Assembly: GCF_963678975.1 (NCBI RefSeq)
Contig: NC_089279.1
Location: forward strand, 29,110,525-29,174,524
Reading direction: 5' to 3'
DNA length: 64,000 bases
From: Dysidea avara
Lineage: Eukaryota > Porifera > Demospongiae > Dictyoceratida > Dysideidae
The translations under genes were made by a program, and so were the position numbers. Positions within the stretch are counted from its first letter, which is position 1, and each line of letters starts with the position of its first letter. The notes below the pieces were generated by a model. That model had not been told where the DNA came from and made no database searches. It was given only the letters and a program-made list of their open reading frames with translations. Positions 1-64,000 of the stretch are shown here, piece after piece.

Positions 1-180
1 CCCATGCATATGTATAAGATGCAATTGCATCTACGCTGGAAGCTCCTAGCTTGCACATGATAAAATTTTGGAGGGGGAGTGCTTCAGCGCCCCCCTAAAT
101 CCGGGTTATACCGGCATGTATATTGCACGTTCACTACTTTTAGTTTCAAGGCAAATATATTATATATTTTTAAATTTCAG

Positions 181-326
181 TCAAAAAAGGTGGCGAGGCT
201 CTGGCTTCACAGCTGGCCACAAGTGCACCTACAGTTACTCTGCCCTTGGCCAGTGGCTATACAAACCGGTACCTAAAAATTGATGTGGATGGTGACAGGA
301 AACAATTGCATTTCTCAGGATTCTAA
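181..326 (+). CDS. Candidate terminal exon of an upstream gene (partial)
   Basis: A good acceptor (pyrimidine-rich tract, then TTTCAG ending at 180) is followed by an open frame that stops with TAA at 324-326. In the frame starting at 183 it reads KKGGEALASQLATSAP and continues to end DGDRKQLHFSGF. The composition looks protein-like, but all three frames are largely open here and I do not recognise the family. The gene would end only about 70 bases before the ML1 start codon. A relic of the same 3' end (CATTTCTCGGGATTCTGA) sits at about 10440, upstream of ML2, so the tandem duplication seems to have carried the boundary with it. It could also be non-coding. Confidence 0.3.
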
Positions 327-395
327 ATGACGCGATGTTGTGGGCATTTGTTGGGGATTACAGTAAATTTTTTAATTACCTGCAAGACGGCAGTG

Positions 396-3300
396 ATGAT
401 GAAACCCGTGATGAAGCTCGTTTTCGTTCTTGACGCATTCTGCCTCGTTCTAGTAAGCGCCTTCCCACTGGTGAAAGATCCCAGCGAAATATCGTGTACT
501 TCTGACTTTTCTTGTGGTAAGTTTGTAAGTGCGCTCGTTTTAACGTACATGTTTATCCAGCCATCCACAGCCAACAGCAGTTTTGATGTGACGAATCTGA
601 CACTCACGTTCGATCCTGACCCACTAGAGAAAGGAAAAAACGTCACCATCACTGGTACTGGGATAATCAGTAAGTTGACCAATGAGGACACACAGGCACT
701 CACTGTAGGTAGATCTGTGACCGCAGTCTAAATCAAAGGTCAAGGTCACTAAATTTGTGCCAAGTCAATGGTCAAGGGTAAAATTTCCAACCCACAGTTG
801 AAAAGTACTGAAATATCATCGGTAAGTTACTGGTCAAAAACTGAAAAAGGCTCTTAGTCACGAATCAAAGTGAAATTTTGGCAGGTCAAGACTTAATTTG
901 ACCATGGTCACAGATCTACCTACAGCACGTACCTACGTGACACCCCCTTGTAGTTGTTGGCTAGCTACCAACAGTCCTGTATAATCAACCATGGTCAAAA
1001 TCAAATCAGAGCGATCACAGGAAAAGTTACAGTTAAACAGGCTGTAGGACCAAGTGTCCTACACACCTTCAGCACTGCTGTAAAGCCTTAAAATAAAAGT
1101 GAAATAATACACACAATTCTACAAGAGGTTTACTACTTCCAACACAATGATGAATGTCTGGCATAATTTTTGCCATATAGCCTGTATATTCAATTCAGCA
1201 TTAATTCTACAGAAAAATTAATTATAAATATAATACACAAATCTAAAGCCATAAAACTAATTATCTACAGCTGATTTAAAACCCACTGAAGCCATACATC
1301 AAAGTAAACAACTGGGAGTATATGGTAGTTAAACCCCAGTATATGGTAGTTAAACCCCAGTACATGGTAGTTAAACCCCAGTGTATGGTAGTTAAACCCC
1401 AGTACATGGTAGTTAAACCCCAGTACATGGTAGTTAAACTCCAGTGCATATATGGAAATTACACATTAAGTTAAAAGAAGTGTAATCAAAGCAAATTGAA
1501 GCCATACACATCACAAAATCTACGAGTTCAGTAAAATTTGAAGAAATAAAAAATAAAACTACATGTTCAGCCAAAATTGAAGCCATACCATTACAAAAAC
1601 TACATATTCAGCAAACAATTAAGCCATACACAACTGACATGCTTATTATTAATACATTGTTTATGAACCTGTCTACTTCAAAGTGTGGGATGGAAGCTAA
1701 TTAAACCCCACCTGCACTCGTAGGATATCTAGTTATCAACACCTTGGCTTCAACTCCAGTTGAAGAATTCACAATAATTGAAGGGGTCAGTGGAAAAAGG
1801 GGACATGTGCCATTTTAGATTTTCCATTTTCTAAAAATTAGAATGGCTTGTTTTAACCATGTGGATAATGTCACTAAGTCAACAACAGAATTTTAAAGTT
1901 CTCAAATATTTCAATAATTCAATTATGTCCCCCAAAATTGTGTTTAATGCCCACCATGTGGTCAGCTAAATTTTCAAATGGCACTTGTCCTCTTTTGCCG
2001 CTGGCCCTTTCAATTATCATTGTTCCGGTCATTAATTACTCTAGTACCAAAGTAGTTGACTCAACATAAATTGGTGGGCAGGAGGCTTAAGTAATTTGTA
2101 TGCGTGACCTCTGGTTTGAGAAAGAGTGAAAAAAGTTGGAGTGATCTAACCATTTAACAGCTTGAAATATTAAGTCACCATGTCTGTGTCTGTACAAAAG
2201 AGATGGTAAATTCATTGATGTCAGTCAATCTATGTACTTGTCTCTTGAAGATGATACAAGTTTTGTAGCACGCTGTTGCACACCCTCAAGTTTGCATTGA
2301 TCCAGTACATAATGGGGTCTCCATATTACATTTTCTTATTCTAACTAGTATATTAAAAATTATAAATTTAAAAATAAAGTAGGAATCCAAGCAATAAAAA
2401 GTAGCGAAACAAGAGAAGAACGATGGTAGCCATTACAGCATAGCTCGGTGGGAAATCCCTACTTTGGCATGATACAGCCATTATTTTGTGTTCAATGCCA
2501 AATTAGGAATTTCCCACCGAGCTATGCTGTAATGGCTACCATCGTTCTTCTCTTGTTTCGCTACTTTTTATTGCTTGGATTCCTACTTTATTTTTAAATT
2601 TATAATTTTTAATATACTAGTTTGTTTAGTTTTTTTTTTGTTAAAGCATACAGCTAGCTATAAACATGTGACTGTTCTATTAGGGTGACTGCTGTGTTAG
2701 AGTATCTCGAGGCAGCCTGCAAAATGTGCGCTTGCCCAAAAAGGGGCGTGGTTTCAATCGATTATAGAGCATGTCGAGTCAGCCTTCCAAATTGAAGGTG
2801 TGTGGTCACTGAAATACAGCTAGCACAAAAGGGGTGTGTCATTGTGGTTTTAATCGGTAGATCGATAATGCGTAGAATGAAGAATGGGTGTGGTCTTGCG
2901 ACCCATCGTGAAGCTATCTAGCTAGTACCAGTACCTCCATACAATACCCTCCGTCATAGATTATATCAGTAAGGAATATAATCTATTCCTCTGTACAGTA
3001 GCGTAGTCTAAGTGCCTTAAATAATCTTGTGGCGTCTATTATGCTGCTTAAAGAAAGTGTTGATACAGAAAATTAACACCTCGGTATGGTTTCGTTGGAT
3101 GAAGAAGAAGACAAGCAGCCTGATTGAAGATAAAAGAAAAGACAAGGCGCAGAGGGCACACACTCGTCGGAACCCCAAAAGGCACATCCCACTGGTGAGT
3201 TTGCTAGTGTTGCGTAAAATGGTTGCCGTGCACTGCTTCGTTTGGCCTCTAGGCTTGCGACTGTGATCAGTCAGGCAATCAGGCAGTCAGTCTAAAATTC

Positions 3301-6300
3301 AAAGTTTTGGCGATTTTTAAAATTCTGTATCCGGCCACCTGTAAGCGTTTTGTTGTATTTAATGCTGCTTTTATGTTTTATATGGACTAGTGCTATTCCG
3401 TAAAGGTGATTTTCGTCTCGTAAGATATCTCTAGGATGATTTTTAAAGGCACGATTTTGGGCAGCGCGCGAAAATTTCACATGGATTCCTACTTAAACGG
3501 TACGACCGTACCGTTTGATATAGGTCGAATGTACGTATTTAGAAATACATGCTCATGTGCTCCAAATGATGTTTACAAATGCATTGAGTTGTATTTTCCT
3601 GTATTACAATGTTGTTAGTGTACTGTCAGCTGTTGTTGTAGCAATACTGCCGCTATAAACAAGCTAAATTGGTCCTTCACAATCAAATTTCTAGTAAAAA
3701 TTGCTACAAAATAGACATGCTGTGCTATTTAAGATCGGCTATGTTTATTGGCTTGAAATGTTATCCAATATCAGTTATCGGAATATCAGCAAAATCTCAT
3801 ATTAGTGCAACACTAATCAAGAGGCTAATTTACACTGAATCAAGCGATTAAGACGTCCAAAAAATGGGCGATCAAATACCTTTGATAGTCAACTTGTAAG
3901 CAAAGCAATAATTTACCAGGCTTCTATGCTAGATCATCAAGTGATCAAGGCACCTTTGTAGGTCAATTCAAACAATTTGGGATGCATTTTCGTCAATCAA
4001 AATCTTGATCCCAGTTGTAAATGGTCTATTGGTAGTGACTACTGGTCATTCAAAAGTGTCGATTTAGCTAATAGTGTTTTGTGAAGTGGTTTAGCCTATT
4101 TGTAGTAAGTATTGGTTTCTTCCTAAAATGCAATTCTGAAAGTTGATATATAGCTAATGTAGCATAAGCCACCAAAAGTCACGAAGCAGTAATACTGTAT
4201 CTGATTGTTTTCCATTTTTATTAAGCATGCATGGGCTGTTCATTATTCATTATGGTACTGCTGCTAGATTTCAAATTTTAGCACCCACACAACAGCTACG
4301 TATAAGGACAAGGCTCAATCCAGAATATGAAGGGGGGGTTGTTTTGGTATGGGTGCTGTGTTCAGTTTTAGTGGATCTATAGGATTATGAGAAAGCTATG
4401 TTTCAGGCCTTTTGGTATAAACCTAGGGGTAACCCAGTGCTCCCTCCACCCTAAATTAACTCCTGAAGAGATAACAGTACAGTAGAAATATTAGACTAAT
4501 ATGGTAAAAGCTTTTGATGGGTTATGATTCTAAATAAGGATAGTGTTAAAAATAGCTTGGTGCAAACACTATAATTACAATGTGATACATAATGTTATGT
4601 GTGAGCAAGAAATGGAAAACAATAAATCTACTTGGGGTTTAGCCTTAACTGATGATTTATTTGAAGTTCAACTAGGCAGTATGGTGTACCTCACATGTAT
4701 TCTACATATGCATAGATAGTTATGAGATTGCATGTGCTTATTTCTACAGGTGAATTGGTGGAATGCTAGTTTATGATAATTATGTGGACAGTTTTAAAAG
4801 TTATGTTGAAATTGGCTTGGTGTGTCAATCATTACTTTAATGGACTGAACCATGGTACTATCCAGTGCCTTATTTGTGAATAGTAGATTTTAATGATCTC
4901 ATTTTCCGAACTACCAGAGGCTTGTTGTTTTAACCCATAATGTGCTCGTTGTAGCTGGCACAGAACCAGTGAATTCGTATGACCCCATCAATTTTGTAAA
5001 ATACATTTTCAGACAACTACAAAAACATGATATACAAACAGTTGTATATACTCAGCCTGATTGGAATCTTCAGGATAATAATGGAGCAAGTGCCAAAAGT
5101 AGTATAACAATGGTGTAACATAATGCATACACTGTCTATTGTCAAGTACAACTGGAAAACAGGTGCTTTAAACTATTAAAATGAAACTTCATGCATCCCA
5201 TAAGTCAAATGTAACACTGGAAAACATGGTTTTAAATACATTTTGCACTTTTATAGCTGACAAGTACAAGTAGGCTGTTCAATTCAAACCTCAAGTTTGT
5301 TTGTTTAGTCACCACAAACCATCAACAAATAATTAATAAATACCAAACACCACTGTCTTGTAGTGTAGTAATGATAAATTTGAAAGACTTAATGAGTAGC
5401 GGAAATGCATAACAACTTTGCTGCATTACACATTGCACAACACCTTGAAAAAAAAATCCATGCAAAAGCCAGCTAAGCTGTAAAAAAAGGGTGTAGCCTT
5501 CAAAAGCCCAGGTGAAACAGTTGTGAAATCAAAGGGGCAGCCATGCAAATACTTTCGAGTCAACCTTTGTGTATAACACAATCCTTTGTGCATATGCTGG
5601 ACATTGTAGCGGACAAGAAAATATGCAAAGTAATGTGTATCAAATATTTTTTTTTACAAATGATCTATAACGTTGCTTTTTCAATAGCACTTATGATTGA
5701 TTTTAATTGCTTAATAAAAAACCCCTAAATTAGATTATATTTGGGTGTTATCCATCCTGAAATGATTCAGTATGCTTTACTCTATATCTTTGATGCCAAT
5801 GATTTGATTGGATTAAGATCATTGCAGCTATAAAATGAATTAAACTTCTATCTTCCATATTCATTATTGATAAGAAGAAATCGGGTAAAAACTTGTTGGT
5901 TGATTGGCATTAAGATTGTTGCAGCTGCTGTCCCTTTAATTTCACACCTTTTTCACCCAGGCTTGTAAAGGCTGTACCCTTTCTACAGCTGAGCTGTTTT
6001 TGCATGGACTTCAACTTCTTTTTTTTTTCCTTCCATGGTTGTTTTTACCCATTTTTTTCTTATCTACCATGATGATATACAGTTACATTGCAGATTTATT
6101 TCACTATTGTGTTACCCCCCTTTGAGCTTTGGACAGTCTTTTTTGTGCACTTTTTCTTACTTGGTGACTGTTCTATTAAAGTATTTTACAATGTTAGTTT
6201 TTCCTTGTAACTAGTTCTCACTGCAATTTCTTTTTGAACCATAAAAGTAGATACAATGATTACAAGTCATTCACTTATAACAAAGCACGGGTTGGAGGAA

Positions 6301-7415
6301 ATATACCTTCCTCCAAACTGTGCATGGTAAGTTGTGAGGATGACCTCTTTGCCATTATTCTGCATCACTATTATATGATCTGGTTCATACACTTGTGACA
6401 TGCAGGCATTTATGTTCCTATCAGATTATGTTCAAATCATCATGTGCCATATATCGCCACTATCTTTGCAACAAGGCAAACCTTTTAATCATGTTTGGAC
6501 CTTGACACAGCTGTAACACACGTAAAGACAGCTTTGCCAACTTGATAATTTACCATCCATACAGCACCAAGATGTATTTCTGGTGATCTGCTTCTGCATG
6601 GTAGAATTCATTAATCACCACTGTTCCAATGAATTGTAACTATATAATTCTTTTATATCCTAATTACCTTAAGGAATCAACGTAACTTTTTGTAATTACC
6701 TCTCTTTTTCTGTTTGTCAGTTTTGTGTTGTGCATGATTATGGAATATTCAAGGGGGGATTTTTTTTTTTGCTACCATTTAAAATTCGGGGAATTTTTGT
6801 TTTGTGTTGTGTGTTTTTGCATTTATAATGTTAACAATGCCATTTTGATCAAGCTGCAAATGTCAAGGGAAGAAAATTTTGTGGAAGACTGCCAATCAGT
6901 AAAACCCCCCCCCCCCCCCCCCCCCTTCAAAATAAATAAATAAAATTTCCCCTTACGAAAACCTGCTATATGGTATACTGGTAGGCTTACTTTAAACCAT
7001 GTGGTGGGAATGTTTTGAATTATTTACATGTTATGCTAGACAAGGAAATCACTAGCGGCGAAATCAAGGTGACAGTAACGTATAATGATATCCAGCTTTT
7101 GGATAAAACCTATGATGTATGTGAACTTGTCGAGAAGTCTGGTGATCAATGTCCGATTTCTACAGGTATAGTATATAATAAAGTATGGTATGTAAAGTGT
7201 AATAAATTATTTTTTTTCCTTCTGTGTAAAGGTAATAAAACTATGTCTATAACTGAGGAGATTCCTTCAGATCTTCCCAATGTAAGACAACATCAAACAT
7301 TTATGGCTACATTCATGTTGTTTCTTCACAGGGAAAATATGTTGGTACAATATATGGAACTGACCAGAATGATGATCCTATGATATGTGGCACAGTTGAA
7401 TGTCAAGTGAAATAA
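396..7415 (+). CDS. ML-domain secreted lipid-binding protein, copy 1 (ML1)
   Basis: Five exons: 396-516, 571-669, 7040-7165, 7232-7281, 7332-7415 (TAA). All introns are GT-AG, in phases 1, 1, 1 and 0, the same as in the paralogues. The product is about 159 residues: a signal peptide (ending near LVLVSA), then an ML domain with the family pattern DPDP..KGKNVTITGTG, KEITSGEIKV, CELVEKSGDQCPIS, and PSDLP joined to GKYVGT, TDQ, MICGTVEC. Six mature cysteines fit three disulfides, and NVT is an N-glycosylation sequon. By family, ML proteins bind single lipids or sterols outside the cell or in endolysosomes. The start is one of tandem ATGs at 396/399; an in-frame ATG at 327 lacks support in paralogues. 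An Asp interrupts the signal-peptide core (VFVLDAFCLV), which is odd. Intron 2 is 6.4 kb and full of repeats. Confidence 0.82.
1043..1112 (+). mobile_element. LINE 3' tail fragment
   Basis: A short stretch (CTGTAGGACCAAGTGTCCTA, then CTTCAGCACTGCTGTAAAGC and an A-rich tail) closely matches 44330-44405 and, in reverse, 25397-25480. The last of these is attached to recognisable LINE coding sequence, so this is best read as a severely 5'-truncated LINE. Confidence 0.45.
1318..1445 (+). repeat. Minisatellite, 21-bp unit, about 6 copies
   Basis: Tandem units of TATGGTAGTTAAACCCCAGTA vary mostly at one or two bases between PyATGG and CCAGT (CAGTATATGG, CAGTACATGG, CAGTGTATGG). It lies in intron 2 of ML1. 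Confidence 0.9.
2343..2622. mobile_element. Foldback MITE, family A
   Basis: Arms of about 120 bp are almost perfect reverse complements (AACTAGTATATTAAAAATTA at the left end, TAATATACTAGTT at the right) around a loop of about 45 bases. A second copy with the same arms lies at 49957-50790. The target duplication is not clear, so the superfamily is unassigned. Confidence 0.85.
2626..3215 (+). repeat. Dispersed repeat next to MITE A (copy 1)
   Basis: Sequence directly right of the MITE is similar, in reverse complement, to about 49565-49950. The shared parts include GACTGTTCTATTAGGGTGAC, CAGCCTGATTGAAG and CCCCAAAAGGCACATCCCAC. Because the adjacency with MITE A is kept at both loci, the MITE and this block probably moved or were duplicated as one unit of about 870 bp. 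The small ORF at 3027-3266 lies inside it and has no recognisable domain. Confidence 0.6.
3216..5457. other. Intron 2 of ML1, no gene recognised
   Basis: No exon or element is recognised here. Part of it (about 3835-4170) is homologous to 10850-11110 in intron 2 of ML2, with shared GATCAAGG, AATCTTGATCC and GTGGCTTAG-type blocks, so it is old intron sequence from before the tandem duplication. Confidence 0.6.
5458..6007. mobile_element. TIR element, about 550 bp
   Basis: Left end CCATGCAAAAGCCAGCTAAG and right end CTGAGCTGTTTTTGCATGG are inverted repeats. The match continues for about 90 bp with scattered mismatches (AAGGGTGTAGCC against GGCTGTACCCTT). No transposase ORF is seen. Confidence 0.6.
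6902..6926. repeat. Poly-C tract
   Basis: More than 20 consecutive C lie about 115 bp before exon 3 of ML1. The tract could affect assembly accuracy or splicing. Confidence 0.9.
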
Positions 7416-9188
7416 TACCATTTGACTTTGTAGTCTAGTGATTGTCATTTTACTAGTTGTCTATAAAAGATTTAAAGTTTTAGTGGTTATATCATTATAT
7501 TACCAGAAAGCATGAAGGTACGAACATTCATGCTACCATGTCATATACTTTTGTATTCTCTTGATCAGTACATGTCGACATCCTATAAAACTCTTTGTTG
7601 ATGGTGAGTCTATTTTCCTACCTCAAGGTGCATGTGATAATGAGGATTTGGTTGCTCGTGTGTGCCTTCTATTAGAGTAGATGTGCATAGTTAACTAAGT
7701 TAGAGCAACAGAGTTTCTAGTCAGAGGAGTGGAAGTCAGCTATCCCTAATCGGGGATAGAAATGTATCTTGCTGGACATTGAAAACATGGAAACACCATA
7801 ACTCATTGCCTAGATATGCATTCTATTAGAGTAATTGAACGTCATCGATATCTTCCACTTGTCTAACTATCTTTACTTGCTGACATAGCAGCTTGAAGAG
7901 ATATATGTGAAACATTAGTAATTCAACACTAAAAAAGATTCATTCAACTACCAGCAAAGTAGATCTGGCTATACAAGTTGATAAATACCATTATTCTTTC
8001 AGCTGTTACAGAACACTGCTCTATTGGGGTATGTATATCAATCACAATGATTTTAAAGAATCCAGAGAAATGCAGGTAGCCTGCTAAATATTTGTATAGA
8101 TAGCTATGAGATGTAATACAGTAGGTACAATTATTGCTAATGTTTTATATTTAAAAGAGTCCTAATGGCACACCCATCCATCGCACTCTAGGTTCTAAGC
8201 TAATATGTTCTAGCTATTAAAAGGTTTTCCCATGCCTAAACCTATACACAACAAGAACAAAGAATAGAAGAAAGAAGTGAAAGAGGGCTTAAATAGCCCC
8301 AAGATGTCCCTCCCTCAGCACTGAAGCAATATGACCAGAGAGAAATGACAACCCTGTACATGGTAGCAGTGCAGCGTGCAAAATTGTGTTGGCGGCCAAG
8401 AAATGGCTGCAATGATGTCGATGCTAACAAATTTTAATGATGTCACAACTTCAGGTTTTTTAACGCTGCACCATTTTTTTTTACAACTGGCTGTTTTTGT
8501 GTGGTTTACGTTAACAGTTTTAAACTGTAAATACTATTATTAGCTAACTATAGGACAAACGTTGTGACTGCTGTATAGCTCTGATTGTTCTATTAGAGTA
8601 TCTCGATTGTTTTTAATTCAGACATTCAAGATGGAATATCTGAACTGAGCGACTACATTACAAATAACAATTTCACAAACCAACCTGCAGAGCGATTTCA
8701 CAATGCTTTTGTTTCTTTGAATTACTAATGTAGTGAGGGTTAATGGGTGTCATGATGTCAGAATGCCACTGGAATGTTCCCTTCCAATATCTGCCAATTC
8801 ACTTTGCCAAAGAAAAAGAAAGTGATTTTTAACCTTAAAATGACAGATTTTATTTCCTCTACTATAGCTCACTTAAATTGCCATTCACTGCTTTTTCCAA
8901 ATCTAGCCTGTATCTCAGTATCACATGTCATGGGTTATTATGACATATTTTAAATGGCCCTGAAATGCCCAATACAAAATTTATGGAGAAATCAGGTTTA
9001 GTTTAGGCTATTTGACAAGCCAAAATTTCATGATGGACTTCTTCTAGCATCATTACACTTGCAGAGAGTTGCTCTACATGTATCACACCTTGATAGTTGC
9101 TAGATGGACTCGAAGTAGGTGGTACACATTAATTAGTTTCATTTTAAATAGTGCAAATGTATTGGACATGCTTGTAACAGCTGCCACA
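7416..9188. other. Intergenic ML1-ML2, left part
   Basis: No gene is seen. The block at 7540-7645 (TCTTGATCAGTACATGTC, then CTCTTTGTTGATGGTGAGTC) also follows ML2 (14845-14955) and ML6 (63060-63130, reversed), so it is conserved 3' flank of the duplicated unit. At 8385-8520 there is a fragment resembling one arm of the element at 52018-52304 (GGCGGCCAAGAAATGGCTG). A single CTATTAGAGTATCTCGAT motif sits at 8587-8607. Confidence 0.5.
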
Positions 9189-9189
9189 G

Positions 9190-9412
9190 AATAAATGTAT
9201 AGCAAATTTCTCAATATGCTATAATTGAAGTCAGTTGCACGCATGATACTGAAATACAGTGGTGTATAGTTGCTTTCTGTGACAAATTGTCAATACAACA
9301 ATAATGAAGCTATAGTTAGATTGCATGCCAATGAGCTAAATTTAAGGGGTTTCTGTTGAAACCTCAGAAACCCACGAAACCTCAGAAACCCACTTAGATC
9401 CACCACTGAAAC
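9190..9412. repeat. Partial copy of the 9627-10059 element
   Basis: The pieces around ACAGTGGTGTA, TGTCAATACA and GGGGTTTCTGTTGAAACCTC, and the end CCACTGAAAC, match the following element, which suggests an older relative placed just before it. Confidence 0.5.
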
Positions 9413-9626
9413 TTTATAGTGCAAGTTGTGATGATACAATAGAACTAAGGCCACTTATTGTTAATCTTTATGTTTCAGATCAGAAAGTTAATGCGGGTGT
9501 GCGGCTCATTTTTCATTACAATCTTACATGCACCTGACTGTTTTACTAGAATTAGCTGAATGCTCTATTAGAGTATTTCAATATTCTATTAAGTATTATT
9601 GAGAAATGAAAAGGCAAGTCCCTTCT

Positions 9627-10059
9627 CAGTGGCGGATATAGGATTTTGAAAAGGTGGTTTCTATATATAGTAGCTTGTTAATAGTTAACAATCATAGTAA
9701 ACCCAAACTATAAGATAAATGTAGGGGAAAAGTTATGACTAAACCATAGCTGTGATTGCTCTATTAGAGTAGTTGCTTGACTGCTCTATTAGAGTAGTAG
9801 CTTGAATGCTCTATTAGAGTATCTCAATCACTTTTAATGCGAAGGCAGGCAGAAATTAGAATGCCGCTGAAAGTTTAATAGCTACAATGGATGCTAGTTC
9901 AATGTGCTAGCATGCATGCTACTGAAACACAGTGGTGTAATACTATTTTGCTGTGATATATGTCAATACAGCATAAATAAAGGAGTTAGACTGCTACTGA
10001 GCTAATTTCAAAAGGGGGTTTCTGTTGAATCCTCAGAAACCCACCTATATCCTCCACTG
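9627..10059. mobile_element. hAT-like non-autonomous element
   Basis: Ends are CAGTGGCGGATATAGG and CCTATATCCTCCACTG, hAT-style termini beginning CAG. Flanks share CTTCTC but no clean 8-bp duplication is seen. The element carries three tandem copies of the CTCTATTAGAGTA motif at 9749-9832. Confidence 0.6.
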
Positions 10060-10525
10060 CTTCTCCTGACATCAGGGTTCATCTTCAGCCCATCTAGCCT
10101 TCCTTTCTCTGTGCATAGTTATGTAAGCAAGTTCGTTTATAACTTTTATACAATCATTGAACACTAGATGATGAAATGAAAACTCTTAACAATGACCAAA
10201 TTTAGGCGGTGAGATATAGCACTGCGAGTGGGGATCTGAAACATAAAATTAACAATAAGTGGCCTAAATATTAGTTAATGTACAAATTACACTAAAGGTT
10301 ATCTGGTAACAAGTACCAGACGCTATACAACATTAAAATTTATGTACAGTAAGTTACTTAAATCAATTGACCAAGGTGTGCAGCATCAAAGGTAGGTTAG
10401 GATGTATTTCTCTAAAATGATGATGGCCTAACTGATAAGCATTTCTCGGGATTCTGAATGCTGGGAATTGTTGAGGATTCCAGCGTTAACAGTTAACTTA
10501 ATTACCTGCAAGACAGTTGACAGTG

Positions 10526-13500
10526 ATGATGAAGCCGGTTGTCTTCGTTCTTGCCACATTCTGCCTCGTTCTAGTAAGCGCCATCCCACTGGTGAAAGAT
10601 CCCGACGAAATATCGTGTACTTCTGACTTTTCTTGTGGTAAGTTTGTAAGTGTGCTCGTCATAACGTACATGTTTATCCAGCCATCCATAGTCAACAGCG
10701 GTTTTGATGTGACGAATCTGACACTTACGTACGACCCTGACCCACCAGAGAAAGGAAAGAACGTCACCATCACTGGCAGCGGGATTGTCAGTAAGTTGAT
10801 CATTTTCATGACCTCATCATGGCTGTAGAATTATTTTCAACCGGGATCACAATCGAATCAAGCGCCTAAAAACGGGCGATCTTCTATGCTACTATGCTAG
10901 ATTGTCAAGGCACAGATGAATCAAGTGATCAAGGTTTGTTTGTTTTTGTCAATCAAAAATCTTGATCCTGGTCGCAAATGGAACTCAGCTTCTACAGGAC
11001 TATTGGTACCTTGTCATTCGATAGAGTGTCAGAGTGTTTAGTGAGGTGGCTTAGGGTTTCTTCCTAGAATGATCTGCATGCTGAAAAATGATAGCTAATG
11101 TAGCATAACCTCATGCAGTACCTCAATTAAGCATATGGCAGTGCCTAAACTCTGTACAGTTTGCTTTAAGGCCACTCCAAGTAGATTTATTGTTTTGTTG
11201 ACCTCAAAAATGCATGCAGCAGGTTGTTCATTATTGATTATGGCTAGTACCACTAGATTCTGTTTGACCATGTGTTATTTTACATATCACTTTTTGATAG
11301 ATTTAACACACATAGAATGTCCTAGAGCAGTCTCGGTAGATCTATGAAATTGCCAACTCTTAGTATTGTAGTTGTAAACTAGAATTTTCATTTGTTAGGT
11401 AGAAATGAAGTGAGCTGGACAACTATGGTTCAGGGTTTGGGAGTTATGTATGGAGGTCCCTAGTTTGGGTTTTGGACAACTTCTTGTATTTTGTGCACTG
11501 ATGACTGTTCTATTAGAGTATTTTGACCACCATGATTTTATTCTATGTTGTAGTTCTCACATGATTTCTTTTTGAACCACAAAAAGAGTTATAATAAACT
11601 GTCCTATACACAAACCAGTTTTGTAGCCATTCACTTAGGTGGTTTACTCTGCAGGAATGATAAAAATAATTGGTCTTTTATGCAAATAATAGACGATATG
11701 CACACTCTATTACTCGAACGCAAAATGATCAATTAAGCGTAGACGGCGCAAAACTCGATGGTAACTTAAAAACGGAAGTCCCATACAAAAGTATGGGAAG
11801 CAAATGCGGCTCGAGCTAAGGACAGGCCATCTCGCTTGCCATACACTTCTTTCCGTGCGGGACTTCCGCTTTTAAGTTACCGTCGAGTTTTGCACCATCT
11901 ACGCTTAATTGATCATTTTTCGTTCGAGTAATAGAGTGTGTATATCGTCTATTGTCCATAATGCCATGAATATTATACCAGACTTGATACATGAATTCAC
12001 TTCAATACATTCTTAATGTTTGCGAACTGAATTTATCACAAGTTGCACATTTGCTTTGGTTTTTGTAAAGTGTGCGAAAAGAGGAAAAGTTGTCCTCCCT
12101 GGAAAAAAACAAAAAGAAAACAGAAAACAAACGAACAAACAAACATAGAAAATAAGCCTAAATTTGAGGGCTGTATTTCACGAATGCATAAAGTAATTTG
12201 GAATGTGAGGCGCTACAGTGTGTCTTGATATATATATGCCCAAGCCCTAGGGCCACAGGCTTGAAGAAATGAACATAGTTGGTGAACATGGTATAAGTAG
12301 TATCTACCACTCAGACGTGCTCATCTAATAAAGACTAACCTACATTCACCCCATTAGTTTTATGCAAAAGATATCTAAACATTTTAAAGCGTGAACTACC
12401 ACTAAAACTGGCAAAACCCACAATTGCTTCTTCAGAAAATCATTGTGTACAGGCAGTATATAGCATATGAATAATGTTTTTTGAGTATACCATAGTACCA
12501 TTTCTAGCCATATAACCAAATAAAATAGCAAGTTGCATTTTCCTGTATAGGCTGTTGACATCTGAGACGTGGTTGAAATGTGCTGGTAGAAACATAATCT
12601 CCACATTGTAAAAAATCATTAATTTTAATGATGCCTAGTTGCTGAACTACACGATACTGAGTCATACAATACTTTGTCCTTCAAGAGAACACTAAACTAA
12701 GGCTATATATGTTTAACCCACCATGTAAAACTTTAAGTAGCTCAATGCAGAATCAAAGGTGACTAATGTTTTGTACTGCCTCATATATAGGTGTAGGCAA
12801 TACTAGTACTTGTGTTATGATATTATTGTGTTTCAAATTCCAATACTGCATACTTTGGTTTATTATGCTTTGGTAGTAAATTAGTGTACCTCGCAGTGAA
12901 CTAATTAAATATAAAGATCTTGGGGTGAAGTTATTGACAGAAGCTTTCCATGCAGTAATAGCTTGACAAAATGTTCCATATTTTTGTCAAATCCACATGG
13001 CCATTGTAAGTTTAGCAGATAAACTTTATGGACAATTTAAGCAAACTACCATGTGATCACTTAATGTTAAATTTCCATTTCTTAAAAAAAACAAAAAAAA
13101 ACAAAACATGAGACTGAAATATTGAGCATTTCAGTGTTTTATTACTTGTATCACCTGCAGCAACAAATGCATCTGTGGTCAAGGCTATGTCATGATATCA
13201 CCCTAGTCACAGGACATAACCTTGTGGTTTCCTTGGTATCAAAGTGGTGGATGATGTATGTATACTCATAACTTTCTATGTATAACACTGTTGTTGTTCA
13301 CACAAGTATTGACATCTCACACGCACACATTCACACACACGTACGCATGCACGTGCGCGCACACATGCACACACACACACACACACAGAGGCCTACATCA
13401 AATCTGCCAGCAAAGTAAAACCATAATAGACTGGAGTGGTATGCCAGCATAAAGCTAGCACATTAGGTGGATATTTCAAATATGGAGCTTAATTCCATGA

Positions 13501-14767
13501 AAATAGATCGATACTCCCTAATAGAGCATTCACTGATTAAAATATTCCAAGATAATTGTAAGAAAGGGTGCTAACCTAGGAGAATAATGCGAGTATAATG
13601 AGAACACTGAAGAGCATAATGGGTGAAATTCTGAAAGCATTTTGGGCAAAAATTTGAGCATATTTGATTCAGGCTGACACACAACACACATTGTATTCAT
13701 GTATAACTGTACAAACAGTAGTCACTGATTTTATTTGACACAATATGATGGGATAATGGTGACTGCTATATTACAATGGACCTTATCCGCAATGACGTCA
13801 AAGCGCTAAAAGGCGGCCGATAGTGTGGACACTTTGTACAGGGGGGTATTGGGAGAGATGGCGGTTTGCTATGTTAACGTTCACATACTGCAGCAAGGGG
13901 CAAGGTGAGGCATACATACTTAATAATTTCAAGACAAATGTGCATGGTTTTGCGTCAATACCAAAACTTAAGTTTGGTTTCATCTGGGGGACTATTTCGC
14001 ATTGCCATATCACGCTAACTAGCCTCTTACCTTTATTATCCAATAGTTACATGTTGTGAAATCCGCAAACAAAGTTCATTTTAGTGATTACATACGAAAT
14101 TCCCACACTATACACGGCCATTTTGTCAATTATGATGTCATTGCGGATAAGGTCTATATGCCAGTTATAATGCTAACAATGCTTGCTCTAGAACGTTAGT
14201 TATGCTTTACCATTGTGACTATAATGTGAACATCACCATACAATGTAATGCAAGAGGTGCATGACATAACATGCAATATTCAATGTATGACAAAACTTGC
14301 CAAGTTCAAGGAGGGAAATTTTCATGGAAATCTGCCAATCTGCAGCTTATGCGGTGGAAATGTTTTGAATTATTTACATGTTATATTAGACAAGGAAATC
14401 ACTAGCGGCGAAATCAAGGTGGTAGTAACATATAATGATATCCAGCTTTTGGATGAAACCTATGATGCATGTGAACTTCTTGAGAAGTATGGTGATCAAT
14501 GTCCTATTTCTACAGGTATAGTATATGGTACGCAAAGTTTTCTGAAGTGTATTATAAATGTTTCTTTCCTTCTGTGTAAAGGTAATACAACTATGTCTAT
14601 AACTGTAGAGGTGCCTTCAGATCTTCCTGATGTGAGACAGCATATAAAACATTTATGGCTACATTCTTGTTGTTTCTTCACAGGGAAAATATGTTGGTAC
14701 AATGTATGGAACTGACCAGGATGACGATCCTATGATATGTGGCACAGTTGAATGTCAGGTGGAATAA
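10526..14767 (+). CDS. ML-domain secreted lipid-binding protein, copy 2 (ML2)
   Basis: Exons 10526-10637, 10692-10790, 14390-14515, 14582-14631, 14684-14767 (TAA) give a 156-residue protein. It has a signal peptide (MMKPVVFVLATFCLVLVSA), then an ML domain: SCTSDFSC, YDPDPPEKGKNVTITGSG, KEITSGEIKVVVTYNDIQLL, CELLEKYGDQCPIS, VPSDLP joined to GKYVGTMYGTDQDDDPMICG, ending ECQVE. Exon lengths 99, 126, 50 and 84 equal those of ML1, its closest paralogue. Six cysteines, two each in exons 1, 3 and 5, fit three disulfides. Likely role by family: binding and shuttling of phospholipid or sterol in secretory or extracellular compartments; ligand unknown. Intron 1 is only 54 bp and has no stop in frame. 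Tandem ATGs at 10526/10529 make the exact start uncertain by one residue. Confidence 0.86.
11688..11953. mobile_element. Foldback MITE, about 266 bp
   Basis: Inverted arms of about 100 bp (AATAGACGATATGCACACTC at left, GAGTGTGTATATCGTCTATT at right) surround a short centre. They lie in intron 2 of ML2. The target duplication is unresolved. Confidence 0.8.
11954..13306. other. Intron 2 of ML2, no gene recognised
   Basis: No coding exon or element is recognised. The ORFs here are short, AT-biased and lack domains. Confidence 0.5.
13307..13388. repeat. CA/TG-rich microsatellite
   Basis: An imperfect CACA/CGCA tract ends in a pure (AC)n run. An ORF at 13258-13452 (His/Thr-rich) is only the translation of this repeat. 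Confidence 0.9.
13779..14154. mobile_element. TIR element, family B copy 1
   Basis: Ends are GACCTTATCCGCAATGACGT and TCATTGCGGATAAGGTC. The same terminal family is at 17516-17912, and a partial end is at about 24787. It lies about 235 bp before exon 3 of ML2. No transposase is seen. Confidence 0.7.
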
Positions 14768-16249
14768 TACCATTTGACTTTATCTATAGAGGTTTTGCTA
14801 GTCGTTTAAAGGTTATAGTTTAGTGAACATTCATGCTACAATGTCATACTTTTGTATTCTCTTGATCAGTACATGTCAACATTGTATAAATCTCTTTGTT
14901 GATGGTGAGTCTATACTGAAGCCTGAAGGTATATACTGAAGGTATATACTACTCAAGGTGCATGTGATTAGCTATAATTTGTTAGCACTTATATCAGAAC
15001 AAGTGCAGTCATGATGTGTCAAACTATCTTTGTTTGCTGATGTTGTCCAGCAGCTTGAAGAGATACATGTGAAACTGACATTAGTAGTTCAACACTAAAA
15101 TGTCCATTTAACTCATAAACAGTGAGATCTGGCAACTTCATAAATACATACAATTATCTTTTCAGCCGTTACATATAACAACCAGTGTAACGACTTCTCT
15201 TGTACAAGAGAAGGAGGGGCTGCTGCGAATTGTTGAACCATCTAATGCAGGGTTAACATATAGCTGAATCCCAGAATGTCAATTGTTATGATCACCACTC
15301 CTCTTGTTTCACTGGCAGATGATCTGTTACTGTATTGGATGCTCATGAGCAAATGTTTAATATGCATTGTTCTAATTGGTAACATCAGAAGAAGCCTTAC
15401 TAACAACTGTGCTCCTTCAAAGAGTATTTCTAGGGAACCTCGATCCCGGCTTTCAGCATGCAATGTCAATTTCTAAAGCATGGGTTATTTATTTACTTTA
15501 CAGCATACAGAATTACAATACAAGTATAAATAGAAGCTATAGGTATGCTGAGGGTCCTACGCCAATGGCCTGGATAAAGTTATACAGTAATAATATAAAG
15601 TATAAAAATTAATGAGTGATTGCAGGTAAAGATCAATGGTGGGTAACACATGCATTCCATTCAAAGTTGCTAGTCCGTGGGTTTCCATTTTGCTGTTACT
15701 TGTAGCTATGGCTATCCTGATGCGAAACTGTGCTGTAGTTGGCATTGTTTGGTGAACAAGCATTTAAAAACATTAAAATGGTAGAATCTTGAGAGTATGT
15801 TGTTCATTGATAATATTAATTATGCATGGTGTAGTCTCGTTGAAGGCATTCCAGTAATGTCTTTTAGTACCAAATTCAATTTCAGTTTAGCTATATATCT
15901 CATTACAAGTTTTCAAGATTTGGCTAATAGCAAAGTCCAGTAGCTGGACTAGAATAATTAAAGCCATGACCACATATGCATAGAAAATATTTTACAGAGA
16001 ACATGTGCAGTCAAGCATAGTTAAAATATATAATTCCAAATCTAAATGACTTGCATGCCTGGTCACCATGCAGTATGTATAGTGACCCAGTGGTACTATA
16101 TAGGGAAGCTGGCTACAAGGACAAAATATGCAAAGAACAGCCAGTGTCAAATGTACTATTTTAAGAAAACAGTTTGTGTAGGAAAGGTATAAGGTGTCTC
16201 CATTAGAAGTGCCCTGATATCAGGGGTCTGAATGTGTCTACATTTCTAC
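14768..16249. repeat. Duplicon downstream of ML2
   Basis: This intergenic sequence is homologous to the region downstream of ML3 (about 21870-23345). Shared landmarks are CAGAACAAGTGCAGTC, GTGTCAAACTATCT, ATGATCACCACTCCTCTTGT, TGTTCTAATTGG and AACTGTGCTCCTT. Only broken short frames are seen, so it is either decayed coding sequence or non-coding sequence copied with the gene. Confidence 0.6.
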
Positions 16250-16537
16250 TAGTACTGAAACGAATAGCAATTTTTACTGTTCGAATAGTTGTGAACAAAA
16301 CGACCAAATATTCGATTATTCTTTAAGCTTATACTTAAGTACTGAAACTTTTCTAGGGAGCAAGGTAAAGCCTAAGAGTTATTTCTATCTTTTCTAAAAT
16401 AGAATTTTTACAGCACAATCTTAGGCATCTGAATACAGTGTACAAAGTGCTAATGATTATTCAAATAGTGTGATAACGAATCGAATAGTGTCATACCGAC
16501 CGAATAGTCAAATAACCGAATAATCATTTCAGCACTA
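16250..16537. mobile_element. hAT non-autonomous element, 288 bp
   Basis: Termini TAGTACTGAAACGAATAG and ATAATCATTTCAGCACTA are flanked by an exact 8-bp duplication, ATTTCTAC (16242-16249 and 16538-16545). An 8-bp duplication is the hAT signature. The interior is rich in CGAATAGT-type repeats. Confidence 0.85.
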
Positions 16538-17515
16538 ATTTCTACAAATGAGGGACAAATGAGGTCTTGATTGACTGGTATATACATAAATTTGAGATTT
16601 TCTTTAAATGCATCTGGCTAACTGGAATAGAGCACATGCACACTACCATAATATACATGAATTCACTGACTGCATCAAACCAGACTATCAGTGCCTGAAC
16701 CATATAACAAAGTGTTATGAACCATCTCTCATGAAGCATATGCTTTGAAAACATGTATATACAGCCTGTTATGCTTCTAAGCAGTGCTAAAAAACCAAGC
16801 CTATTGTGCGTATATTATTTCATGGTTTCAAAGTTACTCAAATGCTGAGTGTTTTGTTAGAGTATATCAACATTTTCTGATTGCTGTACATGTATTAGAG
16901 TAAGTGAATGCTCTGTTAACTGTATGTGTGATGTATTTGTTGTCTATTGTACTTGATACTTTTGCTATGCTTAAAATTATGCCAGCGTGCACGTGATTGG
17001 CACAAGCTTATAAGGGATTTCTACATGGAATGTATGCTAATATGGGGCTGGAAAGCATCTTAAATTATTACTGCCATACATAGCTATACCGCAGCGAGTG
17101 TGCATGCAGCTATAAAACAAAACAAGTCAGTATTATGCGTTGACGGGTTGAAGTAGGACTTGAATGTCCAGCTAGGCCTGCAGATGTATTGTTTGTAGAA
17201 TTTTCCCTAAAAGTTGGATCACTAATCAAATTTCTTTTTCGTGCAGTAGCTATTTTTAATTATAATAATTTCATTATCATCGCACCTGATCCACATCAAA
17301 GGAAAGAATGGCGCCAGACAATTTAAGGTGACGTTGACCCGATTAAGTGCAGCCATACACAGTTAATTGAACAGTATTCTTTGCGGACAAACGGGGAAAT
17401 TCATAGTCCATAGCGAAGAACTCCTGAGGCTAAGTCAACATACTACTGTGACGTCAGGTATCACTCACGTGCGATCATCGTAGTAAGAGTTGCTGGTTGT
17501 AGAGGAGGCCTCAAT
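16538..17515. other. Intergenic ML2-ML3, right part
   Basis: The duplicon continues to about 16740 (CTATCAGTGCCTGAACCATA, also at about 23320). The rest shows no gene or element I can support, apart from weak TTAGAGTA motif copies at 16850-16910. Confidence 0.45.
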
Positions 17516-17912
17516 GAGCCTTATCCGAAATTACGTCACAGACATAAAAATGGCCGCTGTAGTGTGGGGACGTTAGTAAAATTTGTATGGGCGACTATGG
17601 GGAGAAATTTTTTGAACGGCAATATCTCAGCCAAGGCGGAAGATATCGAGCTCTAACCAACAGGTATGGTGATAAATTTGCTGAAAGAATAGGAATCTAG
17701 CGTTGTTTTGAAAATCAACCGAAAATCGCTTTTACGTACTTATTGTAATGTCTTATAGCCATACCTGCTAGTTACAGTTCGATATTTTTCTTCTTGGCTG
17801 AGATATTGCCGTTTAAAAATTTTCGTCCCATAGTCGCCCATACAAATTTTACGAATGTCCCCACACTACAGCAGCCATTTTTATGTCTGTGACGTAATTT
17901 CGGATAAGGCTC
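17516..17912. mobile_element. TIR element, family B copy 2, abutting ML3 start
   Basis: Ends are GAGCCTTATCCGAAATTACG and CGTAATTTCGGATAAGGCTC; arms of about 120 bp include CCATAGTCGCCCATACAAAT in reverse. The right end is 16 bases before the ML3 ATG at 17929, so the core promoter or 5' UTR of ML3 must lie within or beyond the element. Confidence 0.85.
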
Positions 17913-17928
17913 TATGTGACCAGTGACG

Positions 17929-20900
17929 ATGAAGGTTGTTTTCGTTCTTGCCGCGTTCTGCCTCGTTCTAGTAAGTAGCACCAAACCACTGGTGAAACAG
18001 CCCGCCTCAATATCGTGTACTATCGACTTTTCTTGTGGTAAGTTTGTGAGTGTGCTAGTGTACGCGTTGATCCAGCCATCCACAGACAGGAGCAATTATG
18101 ACGTGACGGATCTGACATGCTCATTTTCTCCTGACCCACCACAGAAAGGACAGAACGTCACCGTCACTGATACTGGGGTTGTCCGTAAGTTCATCGTTCA
18201 CGTATGATTGAGTATCTGGGTGTGGTTTAATATAGACTGAGGGAATTAATTTTGTGATCTGCGCATACAGTTCAAGATATGGCTCATCAGCCACTTCCTT
18301 GACTCCGAGAGGTTGGTATATAGCCATTTTTCATTATGAAGGAAGCCACCCAAAATCACAGCAGCAGCAGGTTATCTGTCACTACAAGGATTATCAAAAG
18401 CTTTCTTAAAACACCTGAGGAGTACATTTACAGGCTTGTCATTTTGTGCAACCCTGTCATTTTGACAAAACTGATAATGATACTAAAACCTTTGAAGCAA
18501 AAAGAAATGGTTTATTAGCTGAATAATTATGATGGCTAGTATGTCTAAATATTGAAACACTAGCAATTGTGATCAATTATAGCAGTAATGAATTTAGAGA
18601 CGGAAGGCAAGCAATGAATCAACTTTACCTGGCCTAAACTCTCCGTTACTAAAGACATCCTGCACCCAGACATATTAGCATGTAGGTGGGGCAATTCATT
18701 TCCATTATAAAGATTGGCAGCTTTTTCAAGCCATTATTTGGCTGGGTATATACAACCATAGCAAACTGTCAAAAAGAGCATTTTCAGCTTGCACTTTCAT
18801 CTTTAAGTTATATACCACTTTAGCGTGGATGTTCAAAGGCACCGCTCAGGGTTTAACTCATATACTCACTGGGCAATATCTATTACCAGGGCAATATCAT
18901 GGGAACGTGGTTTGCTCATTGCTTTGTTGCCCAACTAGTTCAAAGATACGAAACGCTTTGACTCACTTTATAGAGTGACATGGAGCATTTTATTGTGGGT
19001 TTTAGTTTACGCATTAGGCAAGGCTCAGTGTAGTTGCTAAATTTAGATGATTTGACAGTAAATAAACTGCATTCTAAGATGAATGATCTGTAAAACGATC
19101 GCATGGGCAATGCGTGGATGCGTATTTCTACCCACTGCACGAGAGGTGTGTCAGCCATTGAGCAGACCATGAAACAAGAAGAATATGATAACTAGGTGAG
19201 TAGCTATATTTCTAAGTACTTAACTTAATGTATTAACTTACAATAGCGAAGGTTTAATGTAGTATTAAAAATTTTACACCCCAAAAATCAATCCCGCAAT
19301 CAAAAGTTCCCAGCATGTGTTGAAACATAATGACGTAGGATTAACGTTCTGAGAACTGTTTGCCCACACAATTGAAACCACAATTGATCATCAGATGCTA
19401 GTGTATAAATCAAATGGGTTGAGTGCTCTGTCCTATCAGGTGAGTGTGCCCTGAGTGATATATATCACTTATGTCGGGATTTTGCTTGAATATATACCCT
19501 TACCCCTTGGACCTGCGGCCCTCGTGGTATAACTATTGCATATTTTATTACTGTGCAAGTTGCTAGAATAAAGGAAGCATGAATTTGTGCCAACTTTATA
19601 GTGCACTGACATGTGAGCTGACAACCTTACAAGATCAATTTTACTAAGCCCATACAGTATACAAGAAAGCAATGAAAGAATATGGACATTTTAGAGCTGA
19701 CAGTAAACAGACGTGAGGAAACATAATTTATTTGAAGTGGCCTAGGTCGTAGGAACTTAAAATTTTAATCAACCAAAATATGATGTATATATCCATGAGG
19801 TCAATGGACACTGAGGTCCATCCATGAGGTCACTGGTATGGACATTGGGATAATAACCTTACTCTTGAGCTCAAACTCACAACACAGCATTGCTGTTAAA
19901 TTGATTAACAACGTATCTTGATTAATAAATTACAAAATTGGGTTGCTTGTTCAGTAGAAACCTCGACTTCAGTATCATCATAACAATTCTATGACAGGTA
20001 TATATTGGTGATATTGAAGTTGAGGTTTCTACTGAACAAGAAGTGATTGAACACGAGATGTTGTTAACCAATTTAGTGAATGTTGTGTTGGGAATTTGAG
20101 CTCCAAAGCCTTAACAGTAAAAGTTATTATGCCAATGTATGCACCGTGAGCAAAATTACCCTCTTAACAACTGTGAACTCATGCCTGTGATGGAATGCAC
20201 ATCATATGCTAAACTCTTTTTATTGGCTTTAAATAGAACCGTACCTTTTCTATCACCTCCACAAAGATGCCCATCTATTTTGTGCCTTGTTCTTCAGTGG
20301 TCCTATTACCGGTCGTAGGCCTTGTAGTTTTCACATACATTATTAATTCGTTGTTTCATTCATTATTTACATAGTCACAACTGCATTTCATATTCTTAGT
20401 TCTTGATTGTATAATTTTTCTTATTGTTTCACAGGCCTACAACAAAATTTATCCGCTAACCTTATAATCATGCTTACTGAGTCCTTCCACATGTCTATGT
20501 CCCGTATATTAACCCGTAATCTACTGTTTTATCCACCCTTGAGCTTGATGAATTTTAAAGTTTTCTTTGCTATTATCACCATTGTGTGGTTTTATATACT
20601 AAAGAAATCATTATAATAACAAAATTGACAAAGTTTTGTATAACCTTCGAGGGTGGTTTTACCCCTCCAAAGCTTCATAACCATGGATACTGGCATGTCT
20701 AATCATGTGTTTCATGGAAGTATGCAACAAATTTTGCTTTATTTTAATAAAAGTGGTTATATTAGAGCCTGTACTACTGCTGCTGCAACAAAGTGTGAGA
20801 CCATATCGGTGTATACCCATCAGTTATGTAATTACTAACATGCTGTAATCATTGAGGCTTCGGCAGATTTTTTTCAAGAAGCAAAAGACCATCGTTCCAG

Positions 20901-21722
20901 CCCTAGTACTGACACCATATACACCAAGTCAAAATTTGGACAAAACACTTGTTGGCATTATAAATCCTTTAAGCTGTGCATTAATTTTGCCCATTGGAAT
21001 GTCAGGTGACTAATTGTGAACATCACCATACAATGTATTGCAAGAGGTGCATGATATATGTTTACTTATGCATCGCTCAATGTATGACAATACATGTACT
21101 GGAAGGGATACACTGTCTTCCAAACTGTGCATGATAAATGATGAGGATGACCTCTTTGCCATTATCATGCAATTATTAATGTGGACTGGTTTATATATCA
21201 GAAGTCTATTTATCCATATATTTGTGACAAGCATTAGTAAAACTGCATCCTGTCAATGTAACGTACGTACAGTATACATGCTAAATGATATATTGAACCA
21301 CAGTGGTGGGAACGTTTTGAACTATTTACATGTTATATTAGACAAGGAAATCACTGGCGGCAAAGTCATGGTGTTGGTAAAGTACAACACTTATATCAAA
21401 CTTATAGATAAAACTTATGAAACATGTGAGTTTCTTGAGATGTTTGGAGAGCACTGTCCGGTTTCTCCAGGTACAGAAATTGTGGTATGCAAAATTTTCT
21501 GAAGTGTGCTAAATGTTTTTTTTTTCTGTCTGAAGGTCCTCACACTGTGGTTATAACTGATAAGGTCCCTTCAGATCTTCCTGGGGTGAGACAACATATC
21601 AAGCATGTATGACCACATTCATATTTATTGTTTCTTCACAGGGAAAATATAATGGTATTTTACATGGAACTGACCAGGATGACATGCCTATGATATGTGG
21701 CACATTTGTATGTTACGTTTAA
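17929..21722 (+). CDS. ML-domain secreted lipid-binding protein, copy 3 (ML3)
   Basis: Exons 17929-18037, 18086-18184, 21342-21470, 21536-21585, 21642-21722 (TAA) give a 155-residue protein. Signal peptide is MKVVFVLAAFCLVLVSS. The ML domain shows SCTIDFSC, FSPDPPQKGQNVTVTDTG, KEITGGKVMVLVKY, CEFLEMFGEHCPVS, VPSDLP joined to GKYNG, TDQDDMPMICGTFVCYV. Exon 3 is one codon longer than in ML1 and ML2, and an extra cysteine (DLTCSF) makes seven. The C-terminus is one residue shorter than that of ML1 and ML2. Intron 1 is only 48 bp, a multiple of three with no stop. Role by family: secreted lipid binding; ligand unknown. The upstream flank is a transposon, so expression may differ from the other copies. 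Confidence 0.84.
18835..19480 (+). repeat. Dispersed repeat, family C copy 1
   Basis: About 650 bp matches about 54690-55380 in reverse complement, with shared blocks such as CTCAGGGTTTAACTCA, GCCCAACTAGTTCAAAGATA, AGATGAATGATCTGTAAAA and GTCAGCCATTGAGCAGACCA. It lies in intron 2 of ML3. No terminal repeats or coding domain are recognised. Confidence 0.7.
19862..20110. repeat. Two-level foldback in intron 2 of ML3
   Basis: The inner arms, CTTGTTCAGTAGAAACCTCG (19946 on) and CGAGGTTTCTACTGAACAAG-like sequence ending at 20040, are about 34 bp with a loop of about 30 bases. Outer arms around TTGAGCTC and TTAACAAC extend the symmetry less perfectly. It probably is a decayed foldback element. Confidence 0.6.
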
Positions 21723-21869
21723 TTCAAGGAACAATAATAGTACCAATTGAATTTATTGTGTTGTCTACTTATAGTGGTTGTTGTTTTGTTGGTCTTTGTT
21801 TTAAGAAGTTTTTCACACAAAAAATATGTACTAAAACCTCCGTTGAGCAAAAAAAAAAAGTGGCTGGCT

Positions 21870-23345
21870 TAAGTGAACACTTGTATCAGAACAAGTGCAG
21901 TCGTGATGTGTCAAACTATCTGCTTGCTGACAACCAGAACTCACTGATTATGAGTGCTAGTACAGTGTAGTTAGGTGGATCTTTGTAGTGTTGAAAAACA
22001 ATATTTCATATCTCTTTTTTTGCTGCTGGAAGACTTCACTATCCTTTCAGCCATTACAGAACAACCACTGATTTGTTTAGAGATCTCTTGTATAAGAGAA
22101 GGAGGAGCTGAACCACCTATAGCTGCTAAATCCAAATATTCAACTCTTATGATCACCACTCCTCTTGTTTCCATCTTGACTGGTAGATGATCTGCTAGTA
22201 TATATGATCAGATGTTTACCATGTACATTGTTCTAATTGGGAGCATATCAGAAGATGCTTTGAGCAACTGTGCTCCTTTAAAGAACCAGGTTAGGGAGCC
22301 TCCTGACTTTCTTTCAGCAGTGCCAATTTCAGAAGCATGTATGGATCACTGTGCTTTTGTGATGCCATTGTGTACCTGGAGATTCTTCATCTCCCCCATG
22401 GATCATCTGTACGTGTGGGGAGATCTCCATAGTTGACCATTCATTTGACTGCTCTCATTTAGTGGTCAGATAACAGATTGTGTGATGTGACAGCCAATGT
22501 TTGACTTAAGTCTCCCCAATATGTAGATTAAACCACATGCTTTAAATGCTAATGATCGAGTAAGATTATAATGCATGTAGTCTAAAGAGATTCTGAAATG
22601 CATTCCATGAGCTGGTCTTTAATGTGAAATCTTTTAATCAAGAGTCATGTCAGTCATTAATCACTTTCTTGGACACACATCTTGGTTCTTATTCTAAGAC
22701 TAGAAAGGACTGTAAAAGAACAATTAACCACACCCACTAATAGTTCTGTTTCTGAATCTGGCTCAATCTGCATACCCATGCACACATGGCAATCCAGAAC
22801 AATTAGAATACAGTGAACAACAACAGCCTCTTGGCACAAGCTTATTTGCTATTCCCATAGGTCTGCAATGAAATACAAAGAACAATTAGTATCAAAATTA
22901 ATGTATTTAAGAAAGCAGTTTAATAGTAGAAAAGATATAAAAGTGTCTTCATTAGTGCAGACTGAGTCCTGATAGCTATTAGGGGTCTGAATTTGTCGAC
23001 ACTTATACTGGGACCATAAAGTGTACATGACCTGATTGTAATGTAAAGGTGTCAACTTACAAGGTTTTCTAACTGAAACTGTATGAAATCATAGTATAAA
23101 CTGCAAGCATGGGTGTAGTGTAGTATGGCATTTTGCCACCTGCATGCATAATAATTATGTAGATGAAGGAAGACTTAGATCACACAGACACACACTGTGT
23201 TTAAATAAAAATTTAAAGTAGTGACTTCCAACCCACTATAGTGAAAGAGCCTGGGAAACTGTGTAGCTACCTTGGCTGGTAATAATCGAGGAGCCACAAA
23301 TCCGAAGATCTCAAACTAGACTGTCAGTGCCTGAACCATATAGCA
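21870..23345. repeat. Duplicon downstream of ML3
   Basis: This is the counterpart of 14768-16740. The segment at 22021-22190 reads openly as LLEDFTILSAITEQPL and TLMITTPLVSI, but the matching region after ML2 is broken, so coding status is doubtful. No domain is recognised. Confidence 0.55.
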
Positions 23346-23895
23346 AAAAATGTTTTGCTGTCATTGATAAGGGAACTTTAAAAGGGAATGCATGATAATA
23401 TGAGGTCATACAGAGCATTTTGTTGCTACCATGCATGTACCAAATCTCTAAGCTACTCTAGAGTAAAGGAAAAGAAATTACTATGCAGCTGCATGCATGA
23501 ATAGGCCTGCATGCATCAAATATGCCAGCATAATAAAATGCATAATATGCTAGAATACTATGCAACTGCCTGCCTTTATTTCCTCTTCTGCTTCTTGTGC
23601 TGGCATATATGGCTGTTGCAGCTGGAAGGGTGCAGGGACTGGCCAACTTAGGATGAGAAGCATATGCATTTAGCAGCTATAATTTGGAGAAGGTTGATAC
23701 TGATTTTGTTCCACTAGTAGAGGAGTGCTTTGCACTTTGCAGTTGGAGTGTGGCTTTTGCAATTGCTTTTAAAAATGTTATTATTGCTGTCCTCGTAGTG
23801 GTGTCCCATTAACGGCGCTTATGAACTCAACATGAACGATAGCCTTTTTAGGCTTTTACGGTAATGCAGGCGGCGCGAGACTGAGATGAAATTCA

Positions 23896-24135
23896 GTGTA
23901 TTATTATTATTATGGGGTACAAGTAAGAAGGCAAAGCCTGTAAAAACCTGAGCTAAACAATCAAACTACTACAAAAATAACTATACAATATCATACTGGT
24001 AATCATAATAAAATCTATCTATGTGTGTCTTAAACAAATTAACATTAACTGAATCATGTGGAAGTCCATTCCAATCATTTATAATTCTTACTGAATAAAA
24101 AGTAGGGAGGGAATCCTCACACTTTTTTCTGTGTG
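23896..24135 (-). mobile_element. LINE fragment (3' end) abutting ML4 start
   Basis: The minus strand reads HRKKCEDSLPTFYSVRIIND and continues WNGLPHDSVN, then LFKTHIDRFYYDY and a stop. This is the typical C-terminus of CR1/L2/Jockey-like reverse transcriptases (the SxRxINxWNxLP signature). A (TAA)n-type tail follows at 23896-23915. Strongly 5'-truncated. Its 5' edge lies within about 10 bases of the ML4 start codon. Confidence 0.75.
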
Positions 24136-24294
24136 ACGTGACGATGCAGGCTGCTTTGGTCTTTACAGGGTTCTGCTTTGTTCTGGCTACCACCAACCCA
24201 CTGGTGAAGAGCCCCATGGCGTCCTGTAGTGTTGTGGTAAGTCTGTATGTGCATTTATAAGGTTTCCAGTGTCGAGTCTGGCATGCTGGAAACT

Positions 24295-25091
24295 GGGGAG
24301 TGTATAAACAGTGGAATGGAATACTGGACTGGTGGAATGGAATTTTTTAAAGTTCAATATCAGCTTTTACATCCAAATAAGTACAACTCCAAGTAAGCAA
24401 ATAAATAGGATTCCCCTTAAAGTCAGCTCTTTTAGCATAATTCACCTCACCATAGACAAAGTTTACCAATGTAATGTACTGTAAAGTCAGTTATAAACAT
24501 GCACAATAGCAGTTTATTTGGAATACCAAGAAGACTCCTGACTTATTAATAACCCTTGTTCCCAAATGATAAAAAGTTAGCTAGCTAGCTGATTACATGT
24601 ATGCACTGTAAAAGTACATTCACTGTATAATGAAGTATTCATTTATTATCAATTTTACCAGTTAGGCACTGGAGGACGAACACAGAGGGCAGAGCCTGTA
24701 TGAGGTGTTTACCACTAACCTAGAAGCCTATTGTAAGCAAAAATCTTTGGGAAAAGTGAAACGGGACTATCTTGTAAGCGTTTACAATGAGCCTTTTCCA
24801 CAATTATGTCAGAAAACAAAATGTAAGCCGAAGTTCATTGTGGCAGTGCCATGTTGCACACTGAACTGAACCTTCACTAAGACAGTTAGTTTCAGACAAG
24901 TAATAAAGTATTGAGTTACAAGTCATACAAGTGTTGTGGTGAGGTGAAGTATGCTAAATGAGCTGACTTCAAGACGAATCCTATTTATTTGCTTACTTAA
25001 GGGGAGTATTTGGATGTAAAAAATGATATTAAACTTTTAAAAAGTTCATTCCACCATTCCAGTAGTCCATTCCACTGTTTATACACTCCCC
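24295..25091. mobile_element. TIR element, 797 bp, inside intron 1 of ML4
   Basis: Ends are GGGGAGTGTATAAACAGTGG and CCACTGTTTATACACTCCCC; the inverted arms extend more than 150 bp with gaps. A 7-8-bp duplication GGAAACT(G) flanks it, which fits hAT. It explains most of the growth of the short ancestral intron 1 to about 1 kb in ML4. Inside, 24659-24710 matches 59955-60005 (GTTAGGCACTGGAGG), another dispersed repeat. Confidence 0.8.
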
Positions 25092-25396
25092 GGAAACTGA
25101 CATACAGTATTCAGTCATTAAGACCATAGATTATTTTATTTACAGTTACTTTGCAGGATTAGCACTATTTTCATAACAACAACTTTAATTTGAATTTTGA
25201 TGTTGGAAACCCTAACACTTATAACATACCGGTATGCTACTCTGGGTACAGACAAAAGTGATTATGATGTGACAGATCTGAAAATTTCATTTTCTCCTGA
25301 CCCATCACAGAAAGGAAAGAATGCCACCATCACTATTAGTGGGACTGTTAGTACGTAATATTAATATAAAGATATTTTGTCATAACTATATGGCTA

Positions 25397-25875
25397 CATC
25401 TATTTATTTATTTAAAAGCTTTACAGTGCTGCAGGAGCAGCACTGATGGTCCACTGGTGTCCTATACCAGTGGCCAGGAGTTACAAGTAGTAAAGTAATT
25501 GCTTAATTAGTTGAAAATTGCATTAGTTATTGCTATTAAAGTTGGGAGTTTTTGGGTGCTTGTTACAGCTGACACAAGGACACAAGAAGGAGTGGCTACA
25601 TTTTTTGTCTGAATTAAAGTTTAATAAAAAGTGATTCCAAAGGTGAGTACGTAATTTTTGCTTGGTTGTAACAACATTGAGATCTAAATCAATAACAGGG
25701 AGGTGATTCCAAATTCTTGGCAGTTGTTGCGTATAGAAATTTTTAGTAATGTTGTCTAATCTACTTATTGTCTATACACAGTAAATGCATGAAGTAGCTT
25801 TTCGTTTAAGTTGCCATATATTAAATCAAACATATTAACTGAACACACAATCCCTTACTACAACAATAGGTATCC
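25397..25875 (-). mobile_element. LINE fragment (C-terminus plus 3' tail)
   Basis: The minus strand encodes KNFYTQQLPRIWNHLPVIDL, then LRTHLWNHFLLNFNSDKKCS and FLCPC. This matches the C-terminus of CR1/L2-type LINEs (RLWNxLP, LxxHxWxxF, CxFHxxCPC). A 3' region with CAGCACTGTAAAGC and an (AAAT)n tail ends at about 25397. It lies in intron 2 of ML4. Confidence 0.8.
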
Positions 25876-25957
25876 AGTTTAATGTTCAGCAGAGTGTATA
25901 GGTTCTAGGGATGCGGCGATTATGCCGGCATAATTTCGGGCATAATATAGGTATGTG

Positions 25958-26299
25958 CAGGACCGCCCACAGGGGGGGGGGGGGGCAACTGGGGCATTTT
26001 TCCCCGGGCCCCAGCCTGAGAGGGGTCCCAGGAGGGCCCCCTGAATACCTGTTTAAAAGATCGATATACTCTAATAGAACAGTCAGATCTAAATACTCTA
26101 ATAGAGCAGTCACAGTATTCTTCAGAGGAGCAGTGTAGCAAGCTTATAGATAAGGAGATATGGTTGGTGATGGGTAGTCATTGTCATTGTTAGTAGGTTG
26201 TGACCTTTTTTTTTTTTTTTTTTTTTGGTCTTCAACTTAGGTGAAGGGCCCCACTTTAACTCTTTGCCCTGGGCCCCTTAATTTCTCTGGGCGGCCCTG
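25958..26299. mobile_element. hAT non-autonomous element, 342 bp
   Basis: Termini CAGGACCGCCCACAG and TCTGGGCGGCCCTG are flanked by an exact 8-bp duplication GGTATGTG (25950-25957 and 26300-26307). G-rich and T-rich tracts lie inside. It carries two CTCTAATAGARCAGTCA motifs at 26062-26112. Confidence 0.9.
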
Positions 26300-26404
26300 G
26301 GTATGTGTGGGAATCAGGAATTATGCTAGTATTTGTACGTGATTATAAAGCTTTAACAGTAGGAAAATCTGCAGATTGCACAATTCCATTAAAAAAATCG
26401 AGAT

Positions 26405-26500
26405 ACTCTAATAGAGCAGTCAGAAACTCTAATAGAACAGTCACTTTATATTATTTACTCTAATAAAGCAGTCACATTGAAACGAAATACTCTAATACAG
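26405..26500. repeat. Cluster of the CTCTAATAGAGCAGTCA motif
   Basis: Four closely spaced copies (TACTCTAATAGAGCAGTCAG and variants) lie outside any recognised transposon boundary, in intron 2 of ML4. Confidence 0.8.
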
Positions 26501-27652
26501 CAACCAGCTGAAGAATTCAAGACTATTGGAAGGTGTGATACAGCAATAAACTGGTATTATTAGCCAATTATGGTGGCATAATTTTGGGAATAATGGGCAA
26601 TTCTCAAAAGCATAATAGGTGATTTTTTGAGCACTGCTCAAAAGCATAATGCTCAATTTTTGGAGCATAATAGCCTCATGCCTAATAGGTTCTGTCATAG
26701 ACAATGTAGAGTCCAGAATGAAGTGTGGAGTATTGTCAGCCTATAGAGGTGTTGATAATTGCAAAGTGTTACATTAGCCTGAGGTTTTGTACTCAAAGCA
26801 TAATGGTGTGCTGCTATGATCTTTTTGGTGGCCATGGTATTGATTACAAGTATTGCTGCACATGCAGCAGCAACTTATCCTATAAGGGGTGGAATCCTGA
26901 CAAACAGTGCTACAGAACTAAAAGTGATGTAGCAACCCATCACATTGGAAAAGATGCAATCATAGCTCCTTGACACATGGTGCTACAGAGCTAAAAGGGT
27001 GTTACAACGTATCATTTTTGGGTCTATCTTACAGAATAGGCAGCACCAGTGGGTGCAACCGTAAGCCTTTTTTGCATGCAGTTACAGCACCAATTACAGC
27101 ACCCCTTTGCTTTTCCAGTTAAATAGGGTGTTACAAGGACACCAAAATCATAGCAGTACCAGGTTTGATTTTATTGAAAAGTAACCAGCAAAATTGTAGA
27201 GCCCAATTACCAAGTAGCTAGCAGTACATATTATTGAACAGTTGTGTGTGTATAATTTATTGTTAGACGTGGTACAAGTATTGTATAACATGCATGAACC
27301 TATATAGAAAATGCTGTTATTATCCATCAAGGAGATGGTAAACTCTCTCAACTACTCTAAGGTAAAATATGCCAACCAATTTGCATTATGGAGTTACCAA
27401 TATCTCTCATTAATTCTTTTCCATACCATATATTATTCATCAGGATCCTGCAAGGCACATTATTTTTACAAAATACTATAATTCTGTTATAAATAGATGG
27501 AAGGACTAAAAAGTTTGGAAGCTCAAGACACAAACAGAAAAATTTAATAGCCTTATGAAACTTTTGAAAAATTGGTGCTTTTTAGATTTGATTTTGGAGC
27601 AATTCTAATACTTATACATAACACCCGACTGCTCTACTCTAAGACCTATAAA
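26501..27652. other. Intron 2 of ML4, no gene recognised
   Basis: At 26570-26690 there is a short repeated phrase (AAAAGCATAATAGG, TTTTTTGAGCA), also at 28740-28800 and about 13610. An ORF at 26725-26973 has several cysteines but no family I know and no paralogue in the window. Confidence 0.4.
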
Positions 27653-28173
27653 CAGTGTTGGGAGTAACGCGCTACTTATGTAACGCGTTACGTAATATTA
27701 TTACTTTTGTGGTAACAAAGTAATATAACGAAATACGCTATAAAAACAGGTAATATAACTCAAGTTACTTTACTTGCAAATGTAACGCGTTACCTAAGTA
27801 ATATAGTTACTGTAACGAACTAATATTACGTAATATTATTACTAAAAGTAACGAAGTTACTAATCTCGTTAGTAACCCAGTGAGTAACGCCTAGCCACAA
27901 CGAAGTAATGAAGCCTACTAAGTGAGGCTTATTCACCAGCTACTTACTTATATCAAGACTTGCACATTGTCCAACAACGCAATCGTGTCACGTGATAAGG
28001 TGGTAGTTTCACACGTGACAGCTTAAGGCTATGGACACAAAGTAATATAATATGTAATATTATTACAGTTACTTTATTTTATGGGTAATATGTAACTGTA
28101 ACTAAATAGTTCAGCTGCAAGTAATATGTAATATGTAACTAGTTACTTTTAAAAAGTAACTTGCCCAACACTG
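27653..28173. mobile_element. hAT non-autonomous element, 521 bp (copy 1 of 2)
   Basis: Termini CAGTGTTGGGAGTAACGCGC and AAGTAACTTGCCCAACACTG have an exact 8-bp duplication CCTATAAA (27645-27652 and 28174-28181). The interior is full of GTAATATTATTAC/GTTAC repeats. It is a near-identical relative of 31178-31700, in the same orientation. Confidence 0.95.
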
Positions 28174-28641
28174 CCTATAAATAACACTGGTGAGAAAAAG
28201 TTGCATTGATGCATGCTAATGCTCAACAATTATAGTGCTGTGTACAAAAATATAGTGTATATTTAATAGTTTTGTGATTTCATATCACGTACACAAGCAA
28301 ATCACTGGTGGTAAAGTCAATATCACAACAAAGTTGGTATTGTCACTGTGTTCAATCAAGAGTATGAGGTGTGTGATCTCGTCCAACTGATTGGCAAGAA
28401 GTGCCCAATTCCTGCAGGTACAGTGTGATAGATAATAGTTGTAAAGTATGACTTTTACATATGCAGGAGTTATGCTTTGCTTTGAATTTTCGATTTCAAA
28501 AGTTTTAAAATGCTCAATGTGCATGCCAAAGCAACAGCAAAACACGAACACACTGCACATTGTTACTTCAGTTCATATCAAAAATATCTAATGTTATTAT
28601 TCTTGGGTAATTATTCATACTTTGCAGAAGCAACTAAGATT

Positions 28642-28715
28642 GATATACTCTAATAAAGCAGTCACTTACTCTAATACAAGCTAGGAAATACAAATATACT
28701 CTAATAAAACAGTCA
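28642..28715. repeat. Cluster of the CTCTAATAAAGCAGTCA motif
   Basis: Three copies (TATACTCTAATAAAGCAGTC and variants) lie between exons 3 and 4 of ML4. Confidence 0.75.
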
Positions 28716-29109
28716 GCCCTCAAGGATAATGTTCATTGAAAAAGCACAATAGGCTTGATTTTTTGAACATTGCTCAAAAGCATAATAGGCTATTTTTTGT
28801 GATGTATAGTGGCTAGATAGTACTGAGTAACCGATGAAGGTTCCAAATAGAGGAGACGAAATAATGAGCTACAACACGTGTTCATGCCTTGTACCAACCT
28901 AATGTATTAGAATCACACATGTGCATATTTACAAAGGCTAATAATAGTAACAAGTCTAAAACTAGATAAGTAATGTCAATCACTCTGAGACAATTTTCAA
29001 AGTGTAATTGGCCTAAACCTGCACATAGTGTATTTAATACATACATACATATGTATTTAATACATACTTTTTAATATAGCTTATGTAATATAGCTTACTT
29101 AAATCACAA

Positions 29110-29430
29110 TGCTACAGGCTTGATCCTTCGCTGTCTAACATCATATAATATTATGCGTGTCTTCACCTACTGCAGTAGCTACAATGGATGCATCATGGAC
29201 TTACTTTTGTTCTCCTTTGTGTCTCATTTCTTTCTCCATTGTACCACATATAGGTGTTAATTGATTCATGGCTGCATGGCTCCTTGTGCTGGCTATCATG
29301 TTTATAATGGGATTACCCATAATGCCCATATGGGGATTACCCATAATGTCCATGTTGAGTGCAGAAATGCTTCTTGTTCTGTTCTTCATTTGTATCACAG
29401 AGTTGTGGGTGAAATGTAGCACAAAAATGG
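29110..29430. repeat. Dispersed repeat, family D copy 1
   Basis: This resembles 47225-47500: shared GCATCATGGACTTAC, TGT(T/C)CTCCTTTG and TCCCATTTCTTT-type blocks, then alternate GGGATTACCCATAATG phrases here. Its nature is unknown. The ORF over it has no domain. Confidence 0.45.
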
Positions 29431-29885
29431 CCATGTTGCTTTTAAATGTTAATTCCTACTTCATAGTTGCAGGTGTAGGTGACTCCTTTATTAGTTACTT
29501 TTATTTATTTGATCTCAATTTCATAATATGCTTGTGTGACACATGAGTAAAATTCTCCTACATATCATTTTCCTTTACATGAAGAAGACATTTATGCAAA
29601 TATGTAGTGCCTATTATTTTAGGACTCACAATATAAAGCTTTTTTTTCTACAGGTCATACGAGTGGTTCTACAACTTTAGAGATACCTGGACAAATTTTA
29701 GGGGTAGGTAGCCAGATAGTTGCTATATGGACGACAGCTAGCCATCTTATGTGTGTTTTTATTGGCAGGGTACATATCATACAGATATGGAAGGGACTGA
29801 TCAAGATGGCAAGAATTTAGCGTGTACAATGGTTGAATGTCATATTGTTTTGAAAAAAAAAAGAATGACCATAGCACCTAATTGA

Positions 29886-31110
29886 ATTTGCATGACTTTG
29901 CTCTCATGTCTTCTTTTCAGGTGTATGTTCCATGCATAATATGTATGTGTACAAATAAAATTATACACATGCAGGGCTGTTTAATTCTTTTTTCATTGGC
30001 TACTGGTATATATATATATATTTGCTGTTAACAGAGATTCACTATACTGTGTATATAATATATATATATATATATATATCTCATGCAGTTTCACATGTTC
30101 GTATAATTAATAGCTTCTAGCTTCTTGCAGTAAATGTTAGCATTATACATAAACCAACTCTCTATAAACATAATTATATTATATTGTACTACTTTAATGT
30201 TCCCTGTGAGAAATTTATGCAATAAATCACCTGCTTAATGTATGCACAGCCATGCCATGCTTGTTGTTTCTAAGGGCCATTAAGGCAATAATGTTTGGTC
30301 TGCAAGTGACCATCTTGGAGCAGTTTCTTCTATACTAGCTCTCTGTAGATAGATAACAACATCTAGAGGCTGCAAATGTGTCTCAATGAGATACATGTAG
30401 AAGCTAGTAACACGACTAACAAAGGAACTCAGACATATAAACAGACAACCTTTTTGCTTTGATAGCTAGTTGAATGTACCATGGAAATGTAGTTGAAGTA
30501 TTTAGTGAAACAGCATGCAAGCATGCATTGTTATGGATGGTGTAAGTCTCTAGAACAAGATTAGTGTGCACCTGGCCATGATCTACACAACACATGTATA
30601 CGACCATAATACATTATTATCAATTCATGCACAGGACACATGTTGAGGCATGAAAATGTAATACAACTTATGTCATAGGGTAACACGTGCAGTGAAAACC
30701 TCTCCACAATGGACACTTTGCGATCCAGATCTTTCAGAGGTATAACTGTATAGCTATGGAGTCAGGCCTGTTGGTAACCAAATCTTTGTCATTAAATATA
30801 TTATTGCAGTGTTTCCTCAATTTTGATATCTCCTTAATATGGAGAGCTTGTTAATTTTTTTGAGGTTCCCCTTTATGTCCTGTGAAAATGTTGTTGCAGA
30901 TATACATTTCATAACACTGCATAACTAGCTATATATTAGTTGTTGCATATAGGATTTCATGGTAGAAGATCTACAATATACCTAGTGATTAACTTTAATA
31001 CACTATATTTGCTATGACAGTGCATGCCATGTAAAGTCTTAAGCAATCATTCAATCAATCAAATAGGTATGTACCTGAACTTATATGCTTCCAATTATCA
31101 TTCCATATTA
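29886..31110. other. Intergenic ML4-ML5, left part
   Basis: (TA)n tracts lie at about 30009-30080. Nothing else is recognised. Confidence 0.5.
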
Positions 31111-31177
31111 TCCGTATCTCTATCATGCATCTAGCTATATGCTACAGAGTTTTAGAACACATGCAAGTACATATCAC

Positions 31178-31700
31178 CAGTGTTGGGAGTAACGCGCTAC
31201 TTATGTAACGCGTTACGTAATATTATTACTTTTGTGGTAACAAAGTAATATAACGAAATACGCTATAAAAACAGGTAATATAACGCAAGCTACTTTACTT
31301 ACAAATGTAACGCGTTACCTAAGTAATATAGTTACTGTAACGAGTCTAATATTACGTAATATTATTACTACAAGTAACGAAGTTACTAATCTCGTTAGTT
31401 ATCCTCTGAGTAATGCCTAGCCACAGCGAAGTAACGAGGCCTACTGAATGAAGCTTATTCACCAGCTTCTTACTTATAACCAAAATTTGCATATTGTCCA
31501 ACAGCGCAATCATGTCACGTGATAAGGTGGTAGTTTCACACGTGACAGCTTAAGGCTGTGGACACAAAGTAATATAATATGTAATATTATTACAGTTACT
31601 TTATTTTATGGGTAATATGTAACTGTAACTAAATAGTTCAGTTGCAAGTAATATGTAATATGTAACTAGTTACTTTTACAAAGTAACTTGCCCAACACTG
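31178..31700. mobile_element. hAT non-autonomous element, 523 bp (copy 2 of 2)
   Basis: Termini CAGTGTTGGGAGTAACGCGC and AAGTAACTTGCCCAACACTG have an exact 8-bp duplication CATATCAC (31170-31177 and 31701-31708). It is inserted into the LINE, so it is younger than the LINE. Confidence 0.95.
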
Positions 31701-32369
31701 CATATCACTCTACTATTGTCTGAACCCAACAACAGAGCTACTCTTTGAAAATCGACACGGATTCCAGTAGGTCTCAACAGTTCTGTGACACTCAACTTAT
31801 GTCCCTGTTAGAAGACCTATCATATAGGACCATCACAAACACACAAAATTATATGTTATTTTTCATGATTTCACAAAGGCGTTTGACACACCAGAGACTT
31901 CTTGTAAGACTTATAGACTTTATGGCATTACAACAACATCTGTCATTGAATCAGTACTTGGCTCATCCAAAGATGTCAGCAAGTAGAAGGTGCCTAATCT
32001 CATTCAATACCGATTTAGTCTGGAGTATACCACAAGGAGCTGTCTTTGGCCTTCTATACATTAGATTTTTTGACTGCATACACATCAATGACATCACAGA
32101 ATGCATAGATAGTAAATTCACCTTTACGACTATTTGCTGATCTCGACTAACTATCTACTTAGACCATGAAGTAGTAACTATACTTTAATGTACCATCATG
32201 AGCACCGCCATGCAGGTCTTCATCACCTAATCTTTTCTAAACAATCATAGTGTAACAACACCCAGTCAGACCAGCCAACATTCTTATCTTGGAATCATAC
32301 TATCTTGGTCATCACACGTAAAGAATACAGCTGCTAAAGCCTTAAAATTTCTTAAACTAAACCTTAGTA

Positions 32370-32744
32370 CAGGCACTGATCCAGGATTATTTAGAGGGGA
32401 GTGGCTAGGAGCTTTGGCAATTCATAGCTTTGACATTCCACTAAATATTGATAATATTTGTGAAGCTTTCAAAAGAAAACATCCAAGGAAAATGTGCAGT
32501 CCTTCTATTCTGTATGATTAGATTTGATTACCTTGGTTTTGTAAAAGACTATAATACATGTGCATGCAAGAATGAAAAATTACATAATGTATATGGCTAT
32601 ATGTATGTACAAACAAACAGTACAGAAAAGAAAGATATAAAAAAGGATTAAAACAAAATAACAGGGTAATGGATACTAATCATTAGCCACCCTCCTCAGG
32701 GGGGGTGGCTAACCACCCTATCCACCCCCCTGGATCAGCCCCTG
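32370..32744. mobile_element. hAT-like element inside the LINE
   Basis: Termini CAGGCACTGATCCAGG and CCTGGATCAGCCCCTG are inverted repeats. The flanks (CCTTAGTA and TAGTAGAT) overlap in TAGTA but are not an exact 8-bp duplication. LINE homology resumes on the right. Confidence 0.65.
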
Positions 32745-32885
32745 TAGTAGATGCTCATCTGAAGCAAAAGCATCAACTTATCTTATACCATGATTCGTCC
32801 TGTAATGGTATTTGCTGCAGTTGTGTATATGGGACCCTATCGGACACATATAGAACTGCATACAAGATGAATATTGGCTAAATAA

Positions 32886-33423
32886 CTTTAGTAGGTATAG
32901 CTATTTTCCTGGCTAAGTCTTCAAGTATTCACAGGCTTTCACAGGTCCCTAGTGGTATAGCTACACCGTAAGATATGCAAATTATACAAAAAACTATCGA
33001 GTGTGAGTAACAGTATACTTGATCAATTAAAGCTACAACAACATCATCTCAGATATTACATTCTCTCAAATCCATGCATGCATTCACCAACATACTGTTA
33101 TTCCAGCAAAGCTTCTATTTCAGAAAAAAATATTTGAATGCGGCACTTCTGTGTAATTGATTGCGATAACATTGACCAATTTATTATAAACAAGTGAATG
33201 CATGTAGCTAAGTGTTGCAGTGATTTGTAATTGCTTTGATTCTTACACTGCATGAGTGCTGCCTACTTAATTAATCAAACAATCACGTGTTGAGGCATGA
33301 CGGCGCCCGCCCTTTCACAACCTTTTTTGGGCCGAGGGATCGACCTTTCTTACCAGTTACCATATATACCTAATAGTCACGAGTTAACCTTTCTATATTT
33401 GATACTTGCTGTGGACAGTGACG
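32886..33423. other. Upstream region of ML5
   Basis: No transposon abuts the gene. A TATA-like CTATATTTG lies about 30 bases before the ATG (33392-33400). It may hold the native promoter, in contrast to ML3 and ML4. Confidence 0.35.
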
Positions 33424-36400
33424 ATGAAGGTAGCTTTCGTTCTTGCCTCTTTCTGTCTCGTTCTGGTTACCGCCAGTCCACTGGTGAAAGAGCCCGCGGC
33501 GTCCGCGTGTACTATCGACACTTCCTGCGGTAAGTTTTGAGCGATGTGCCCGCTTATCGTACATAGCTACGCATTCCACAGACAAGAGCAATTACGATGT
33601 GACTGACCTGAAAATCTCATTCTCTCCTGATCCACCCGAGAAAGGAAAGAACGTCACCATCACTGCAAGTGGGACTGTCAGTAAGTTGTTGAGGGGGTTA
33701 TTGCAGTTTTGGAAAGTAGCTTTAAAAGTTTAATAGCATGTTTATAATTTAGGTTTTTCGTCCACCGCCCATTTCTGTGTTTGCTAGCTACTGTCAAACT
33801 GCCAGCAATCAATATACGGGTTAACGAGGAGGCGCGGCACTATATTACATCATTTTTACATCCGGATTTAAAAGATCAGTAGCACAATGCAGGCAAGCAT
33901 TTTCAGCTCACTCTATTACTGCATCGATTAGTCATTACTCAAACTTGAACAGAAACCTTGTAGTTGTACTTATCAATAATACTTGGGCTTTGCTGGAAGA
34001 GAATAATGGATGGAGTAACTTATCTATATGGTGATTTATGTACCAAAATTTAAATCACCTCCCAAAACTTTTAACATAACTGATCATTCCATGCCCAATG
34101 CTTTTAGTCCTCAAATTACCCACTTTTAGTGCTGTTTGATATGCAAATTGTTGACATCATTTCTTTTGCCTATAGGCTGGTAATTTGTGTACGCCGCACA
34201 TTTTTTGACCACACCTCTTTGTTAAACACATTTCATTTTTCATTGTTATCAGGCTTTCTTTCATGCACAGGCTCAGTAAAAACGATCTTGTAGCTGTGAG
34301 TGTCAGCTCACATATCATTGTGCTGTCAGGTCACTTTCACACTGCCAGTTGACATTCTTGCAACCTGGAATAGATTTGCCTTAATCGCTTGACTTTTCCC
34401 TTTCTTTGACAAATTAGATTATTTTGCATGCTATATGTATAATCAACTGAGTTTGATTTACTGAGTTTAAGAAAATCTTGTCAGCAGCTAATAAAGGCTT
34501 TTCCAAATATAGGGGGGTTACATGGAACCCACCCCTGTGCCTTAATTGATTGACAACTGTATGGTCTAGTAAATTCTTTTGTTGCTAAATGATCCTTTCG
34601 ATGGTGTTGATTACAACTTCTACAGATATCTCGATTGCTAGATACAAGATATATACATTGCAAAAAGCTTCGATTGTTTGATCAGATCTTACAAGTGTCT
34701 CCAGACATGTAGTATAGAAGTGACTGCCCCTTGCAAGTTGACACCACTTTACCTTTGTGCTAACTCTGCGACTTTAAGAGACGAAGGTACAAAGCTTCAG
34801 CATATACTTTGGCTGTATACCATATTACAGCAGAGGAGGTAGGATGCGTGCCACTTGATTGAATTGATTATTACTATCACGGGAGTCAATAATTGCAGTA
34901 CAAAACCAGCCAACAATGAGGTTCACTGGAACTTAGTGGATATATATATTTAGATGGCACTTTACATAAACTTGAGGGCCATGTACTTTGCTTTGTAAAA
35001 GTCCCTGGATTTCTTGCAAAAATTACTGTATTGCACCAAAAAACTTAAAAGGGGCTCTTTATACATTTTCTTGAAGTTTACATGAAGAATGTTTGTTGGT
35101 TTTGTAATACAATTATTGAGACTTGTGTGAAATTTCAGATACTAAATTAGAATCTGTGCAGTGTGCACACATGTCCTACCTCTTCTGGTATAGCAGGATT
35201 TTTCATGGGGGAGTTTTTTTTTGTAGATTTCCACCACTCTTAGAAATACATACAATGAAAGTGTGTATCTCACATTCCTTTTTAAAAAATTATACGTATA
35301 TCTGCATATGTTTATAGTTTTTAGCTAAGACATACAGGAGGGCCACTTGTTGAAGCTGTTTAATTTGTATAATATAATAGAAGTGTTGCAATCTATGTAT
35401 ATATACAGTACGTATATTAAGTGCTATCCCACCAAGGACCTGTGTCTAGGGCATGGCATTCTATAAAATGACATGCACACAATAAGACCATCATTTTTGA
35501 GGGAAAAATCTATGGTAGGAAATTTTTTAAATGCTATTGTAAAGGAAAGATAAAGTATTGGTATTATAAAGTGATCATACTTGTGCCATGGCAAGTTTAG
35601 AGCTGAGCGATAGTACAACTATCACTATCACAATTTGATAGTAATTTTTATATCACGATAACGATAGTATCATGATAATGCATATCTAAAACTTTGTCGC
35701 ATTTTCCGCACATTTAATTTTTTCACACATTTAATTTTTAAATACTAAAATTACGGAAAATAACACCGTCTTTTAAATAACGTATCATAACTTCTGCATA
35801 CTTCAGTTTAGGCCAATGTTTAGCAGTTTCGTGTCATTGCCTGCATGCTTTTGATATACCCGCATGGAATTTCATTATTGGTATTTCAGATCGAAATACT
35901 CTAATAGAGCAGTCACTTTTACTCTAATAGAGCAATCAGCTATACTCTAATGGAAAAATCACTTGTTTAGGAGTTACAGAAATACCTGAATATTCTTATA
36001 TGGATTAGTAACATACTTTAGCTATTTAATGCAAGAGTAATCAATGTAGATCTCATTGTTTTTGGCAGAAATTTTCATATTTGGGATGTGTGTTGTGCTT
36101 TTGGAAAATAATGAATAATGAATATTAACCACCCGCCCGCATCAAATTTTCAAAAATCTGAGCGAGAAACTGGTAATCAAGTTTCATTGGCGTTACAGAG
36201 ATGGGGTTGCATTAAAGAATCATTGTGTATCGAGTGATATGTAAGATTTTGCATAGCGACCAATGGAAAAGAGAGGAGAGAGCCTTGTATGGCGAATTTA
36301 TGCATCCAGGTACGAAACTGTACTGCGAAAAAACCTTGTTTTTTCATATGTTTCGTGATGTATCTTTGTAGAATGGCCAGTTAAGCCATTTGTTCGGGTG

Positions 36401-39300
36401 GATTCTTAATCTGTACAATTCAATTCATTGAATGAGACCAAGTTTAGCGAATTTGGTAAGGGAAACCCACTGTACGTTTAAGGTTTGCATACTGAAGTAA
36501 CGAATTTCTCCCATAGAAAATTGTATGGAGCGCGCATTATGGTGGAGTTAACTGTTAACAACTGCCACTATGAAAGTGTTACAACAAATGTTTGGATGCC
36601 ATTGTATAGAGAAATTCAAGGGCTTTGTTTTTATGTATGGTTTGTCGGGCAAATTATGGATTCTCACGGGCGTACTTTTGCCCTTTTTGTATATAATGCA
36701 AATACATGTATTTTCTATTGAGCAAGAAACAATGGCTGTTCAAAAAAAAATTCAACTGATCAGTGGGACCAAGCTAAAGCTACAAAAAGGACAAGAAGCA
36801 GTTTTTAGGCTGTTTTAATGCATATTTCATAAGAATTAAGGGTAAAATTTAGTGCTTTGTAAAACACAAGGGAAATGGTTTTGGGAGTTTTTTTAAATTT
36901 ACAAAATCACCCCAAATCTCCATCTTCTTATTATTTCGCACGTCTACAGCCCTCAGGAAGTAGATATCAGCACTAAAAATGTACGGCGTATTTTAAAATC
37001 AGGTCTGTGTGGTATTAAAATCTTTGCTTTCTAAGGCGATTACGAGATATAGAGCAAGAGTCGTGGCTTTGAGACGCCATTCACTCATGAAGCCATAAAA
37101 GCAAAAGTATAGCAGTTTTAAAAATGCCATTTGAAGCAACGCACGGGACTAAAACTCATCAAGATACATTAAACATAAATGCTACTCACTGAAATTTGTT
37201 TCTGGACATTTTAGAGTTCTTCAGCTCACGTCAGTGAAGTGGGTGTGGCCCATAGCCTGTCACTGAAACCGCATTCTGGGAACTTTCCTAAGGGCTGTTA
37301 CAGTCGTTTATCAGTTAAAAATCGACTTAACAAGCCTCGTAAGCTATCAGAAATAGCGTAACCCTTCGAATCGAAAGGGGTTTGTGTCCCCTTTGTACGC
37401 GATCGAAAATTAAAGGCAACTCCGAAGCTTTGGGAGAAAGAATTTTCGAAAGAAAACAGTATCGCCTTCCAGTATATGTATCAGGCCTCATAAGCTACCG
37501 GAAATTTAATTCAGAAGGTTGCTATTGATGTTCAACGTGGCAATGCTGCTTCTGTAATGGCAACAATTCCATCATCACAGGATTAGGCAGAGTTTGCCTC
37601 TCTACCCACTGTTTGAGCATGAAGACCTTTTCTTTTATTATTATTATTATTATCATCTTTTATATTAAACAAAAAAATTTCCTAAAAAGAGGCGTGTCTC
37701 CTTTGTACATGATCGAAAGATTGAGAGCAGTTGCCTTAAGGATCTGCACGAGAGAAGACTAAATAATAGCTACAGATATAGCTACTTTTTACAGATAGGT
37801 ATGGTTTTCCAGCTATATAATTTCAATGCCTTTATTGTTGTGGATCAAAGCATTTAACACGTTGGGTGAATACAGCCTGTGCATGATCATGCCTTTTCAG
37901 AGTCTATAGCTATTCCATAAGACCAAGAGTTCCTCTTTCTATATTATGAACTCTTGATAAGACTGATCATGAGTCCATACTCTACCTGTAGCTAGTAGAC
38001 AGATGCTTGAGCATCATGAAGCAAGCCTTCATATACTATGTACTATATTACTTTATGCAGTGCACACCATTTTTGGTCAACAACAGGATACAGACAGACT
38101 AAAAGGCCTCTGGCCTACTAACAACTATTTTTTGTCTGTTTTTATACATGTCCATAATTTAATACTATAAATACTGATACCAGCCATAAAATTGTGTTGT
38201 CAATGTGCATGGACATGAAAAGTTCAGAAACTGGGGGGGGGGGGGGGGGGGGGGGGCAAAAGATTGTAAATTTAAACAAGTAGAATAGGGATCGAAGTTG
38301 TGATTCTGAAAAAAACTTCACAAACAAGAAGTAATAGGGATGGTGATTCACAATACTGTTTAATACATCAATACAAGCCAAGCAGTTGGATTTGTGTACA
38401 TTGAATTTAAGATTCCTATTTCGGCTTTATATTTTAACAGTCGAAATAGGAATCTTAAATTCAATGTACACAAATCCAGCTGCTTGGCTTGTAATGATGT
38501 ATTAAGCAGTATTGTGAATCACCATCCCTATTACTTCTTGTTTATGCAGTTTTTTTCGGAATCACAACTTCGATCCCTATTCTACTTGTTTAAATGTACA
38601 ATTTTTTGCCCCCCTAGTACTATCAAGATCACGATTTTTAATAGCTATCACGATAATCGATTGATCGCCACTATTGCTCAGCTCTAGGCAAGTTATTCTG
38701 TTTATGGCAATAAAATGCTTGATACATTTGCCCTCACTTTTCCAGTGAAATGTAAAGCCGTAGCAACCTTTTGCCAGATAACGTCATAGATTGCAACTCT
38801 TCGACTGGCTAGAGCTCCAATCACCATCTCAATAGTTGCCTGTATTATGTTTATGACAGGCATTAACCATTCCTCACTGCATATATTAGATAAGGAAATC
38901 ACTGGTGGAAAAATCAAGGTGGTAGCAAAGTATGGGATCATCACAGTTTTGGATCAAAGCTATGATGTGTGTGATCTGGTCCAGCAGATTGGCAAGCAGT
39001 GCCCGATCCCTGCAGGTATAGTAAAAGTTGTGAAAGATTGAATAAAGTATGTGAAAACTTTCAGAGGTGTTGTCAGAGCTTGTGTACATGTTATGCATTG
39101 ATTTTTAATATTTAAAGGTCCTTTGTCTGGTTCTGCAACAACAATGGTCCCTTCAGATGTTCCTCCGGTGAGTATTATTAACTCAGAAACATGACTTGTA
39201 TTTCGCTGTTTCTTTACAGGGAAAATACCATGCTGACATTGAAGGCACTGACCAGGATGGAAAGCCTATGATATGTCTCATGGCCGAATGTCAATTGTAA
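33424..39300 (+). CDS. ML-domain secreted lipid-binding protein, copy 5 (ML5)
   Basis: Exons 33424-33529, 33582-33680, 38890-39015, 39118-39167, 39220-39300 (TAA) give 153 residues. Signal peptide is MKVAFVLASFCLVLVTA. The ML domain shows SACTIDTSC, FSPDPPEKGKNVTITASG, KEITGGKIKVVAKYGIITVL, CDLVQQIGKQCPIP, VPSDVPP joined to GKYHADIEGTDQDGKPMICL, ending AECQL. This is the most divergent intact copy and the one closest to the general phosphatidylglycerol/phosphatidylinositol transfer pattern (DQDGK before the last cysteine pair). Intron 1 is 52 bp, not a multiple of three, and has an in-frame TGA, which shows that this intron must be spliced. Intron 2 (5.2 kb) carries a 3.1-kb hAT insertion. 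Secreted lipid binding is inferred from the family. Confidence 0.88.
33681..35597. other. Intron 2 of ML5, left part
   Basis: No exon or element is recognised. The ORFs are short and domainless. Confidence 0.5.
35598..38686. mobile_element. Large hAT element, 3.1 kb, composite
   Basis: Termini TAGAGCTGAGCGATAGT and ACTATTGCTCAGCTCTA are flanked by an exact 8-bp duplication GGCAAGTT (35590-35597 and 38687-38694). Subterminal TATCACGATA repeats occur on both sides. I see no intact transposase; the ORFs inside are short. It contains three CTCTAATAGAGCAGTCA-type motifs (35893-35962), an (ATT)n tract (about 37637) and the foldback at 38231-38615. Confidence 0.85.
38231..38615. mobile_element. Foldback element nested in the hAT element
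   Basis: Arms of about 170 bp are nearly perfect reverse complements (TCAATGTACACAAATCCA, GTGAATCACCATCCCTATTA and so on) around a tiny loop at about 38430. A long poly-G run starts the left arm and GCCCCCC ends the right. Such a palindrome could extrude a cruciform and is prone to assembly error. Confidence 0.85.
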
Positions 39301-39584
39301 TTGAAGGAACTATTCAAACTACTGGTTGACTATGTTGCCTGACTTTTTTGTTGCTGAATACTAGCTGCTATTTAGGATTTGTGTGTGTGTGTTTAAAGGA
39401 TTTTAAAGTTACAATTATCATTATATTTTCAAGTCCTGTTTATTAGGTGATCGTTTTTATTAAGAATAGACCTGCCTTGGGAAATTACCCATGTCATTAC
39501 TTTAGAATGAAATGACCTACGTAGCTATTGATCATAACCTCGACCTCATATATAGCAGTACAATGCAAACATTGTGTATAAAAT

Positions 39585-40912
39585 CATGAAATTTTCCACA
39601 TTAGTAGCTAGTAATCCTCATGACATGTGTTTTTGATATAGTTCCATCGCATATTTGACCTTTGGTGACATTTATGGCCATTTTACACAAAAATTTGACC
39701 ATTTCTGTTTTTATCTCCCTGAGGCATTAATTATATAACATGGTACTAAAGTAAAGATGAATGAAACAACATGGCTTTTATTTGAATTTAATAGGTCATT
39801 TCATTCCAAAGTTATAATCATTTGTATTACCCATGAATTTTACCTCCCCACAGGTAATTTACACCCCAAGGGCAGGTAAACTCAAAGAATTTTGTGTCTA
39901 ATAGAGTAGGAGCTGGTATTATGAGACGGCAGGTATTATGGGACACCTTGCTGTATTGTCATGATATTCTTGTCATTAACACTTGTTTATGTAGTGTGAA
40001 CATGCTGTGATAATATGGGCTATAATACCTTCTCCAGTATTGCAGTATGCAAAATTTATAGCAAAAATGGATCTACATGGCCCTGTAGTTGAAAAATGAG
40101 ATAAATTTAAAGCTGCACATATGCACTGCTATACGCACATTAGCTAAGTTTTTGGTTGTGTGAACACTACGTCAACCTGTAAATGTGAGAAAAGCTATTA
40201 GTTAATTAAATTTCAAATATTTGATTAGTTGGAATTAAGCACACAAACCTCTGTTGGCAGCAAAGACTACACATTAAAGGGGCGTGGCTTAGGCATTTTA
40301 CAATTTTAAATAATTATCATCAATATTGTAAGGAATTATTTTCTTCCTTATTTGTCTTAATTTTCTGCATTATAGCTACTTGCTACTTTTAAAAATTTAT
40401 ACCACCAGTAAATAGAACAGTAGTGACTGTAACTACATCTCAAGTTTCAATGGTTTGGGTGATGTCCTTTGGTTTTTACAAAGGATTAAATATGTGTATC
40501 TCATAACTCATTCAAGATCCCATAATTAGGTCATTGACCATGCCATGCTCTACTGTGTATTATTCTGCTCAGAAGAATGATTATTGAATACCACACATAG
40601 ATATCAGGATAGGTACACTATGTGTGCCTTAAATTTGGAAGTCTGAAATTAAATTTCCCTTTAAAGCAACATGGATTTAAATTTTCGCGTCTCATAACTG
40701 CAGCATCTACTCTAAAAAGTGATCTTAACTTCAAAATGGAATTACTTATTAACTTCAAGTTGAAAGATTGGTAATTAATGCCTCAGGGAGTTAAAGACAA
40801 AAATGGTCAAATTTCTGTACAAAAATGGCCATAAAGATCACCAAATGTCAAATCTGCAATGGCAATAGATCAAAAAATACATATCATGAAGATGTGGAAA
40901 GTCTCATGGTTT
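39585..40912. mobile_element. TIR element, about 1.3 kb, downstream of ML5
   Basis: Diverged inverted arms of about 170 bp (ATGGCCATTTTACACAAAAA / TACAAAAATGGCCATAAAG; CTCCCTGAGGCATTAATTA / TAATTAATGCCTCAGGGAG) lie at 39585-39760 and 40760-40912. The centre shows no coding domain. Confidence 0.7.
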
Positions 40913-41599
40913 ATGCTAATTTTTGGGACTATACATGTTAGGCACTAGTTAGAATATATCATTGTAAGATTACGTGAGAGTAGTATTGTTAGTACACATG
41001 ATGTGAAGTTGTATCCTTTTCCCCTATGCCAATTGCTTGCTGCAGCGGACGAGACTTATCACAGTCAACTCCCCCCATCCATACATGCTGGTGCTGTGAC
41101 CAGGACAACATAATTATGATAACTACATACTAGTGGGAATTTGACATACTGGTAAGATGACTAACTGTTTAGAGAACATGCAGGTCAATGCTCTTAGTCT
41201 TAGTCCACTTCTTCACACGACTGTGAAGAATCTCTGAATTTGTAATCCTACACCTTGTTCTTGGGGCACCACTGCTATCAAAGTCAGCCAATTTGGAGAA
41301 GAAAAACGAACTAAACATGTGGGACTCTACTTCTATCGGCACCTAGTTTATGCCATTGGTACTTCAGGAAGAAGTTAATAATCTGGCCTTCAGCAATTCC
41401 CCTTCTTGAAGGTAGTGTAAGTCTGATAGGCTTACACTAACCCTTTGGAATGGTGAACAACACAACACTCAAAAGGTGTTTTAAATAAAATTGACTGGTG
41501 GTGTATGATGATGGCTCCATTCAGTAATGAATGATATAGTGTCCTGGTGGGCTTTCTTTGCTTTCCTTACAACCTTGGTTTGTTTATTTCTATTCCTTG

Positions 41600-42245
41600 G
41601 AATAGTGTCTTTATAGTCATTTGTAACACCTCTCAGTTTTTTTAACTTGAGGCAGCTTCGCCATTCTCCTCTTCAGGGGATCCTCTCCTTTTCCTCTTGG
41701 TAGACTTAGTAGCAGTTGGTGCACTGATGACCAACAGTGGTGATGCTTGGTCACTTGAAACATCATTATCCACAATGTCAGAGAGGTTGTCATCAGAATC
41801 ATGTGCAGCAATCTTTATCAACCGCATTATCTCAAGGGGCCACACCCATTTTTCTTTGTGTTTGGTGGTAATGAAACTTCTCTGCCGTCATCACTGTGTA
41901 CTTGCATTAAGGTGAAGGACAGGTTGTCGTCTTACACCTACATTTGCTAAATGTAGACCTAAGGAATGATTCAGTCGGTACTGCTGGCAAAACTCTCTTA
42001 AAAGGTTTAAGGTCACATCAACTTTGTGATTCAGGAACTTGGTGTTTTCATCCAGTGGTGCATTGTGGATTCGACCGCCACATCTCAGGAACCCTTCCTT
42101 ATCGAGAAATATTCTGAGCTGTCATACGAGGATGAGCCTCTTAAAGTTTGGTGTGGACAGATTCTTGATTTCTATCCAATAAACTTCTTGTTGGCATGAG
42201 TGAATCAACTGTATTCTTGCTTTGTCCAGTTCAATGGCAGTGAGT
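41600..42245 (-). mobile_element. Fossil LTR-retroelement piece (BEL/Pao-like pol)
   Basis: The minus strand retains a short segment like the region before the integrase core of BEL/Pao-type elements (EGFLRCGGRIHNAPLDE) and flanking fragments. The piece is broken in several places, lacks recognisable LTRs here, and looks old. Gypsy affiliation is not excluded. Confidence 0.5.
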
Positions 42246-43221
42246 GGTCCCTTTGACACTTACACTTTGTTGCATAAGGTTTCTAGTCATATTTCACTTG
42301 CATGGGCTATTTTTGTATGACACATTCTGGTACAAACTATATTTAAGCGATGATGGTAGATGACTTGAGTGAAATGTGGAAAATTATGTGAGATGACATT
42401 AACCATTCTACAAGTCTTGAAGTAGCTACATGTTTGAAGCTTATCAAATATTACCATGTAAAGAAATGGTCTTTGTAAAGAGAGGTGGTCTTTATTAAAG
42501 GTGACCACTAATAAAGTGGTCTAATCAGTTAGATTGTCCAGTATGCCATATATATTTAGACCCTTGTGGTCTTTGTAAAAAGGTGAGGTGACCACTAAAT
42601 AAGGTTTTTACTCTAGAATAATGATAATAATTTAACCATTTCCATTGTTTCCAATTGCCTGTGACCCAATTAGCAGAAAGAAGCTTTGGGTGTGAAATCT
42701 CATAGCAACAAGGTTTAATATGAGATGATTTACCCAAATATGAAAAAAATTAATTTTGTTTTCTTGCAACTTTAGCATGTGCCAGGAAGAATGCATGATA
42801 TTTCAAAATTCAGTCACATAATTATTATAAAATTAGATTTAATACCGTGCTAATAATTCTGTCATGCAACATCAATTCCATTCATTTTTAATAATTACTG
42901 AAATACCAGGTTTTTTTGTTATTGCTAAGGAAGTGCAATCAAAACAAACCCTATTAAATAAAGCACAGAAACAATGCACACAACTATGCTTGGTATTACA
43001 TTTTGTATACTTGTTTTCTGACAAAGCTTACATTTATAATTATGCACATATGAAAGGACCCCTTAGCCTTTTTCTTTTCTGTGTTTGGGAAAAAAAACAG
43101 GGAAAAAGTGGTCTGGCTATATTATATATATGACGGTCTAATCTCTGGTAGCCTACAAGGCCAGCACTGTCAATTTATAAATGCATTCATGTGTTACGTT
43201 GTTCTAGCTAAAAGAAGACAG
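42246..43221. other. Gene-free stretch
   Basis: At 42465-42605 there are short repeats of GTGGTCTTTGTAAA and GTGACCACTAA in both orientations, perhaps the edge of a mobile element. Nothing else is recognised. Confidence 0.4.
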
Positions 43222-43542
43222 AAAATAATTAAAACATGGGAATAGAGATCAATGAATAAGTAAAGAAACAAGAGCCAAACAAGCCAGAATGTTAAACACA
43301 CAGAGATCTCTATTTGGACTCAATGGATATGGTAGAAACTAAGGAAAAAAAACAGTAGCTAGTTTCTCCATAAATCAGGGGCAGATAAGTACTGAGATTG
43401 CTTCTATATAAATGTTTATTTGAGTCCAAACAGAGATCTCTGTGTGTTTAACATGCTGGCTTGCTTGATCAACTCTTGTTTCTTCACTTTTTTCAGCGCT
43501 CTCTATTCCCATATTATGCATGTTTTAATTATTTTTACACTA
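43222..43542. mobile_element. Foldback element, about 320 bp
   Basis: The arms AATAATTAAAACATGGGAAT and AACACACAGAGATCTC have reverse complements on the right (GAGATCTCTGTGTGTTTAAC, then GCATGTTTTAATTATT), with a centre of about 100 bp. Confidence 0.75.
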
Positions 43543-44329
43543 ATTTGTTTAGTTTTTATAAACCCATTTATGTACAGCTAACATGATAATAAGAGTTGCT
43601 AAACATGTATATCAAGTTATATTAGTCATTATGTATAGTAGCCGTTAAGTAGCCATCAGAGTTAGTAAACACCAGTGCAATGTTTCATTACTATTGAATG
43701 TACTTTGTACTATACAACTTTGACATATCCAACTATAGGCAGTGTATAGCATGCTGTTGTCAGCAATAGTATGGCTTATGATTTGTGCTGCTAAGTGATC
43801 ACAATAAGTCAAGTACACAACAACATGTTGCTCTGGTATGAACTTAATATACTGTGGTTAAATATAGGTAATGATATAAGGTTTCCAAATGAATTTGTTA
43901 ACATAAATAGATTGGATAGTTATTAACACAATTAGCACGTTGGTCACCCTTGCAGAAACTAAGTCAGAAGATCAATGGCAAAGTGAACCTATAATTGCTT
44001 GAGAATGGGTGTTATCATTGTAATATGCATTTAAAAATAGGTCATGGGACATAGGAAGGAAAGTTATGTAGTTTTTATCCCCCAAAAAGCACACACATTT
44101 TTCTCTAGCCCTGTGGAAAAAAAATGTGGTTCATGATATAATTATTTTCAAAACCAAATTGAGTTATGACAGTTACCAGTTCAATTCTCCCTTTTTTAAA
44201 ATTCAGAAACATTATAGCTACTTGTAAAAAGCTATTAATGTTAGCTAGCTACAAACCGCACAAGGATTTTTTTTGTTTTTTCTCCTTTCTCCAACTTTTC
44301 AAACACACCTTAAGTAGCTAAAGTCTTTG

Positions 44330-44405
44330 AGCAGGCTGTAGGACCAGGTGTCCTACAGACCTTCAGCACTTGTGCTGTAAAGCATTAATAAATAAATAAA
44401 TAAAA
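44330..44405 (+). mobile_element. LINE 3' tail fragment
   Basis: CAGGCTGTAGGACCAGGTGT, then CTGTAAAGCATTAATAAATA and an (AAAT)n tail, similar to 1043-1112 and to the 3' end of the LINE at 25397-25480. It lies just downstream of the RIG-I-like gene, in the opposite orientation. Confidence 0.5.
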
Positions 44406-44468
44406 TAAAACAAACAAACAAAAGGACTCGTAGTACGTTACAATGACAAATTGTTACCGTTAAATAAT

Positions 44469-46682
44469 TTACATTTCTGAAACACTAAATGTAACATCTT
44501 TCCACTTCTTAAAAGTATCCCTCCCATCCTTTGTTACAAACACAAACTTGTCACAGCCAAGACATGGCAAAGCTCTACCCACTTTTGGCCAGACTGTTTC
44601 AACACCCCATGGATGATCACACTCATTACAATGAATTCTGTATTTCATTTCTGTCCCTCCTCTGACAAAAGGCTTTTCATGCTCTTTACGAGTGTACTTA
44701 CTGAAGATATCTTCAGAAATAACAACATGTTGTGTGTAAACACGGCGTAGATCTTTACCATGACACACAAAACTGTCACATGTGCCACATAGTATCTTAA
44801 TATCTTCAATTTTGTGCAACTTCTTCTGTTCTTCTGCAAGTTTCTCTTCCCTTTCTGCCTTATCAATACTGTCCTTTTGAATCATATGAAGCTTAGAAAT
44901 CCATTTCGATATTGGTTGCAGATTGTTTTCAATTGCAATGGTAACAAGATGGTTCTTTTCTTCATTTTGTATTTCTTGAAACTCTTTAGGGGTTCCCTTA
45001 CCGATGATTGCATAGCACTTGCTATCCATGGCACGGGCACGACCTTTTGACTGAATAAGAGCAATTTCATTAGTGACATGTTGATAGCGAATGATAAGAT
45101 TGCAAGCAGGAATGTCAATTCCTTCTTCCAGAACTGACGTAGCTACCAGGAGGTTTAATTTACCCTCACGAAAATTCTTGATAACAGCATTTTGTTCTTC
45201 CTGTGTCATACCTTTGAATTCATGCTTGCCATGCCCAGTAACAACTCCAGCTAGAACACAGCCATTTAATTCAGGTTGTCTTAGGATCCACTCTTTCATT
45301 TTCACGGCATTGTCAACTTCAGTAACAAATATGATGGCTCTGTTATCTGCTGAACTATGGAAGTTCTCAAAAATCAATTCCTTTAATTTGTCCAATTTAG
45401 GATTGGTAGTGCTTGTAACCTGTTGCACTTCTTGATGAAATGTTTCAAGCATTTCTTGTAGTTGTGCTTCAACCTCGGTAGCTTTCTCCTTCCTGGGTGA
45501 CCTCAATTTATTACGCATGACTGACAGCGAGTCTTTGTATTCATAATCAAAGTAAAACTGAAGGATTTTGGTGTAGTGTTGGAGATGCTCAATTACAGCA
45601 CGAACATTTCTTTCTTTTTCTGCATCTGATCTCAATTTGGATTCACGTAACAGAGCTGAGAGATGGTTCATATAGCCTTGTTCACTGAAGCCCTGGGCAG
45701 CTAATTTTCCTGTAACTTTCTCTATAACACTGTCCAACTTTTTAATGTATTTTATCAACAAGGTTTGAAAATCATCACTGATCCTTCGACCTGGAATTGG
45801 AACTACTTTATATTGTGTCTTAGTAGTAAAACGCCACAGCTCAGCTAAATTCTCATTAACAGTAATGTATCCAGCATCAGCATCCATTAGAGCACCAAGT
45901 GTCATTAAATGATCAATGGTTTTGTTAAAATCAGGCTTACGACTGTCTCCAGCTCCTGGTGAAGCAGTTAATCCAACTATCTGTGGCAGTTGAGTCTCTC
46001 CTTTTCTTAACTTGACCTTGAGATATTCAATCATGATGGATGCATAAGAAGACCGACCTTTACAGTAATGGCATTCGTCAAAAACTATCAGTGAAATATC
46101 CTTCAGCAACACATTTTTGGTGTGAAGATCATTCTTCAACAGGTCAGCTGTACACACAACTATATCATGTGTGCTCAGTAGGGTAGACAAGGAAAATGAA
46201 TTGCTACTCTCTCCAGTAACATACATAACTTTGGTTCCCTTAATGCGATGCTTTATTTCTTCATATTGCTGGCTAGCTAATGGAATTTTTGTGACAAGGT
46301 AAACCACCTTCCCTTTCCTGCCATAACGGTTCAAATTTTTACAAATGATCATACAAGCAACTAAGGTTTTTCCTGTACCAGTTGGGGCTACTATGATGCA
46401 GTTATTTCCTTGTAATCCTGGAGTGGCCAATTCTGTCTGGTACTGCCGAATGATTACATTATCTTCCAGATAAATTTCAAAATTAATTGGGTTTGCTAGC
46501 AATTCAGAAAACTCTACAACAACAAAAATATTCTACACATTACAATACAAATCATGAAATACCTGTTTCATCACTTTTTAGCTTTTTTGGTGGACTACTT
46601 GGTTCTTGATCCAGGCACAAGTTTAGCGATGACAAAATGTCTTCCTTTATTTGTAACACTCTTTTTGTACCAGAGGATGAAC
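44469..46682 (-). CDS. RIG-I-like receptor helicase (3' exons)
   Basis: The last two exons are 46682-46563 (linker) and 46513-44469 (stop at 44469). Counting from the Met at 46502: Q-region YQTEL, motif I APTGTGKT (39-46), motif II DECH (142-145), motif III TASPG, a helical insert (about 225-390) as in RIG-I/MDA5/LGP2, motif IV AIIFV, motif V ATSVLEEGIDIP (454-465), motif VI QSKGRARA. The C-terminal domain has Zn cysteines CGTC (572-575) and CNEC (625-628), DHPWGV and KKWKDVTF, the RIG-I regulatory-domain pattern. The family binds viral double-stranded or 5'-triphosphate RNA in the cytosol and signals through N-terminal modules. Splice phase is 1 at both linker ends. The linker holds a basic PPKKLK. 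The whole helicase plus C-terminal domain in one exon is notable. The first exon was not found. Confidence 0.93.
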
Positions 46683-48896
46683 CTGCCAATGTAAGCATTA
46701 CAGAAATAATAACATGTAAGTATTTCAAACTATACATGTGTATGTTTGTGATATATATGTGTGTACATGAGTACGCTTGCAGACCAAAACAAAACAAAAA
46801 CTGTAAGAAAGAGCTTGACTTTAAAACAACAGACAATGTTTACAATGTAAAACCGAAGTGATCAAACAATGCCTGTATGGCCAAAAATATCACCCAAAAA
46901 CCAGCTTCACAATACCATCCTAGCGCCTTGGCAGTATTGGTTAGGTATAACCAAGCCCAAAAGTGCCTTCATTGTTCAACTATCCCTCTAGGGACCTGCA
47001 GGGAGGCAACGAGTTAGCCTGTGGCACAGGGAGTCAGAAACATGAACCTGAAAACTATGCTGAATGCAGAAAAAATTCCAGATCAGGTGGTGACTTGATC
47101 CACAGACAGCTTCAGTACAACCCTAAATGCTCCCAATAGATTGCTACATAACTTTAAATTCTCTACTGACTGACTGACTAACTGCCTGCCTACCTGATGT
47201 TTTCAGACAAGTGTACAGTAACTCAATAACGGCTAAGGCTATGGGCTTGATTCTTTCTCTGTTCGATGTCGCTTCAGCCGACAGGTGCCTTTTGGTATAC
47301 CACAGTGGGTTACCGATGCACACATCATGGACTTACCTTTGTCCTCCTTTGCGTCCCATTTCTTTTTGCTGACAGCCCAAAACGTCAATTCATGGTAGTG
47401 TGATGGCCTCCCTATGTTTATAACAGGAATCGTCTGTATTTTCCGTGGTGACTGGATTGATTGCAGAGGCACTTCTCATATTGTTCTTTATTTGTAATGC
47501 TGTGACATAGCTGAAAATGAAGTGTAATAGCCACTTCATTTTGAGTAAGTAATTGGTAGTTGGGGCGCACGTTCATTTGAAAACATTACCTTTGGCACCA
47601 TCTGTTCTTTTGACGTGGCATGAGCGGGTTCACCAGTCATAATAATGTTACAAAAAAGTAAACAAACAAACAAACAAGTATAAGGAAAATTTAAGAATTA
47701 TAAGTTCGATTAGGGATCATAGAAAAAAAGTAGGGACTGGTATAGACTGAATTAGGGATTAAATGTCCAATAGTATATCTGCAGGTGTAGGTGATCTCCC
47801 TCCCTTGTTTCCCAAAAAATTTCTATGATCCCTAATCTTCCTTATACTTTAAAGTTACACAGGTGCATGGATATCATCACTTTTACTTTGACAAAGGAAA
47901 CCACTGGGACATCACCCTGTGGTTAGAGTGATATAATGATATAGCCCTGACCACAAATGCCTTTGATACTGAGATACTACAAAGCATCAATTTCCCTTTG
48001 ATTATAGTTTTACATTGTTGGTTGGATATGATGATAATACATTTAGTTGGTGCCATTTGGTTACTAGTTGATGATGTTGGTTCCTGTTTATCATTTACTG
48101 ATGTGGGTTGCAGAGATGTCTCTAGCCTAATATTGGCTTCTAAGTTGGTCAAAATGTACGTACTAGCTGCTGAATCCTGTATGCTGAGTTTGATATCTGT
48201 TTTAGGACCTTGAGTTATACTGACCATGGATGATATAATTTTTGGTTGCTAATCCTGCTGGTTGGTAAAGTTTGCAACGGAGTTGCAATGTATAGCAATT
48301 TTTACTGTCCAAATATCCTGAACTAAATCATTCTGGATATGCTATGGATATCTGTCTTTCCAGATATCCTGCAGATAGTGACATCATCACTTATAAAATA
48401 TGACATATATTTACCATGAATTCACTTGCTATACTAATATTATCAGAAGCAAGCATATTATTTGTACAACGATATTACTTTAAATTATTAGCAACTATCC
48501 TGATGGTTTCAAATTACTATCTGGATATTGAAATACTATCCGGATATCTGGACAATATGGATATCTGTTTCAGCCCTAGTATGCAGCCACACTAATTCTC
48601 CCTTCTAATGTGGTTTCCCATGAATTTTTCTGTGACAAAGTTCCTTTCTGATGTTGATAGTTGGAATTGGCTCGCACTAAGTCAAAGTCCTCTGTCATTC
48701 ATTTACGGAGCAGTTTGGCAATTCACATGTTAAGGTAGTGTTGGGTCCAGGCTCAGGTCTGCCAGTTCCATACGAAAGCTTTTGTATGACATGTTGAATG
48801 AAACATTAATTTCACTATCTCACAGCCCATGGGCCTCCCCATTGTCACCTAGTTAATGAGGTGACAAGAAAAGATTCCTATATCCAATTCCTAGAG
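46683..48896. other. Intron of the RIG-I-like gene, right part
   Basis: At 47225-47500 lies dispersed repeat family D copy 2 (see 29110-29430). At 48290-48600 there is a region rich in GGATATC repeats ending GTTTCAGCCCTAGTA, possibly one end of a hAT element. The ORFs at 47883-48227 and 47998-48213 are antisense to each other and have no domain. Confidence 0.4.
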
Positions 48897-49564
48897 TTAA
48901 TGCTTTGGCTGGTTCACTGTGCTTGACCTTAAGACTAGCAGGTAAGGGTAACTGAGGAGCATTGGGAGAAAATGGCTTTCTGTGCAAAGGAATATTTGTT
49001 CGAATTTCCTTTGATTTCTGCAATGCCTCAACCACCTTTCAATGCTTAATGAATTCAGTGCTAGCCTTCTTTTTGAAATTGAGAACAAAAACTCACACAT
49101 AATGGTAGTGGGTACTACACACAGTGGGTGGAGGCAATCCCAATCCCTAACCAAGAGGTTATACCACTGTTGCTGAAAAGTTAGTAGATGAGATATCCTT
49201 AAGATTCTCTGCAGCTCCACATAGACCAGAGGAGACACCAGAAGTATGCAAACTACTATGTTATTCATAAAACAAGAACAGCCCAATACCATCCCCAAAG
49301 CGACGACCTTGTGGAAAGGTTTTATCATACAATGCTGAACATGCTTACAGCATGTGCTAGAAAAGCACATCCAGAAATAGCTGTATAGCATACAATTCCA
49401 GTTTCCAAGCCTCAACAGGATTTGCACCATTTTATCTGTTAGGACTGCCAACAAAGCTACCAGTTGACATCATTTACCTTTCCTCTGTGTGGTAAGGGTA
49501 CCCTCCTAGCTGACTGATAAATGGGCAGTGCACTGCCACCATTTTACACCACAATAACAAATTC

Positions 49565-49950
49565 ACCAGTGGGATGTGCCTTTTGGGGTCCGATGAGTGT
49601 GTGCCCTCTGCACCTTGTCCTTCAATCAGGCTGCTCTTCGTCCTTCTTCATGAAATGAAACCATATAAGGTGTTGATTTTCCCTATCAATACTTTCCTTG
49701 AGCACCATTTAGATTCTGCAATATTTAGGCGCTTACGCTCCGTAGATAACTATAACTTCATGATAGTTCAATACCACACCTATTGATGCGATCTTGGTTG
49801 ATTAATCGTAATGATCGAGCACCGAGACCACACCTCATAACTTAATCACGATGACACATCCCCTGGTAGGTGAGGCTGACTTGATATACTCTAATACAGC
49901 AGTCACCCTAATAGAACAGTCACACTTGTATAGCTGTATGGTATAAAAAC
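49565..49950 (-). repeat. Dispersed repeat next to MITE A (copy 2)
   Basis: Reverse complement of much of 2626-3215: CAGCCTGATTGAAGGACAAG, CAGAGGGCACACACTC, CCCCAAAAGGCACATCCCAC. It holds two CTCTAATA-type motifs at 49884-49922, next to the MITE as in copy 1. Confidence 0.6.
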
Positions 49951-49956
49951 CAAACA

Positions 49957-50790
49957 AACTAGTATATTAAAAATTAATTTTAAAATGAAGTAGGGATCCA
50001 AGCAGACATGGGGCCAAGTACATGAGTACTTATACTTAAGTACACTTAAGTACAGATTTGAAAGTACTTGTACTTTACTTAAATACTTTCTTAAATTCCC
50101 CAATGTACTTGTACTTATACTCAAGTACTTTGCTAAGTACTTGTATGTACTTGAGTACTTAAAGTACTTGTAAGTACTGCAAACATTGTACATAGTTTGT
50201 ACACAGTGGGTATACAATGAGAATATCAAAATTGTATGAAGGTACAGTTTACAACTTCTTGCGATTCTTCTACTGCCTTCCCAAACCTTACTGTGTATCA
50301 TGTTGCCACGATTAACGATGTCGCCAATGCTGTTGTTCAAGTCAGTGCGTTTTAAGAGTTTAGGAGAGAGAATAGTTGACAAAAACCAACCCCCTAGGCA
50401 CACTTACATACTACAATACAATGAATACAGCATATATTTTACTACAGCAAAATGTACTTGTACTTTACTTAAGTACTCTCTTGATTGCTGCTGGAGTACT
50501 TGTACTTGTACTTGGAAAATTCAAAAGTACTTGTACTTTACTTAAGTACTTTTAAATGTACTTGGCCCCATGTCTGGATCCAAGCGATGAAAAGTAGTGA
50601 AACAAGAGATGAATGATGGTATTACAGCATAGCTCGGTGGTACTTTGGCATTTAACAAAATGATTGTTATAACATGCCAATGTAGGTAGGGATTTTCCCA
50701 CCAAGCTATGCTGTAATACCATCATTCATCTCTTTTTTCACTACTTTTTATTGCTTGGATCCCTACTTCATTTTTAAATTAATATACTAT
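49957..50790. mobile_element. Foldback MITE, family A copy 2, interrupted
   Basis: Outer arms (AACTAGTATATTAAAAATTA at left; ATTGCTTGGATCCCTACTTC to TAATATACTA at right) match the MITE at 2343-2622. The left arm is split by a hAT element (50003-50576); the arm resumes at 50577 with GATCCAAGC. Confidence 0.85.
50003..50576. mobile_element. hAT non-autonomous element nested in MITE A
   Basis: Termini CAGACATGGGGCCAAGTAC and GTACTTGGCCCCATGTCTG are perfect inverted repeats with an exact 8-bp duplication GATCCAAG (49995-50002 and 50577-50584). The interior is dominated by repeats of AAGTACTTGTACTT. 574 bp, no transposase. Confidence 0.95.
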
Positions 50791-52017
50791 TACAATGTAA
50801 CTTGCTTATTTGATAGTAATTTTTGGCAGGCGATAAATGAAAAAAGAAACACATGGTACGTGAAGTTTTAATAAGCCACATGATACATGTATGTATATAG
50901 TGAAGAATGTTGAATATATAAGGCTCCCCTGCCTTGCCCCATTTTCTGTACATTATGTAAGCTTAAGGTTACGGTATAGTCACGGGCAATCATTCAAAAT
51001 TTTGAATACCTATCGATACTTTTTGAGAAGCCCATAAAACCAGTCTAGCAGCGTGAAAAGTTTTAAATGAAGATGAAGCCCTTCATATTTAATGTTTTTA
51101 TGTAGCTACAGTGTAGTTTGAGGCAGGTGGAACACTACAATTTGTTGTAGTAACACAAGTAAGCCGTAACCTTAAACAAACTTATTGACAATCAGTTTAC
51201 ATGCATAAACACATGTGTGCATGTATGTTGAGTGTCTGCACTACACACGTTATTACAGCTACACCTGATGAGCCTTGTAAAGGACTGTTAACTCCTCCAC
51301 TTAATACAGGTGACCGTAGTTGATACTCAGCTGCTATACAAGTAAAAATACATACACCTAGCAAAATTACACATGACACGTACAGATTGACAGCATATTA
51401 ATATTTTGCATGTGGCCATCTTCAATACTAACATATCCTATGCACAGAGCTGTACATACATTTTAAAAGAGACTATAGCTGTACAACTCAACTGTGACAG
51501 TTTATAGTATGCACCTCGCTAAATGCTGCAGTACATATTTGCATGGGAAGATCAAAGTAAAGAGCAGTTCTACAGCTGCCATATACGACAGTTTATGACA
51601 CTGGAGTTCTACATCACGTAGTTATAGAACAGCACATGATGGAAACCTGGGTACGTAACCATGAGGGGAGGTAAGATAAAAGAATTGCCGTAAAGGTAAA
51701 TCTCAGCATGAAGATGATGGATTTCAAAACTATTCTGTACATAAGTTTTGAATTTTATCTACACATGTTGCTGTTTTTTTCAGGTTGAATCTCTATAACA
51801 CTTAAGGCATCACCTAGCTTACGCTATATGAGAAATAAAGCAATCAAAGAGTGGTCTTGAGAAAAAACATCACTTGATTTCACCTCATGTTATACATTCT
51901 AACCCACTCTTTTGCATGCTATATTTCATGTGTAGCACCTGCGGCAATGCTTTAACTCTTACACACATATAGTTCAATAAAATTGAAATAGTTGCAAAGT
52001 ATATATATATATATTTA
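50791..52017. other. Gene-free stretch in the RIG-I-like intron
   Basis: No exon, ORF with a domain, or element with clear ends is seen. Confidence 0.5.
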
Positions 52018-52304
52018 ATCCAAAACAGCCAAGCTGTGAAAAGATGTGAAATCTAAGGTGGCGGCCAAGAAATGGCTGTGATGGTAGGTTAATGGTAAAA
52101 AATTTAATAACAACAATTCAGGTGAATTTGGTGTGGTGCCATTTGGTCTTGGCACAAATTCACCTGAATTGTCGTTATTAAAATTTTTACCATTAACCTA
52201 CCATCACAGCCATTTCTTGGCCGCCACCTTGGATTTCACATCTTTTTTCACCATATAGCCTTTTGAGAGCCGCACTCTTTTTTTGCAGCTTGGCTGTTTT
52301 GGAT
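52018..52304. mobile_element. Tc1/mariner-like MITE, 287 bp
   Basis: Ends ATCCAAAACAGCCAAGCTG and CAGCTTGGCTGTTTTGGAT have flanking TA dinucleotides (52016-52017, 52305-52306). Long arms include GGCGGCCAAGAAATGGCTGT. A TA duplication fits Tc1/mariner. A partial relative is at about 8385-8520. Confidence 0.8.
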
Positions 52305-52429
52305 TAGATTTACTTCTTTTTGTATTTGTATCAGGCTTTGGAGCTTTTTAAACCTATCTTTTTTTCTTTACCACAGGAAGAAGAAAAAGATGAAGAAGAA
52401 AAAGATGAAGAAGTTTTTAAATACTACAG

Positions 52430-53310
52430 ATAACTTGTTTGCAGCTGATCTCTCTACTGGGTGACTTGAAATGTAGCTGAACTCTCCACAGGGTGATTTC
52501 ATTCTATCTGATCTCTTTATAGGGTTAATTTGTCTGGCTTACCTCTCTAATGGGTGATTTGTTTTTGTAGCTGACCTCTACAGGTGACTGGTTTCTAGCT
52601 GATCTCTCTACAGGGTGACTTGTTTGTAGCTGAACTATCTGCAGGGTGATTTGTTCGTAGCTGAACTCTCTACAGGATGATCCTTCTAGCTGATCTCTCT
52701 ACAGGATGACTTGTTTGTAGCTAAACTATCTGCAGGGCAATTTGTTTGTACGTAGCTGAACTCTGATCCTTCTAGCTGATCTGTCTACAAGATGACTTGT
52801 TTCTAGCTGAACTCTAGCTCTACAGGGTGATTTGTTAGTAGCTGAATTCTCTACAGGGTGATTTGTTTGCAGCTGAACTCTCTACATGATGGTTTCTTTG
52901 TAGTTGAACTCTCTACAAGGTAACTTCTTCTAGTTGATCTTTCTACAGGGCGATTTGTTTGTAGCTGAAATCTCTACAGGATGATTTGTTTGCAGCTGAA
53001 CTCTCTACATGGTTAGCTGAACTCTCTACAAGGTGACTTCTTCTAGTTGAACTCTCTACAGGGTGATCTTTTCATAGCTGAACTCTCTACAGGGTGATTT
53101 GTTTGCAGCTGAACTCTCTACATGATGGTTTCTTTGTAGCTGAACTCTTTACAAGGTAACTTCTTCTCGCTGATCTCTCTACAGGGTAATTTGTTTGCAG
53201 CTGAACTCTCTACATGATGGTTTCTTTGTAGCTGAACTCTCTGCAAGGTGAATTGCTTGTAGCTGAACTGTCTACAATATTAACTGGTTGCTGCTGAACT
53301 CCCTACAGCA
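52430..53310 (+). repeat. Minisatellite, about 31-bp unit, roughly 25-30 copies
   Basis: Variable units around TAGCTGAACTCTCTACAGGG and TGATTTGTTTG repeat for about 880 bp. Variants alternate GAACTC/GATCTC and CAGGGTGA/CATGATGG/CAAGGTGA, suggesting higher-order pairs. No single frame is open throughout. Confidence 0.9.
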
Positions 53311-53339
53311 TAACTTGCAATGTAATAGAAATCTATAAT

Positions 53340-54190
53340 GGAGTCAGTCATGAACTAGTTGAATGCTCTATTAGGGTGACTGTTCTATTAGAGTATCTCG
53401 ATCTCGCATTTGCTACACGGAGTTGGCTTTTGAATCATATAACTCAGTGGTTTGTACTCCAATTGTTTTGTACTACTGCAAGGAATTTCTACGATGACTA
53501 TTCCAGCTACATACCAATTTTCAGCTCACTGCTCTAAGCGGTTTGCCTGGTAGGTGTGCAAATTATTGGTATTTTTATTCACGAATCTCGATCGGGAAAT
53601 TGTTACATACCTTCGGTTTCATGTCATATCTCCATGATCTTTATTTTGACTGCTTTCAAACCACCAAAAGGCACTCCTATAATGGTTGATCTATGCAAAA
53701 AAACGATTTTCAACTCATTCCATGATGCGGTTTACCCTGTAGGCATGACAACAAATTGATCTTGTTTTATGCGAATAATTGGTCATAAATCCTCAACCAT
53801 TCAACGGATTTGCACCAAATTTGATATTAGGATTCGCCTTTGCACTCCCTTTCTGTGTGCCAAATTTCAAGGAGATCAGAGTACGCATTTACATTTTATA
53901 GCAATTTGTGCAAGTGTGCGAAAACATGAAGAAGAAAAAAAAATGAAGAAAAAGAACCGAAACTGTGGCTGCACGTAACTGGGAAATGACTTGAGTGATT
54001 TCCTTCAAATTTGGAATGTGAACTTCCCTAGCTGGGGGGCAACTCTGCAGCAAATTTAGTTCCAGTTGGATAAGGTATCACCGAGATACAAAGGTGTGAA
54101 AATGACGTTTTCTTTCTTCCTGTCAATATACCCACGGTGTGGTGTACCGGCTTCTTGGGCCGCACGACACACTATCGTGTGTCTTCATAT
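53340..54190 (+). repeat. Unclassified stretch, probably part of a mobile unit with the minisatellite
   Basis: It starts with two CTATTAGRGT motifs (53368-53402). Phrases such as CCAAATTTGATATTAGGATT and TGCCAAATTTCAAGGAGATC, and an AAGAAGAAAAAAAAATGAAG tract like the one at 52378, bracket the minisatellite. It has the look of a repetitive element but no ends are defined. Confidence 0.35.
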
Positions 54191-54689
54191 ACTTACTACA
54201 TTATATATATATATATATACTCACTACATTATACCTGCTAAACATGGTGTGTCTTTCTTCATGTTATGTACACCTTCCTTTGGCTGCACTTGTGATGGTG
54301 ACAACTCTCCTAATACACAACATGAGATAAATGTATGTTGTAAATAGATTGATAAAACACAACCTGTCAAGTCCTTAGCAGAATCAGTGACATCTTTTTG
54401 TAGAGAGTCTGAACGTTGCATTTTATCCTCTATAAGAATACAACATGAAAATCTACTCTAATAAAAAATATGCATTTAATTTATTACTGCACGGGCAGAC
54501 AGCAATTGCTAATATTCCCAGGTGGGTGATTATACTCCAAGGGAAATCATACTATATATACAATACAAACATTAGACTACTTGTATGAATGAAACAGTTT
54601 ATGTAATAGTTATACCATGGCTACGAGGGATTTTGCTGATATATATATATACTCAATGTGGCCCGAGGGGTAAGGGTGTATATATCAGC

Positions 54690-55380
54690 AAAATCCTGAC
54701 ACAGTCGTGGTATAGTGATATATATCACTCAGGATACACTCACCTGATAGGCAAAAGAACTACAGATAACTCACCCCATTTGTTTTATACACTAGCATAC
54801 GATGATTGATTGTGGTTTCAGTAACATGAACAAATAGCTCTCAGAACGTTATTCCTACGTCATTACGATCCAACACATGCCAGAAACGTTTGACTATGAT
54901 TGGTTTTTGGGGTGTAAAGGATCTATGTTTTTAATACTACATTAAACCTTCACTATTGTGGCAGTAACTATAAGTTAATACATTAAGTTAAGTATTTAGG
55001 ACTATAAGCTACTCACTTAGTTGTCATATTCTCCTTGTTTTGTGGTCTGCTCAATGGCTGACATGCTCCCCATGCAGTGGGTAGAAATATGTATCCATGC
55101 ATCGTCCAAGCGATCATTTTACAGATCATTCATCTTAGAATATAGTTTAGTTACTGTCAAATAATCTAAACTTAACAACTACACTGAACCTCACCTAATG
55201 TGTAAACTAAAACCCACAATAAAATGATCCATGTCGCTCAATAAAATCAGTCAAAGCGTTTCGTATCTTTGAACTAGTTGGGCATCAAAGCCATGAGCAA
55301 ACCGCATTCCCATGATATTGTCCTGGTAATATCTAGATATTGTCCAGTGAATATGTGAGTTAAACCCTGAGTGACGACGC
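54690..55380 (-). repeat. Dispersed repeat, family C copy 2
   Basis: Reverse-complement partner of 18835-19480. Both copies also share the adjoining GATATATATCACT/CTGATAGG segment. Confidence 0.7.
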
Positions 55381-55392
55381 CTTTACTGCATA

Positions 55393-55581
55393 CGTAAAAA
55401 TTTTCGAGGTGGAAATTTTTCGTAGACTTCATAGATCACCTTTCACCTATAAAAATTTTCCTTTGAACCCAGCAATTATGCATATAATTAGCTATTGTGA
55501 CTGCCTAGTTACGAAAAGTTTCCTCCGAATCTTGCCATAGTCACTCATCTACGAAACTTTTTCACCTCGAAACTTTTTACG
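55393..55581. mobile_element. TA-flanked MITE, 189 bp
   Basis: CGTAAAAATTTTCGAGGTGG at left is inverted as CACCTCGAAACTTTTTACG at right, with TA on both sides. Internal AATTTTTCGTAG / CTACGAAACTTT extend the arms. Confidence 0.8.
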
Positions 55582-56941
55582 TATACAGTACGCTGAAGTG
55601 ATACATTCTTTTGTCGTCATGTATCACTTCTTTGTCACAGAAATTGGCACCATAAAATCATTATCAATGATTGAGTAAGTGTATGACATATTAAAAAAAT
55701 TTGATTCTAAAATGTTTGTATCAATAACACGGTCATGAATTAACCACAGTGAAGCATGATCACTACCAACCACTAGCTGTCTCCAACAGCAAACTTGTGG
55801 ACATATGAACAAAATACGCCTGAGACTGTGGAAAATATGTAAATGTAAAGGGTGCATTATTTACCACTGAGTAAACTTTTAACAGAGTTTGTCAATTGAC
55901 TTGAAAAGCATGTATTGCTACTATTTAAAAATGAAAGTATTGCCTATACAGATTGCATCCACACTGAAAACTTAAGTTTTTATTTATTTCTTTCGTGGTT
56001 GAGTGGTGCAATTGTTGATTCAAATGGTGGAACTGGTAGAGGGTTGCTAGTCCCACCATTCAAGCCCTTTTATAATTGTCAATTACACATCATAACCACC
56101 CCTTCTGAATGGGTCTGGTGAAATACCCATACCTTTTTGTCTCAAGAAAGAATAAACTTATGGCTATGATAATTCAATGACAGATATTGTCATTCCAACT
56201 AGAGGTCGATCGTAGCTACGGATTCCTACTTTTTGGTTTAGACAACATCTGTTTTTCTGTTTCCAAGACCTGAAATATGTTTTGGAAATAATCTGACAAA
56301 TCCTGTTATATGGTCGGACATACTCAATAGTACTGTTCAGAGAAATGGTCAGAAAATGGCAGATGTCTGACCATAATTTCAAGCTCTATGAATTCCCATT
56401 GTAGTGGTATATGTTGTTTGCATAATGCAATTATTGTAAAGCTGTTGCTACAAGGTACAGCAGCTATTAACTAACAATTTACAAATATATCTATGTAAGT
56501 GAGCTAGAACTCCAACCATGACTATTTGTTCGGTAGAGTCACCACAGTTCATCAACAAATTACCTGCATATTGAGCACGCTGTACAACTTAGAGCCACCA
56601 GCTCTCCAGCAGTATTGAAGCTAACAATCTGTATATTATCAGAACAGCTCTAGTTATGATAGCACAGTATAGTGCTCAAGCTCATATCACCTCTTGTGTA
56701 TTTATTAAACACCAATCAGATTTTGGTGTTTCTTGGCGCAAAACAGGTACATAGGCATTTCACAAGACACTTTAGGAAGGGACACTAATAATTCCTAGTG
56801 AATATTATGAAGGAAACAATCTAGAGGACAAAACTATATAGGGACATATTGCTTCTAAAAATTACACTTTATTGATCAAAAATTTTACTGCACGTACTTC
56901 ATAATCTTCATTGTAACATTCCACATATATTAGCACTTTAC
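55582..56941. other. Gene-free stretch downstream of the Death-domain exon
   Basis: No exon or element can be supported. Confidence 0.45.
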
Positions 56942-57217
56942 CTGATTTTAATTTAAGACGAAGGGTTCGTGCAAGTTCATGTAAGTGTAAGGAAGGAGCT
57001 TCAAGTGCTTCTATTAGAATTTTCCAGCTTGCATTTAGATCACTTCTACGCCAATATTTAAACATTTCTGTGCAGCACTCCTTTCTATTGGAAGGCTTGT
57101 TTGCCTGGATTTCATCCAGCTTGTCTTCCCGCAAATCCAATTGTACTCCCAAGTCATACCAGTCAGCCATAACAGCTTCCCTCACATGATTGTTCAAATC
57201 CTTAAGTTTAGGACAAT
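56942..57217 (-). CDS. Death-domain exon, probable N-terminal module of the RIG-I-like receptor
   Basis: A 276-bp exon with acceptor TTGTATTCTAG before 57217 and donor CAG/GTAAAG after 56942, phase 1 at both ends. The 91 complete codons read CPKLKDLNNHV, ADWYDLGVQLDLREDKLDEI, KECCTEMFKYWRRSD, ASWKILIEALEAPSLHLHEL. This is the six-helix Death fold pattern with its conserved W-x2-L and W-x2-L-x2-AL positions. Death domains form signalling assemblies with like domains. The phase equals that of the linker exon at 46682 (split glycine codon), so direct splicing gives an open frame into the helicase. The intervening 10.3 kb has no competing exon I can recognise. It could instead belong to a separate gene. 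A start codon is missing, so at least one more 5' exon is expected. Confidence 0.7.
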
Positions 57218-58646
57218 CTAGAATACAAAAGTAACTAATTGTATATCCATACCAGGGGCAGATCCAGGCTTTGGAAAGGGGGTACACCATAACCAGGGTA
57301 GTAGGTATTAGTTAAATAAATGGGGTCTTAGAGGAGATGGGGGTGCACGTGGGTGGGCACACGCTAAAAGTAAGGATCATGTATATACTGTCAGATATGA
57401 GATTGTTGTATAGAATGACATGCAAAGGACCAAGTGCATTTAATTTCCTATCAGGCTAAATAGCTAGCTAAGTGTGCCCATTATTTGGTGCTGCAGATGT
57501 AAGTCTTCATATTCAGCAATAACTGTGGAGGAATCTTAATCAGTGTTACATGATTACTGTTCTATTAGAGTATCTTGATCTTGTTTGTATTTGTGTGTGT
57601 GTGTGTGTGTGTTGTGGGAAAGCATCTGCTTCTCTTGAATCCGCCACAGTATGTAGCCTAGATTACCGTAAACAACAAAAGTTGGCATGACTTAAGTTTA
57701 GAAATTTTGGCGAATCAACTGAAGGAAATTTGCCTATTAGCTACTTCATTTTGGCTGTGTGGTTAATTCGTCAAACTTCTATCTATCAACCTGCTTCACA
57801 TGCTGATTCACCAAACTCAAATCGTACCAAACTTTCATTGTTTATGGAGCTATCTGAGACTGTAAACATTTTAGCTATGGCTACTACTGCTCTGGCTATC
57901 AGCACTTGAGGCTTCTAGGGAAAGTAGTCTCCCACTAACCAGGTTACATTACAGATATTACTCACGTTACCAATGATCTCCATCTATACCTGGGAAATTG
58001 TTAACAGTTAGTCTGAGATTGAATTTGAGGACATTTTTGACAGGTTTTGCGTAACAAGCTTAGCCTAAGTACAAATGTACCTAGTCGAAATGTACTTGAA
58101 TCAGTTTTTAGAGGGGGATTTCCCAGCCTAACAATGGCTTGTGCTCAAATAGGAAAAGAGAGAGAAAAACCACCATTATGATGTTTAAAACACACAATTA
58201 CAATGCCTCTGATTTACTATTAAATCTAGATCTATTGAGAAGGTGTTAGTATAATTTCCACTGATAAACGCCATTTCAACGCGAGTTTCAACACACCCGC
58301 CACTCGCGCATGCCATTACAATACATATTGGGGGGCTATTAAATTACAGTGCATACCATTTAGACTAGCATTAATGCCGTCACCAGCCCCATCCATTTGT
58401 TCCACTAGCTCTCGATCTTCTATCCCTTTAGCAAACGTCGATCAACCCAAACCGCAAAAGCACCTAATTTGGGCATTAATTGTCACGTGCATCTATTTAT
58501 AAACTCGAACCCCTCCAGGTTAGTTGAACTCTGTCACGAGCTTGCAGTTGTAGCTAGACTATTATATCAATAGAATTTCGACAAGTACCGAGTGTACATG
58601 TCCTGCCTGGATCTGCCACATTGGTCCTCGGAGAATTTATGCTTTA
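57218..58646. other. Upstream of the Death-domain exon
   Basis: CAGGGGCAGATCCAGGCTTT at 57255 looks like a hAT terminus with no partner found. A (GT)n tract lies at about 57591-57612, and one CTATTAGAGTATCTTGAT motif at 57552-57572. The missing first exon of the RIG-I-like gene could be here, but I cannot identify it. Confidence 0.4.
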
Positions 58647-59885
58647 GGGGGCATCTCCAAACTGATTTTGGTACGCTTAACGTCATCATGACGTTAAGGG
58701 GGGAGGGGGGTTCAGGCCATGACATTATTATTATATTATTATATTTATTACTGTGCAGCAATCAAAAGATTATAACGCACAGGTGTGATCATAAAAGTTA
58801 CTTAAGTTATTACAAAACTCATTAGGGGTAGAGGAATTAATTACATCAGCAGGGAGTTGGTTCCATAATTTGATGGTTGATGGGAAAAAGGAAAATTTGT
58901 ATGCATCAATTAGAGTCATTGGTTGGTGATAGTAGCCACTCCTTAAACTTGAAAGTTTAGGGGTAAGATCATCTGTAGGCACAATCAAATATCCGTTAAT
59001 TATTTTGTAAAAAGTACTTAATTTAGCTTGGGTTCTTCTTGCCTGTAACAATGGTAGATTAAGAGAAGACAACATGTTAGTAACACTTGAATATCTTGAA
59101 AAGTCATTAAAGCAAAATCTAGCAGCAGTTCTCTGGATTGATTCTAGCTTGTTTATATTCAACAAGGTGTGGGGATCCCAAGCAGACGCAGCATATTCAA
59201 TGATTGGACGAACCATAATCTTGAAACAATTACATTTAATGTGAGTAGGACATTCGCGTAAATTACGATACAAAAAGTTGTTTACTTGTTTGGCCTTGTT
59301 GGTAATCCTTTGGACATGTTCATTCCATGAAAGGTTGCTTGAAATCGTTACGCCAAGGTATTTGGTATGAGCAACTTGGGCAATAGGTACAGCTTCAATG
59401 CAGTAATTAAAGACAATGGGGTTTTTCTTATTGGTAACTCTCAAGAATTCACATTTGCTGGGGTTAAACTCCATCTGCCAAAGACGTGCCCATTGTGCGA
59501 GAGCATCTAGGTCTTCTTGTAATGCATGACAATCAGATTCAGATTTAATGTAGGAGTAGAGTAATACATCATCGGCATACAACTTTACTTTAGAGCGTAT
59601 TCGAGAAGGTAAATCATTTATATACAATAGAAAGAGAAGTGGGGCTAGCACTGCATTAATTTTTATTAAAGCAGTTATAGTGGAAACATCTAGGAATAGA
59701 GAAAGTGATGTGATTAAGCAGCCGTATACTGCTTGTAGACTATGTTTTCAGGTAAAGAATATAACGTTTTGTGCTTCTATTGCCAAAGCATTGTTTTCAT
59801 AGTGTGACGTTAAGGAAGGAGGGGGGGTCTGAAGTTAGCGTCATTATGACGTTAAGCGTACCAAAATCAGTTTGGAGATTCCCCC
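58647..59885. mobile_element. Harbinger-like MITE with a LINE inside
   Basis: Inverted termini GGGGGCATCTCCAAACTGAT and ATCAGTTTGGAGATTCCCCC extend about 50 bp (GGTACGCTTAACGTCAT) and are flanked by TTA on both sides (58644-58646, 59886-59888). A 3-bp TTA/TAA duplication is characteristic of PIF/Harbinger. Removing the LINE leaves about 320 bp. Confidence 0.8.
58742..59657 (-). mobile_element. 5'-truncated LINE with intact 293-codon reverse transcriptase C-terminus
   Basis: An open frame from 59651 to 58770 reads LAPLLFLLYINDLPSRIRSK, YADDVLL (catalytic YADD), then MEFNPSKCEFL, YLGVTISSNLSW, VRPIIEYAASAWDPHT, LESIQRTAARF and FPSTIKLWNQLP. This is the CR1/L2/Jockey-like order with the thumb and C-terminal region complete. 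It lacks the endonuclease and the first reverse-transcriptase blocks. A (TAATAA)-type tail lies at 58720-58755. The open frame suggests a recent insertion compared with the LINE at 31119-32885. Confidence 0.88.
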
Positions 59886-60028
59886 TTAGTTATCATGATT
59901 TTGCTGCTGAAGACTGACAGTTATTCTTATTCTTATATTCTTATCCTCTTTACCAGTTAGGCACTGGAGGGCGTACACAGAAGGCAGAGCCTGTATGAGG
60001 TGTTTACGGTTGTGCAAACATATATAGC

Positions 60029-61224
60029 TATAGTGCACCAAGGTATGTACTTGATCAAATGTGATTTTTTACATTTTGTGCTGCAACAATGGAATCAATC
60101 AATTAAGTAATCTACAAATTTTGCCATGCAAGTAGCTACTTCAAGTAAATGTTGGTTGCTATGGAAAATCATTTCAATCAGACGCTAATTGAATTTAACT
60201 GTATTTAGAGTTTTTTTGTATCTACTTTATGGTCTTACTTCAAATCTTTAAAATCTTGATATCCATGGGTAACTCAGTTTTCAAAACCTTAACAAATCTT
60301 TCAGAGCAAATTGTGGAATTTGTCTATAATTTAGACTTTATATTAAAAAAGGTTTGTTTTAGACAATTTTGTAAGAACGGAACTCCTCCCACAAATAAAA
60401 ATCTTATTGATACCAATGTGTGCACAATAAGTGAGGCTAAATTTCCAATATCCTTTTAGAGTACTGAAGAAGCAGAAGTGAAAAAAAAAAAAATTACACC
60501 AAAAATAGTCTAATTAATGCACATTATCAATAATCTTTGGTGAGGCAATTATGCCTGATACTTGCCCACTTCAACCAAGGATAGCAAAAGTTCACAGCTA
60601 TAAACACATTTGTTTTATAAAAGCCTTAGTGCCCTATACAAATATGTATGGTGAACCCAAGGGGTAGCTAACGTGTTGGGACTCTCGTACACCATCTGAG
60701 AAATCCTTCATTAAGTATTTAGAAATCCCAAATCTTGAACCACATACAAAATAGGCTATTCTCATTTCCATCCATTTATGAGTTCAATTATGGCCGCCAC
60801 TTTATAGCTACAACAATTATTCAAGTTGACAGTGCAAAGTACACCTGTGTCTCTTCTGAAGTTCCTCTGATCCCCTCTCAGCTACTCTCTTAGGTGTTTC
60901 CTGCACAAGCATTAGCAAAAAGTGTTATAATAATAAAAACTCAGGTAAAACATCATGATAAAAATCGAAATTAGAATTATAAAATATCTTTTAAATACTT
61001 AAATATTGGGACTCTTGTACACCATGTTGGGTTTTTGCGTGGGTGTTGACTACCCCTTGGGTAAACCCACAAAACACCCATTGGGAAGCCTTAAAATTGT
61101 TTTTGTAGGGTGGATTTTAGGGGATATTTCAGTCTTATTCATGCAGTTTTGGTCCATAGATGATAATTATGTAATAATTGTAGTAAAATTTCGTTTACCC
61201 CTGTTATAGCCTTGGTGCACTATA
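60029..61224. mobile_element. Possible TIR element, about 1.2 kb
   Basis: TATAGTGCACCAAGG at 60029 is inverted as CCTTGGTGCACTATA ending at 61224. A second pair (GTGAACCCAAGGGGTAG near 60650, CTACCCCTTGGGTAAACCC near 61050) is also inverted, which suggests nested or layered elements. No coding domain. Confidence 0.45.
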
Positions 61225-61689
61225 ACAGTATAAAACTAAACTTAGAACAGCTAGTATAACTATACTGATAACTATCAGCACTTCTAAATTACATGGGAGT
61301 AACAAGAATAAACTAGCTAGCATTAACACTGAAAATTGAGTCATAGTGGACAAGGCGGAACAACATTATAGCTAAGTGCAGTAATTATTGCCATCAAAGT
61401 AAAGATGGACCACAAGTGTTCCTTTAATGTTGAGAGATCAAGATTCATTGTTGGTGGTACGATAGCTACAGTAATAAACGTGGTAGGCTAGCTACACTGT
61501 ACTGTAGACGATTGACATTATTTTGTGTGGTTGTGGTGAGCTAATCTCAAATGAGATGAGGATCTTTTAGAACTGCTACTGCTAAAATGGATTGATCCAT
61601 TTGGTGATGTTGATGGATTCTTAATGGACTCAATTAAAAAAAAAACCGAAAAAAAAAAAAAAACAGCAAGTCATTTGTTTTCAAGTAGT

Positions 61690-61990
61690 TAAACATGAGA
61701 GGGAGCATCAAGTATAGAAATGTACTTTGTATAGCTCTCCACTGGACTATTTCTAGTCCTGAATAAAGTTTGGTCGAGAACAGTACATGAGCTGCAAGCA
61801 CACCAAAGAAATATAACTGTTGAATGAAGCTTAGACCTAGCTGTATAAGCCTTGGATACTAGTGGGCAGACCAAAGAGAGATCAGTATGGTTATCATGGC
61901 ACCAAGGTCTTTAACTGAGTCTCTTTGCTCAATATGGTCACTGTTAAGGAAGTACTGAGCTGTGCTTTTAGTGTTGCATCAAATACATAA
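61690..61990 (-). mobile_element. Decayed LINE reverse-transcriptase fragment
   Basis: The minus strand reads STAQYFLNSDHIEQRDSVKD, then LGAMI, SLWSAH and, in shifted frames, SKAYTARSKLHS. This resembles the (VKDLGV...LSFSxHI..) part of CR1/I-like LINEs. Frameshifts and stops are present. Confidence 0.55.
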
Positions 61991-63212
61991 TGGAGCAGTC
62001 AAATGACTTTAATTGCATATTATGTACCAATTGCTGGCATTTTATAATATTGAAGGCAGGTGAGGAGGCCTACCTTGGGGGTACTCCAGATAGCAGGTAG
62101 AACTCCTATATTCTGGGCTGCCTTACAGATTCCTGATCATGCATGTATACATGTCTGATCTGCGGGGGTGGCCTGGACACCACTGACTAAACAATCCTAT
62201 ACTGACATGCCTATAAGTGTCTCCAAGATCTGCTTATGTTAATGTTGGAATGCTTATTTTAAATAATTGTCTTGTATTGTTTCTTATAATATTGTATAGC
62301 TATATGTACACGTGTTTGTGCATATCATTTGCTATTATTATCAGTTCTGCTCTGTCTTGGCATACCTGTTTGCTTCATCGATCACAACAGGTATATATGA
62401 ATTATATAATACCTATGTGATTTACGTATTTCAATTTATCAGTGTTACCATTGCAACTGTGGTACTGAGTAGTGCTGAAATATATTTTGACTATTTGATT
62501 AGCATGACATGATTACTTTTGATTTGTTAGCATATTTGAATATTTGTTAGCACTGCAGAAAACTGTAATCAGATGGATGAAGCCAACTCAGAAGCTTAAG
62601 AACAAAGTGACATGTTCATACTGAATTTAGAAGATAAAAATAGCTCTTATGCTTTGCCTTATACTGCCTAACAAGAATTTCAGTGCTTAATCATGCTTAA
62701 AGAATAACCAGTTGCTTTGTTCACAAATTATATAGAATAGCTATATTATACTTGTTTCAGTACTAGTACTGTGTAATACTTTAAGATGTTCCTAGAACTC
62801 TGTTGCAGAACACTCATGGTCAAGGCAATGGATTCGAAAGACCCAAACTCCTCAGAAAAAAAAAAATTATACAAAATTAGAATTTTCCTAGTCAATTACA
62901 AGATGAAAACAAGGGGAGTGGTGATCATCATGACAGGGGGGGGGGGATCGTGCTAATATCCAATTACAGTAAATTAAGTAACGTTGTCTCTATGTCAAAT
63001 AGATAGGGTAGAGAATTCAAATTATAGCCAATCACATGCACTTTGAGTAGTACCTTCAGTAGGAAAATAGACTCACCATCAACGAAGAGCTTTATAGGAT
63101 GATGATATGTATTGATCAAGAGTACAAAAAAAAGTATAGCATTGTGCCATGAATGGAGAGAAAAACTATAGACAACAAAAGTCAATTGGTATTATTATTA
63201 TTGTCCCTTGAA
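61991..63212. other. 3' flank of ML6
   Basis: At 63060-63130 the conserved 3'-flank block of the ML unit appears in reverse (GACTCACCATCAACGAAGAG, TTGATCAAGAGTAC). A poly-G tract lies at about 62936-62946. No gene is seen. Confidence 0.5.
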
Positions 63213-64000
63213 TTAAACGTGACATCTAACTGTGCCGCATATCATAGAATTATCATCCTGATCAGTGCCATCCATTGTACTCTTATACGTCCCCTATGTG
63301 AAGAAACAACATGAAAATAGCCATACATTGTTTGATACGCTGTCTCACCCCAGGAAGTTCTGAAGGAACCTCAAAAGTTTCAGAAACAATCATAGGACCT
63401 TTAAACAGAAGGGAAAACAAACTAAATTTATCACATTTTAGAAAATTTCATATACCGTAGAGTCGGGTTGTTAAGCGCATGCATCTATTAAGCGCATACA
63501 AATTTCTTGTAATTAACCATGGATGATAAGCGCACATGACCAAATGCGACGATAAAGCAACACGCAGCAAGAAACGACAAAAAGAGCTGGAAGTACTGAA
63601 AAATTAATGTCTCCACAATTGCTTACGTCTCCCTTGAGGTCTCCCTTCGCTATTTATACAGCAAATCACCCATCTGGATAGTGATAATCTTGTTTATCAC
63701 GAAGGATTTCATTCAGAAATGGAGTCAAATATTCTTACACACTGGTGTGGCGACTATTAACTACTCTCACAACGAGGTGATACCGTGTTACACTCACCAC
63801 AATTATTCATTAGGCATATGCACCTAACAGATAGTACGATTTTTACAAAAAGTTTTCTCCGAAAATTATAAGCGCATGCGCTTAACAACCCGACTTTACG
63901 GTACCATAATTGTTATATTGTACTGTACATATACTGTACCTGGAACAATTGGACAGGTGTGGCCATACTTCAAAGCAAGTTCACAAGCATCATAGGTTTC
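63213..64000 (-). CDS. ML-domain protein, copy 6 (ML6), 3' part, cut by window edge
   Basis: Exons on the minus strand: 64000-63940 (partial exon 3: ETYDACELALKYGHTCPIVP), 63398-63349 (exon 4: PMIVSETFEVPSELPG) and 63293-63213 (exon 5: GTYKSTMDGTDQDDNSMICG, then TVRCHV and stop). Lengths (50 and 81), phases and the two cysteine pairs match ML3, its closest relative in the final exon length. Exons 1, 2 and the start of exon 3 lie outside the window. The orientation is opposite to ML1-ML5, so either an inversion placed it here or the array is split around the RIG-I-like gene. Confidence 0.85.
63455..63901. mobile_element. TA-flanked MITE, 447 bp, in an ML6 intron
   Basis: CCGTAGAGTCGGGTTGTTAA at left is inverted as TTAACAACCCGACTTTACGG at right, with TA on both sides. 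GCGCATGC repeats lie just inside. This fits Tc1/mariner or pogo. Confidence 0.85.

Follow-up and report, generated by a model that had tools for sequence, protein, structure and literature searches.

The window, a stretch of 64,000 nucleotides from Dysidea avara (contig NC_089279.1, termed C8 below, positions 29,110,525 to 29,174,524), carries on its minus strand a long open reading frame of 687 amino acids (44469-46532) that contains the main exon of a RIG-I-like receptor (RLR). The coordinates of this gene and of related loci are collected in Table 1. The DECH motif is visible directly in the translation of the long exon, and the DExD/H core is followed by a Helicase_C domain and a RIG-I C-terminal regulatory domain (RD) containing cysteine pairs, the order by which RLRs are recognized. 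Among solved structures the best named matches to the helicase-RD region, each near full length, are LGP2 (317 bits), RIG-I (297 bits) and MDA5 (286 bits), taking the top score of each. The CGTC and CNEC pairs of the RD, which are presumably zinc-binding, align with CVNC and CSEC of LGP2.

Table 1. Coordinates of the window gene, the CARD-like paralogue and the broken copies. Positions with the prefix C8 are contig positions and all others are window positions.
Feature	Position	Strand	Details
Death-domain exon	56942..57217	-	276 bases; both ends in phase 1; Pfam Death, splice sites
Death match, whole-genome Death search	C8:29167521-29167703		same domain as in the Death exon
Intron between Death and linker exons	46683..56941	-	10,259 bases; splice inferred
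Linker exon	46563..46682	-	120 bases; both ends in phase 1
Intron between linker and helicase exons	46514..46562	-	49 bases
Helicase-RD exon	44469..46513	-	single exon; DECH-box helicase, helical insert, helicase C, RIG-I C-terminal domain, then stop codon
DEAD/DECH helicase domain	45957..46445	-	Pfam DEAD, 95.4 bits, above cut-off
RIG-I_C (PF18119), helical part	45423..45791	-	26.3 bits; cut-off 23.2
Helicase_C domain	45036..45398	-	72.5 bits, above Pfam cut-off
RIG-I_C-RD, two CxxC pairs	44475..44798	-	88.9 bits, above Pfam cut-off
L011, exon 1	C8:36532468-36532704		ATG at 36532468
L011, exon 2	C8:36532762-36532843
L011, exon 3	C8:36532900-36533300
L011, helicase exon	C8, from 36534773
Four broken copies	C8 28.52, 28.58, 28.64 and 28.69 Mb		Death upstream of helicase pieces
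Fifth broken copy	near C8 28.85 Mb		Death further from helicase
Further copy	near C8 28.91 Mb		Death/helicase order reversed

Upstream of the helicase exon lie a short linker exon and, across a large gap, an exon matching Pfam Death at 34.9 bits (cut-off 22.6, E 1.7e-8), for which the best sequence match in the PDB is FADD (E 0.0011). The acceptors of the Death, linker and helicase exons (TTTGTATTCTAG, ACATTGGCAG and GTTGTTGTAG) all end in AG, and the donors of the Death and linker exons (GTAAAGTG and GTATTTCA) both start with GT. The three exons are in phase 1 at each junction and give 813 amino acids open from the Death exon to the stop codon with no internal stop. The initial annotation had placed junctions at 57217, 56942 and 46682, which are exact to the base, and its observation that the nearest upstream in-phase module to the helicase is a Death domain is confirmed by the Pfam score above the cut-off, the matching phase and the intact frame. 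At the density of Death candidates in the genome (about 925 at first look in 550.8 Mb), about 0.009 would be expected by chance on one strand over 10,259 bases. NG86 dN/dS is below 1 for the helicase (0.31/2.75) and for the Death domain (0.53/1.71); dS is close to or beyond saturation. The predicted intron of 10.3 kb contains an array of tandem repeats, each about 31 bases long. No Rfam match reached the gathering score within the window, and a single-sequence structure model of the Death domain was weak, with no death-fold protein by title in its VIA-align list.

The genome searched comprises 550.8 Mb in 108 contigs and contains eight matches to the RIG-I C-terminal domain. Six are intact long frames of 683-708 amino acids (the window gene, L010, L011, L013, hereafter R13, L014 and L015), and the other two, L012 and L016, are fragments. 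In an unrooted tree calculated without an outgroup, the window gene pairs with R13, its closest full-length paralogue at 60% identity, and L010, L011, L014 and L015 pair together at 36-39% identity to the window gene and R13. R13 has the layout Death-linker-linker-helicase within 2.86 kb with phase 1 at all junctions, the three intervening introns being short and the Death exon placed 535 bases upstream of the helicase exon. The R13 Death domain is the top non-self match of the window Death domain (81.7 bits, among the 150 scored of 925 candidates), and the two Death exons start with an identical residue directly after the acceptor. The inferred join across the 10.3-kb intron of the window gene is thus well supported, since R13 has a phase-1 Death exon 0.54 kb upstream and no other Death domain scored, apart from the window's own, matches the window Death domain better. 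In the reverse search with R13 Death, the window Death ranks only 11th, counting the self-match and five broken copies on C8.

These broken copies are located between R13 and the window gene. In four, Death pieces precede same-strand helicase pieces by 479-556 bases, in the fifth 1.8 kb separates the two, and a further copy has the order reversed. At 67-79% to R13 in the Death domain, the broken copies resemble R13 and so are not evidence independent of it. At E 0.001 a helicase was found in 0/12 further close Death loci, each covered over 2.5-2.8 kb. The linkers of the window gene and R13 have no significant homology, with 824/2000 and 167/2000 shuffles reaching the score, and a Death tree of 22 rows, in which L002, L004 and L005 stood in wrong-strand translation, gave no resolution for the Death domains of the two RLRs and was discarded.

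The size of the gap also raises the prospect that the Death exon is a separate gene or yields a Death-only transcript, so that the window RLR would be an LGP2-like protein with no signaling domain and with its start in either the linker or the helicase exon. The 10.3 kb between the exons contrast with the short introns of R13, and Death exons are very common in this genome, with about 925 first-look candidates in the 550.8 Mb. The open frame of the Death exon runs past the donor to a stop, and an AATAAA read by eye about 70 bases past the donor makes a Death-only ending possible; proteins with LGP2-type domains are also listed for the sponge Amphimedon (PMC8260672). Against this, R13 and four broken copies keep Death tightly upstream of the helicase, and the phases match at each junction of the window gene, making a detached Death exon unlikely.

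The gene model begins at the Death exon and its start exon lies outside it, which leaves room for a different N-terminal domain, for example a divergent CARD, within the 10.3-kb intron or further upstream, with Death skipped or added to it. CARD-like exons do occur on another RLR of the same genome (L011, described below), and the Pfam scan misses divergent exons, with Death undetected in 3/6 control loci at E 0.001 where phmmer detects it in 6/6. However, a three-frame scan of 46900-56859 on the minus strand, within the 10.3-kb intron, returned no Pfam domain at E 0.1, and the scan upstream of Death (57200-64000, minus strand) returned a reverse transcriptase piece only. No paired N-terminal CARDs of the vertebrate type were found upstream in the window by a Pfam scan of moderate sensitivity to divergent exons, phmmer with the window Death domain detected no other Death among the window frames of at least 30 amino acids, and the first CARD exon of L011 matches nothing else in the genome at E 0.1. 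A hidden alternative N terminus is accordingly considered highly improbable. The reading preferred here, with a probability of roughly 0.78, is that the three exons belong to one predicted gene encoding a Death-linker-helicase-RD RLR, which would add to the A1 type already published.

Two A1-type RLRs with an N-terminal Death domain (Death-DEXDc-HELICc-RD) have been described in the sponge Amphimedon queenslandica (PMC8998645), and the architecture of the window gene is therefore not new; the gene itself is a probable new member of the A1 type. The predicted model joins an N-terminal Death domain, helicase and RD in one protein, a layout kept in R13 and the broken copies, and it is likened to the Amphimedon proteins by domain order only and by its occurrence in a non-vertebrate early animal. 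The two genomes differ in that the available text of PMC8998645 gives only two A1 RLRs for Amphimedon, whereas here there are two intact Death-type genes, one CARD-like RLR and three RLRs with no detected N-terminal domain. The vertebrate receptors RIG-I and MDA5 share with the window gene the DECH helicase, the helical insert and the C-terminal RNA-binding domain with two CxxC pairs. They differ in having two N-terminal CARDs and signaling via MAVS (PMC9505182), whereas the nearest N-terminal exon of the window gene encodes Death. LGP2, the best solved-structure match of the helicase-RD region, also differs, as it has no N-terminal CARDs and the available text of the same source (PMC9505182) mentions no Death domain for it. 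Published accounts that bear on the early wiring of RNA sensing to signaling in animals differ, with the RLRs of sponges called Death-type (PMC8998645) or, in a listing for Amphimedon, LGP2-type (PMC8260672). Elsewhere, the available text of PMC9505182 counts two RLRs in Amphimedon without giving their architecture, and PMC8476169 uses sponge RLRs as an outgroup. The Dysidea avara genome paper reports 575 Mb in 162 scaffolds and 15 chromosomes, and the terms RIG-I and RLR are absent from its main text (PMC12909245). The intact Death-RLR genes and broken tandem copies described here support the Death type in another genome.

RIG-I, MDA5 and LGP2 bind double-stranded RNA through the helicase and C-terminal domain, and this binding clusters the N-terminal domains. 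By analogy with these proteins, the helicase and RD of the window gene product would recognize viral double-stranded RNA and, with ATP, assemble on that RNA, and this RNA-driven assembly would bring the N-terminal Death domains together. Death domains clustered in this way could nucleate a Death-Death assembly with an adaptor, such that a Death-RLR would couple RNA sensing to an adaptor system different from that of the vertebrate receptors, as the initial annotation proposed. Of that interpretation, the Death-RLR gene is well supported and the adaptor step is hypothetical. The same layout might instead serve mainly a Dicer/RNAi helper, with Death used for self-assembly only, and the odds of such a role overlap with those of the best explanation because both share one layout. 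Nematode RLRs work with Dicer and are devoid of CARDs (PMC8476169), giving a precedent for this role, but those proteins have no N-terminal CARD, whereas here there is a Death domain, and it shows rough purifying constraint; a principal function in RNAi is judged improbable.

For a Death-RLR that signals, the adaptor suggested first, and tentatively, is a FADD-like protein leading to DED caspases. The genome has 22 DED matches, of which 17 are above the cut-off and 21 are found in one stretch of contig C9. The remaining match (C10:13523111, 31.3 bits, below the cut-off and with one stop in frame) is followed 3.9 kb downstream, on the same strand, by the strongest Pfam Death match of the whole-genome search. 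The closest solved relatives of this Death domain are RIPK1 and then FADD, and from sequence the C10 DED-Death locus is a candidate for a FADD-like gene. The next guess would be a Death partner of the RIPK/IRAK type or one shared with NLRs. Once R13 itself and the five C8 copies are set aside, the best match of R13 Death is L045, which is in one frame with a NACHT domain. This locus has a Death domain of the same subfamily as the RLR genes, differing by NACHT in place of the helicase, and RLRs and NLRs may share Death partners because a relative of R13 Death joins NACHT. A NACHT domain was within reach in 1/6 Death loci examined.

Among the second group of RLRs, L011 has a different N-terminal region. 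A CARD match of 17.1 bits (E 0.0055) was present in the read-through frame upstream of its helicase exon, and the four-exon model, with phases 0, 1 and 0, is open over 939 amino acids. Against Pfam CARD, the N-terminal 107 amino acids (the final model has one residue fewer) reach 23.2 bits (E 7.3e-5), with CARD the sole Pfam family matched at E 0.01. The domain is termed CARD-like since this score is just under the Pfam cut-off of 23.9. A PDB search lends no confirmation to the assignment, its best match being avidin (E 0.02) and the Caspase-9 CARD reaching only E 0.75-0.81. Upstream of L010, L014 and L015 no N-terminal domain was detected at E 0.1 within about 7.75, 8.8 and 7.8 kb, respectively, and no common upstream exon was made out among the three. 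A Death match 44 kb upstream of L010 was set aside, as other long open frames intervene. The claim in the initial annotation that Death stands instead of CARDs thus probably holds for the window gene, where the Death exon is nearest upstream, but does not extend to the genome as a whole, as L011 has a CARD-like N terminus.

From these sequence comparisons the genome therefore seems to have two RLR clades, the Death-RLRs and, 36-39% identical to them, a group that includes a CARD-like RLR, and this apparent coexistence of the two types is a stronger and more surprising lead than the Death-RLR layout itself. No report of a CARD-bearing sponge RLR was found in the available text of the literature searched. 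At about even odds, two RLR arms coexist, a Death clade (the window gene and R13) sharing its Death module with the Death-NACHT receptor, and another clade with one CARD-like domain on L011 at least. Were this so, the link between CARD and RLRs would reach down to sponges or have arisen there separately, and Death would not simply be an ancestral precursor later replaced by CARD. With a CARD-like RLR alongside the Death-RLRs, the order in which the N termini appeared becomes testable.

In having one CARD-like domain, a linker, helicase and RD, L011 resembles the cnidarian C-type RLR with its one CARD (PMC8998645), from which the window gene differs by its Death domain and L011 by a CARD score just below the Pfam cut-off. 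As in this genome, related lophotrochozoan RLRs have several N-terminal types (Death, CARD, DED, IG, SAM and CASc), for which domain grafting is invoked (PMC8998645), so a change of N terminus between paralogues is a known process. The difference is that grafting is described there for lophotrochozoans, whereas Porifera are assigned Death-type RLRs only in the available text (PMC8998645). The junction to the helicase exon is in phase 0 in L011, in phase 1 in the window gene and R13, and in phase 1 at the likely acceptors of L010, L014 and L015, so the phase varies within the second RLR group. The helicase-RD region is a single uninterrupted frame in 6/6 intact RLRs, which would fit an exchange of N termini on a shared core.

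Another RIG-I-like receptor (RLR) on the contig that carries the window gene has a CARD-like N terminus followed by a Thr/Ser-rich linker, the helicase and the RIG-I C-terminal regulatory domain, with an open frame of 939 amino acids across a four-exon model. The broken copies of the Death-RLR on this contig are arranged in an array and contain stops, and in four of them helicase pieces lie 0.48-0.56 kb downstream of Death. The stray RIG-I C-terminal domain on C10 is 98% identical to that of L010, another genome locus with such a match, and no helicase was found beside it within the stretch examined.

In the window, the putative 10.3 kb intron of the Death-RLR gene contains a tandem array with a unit of ~31 bases, and a piece of reverse transcriptase is placed upstream of the Death exon. 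The repeated ML-domain (NPC2-like) frames have Pfam scores of 25.2 bits, above the cut-off, and 17.9 bits, below it; a further frame resembles them by eye and has no Pfam match.

The FADD-like candidate consists of a weak DED match and the best Pfam Death match of the genome search, separated by 3.9 kb. Clustered DED matches, 21 in number, occur on C9, with frames reaching 600 amino acids in some.

Coordinates of the features (C8, window contig; C9 and C10, contigs of the same genome)
Feature	Location	Strand
CARD-like RLR	C8:36532468-36536869 (L024:4468-8869)	
Broken Death-RLR copies	C8:28.52-28.91 Mb	minus
Stray C-terminal domain (L012)	C10:9887555-9887866	
Tandem array	window 52433-53276	
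Reverse transcriptase piece	window 58773-59747	minus
ML-domain frame	window 6985-7380	plus
ML-domain frame	window 21020-21499	plus
Further ML-like frame	window 14230-14712	
FADD-like candidate	C10:13523111-13527480	plus
DED cluster	C9:3.20-3.50 Mb
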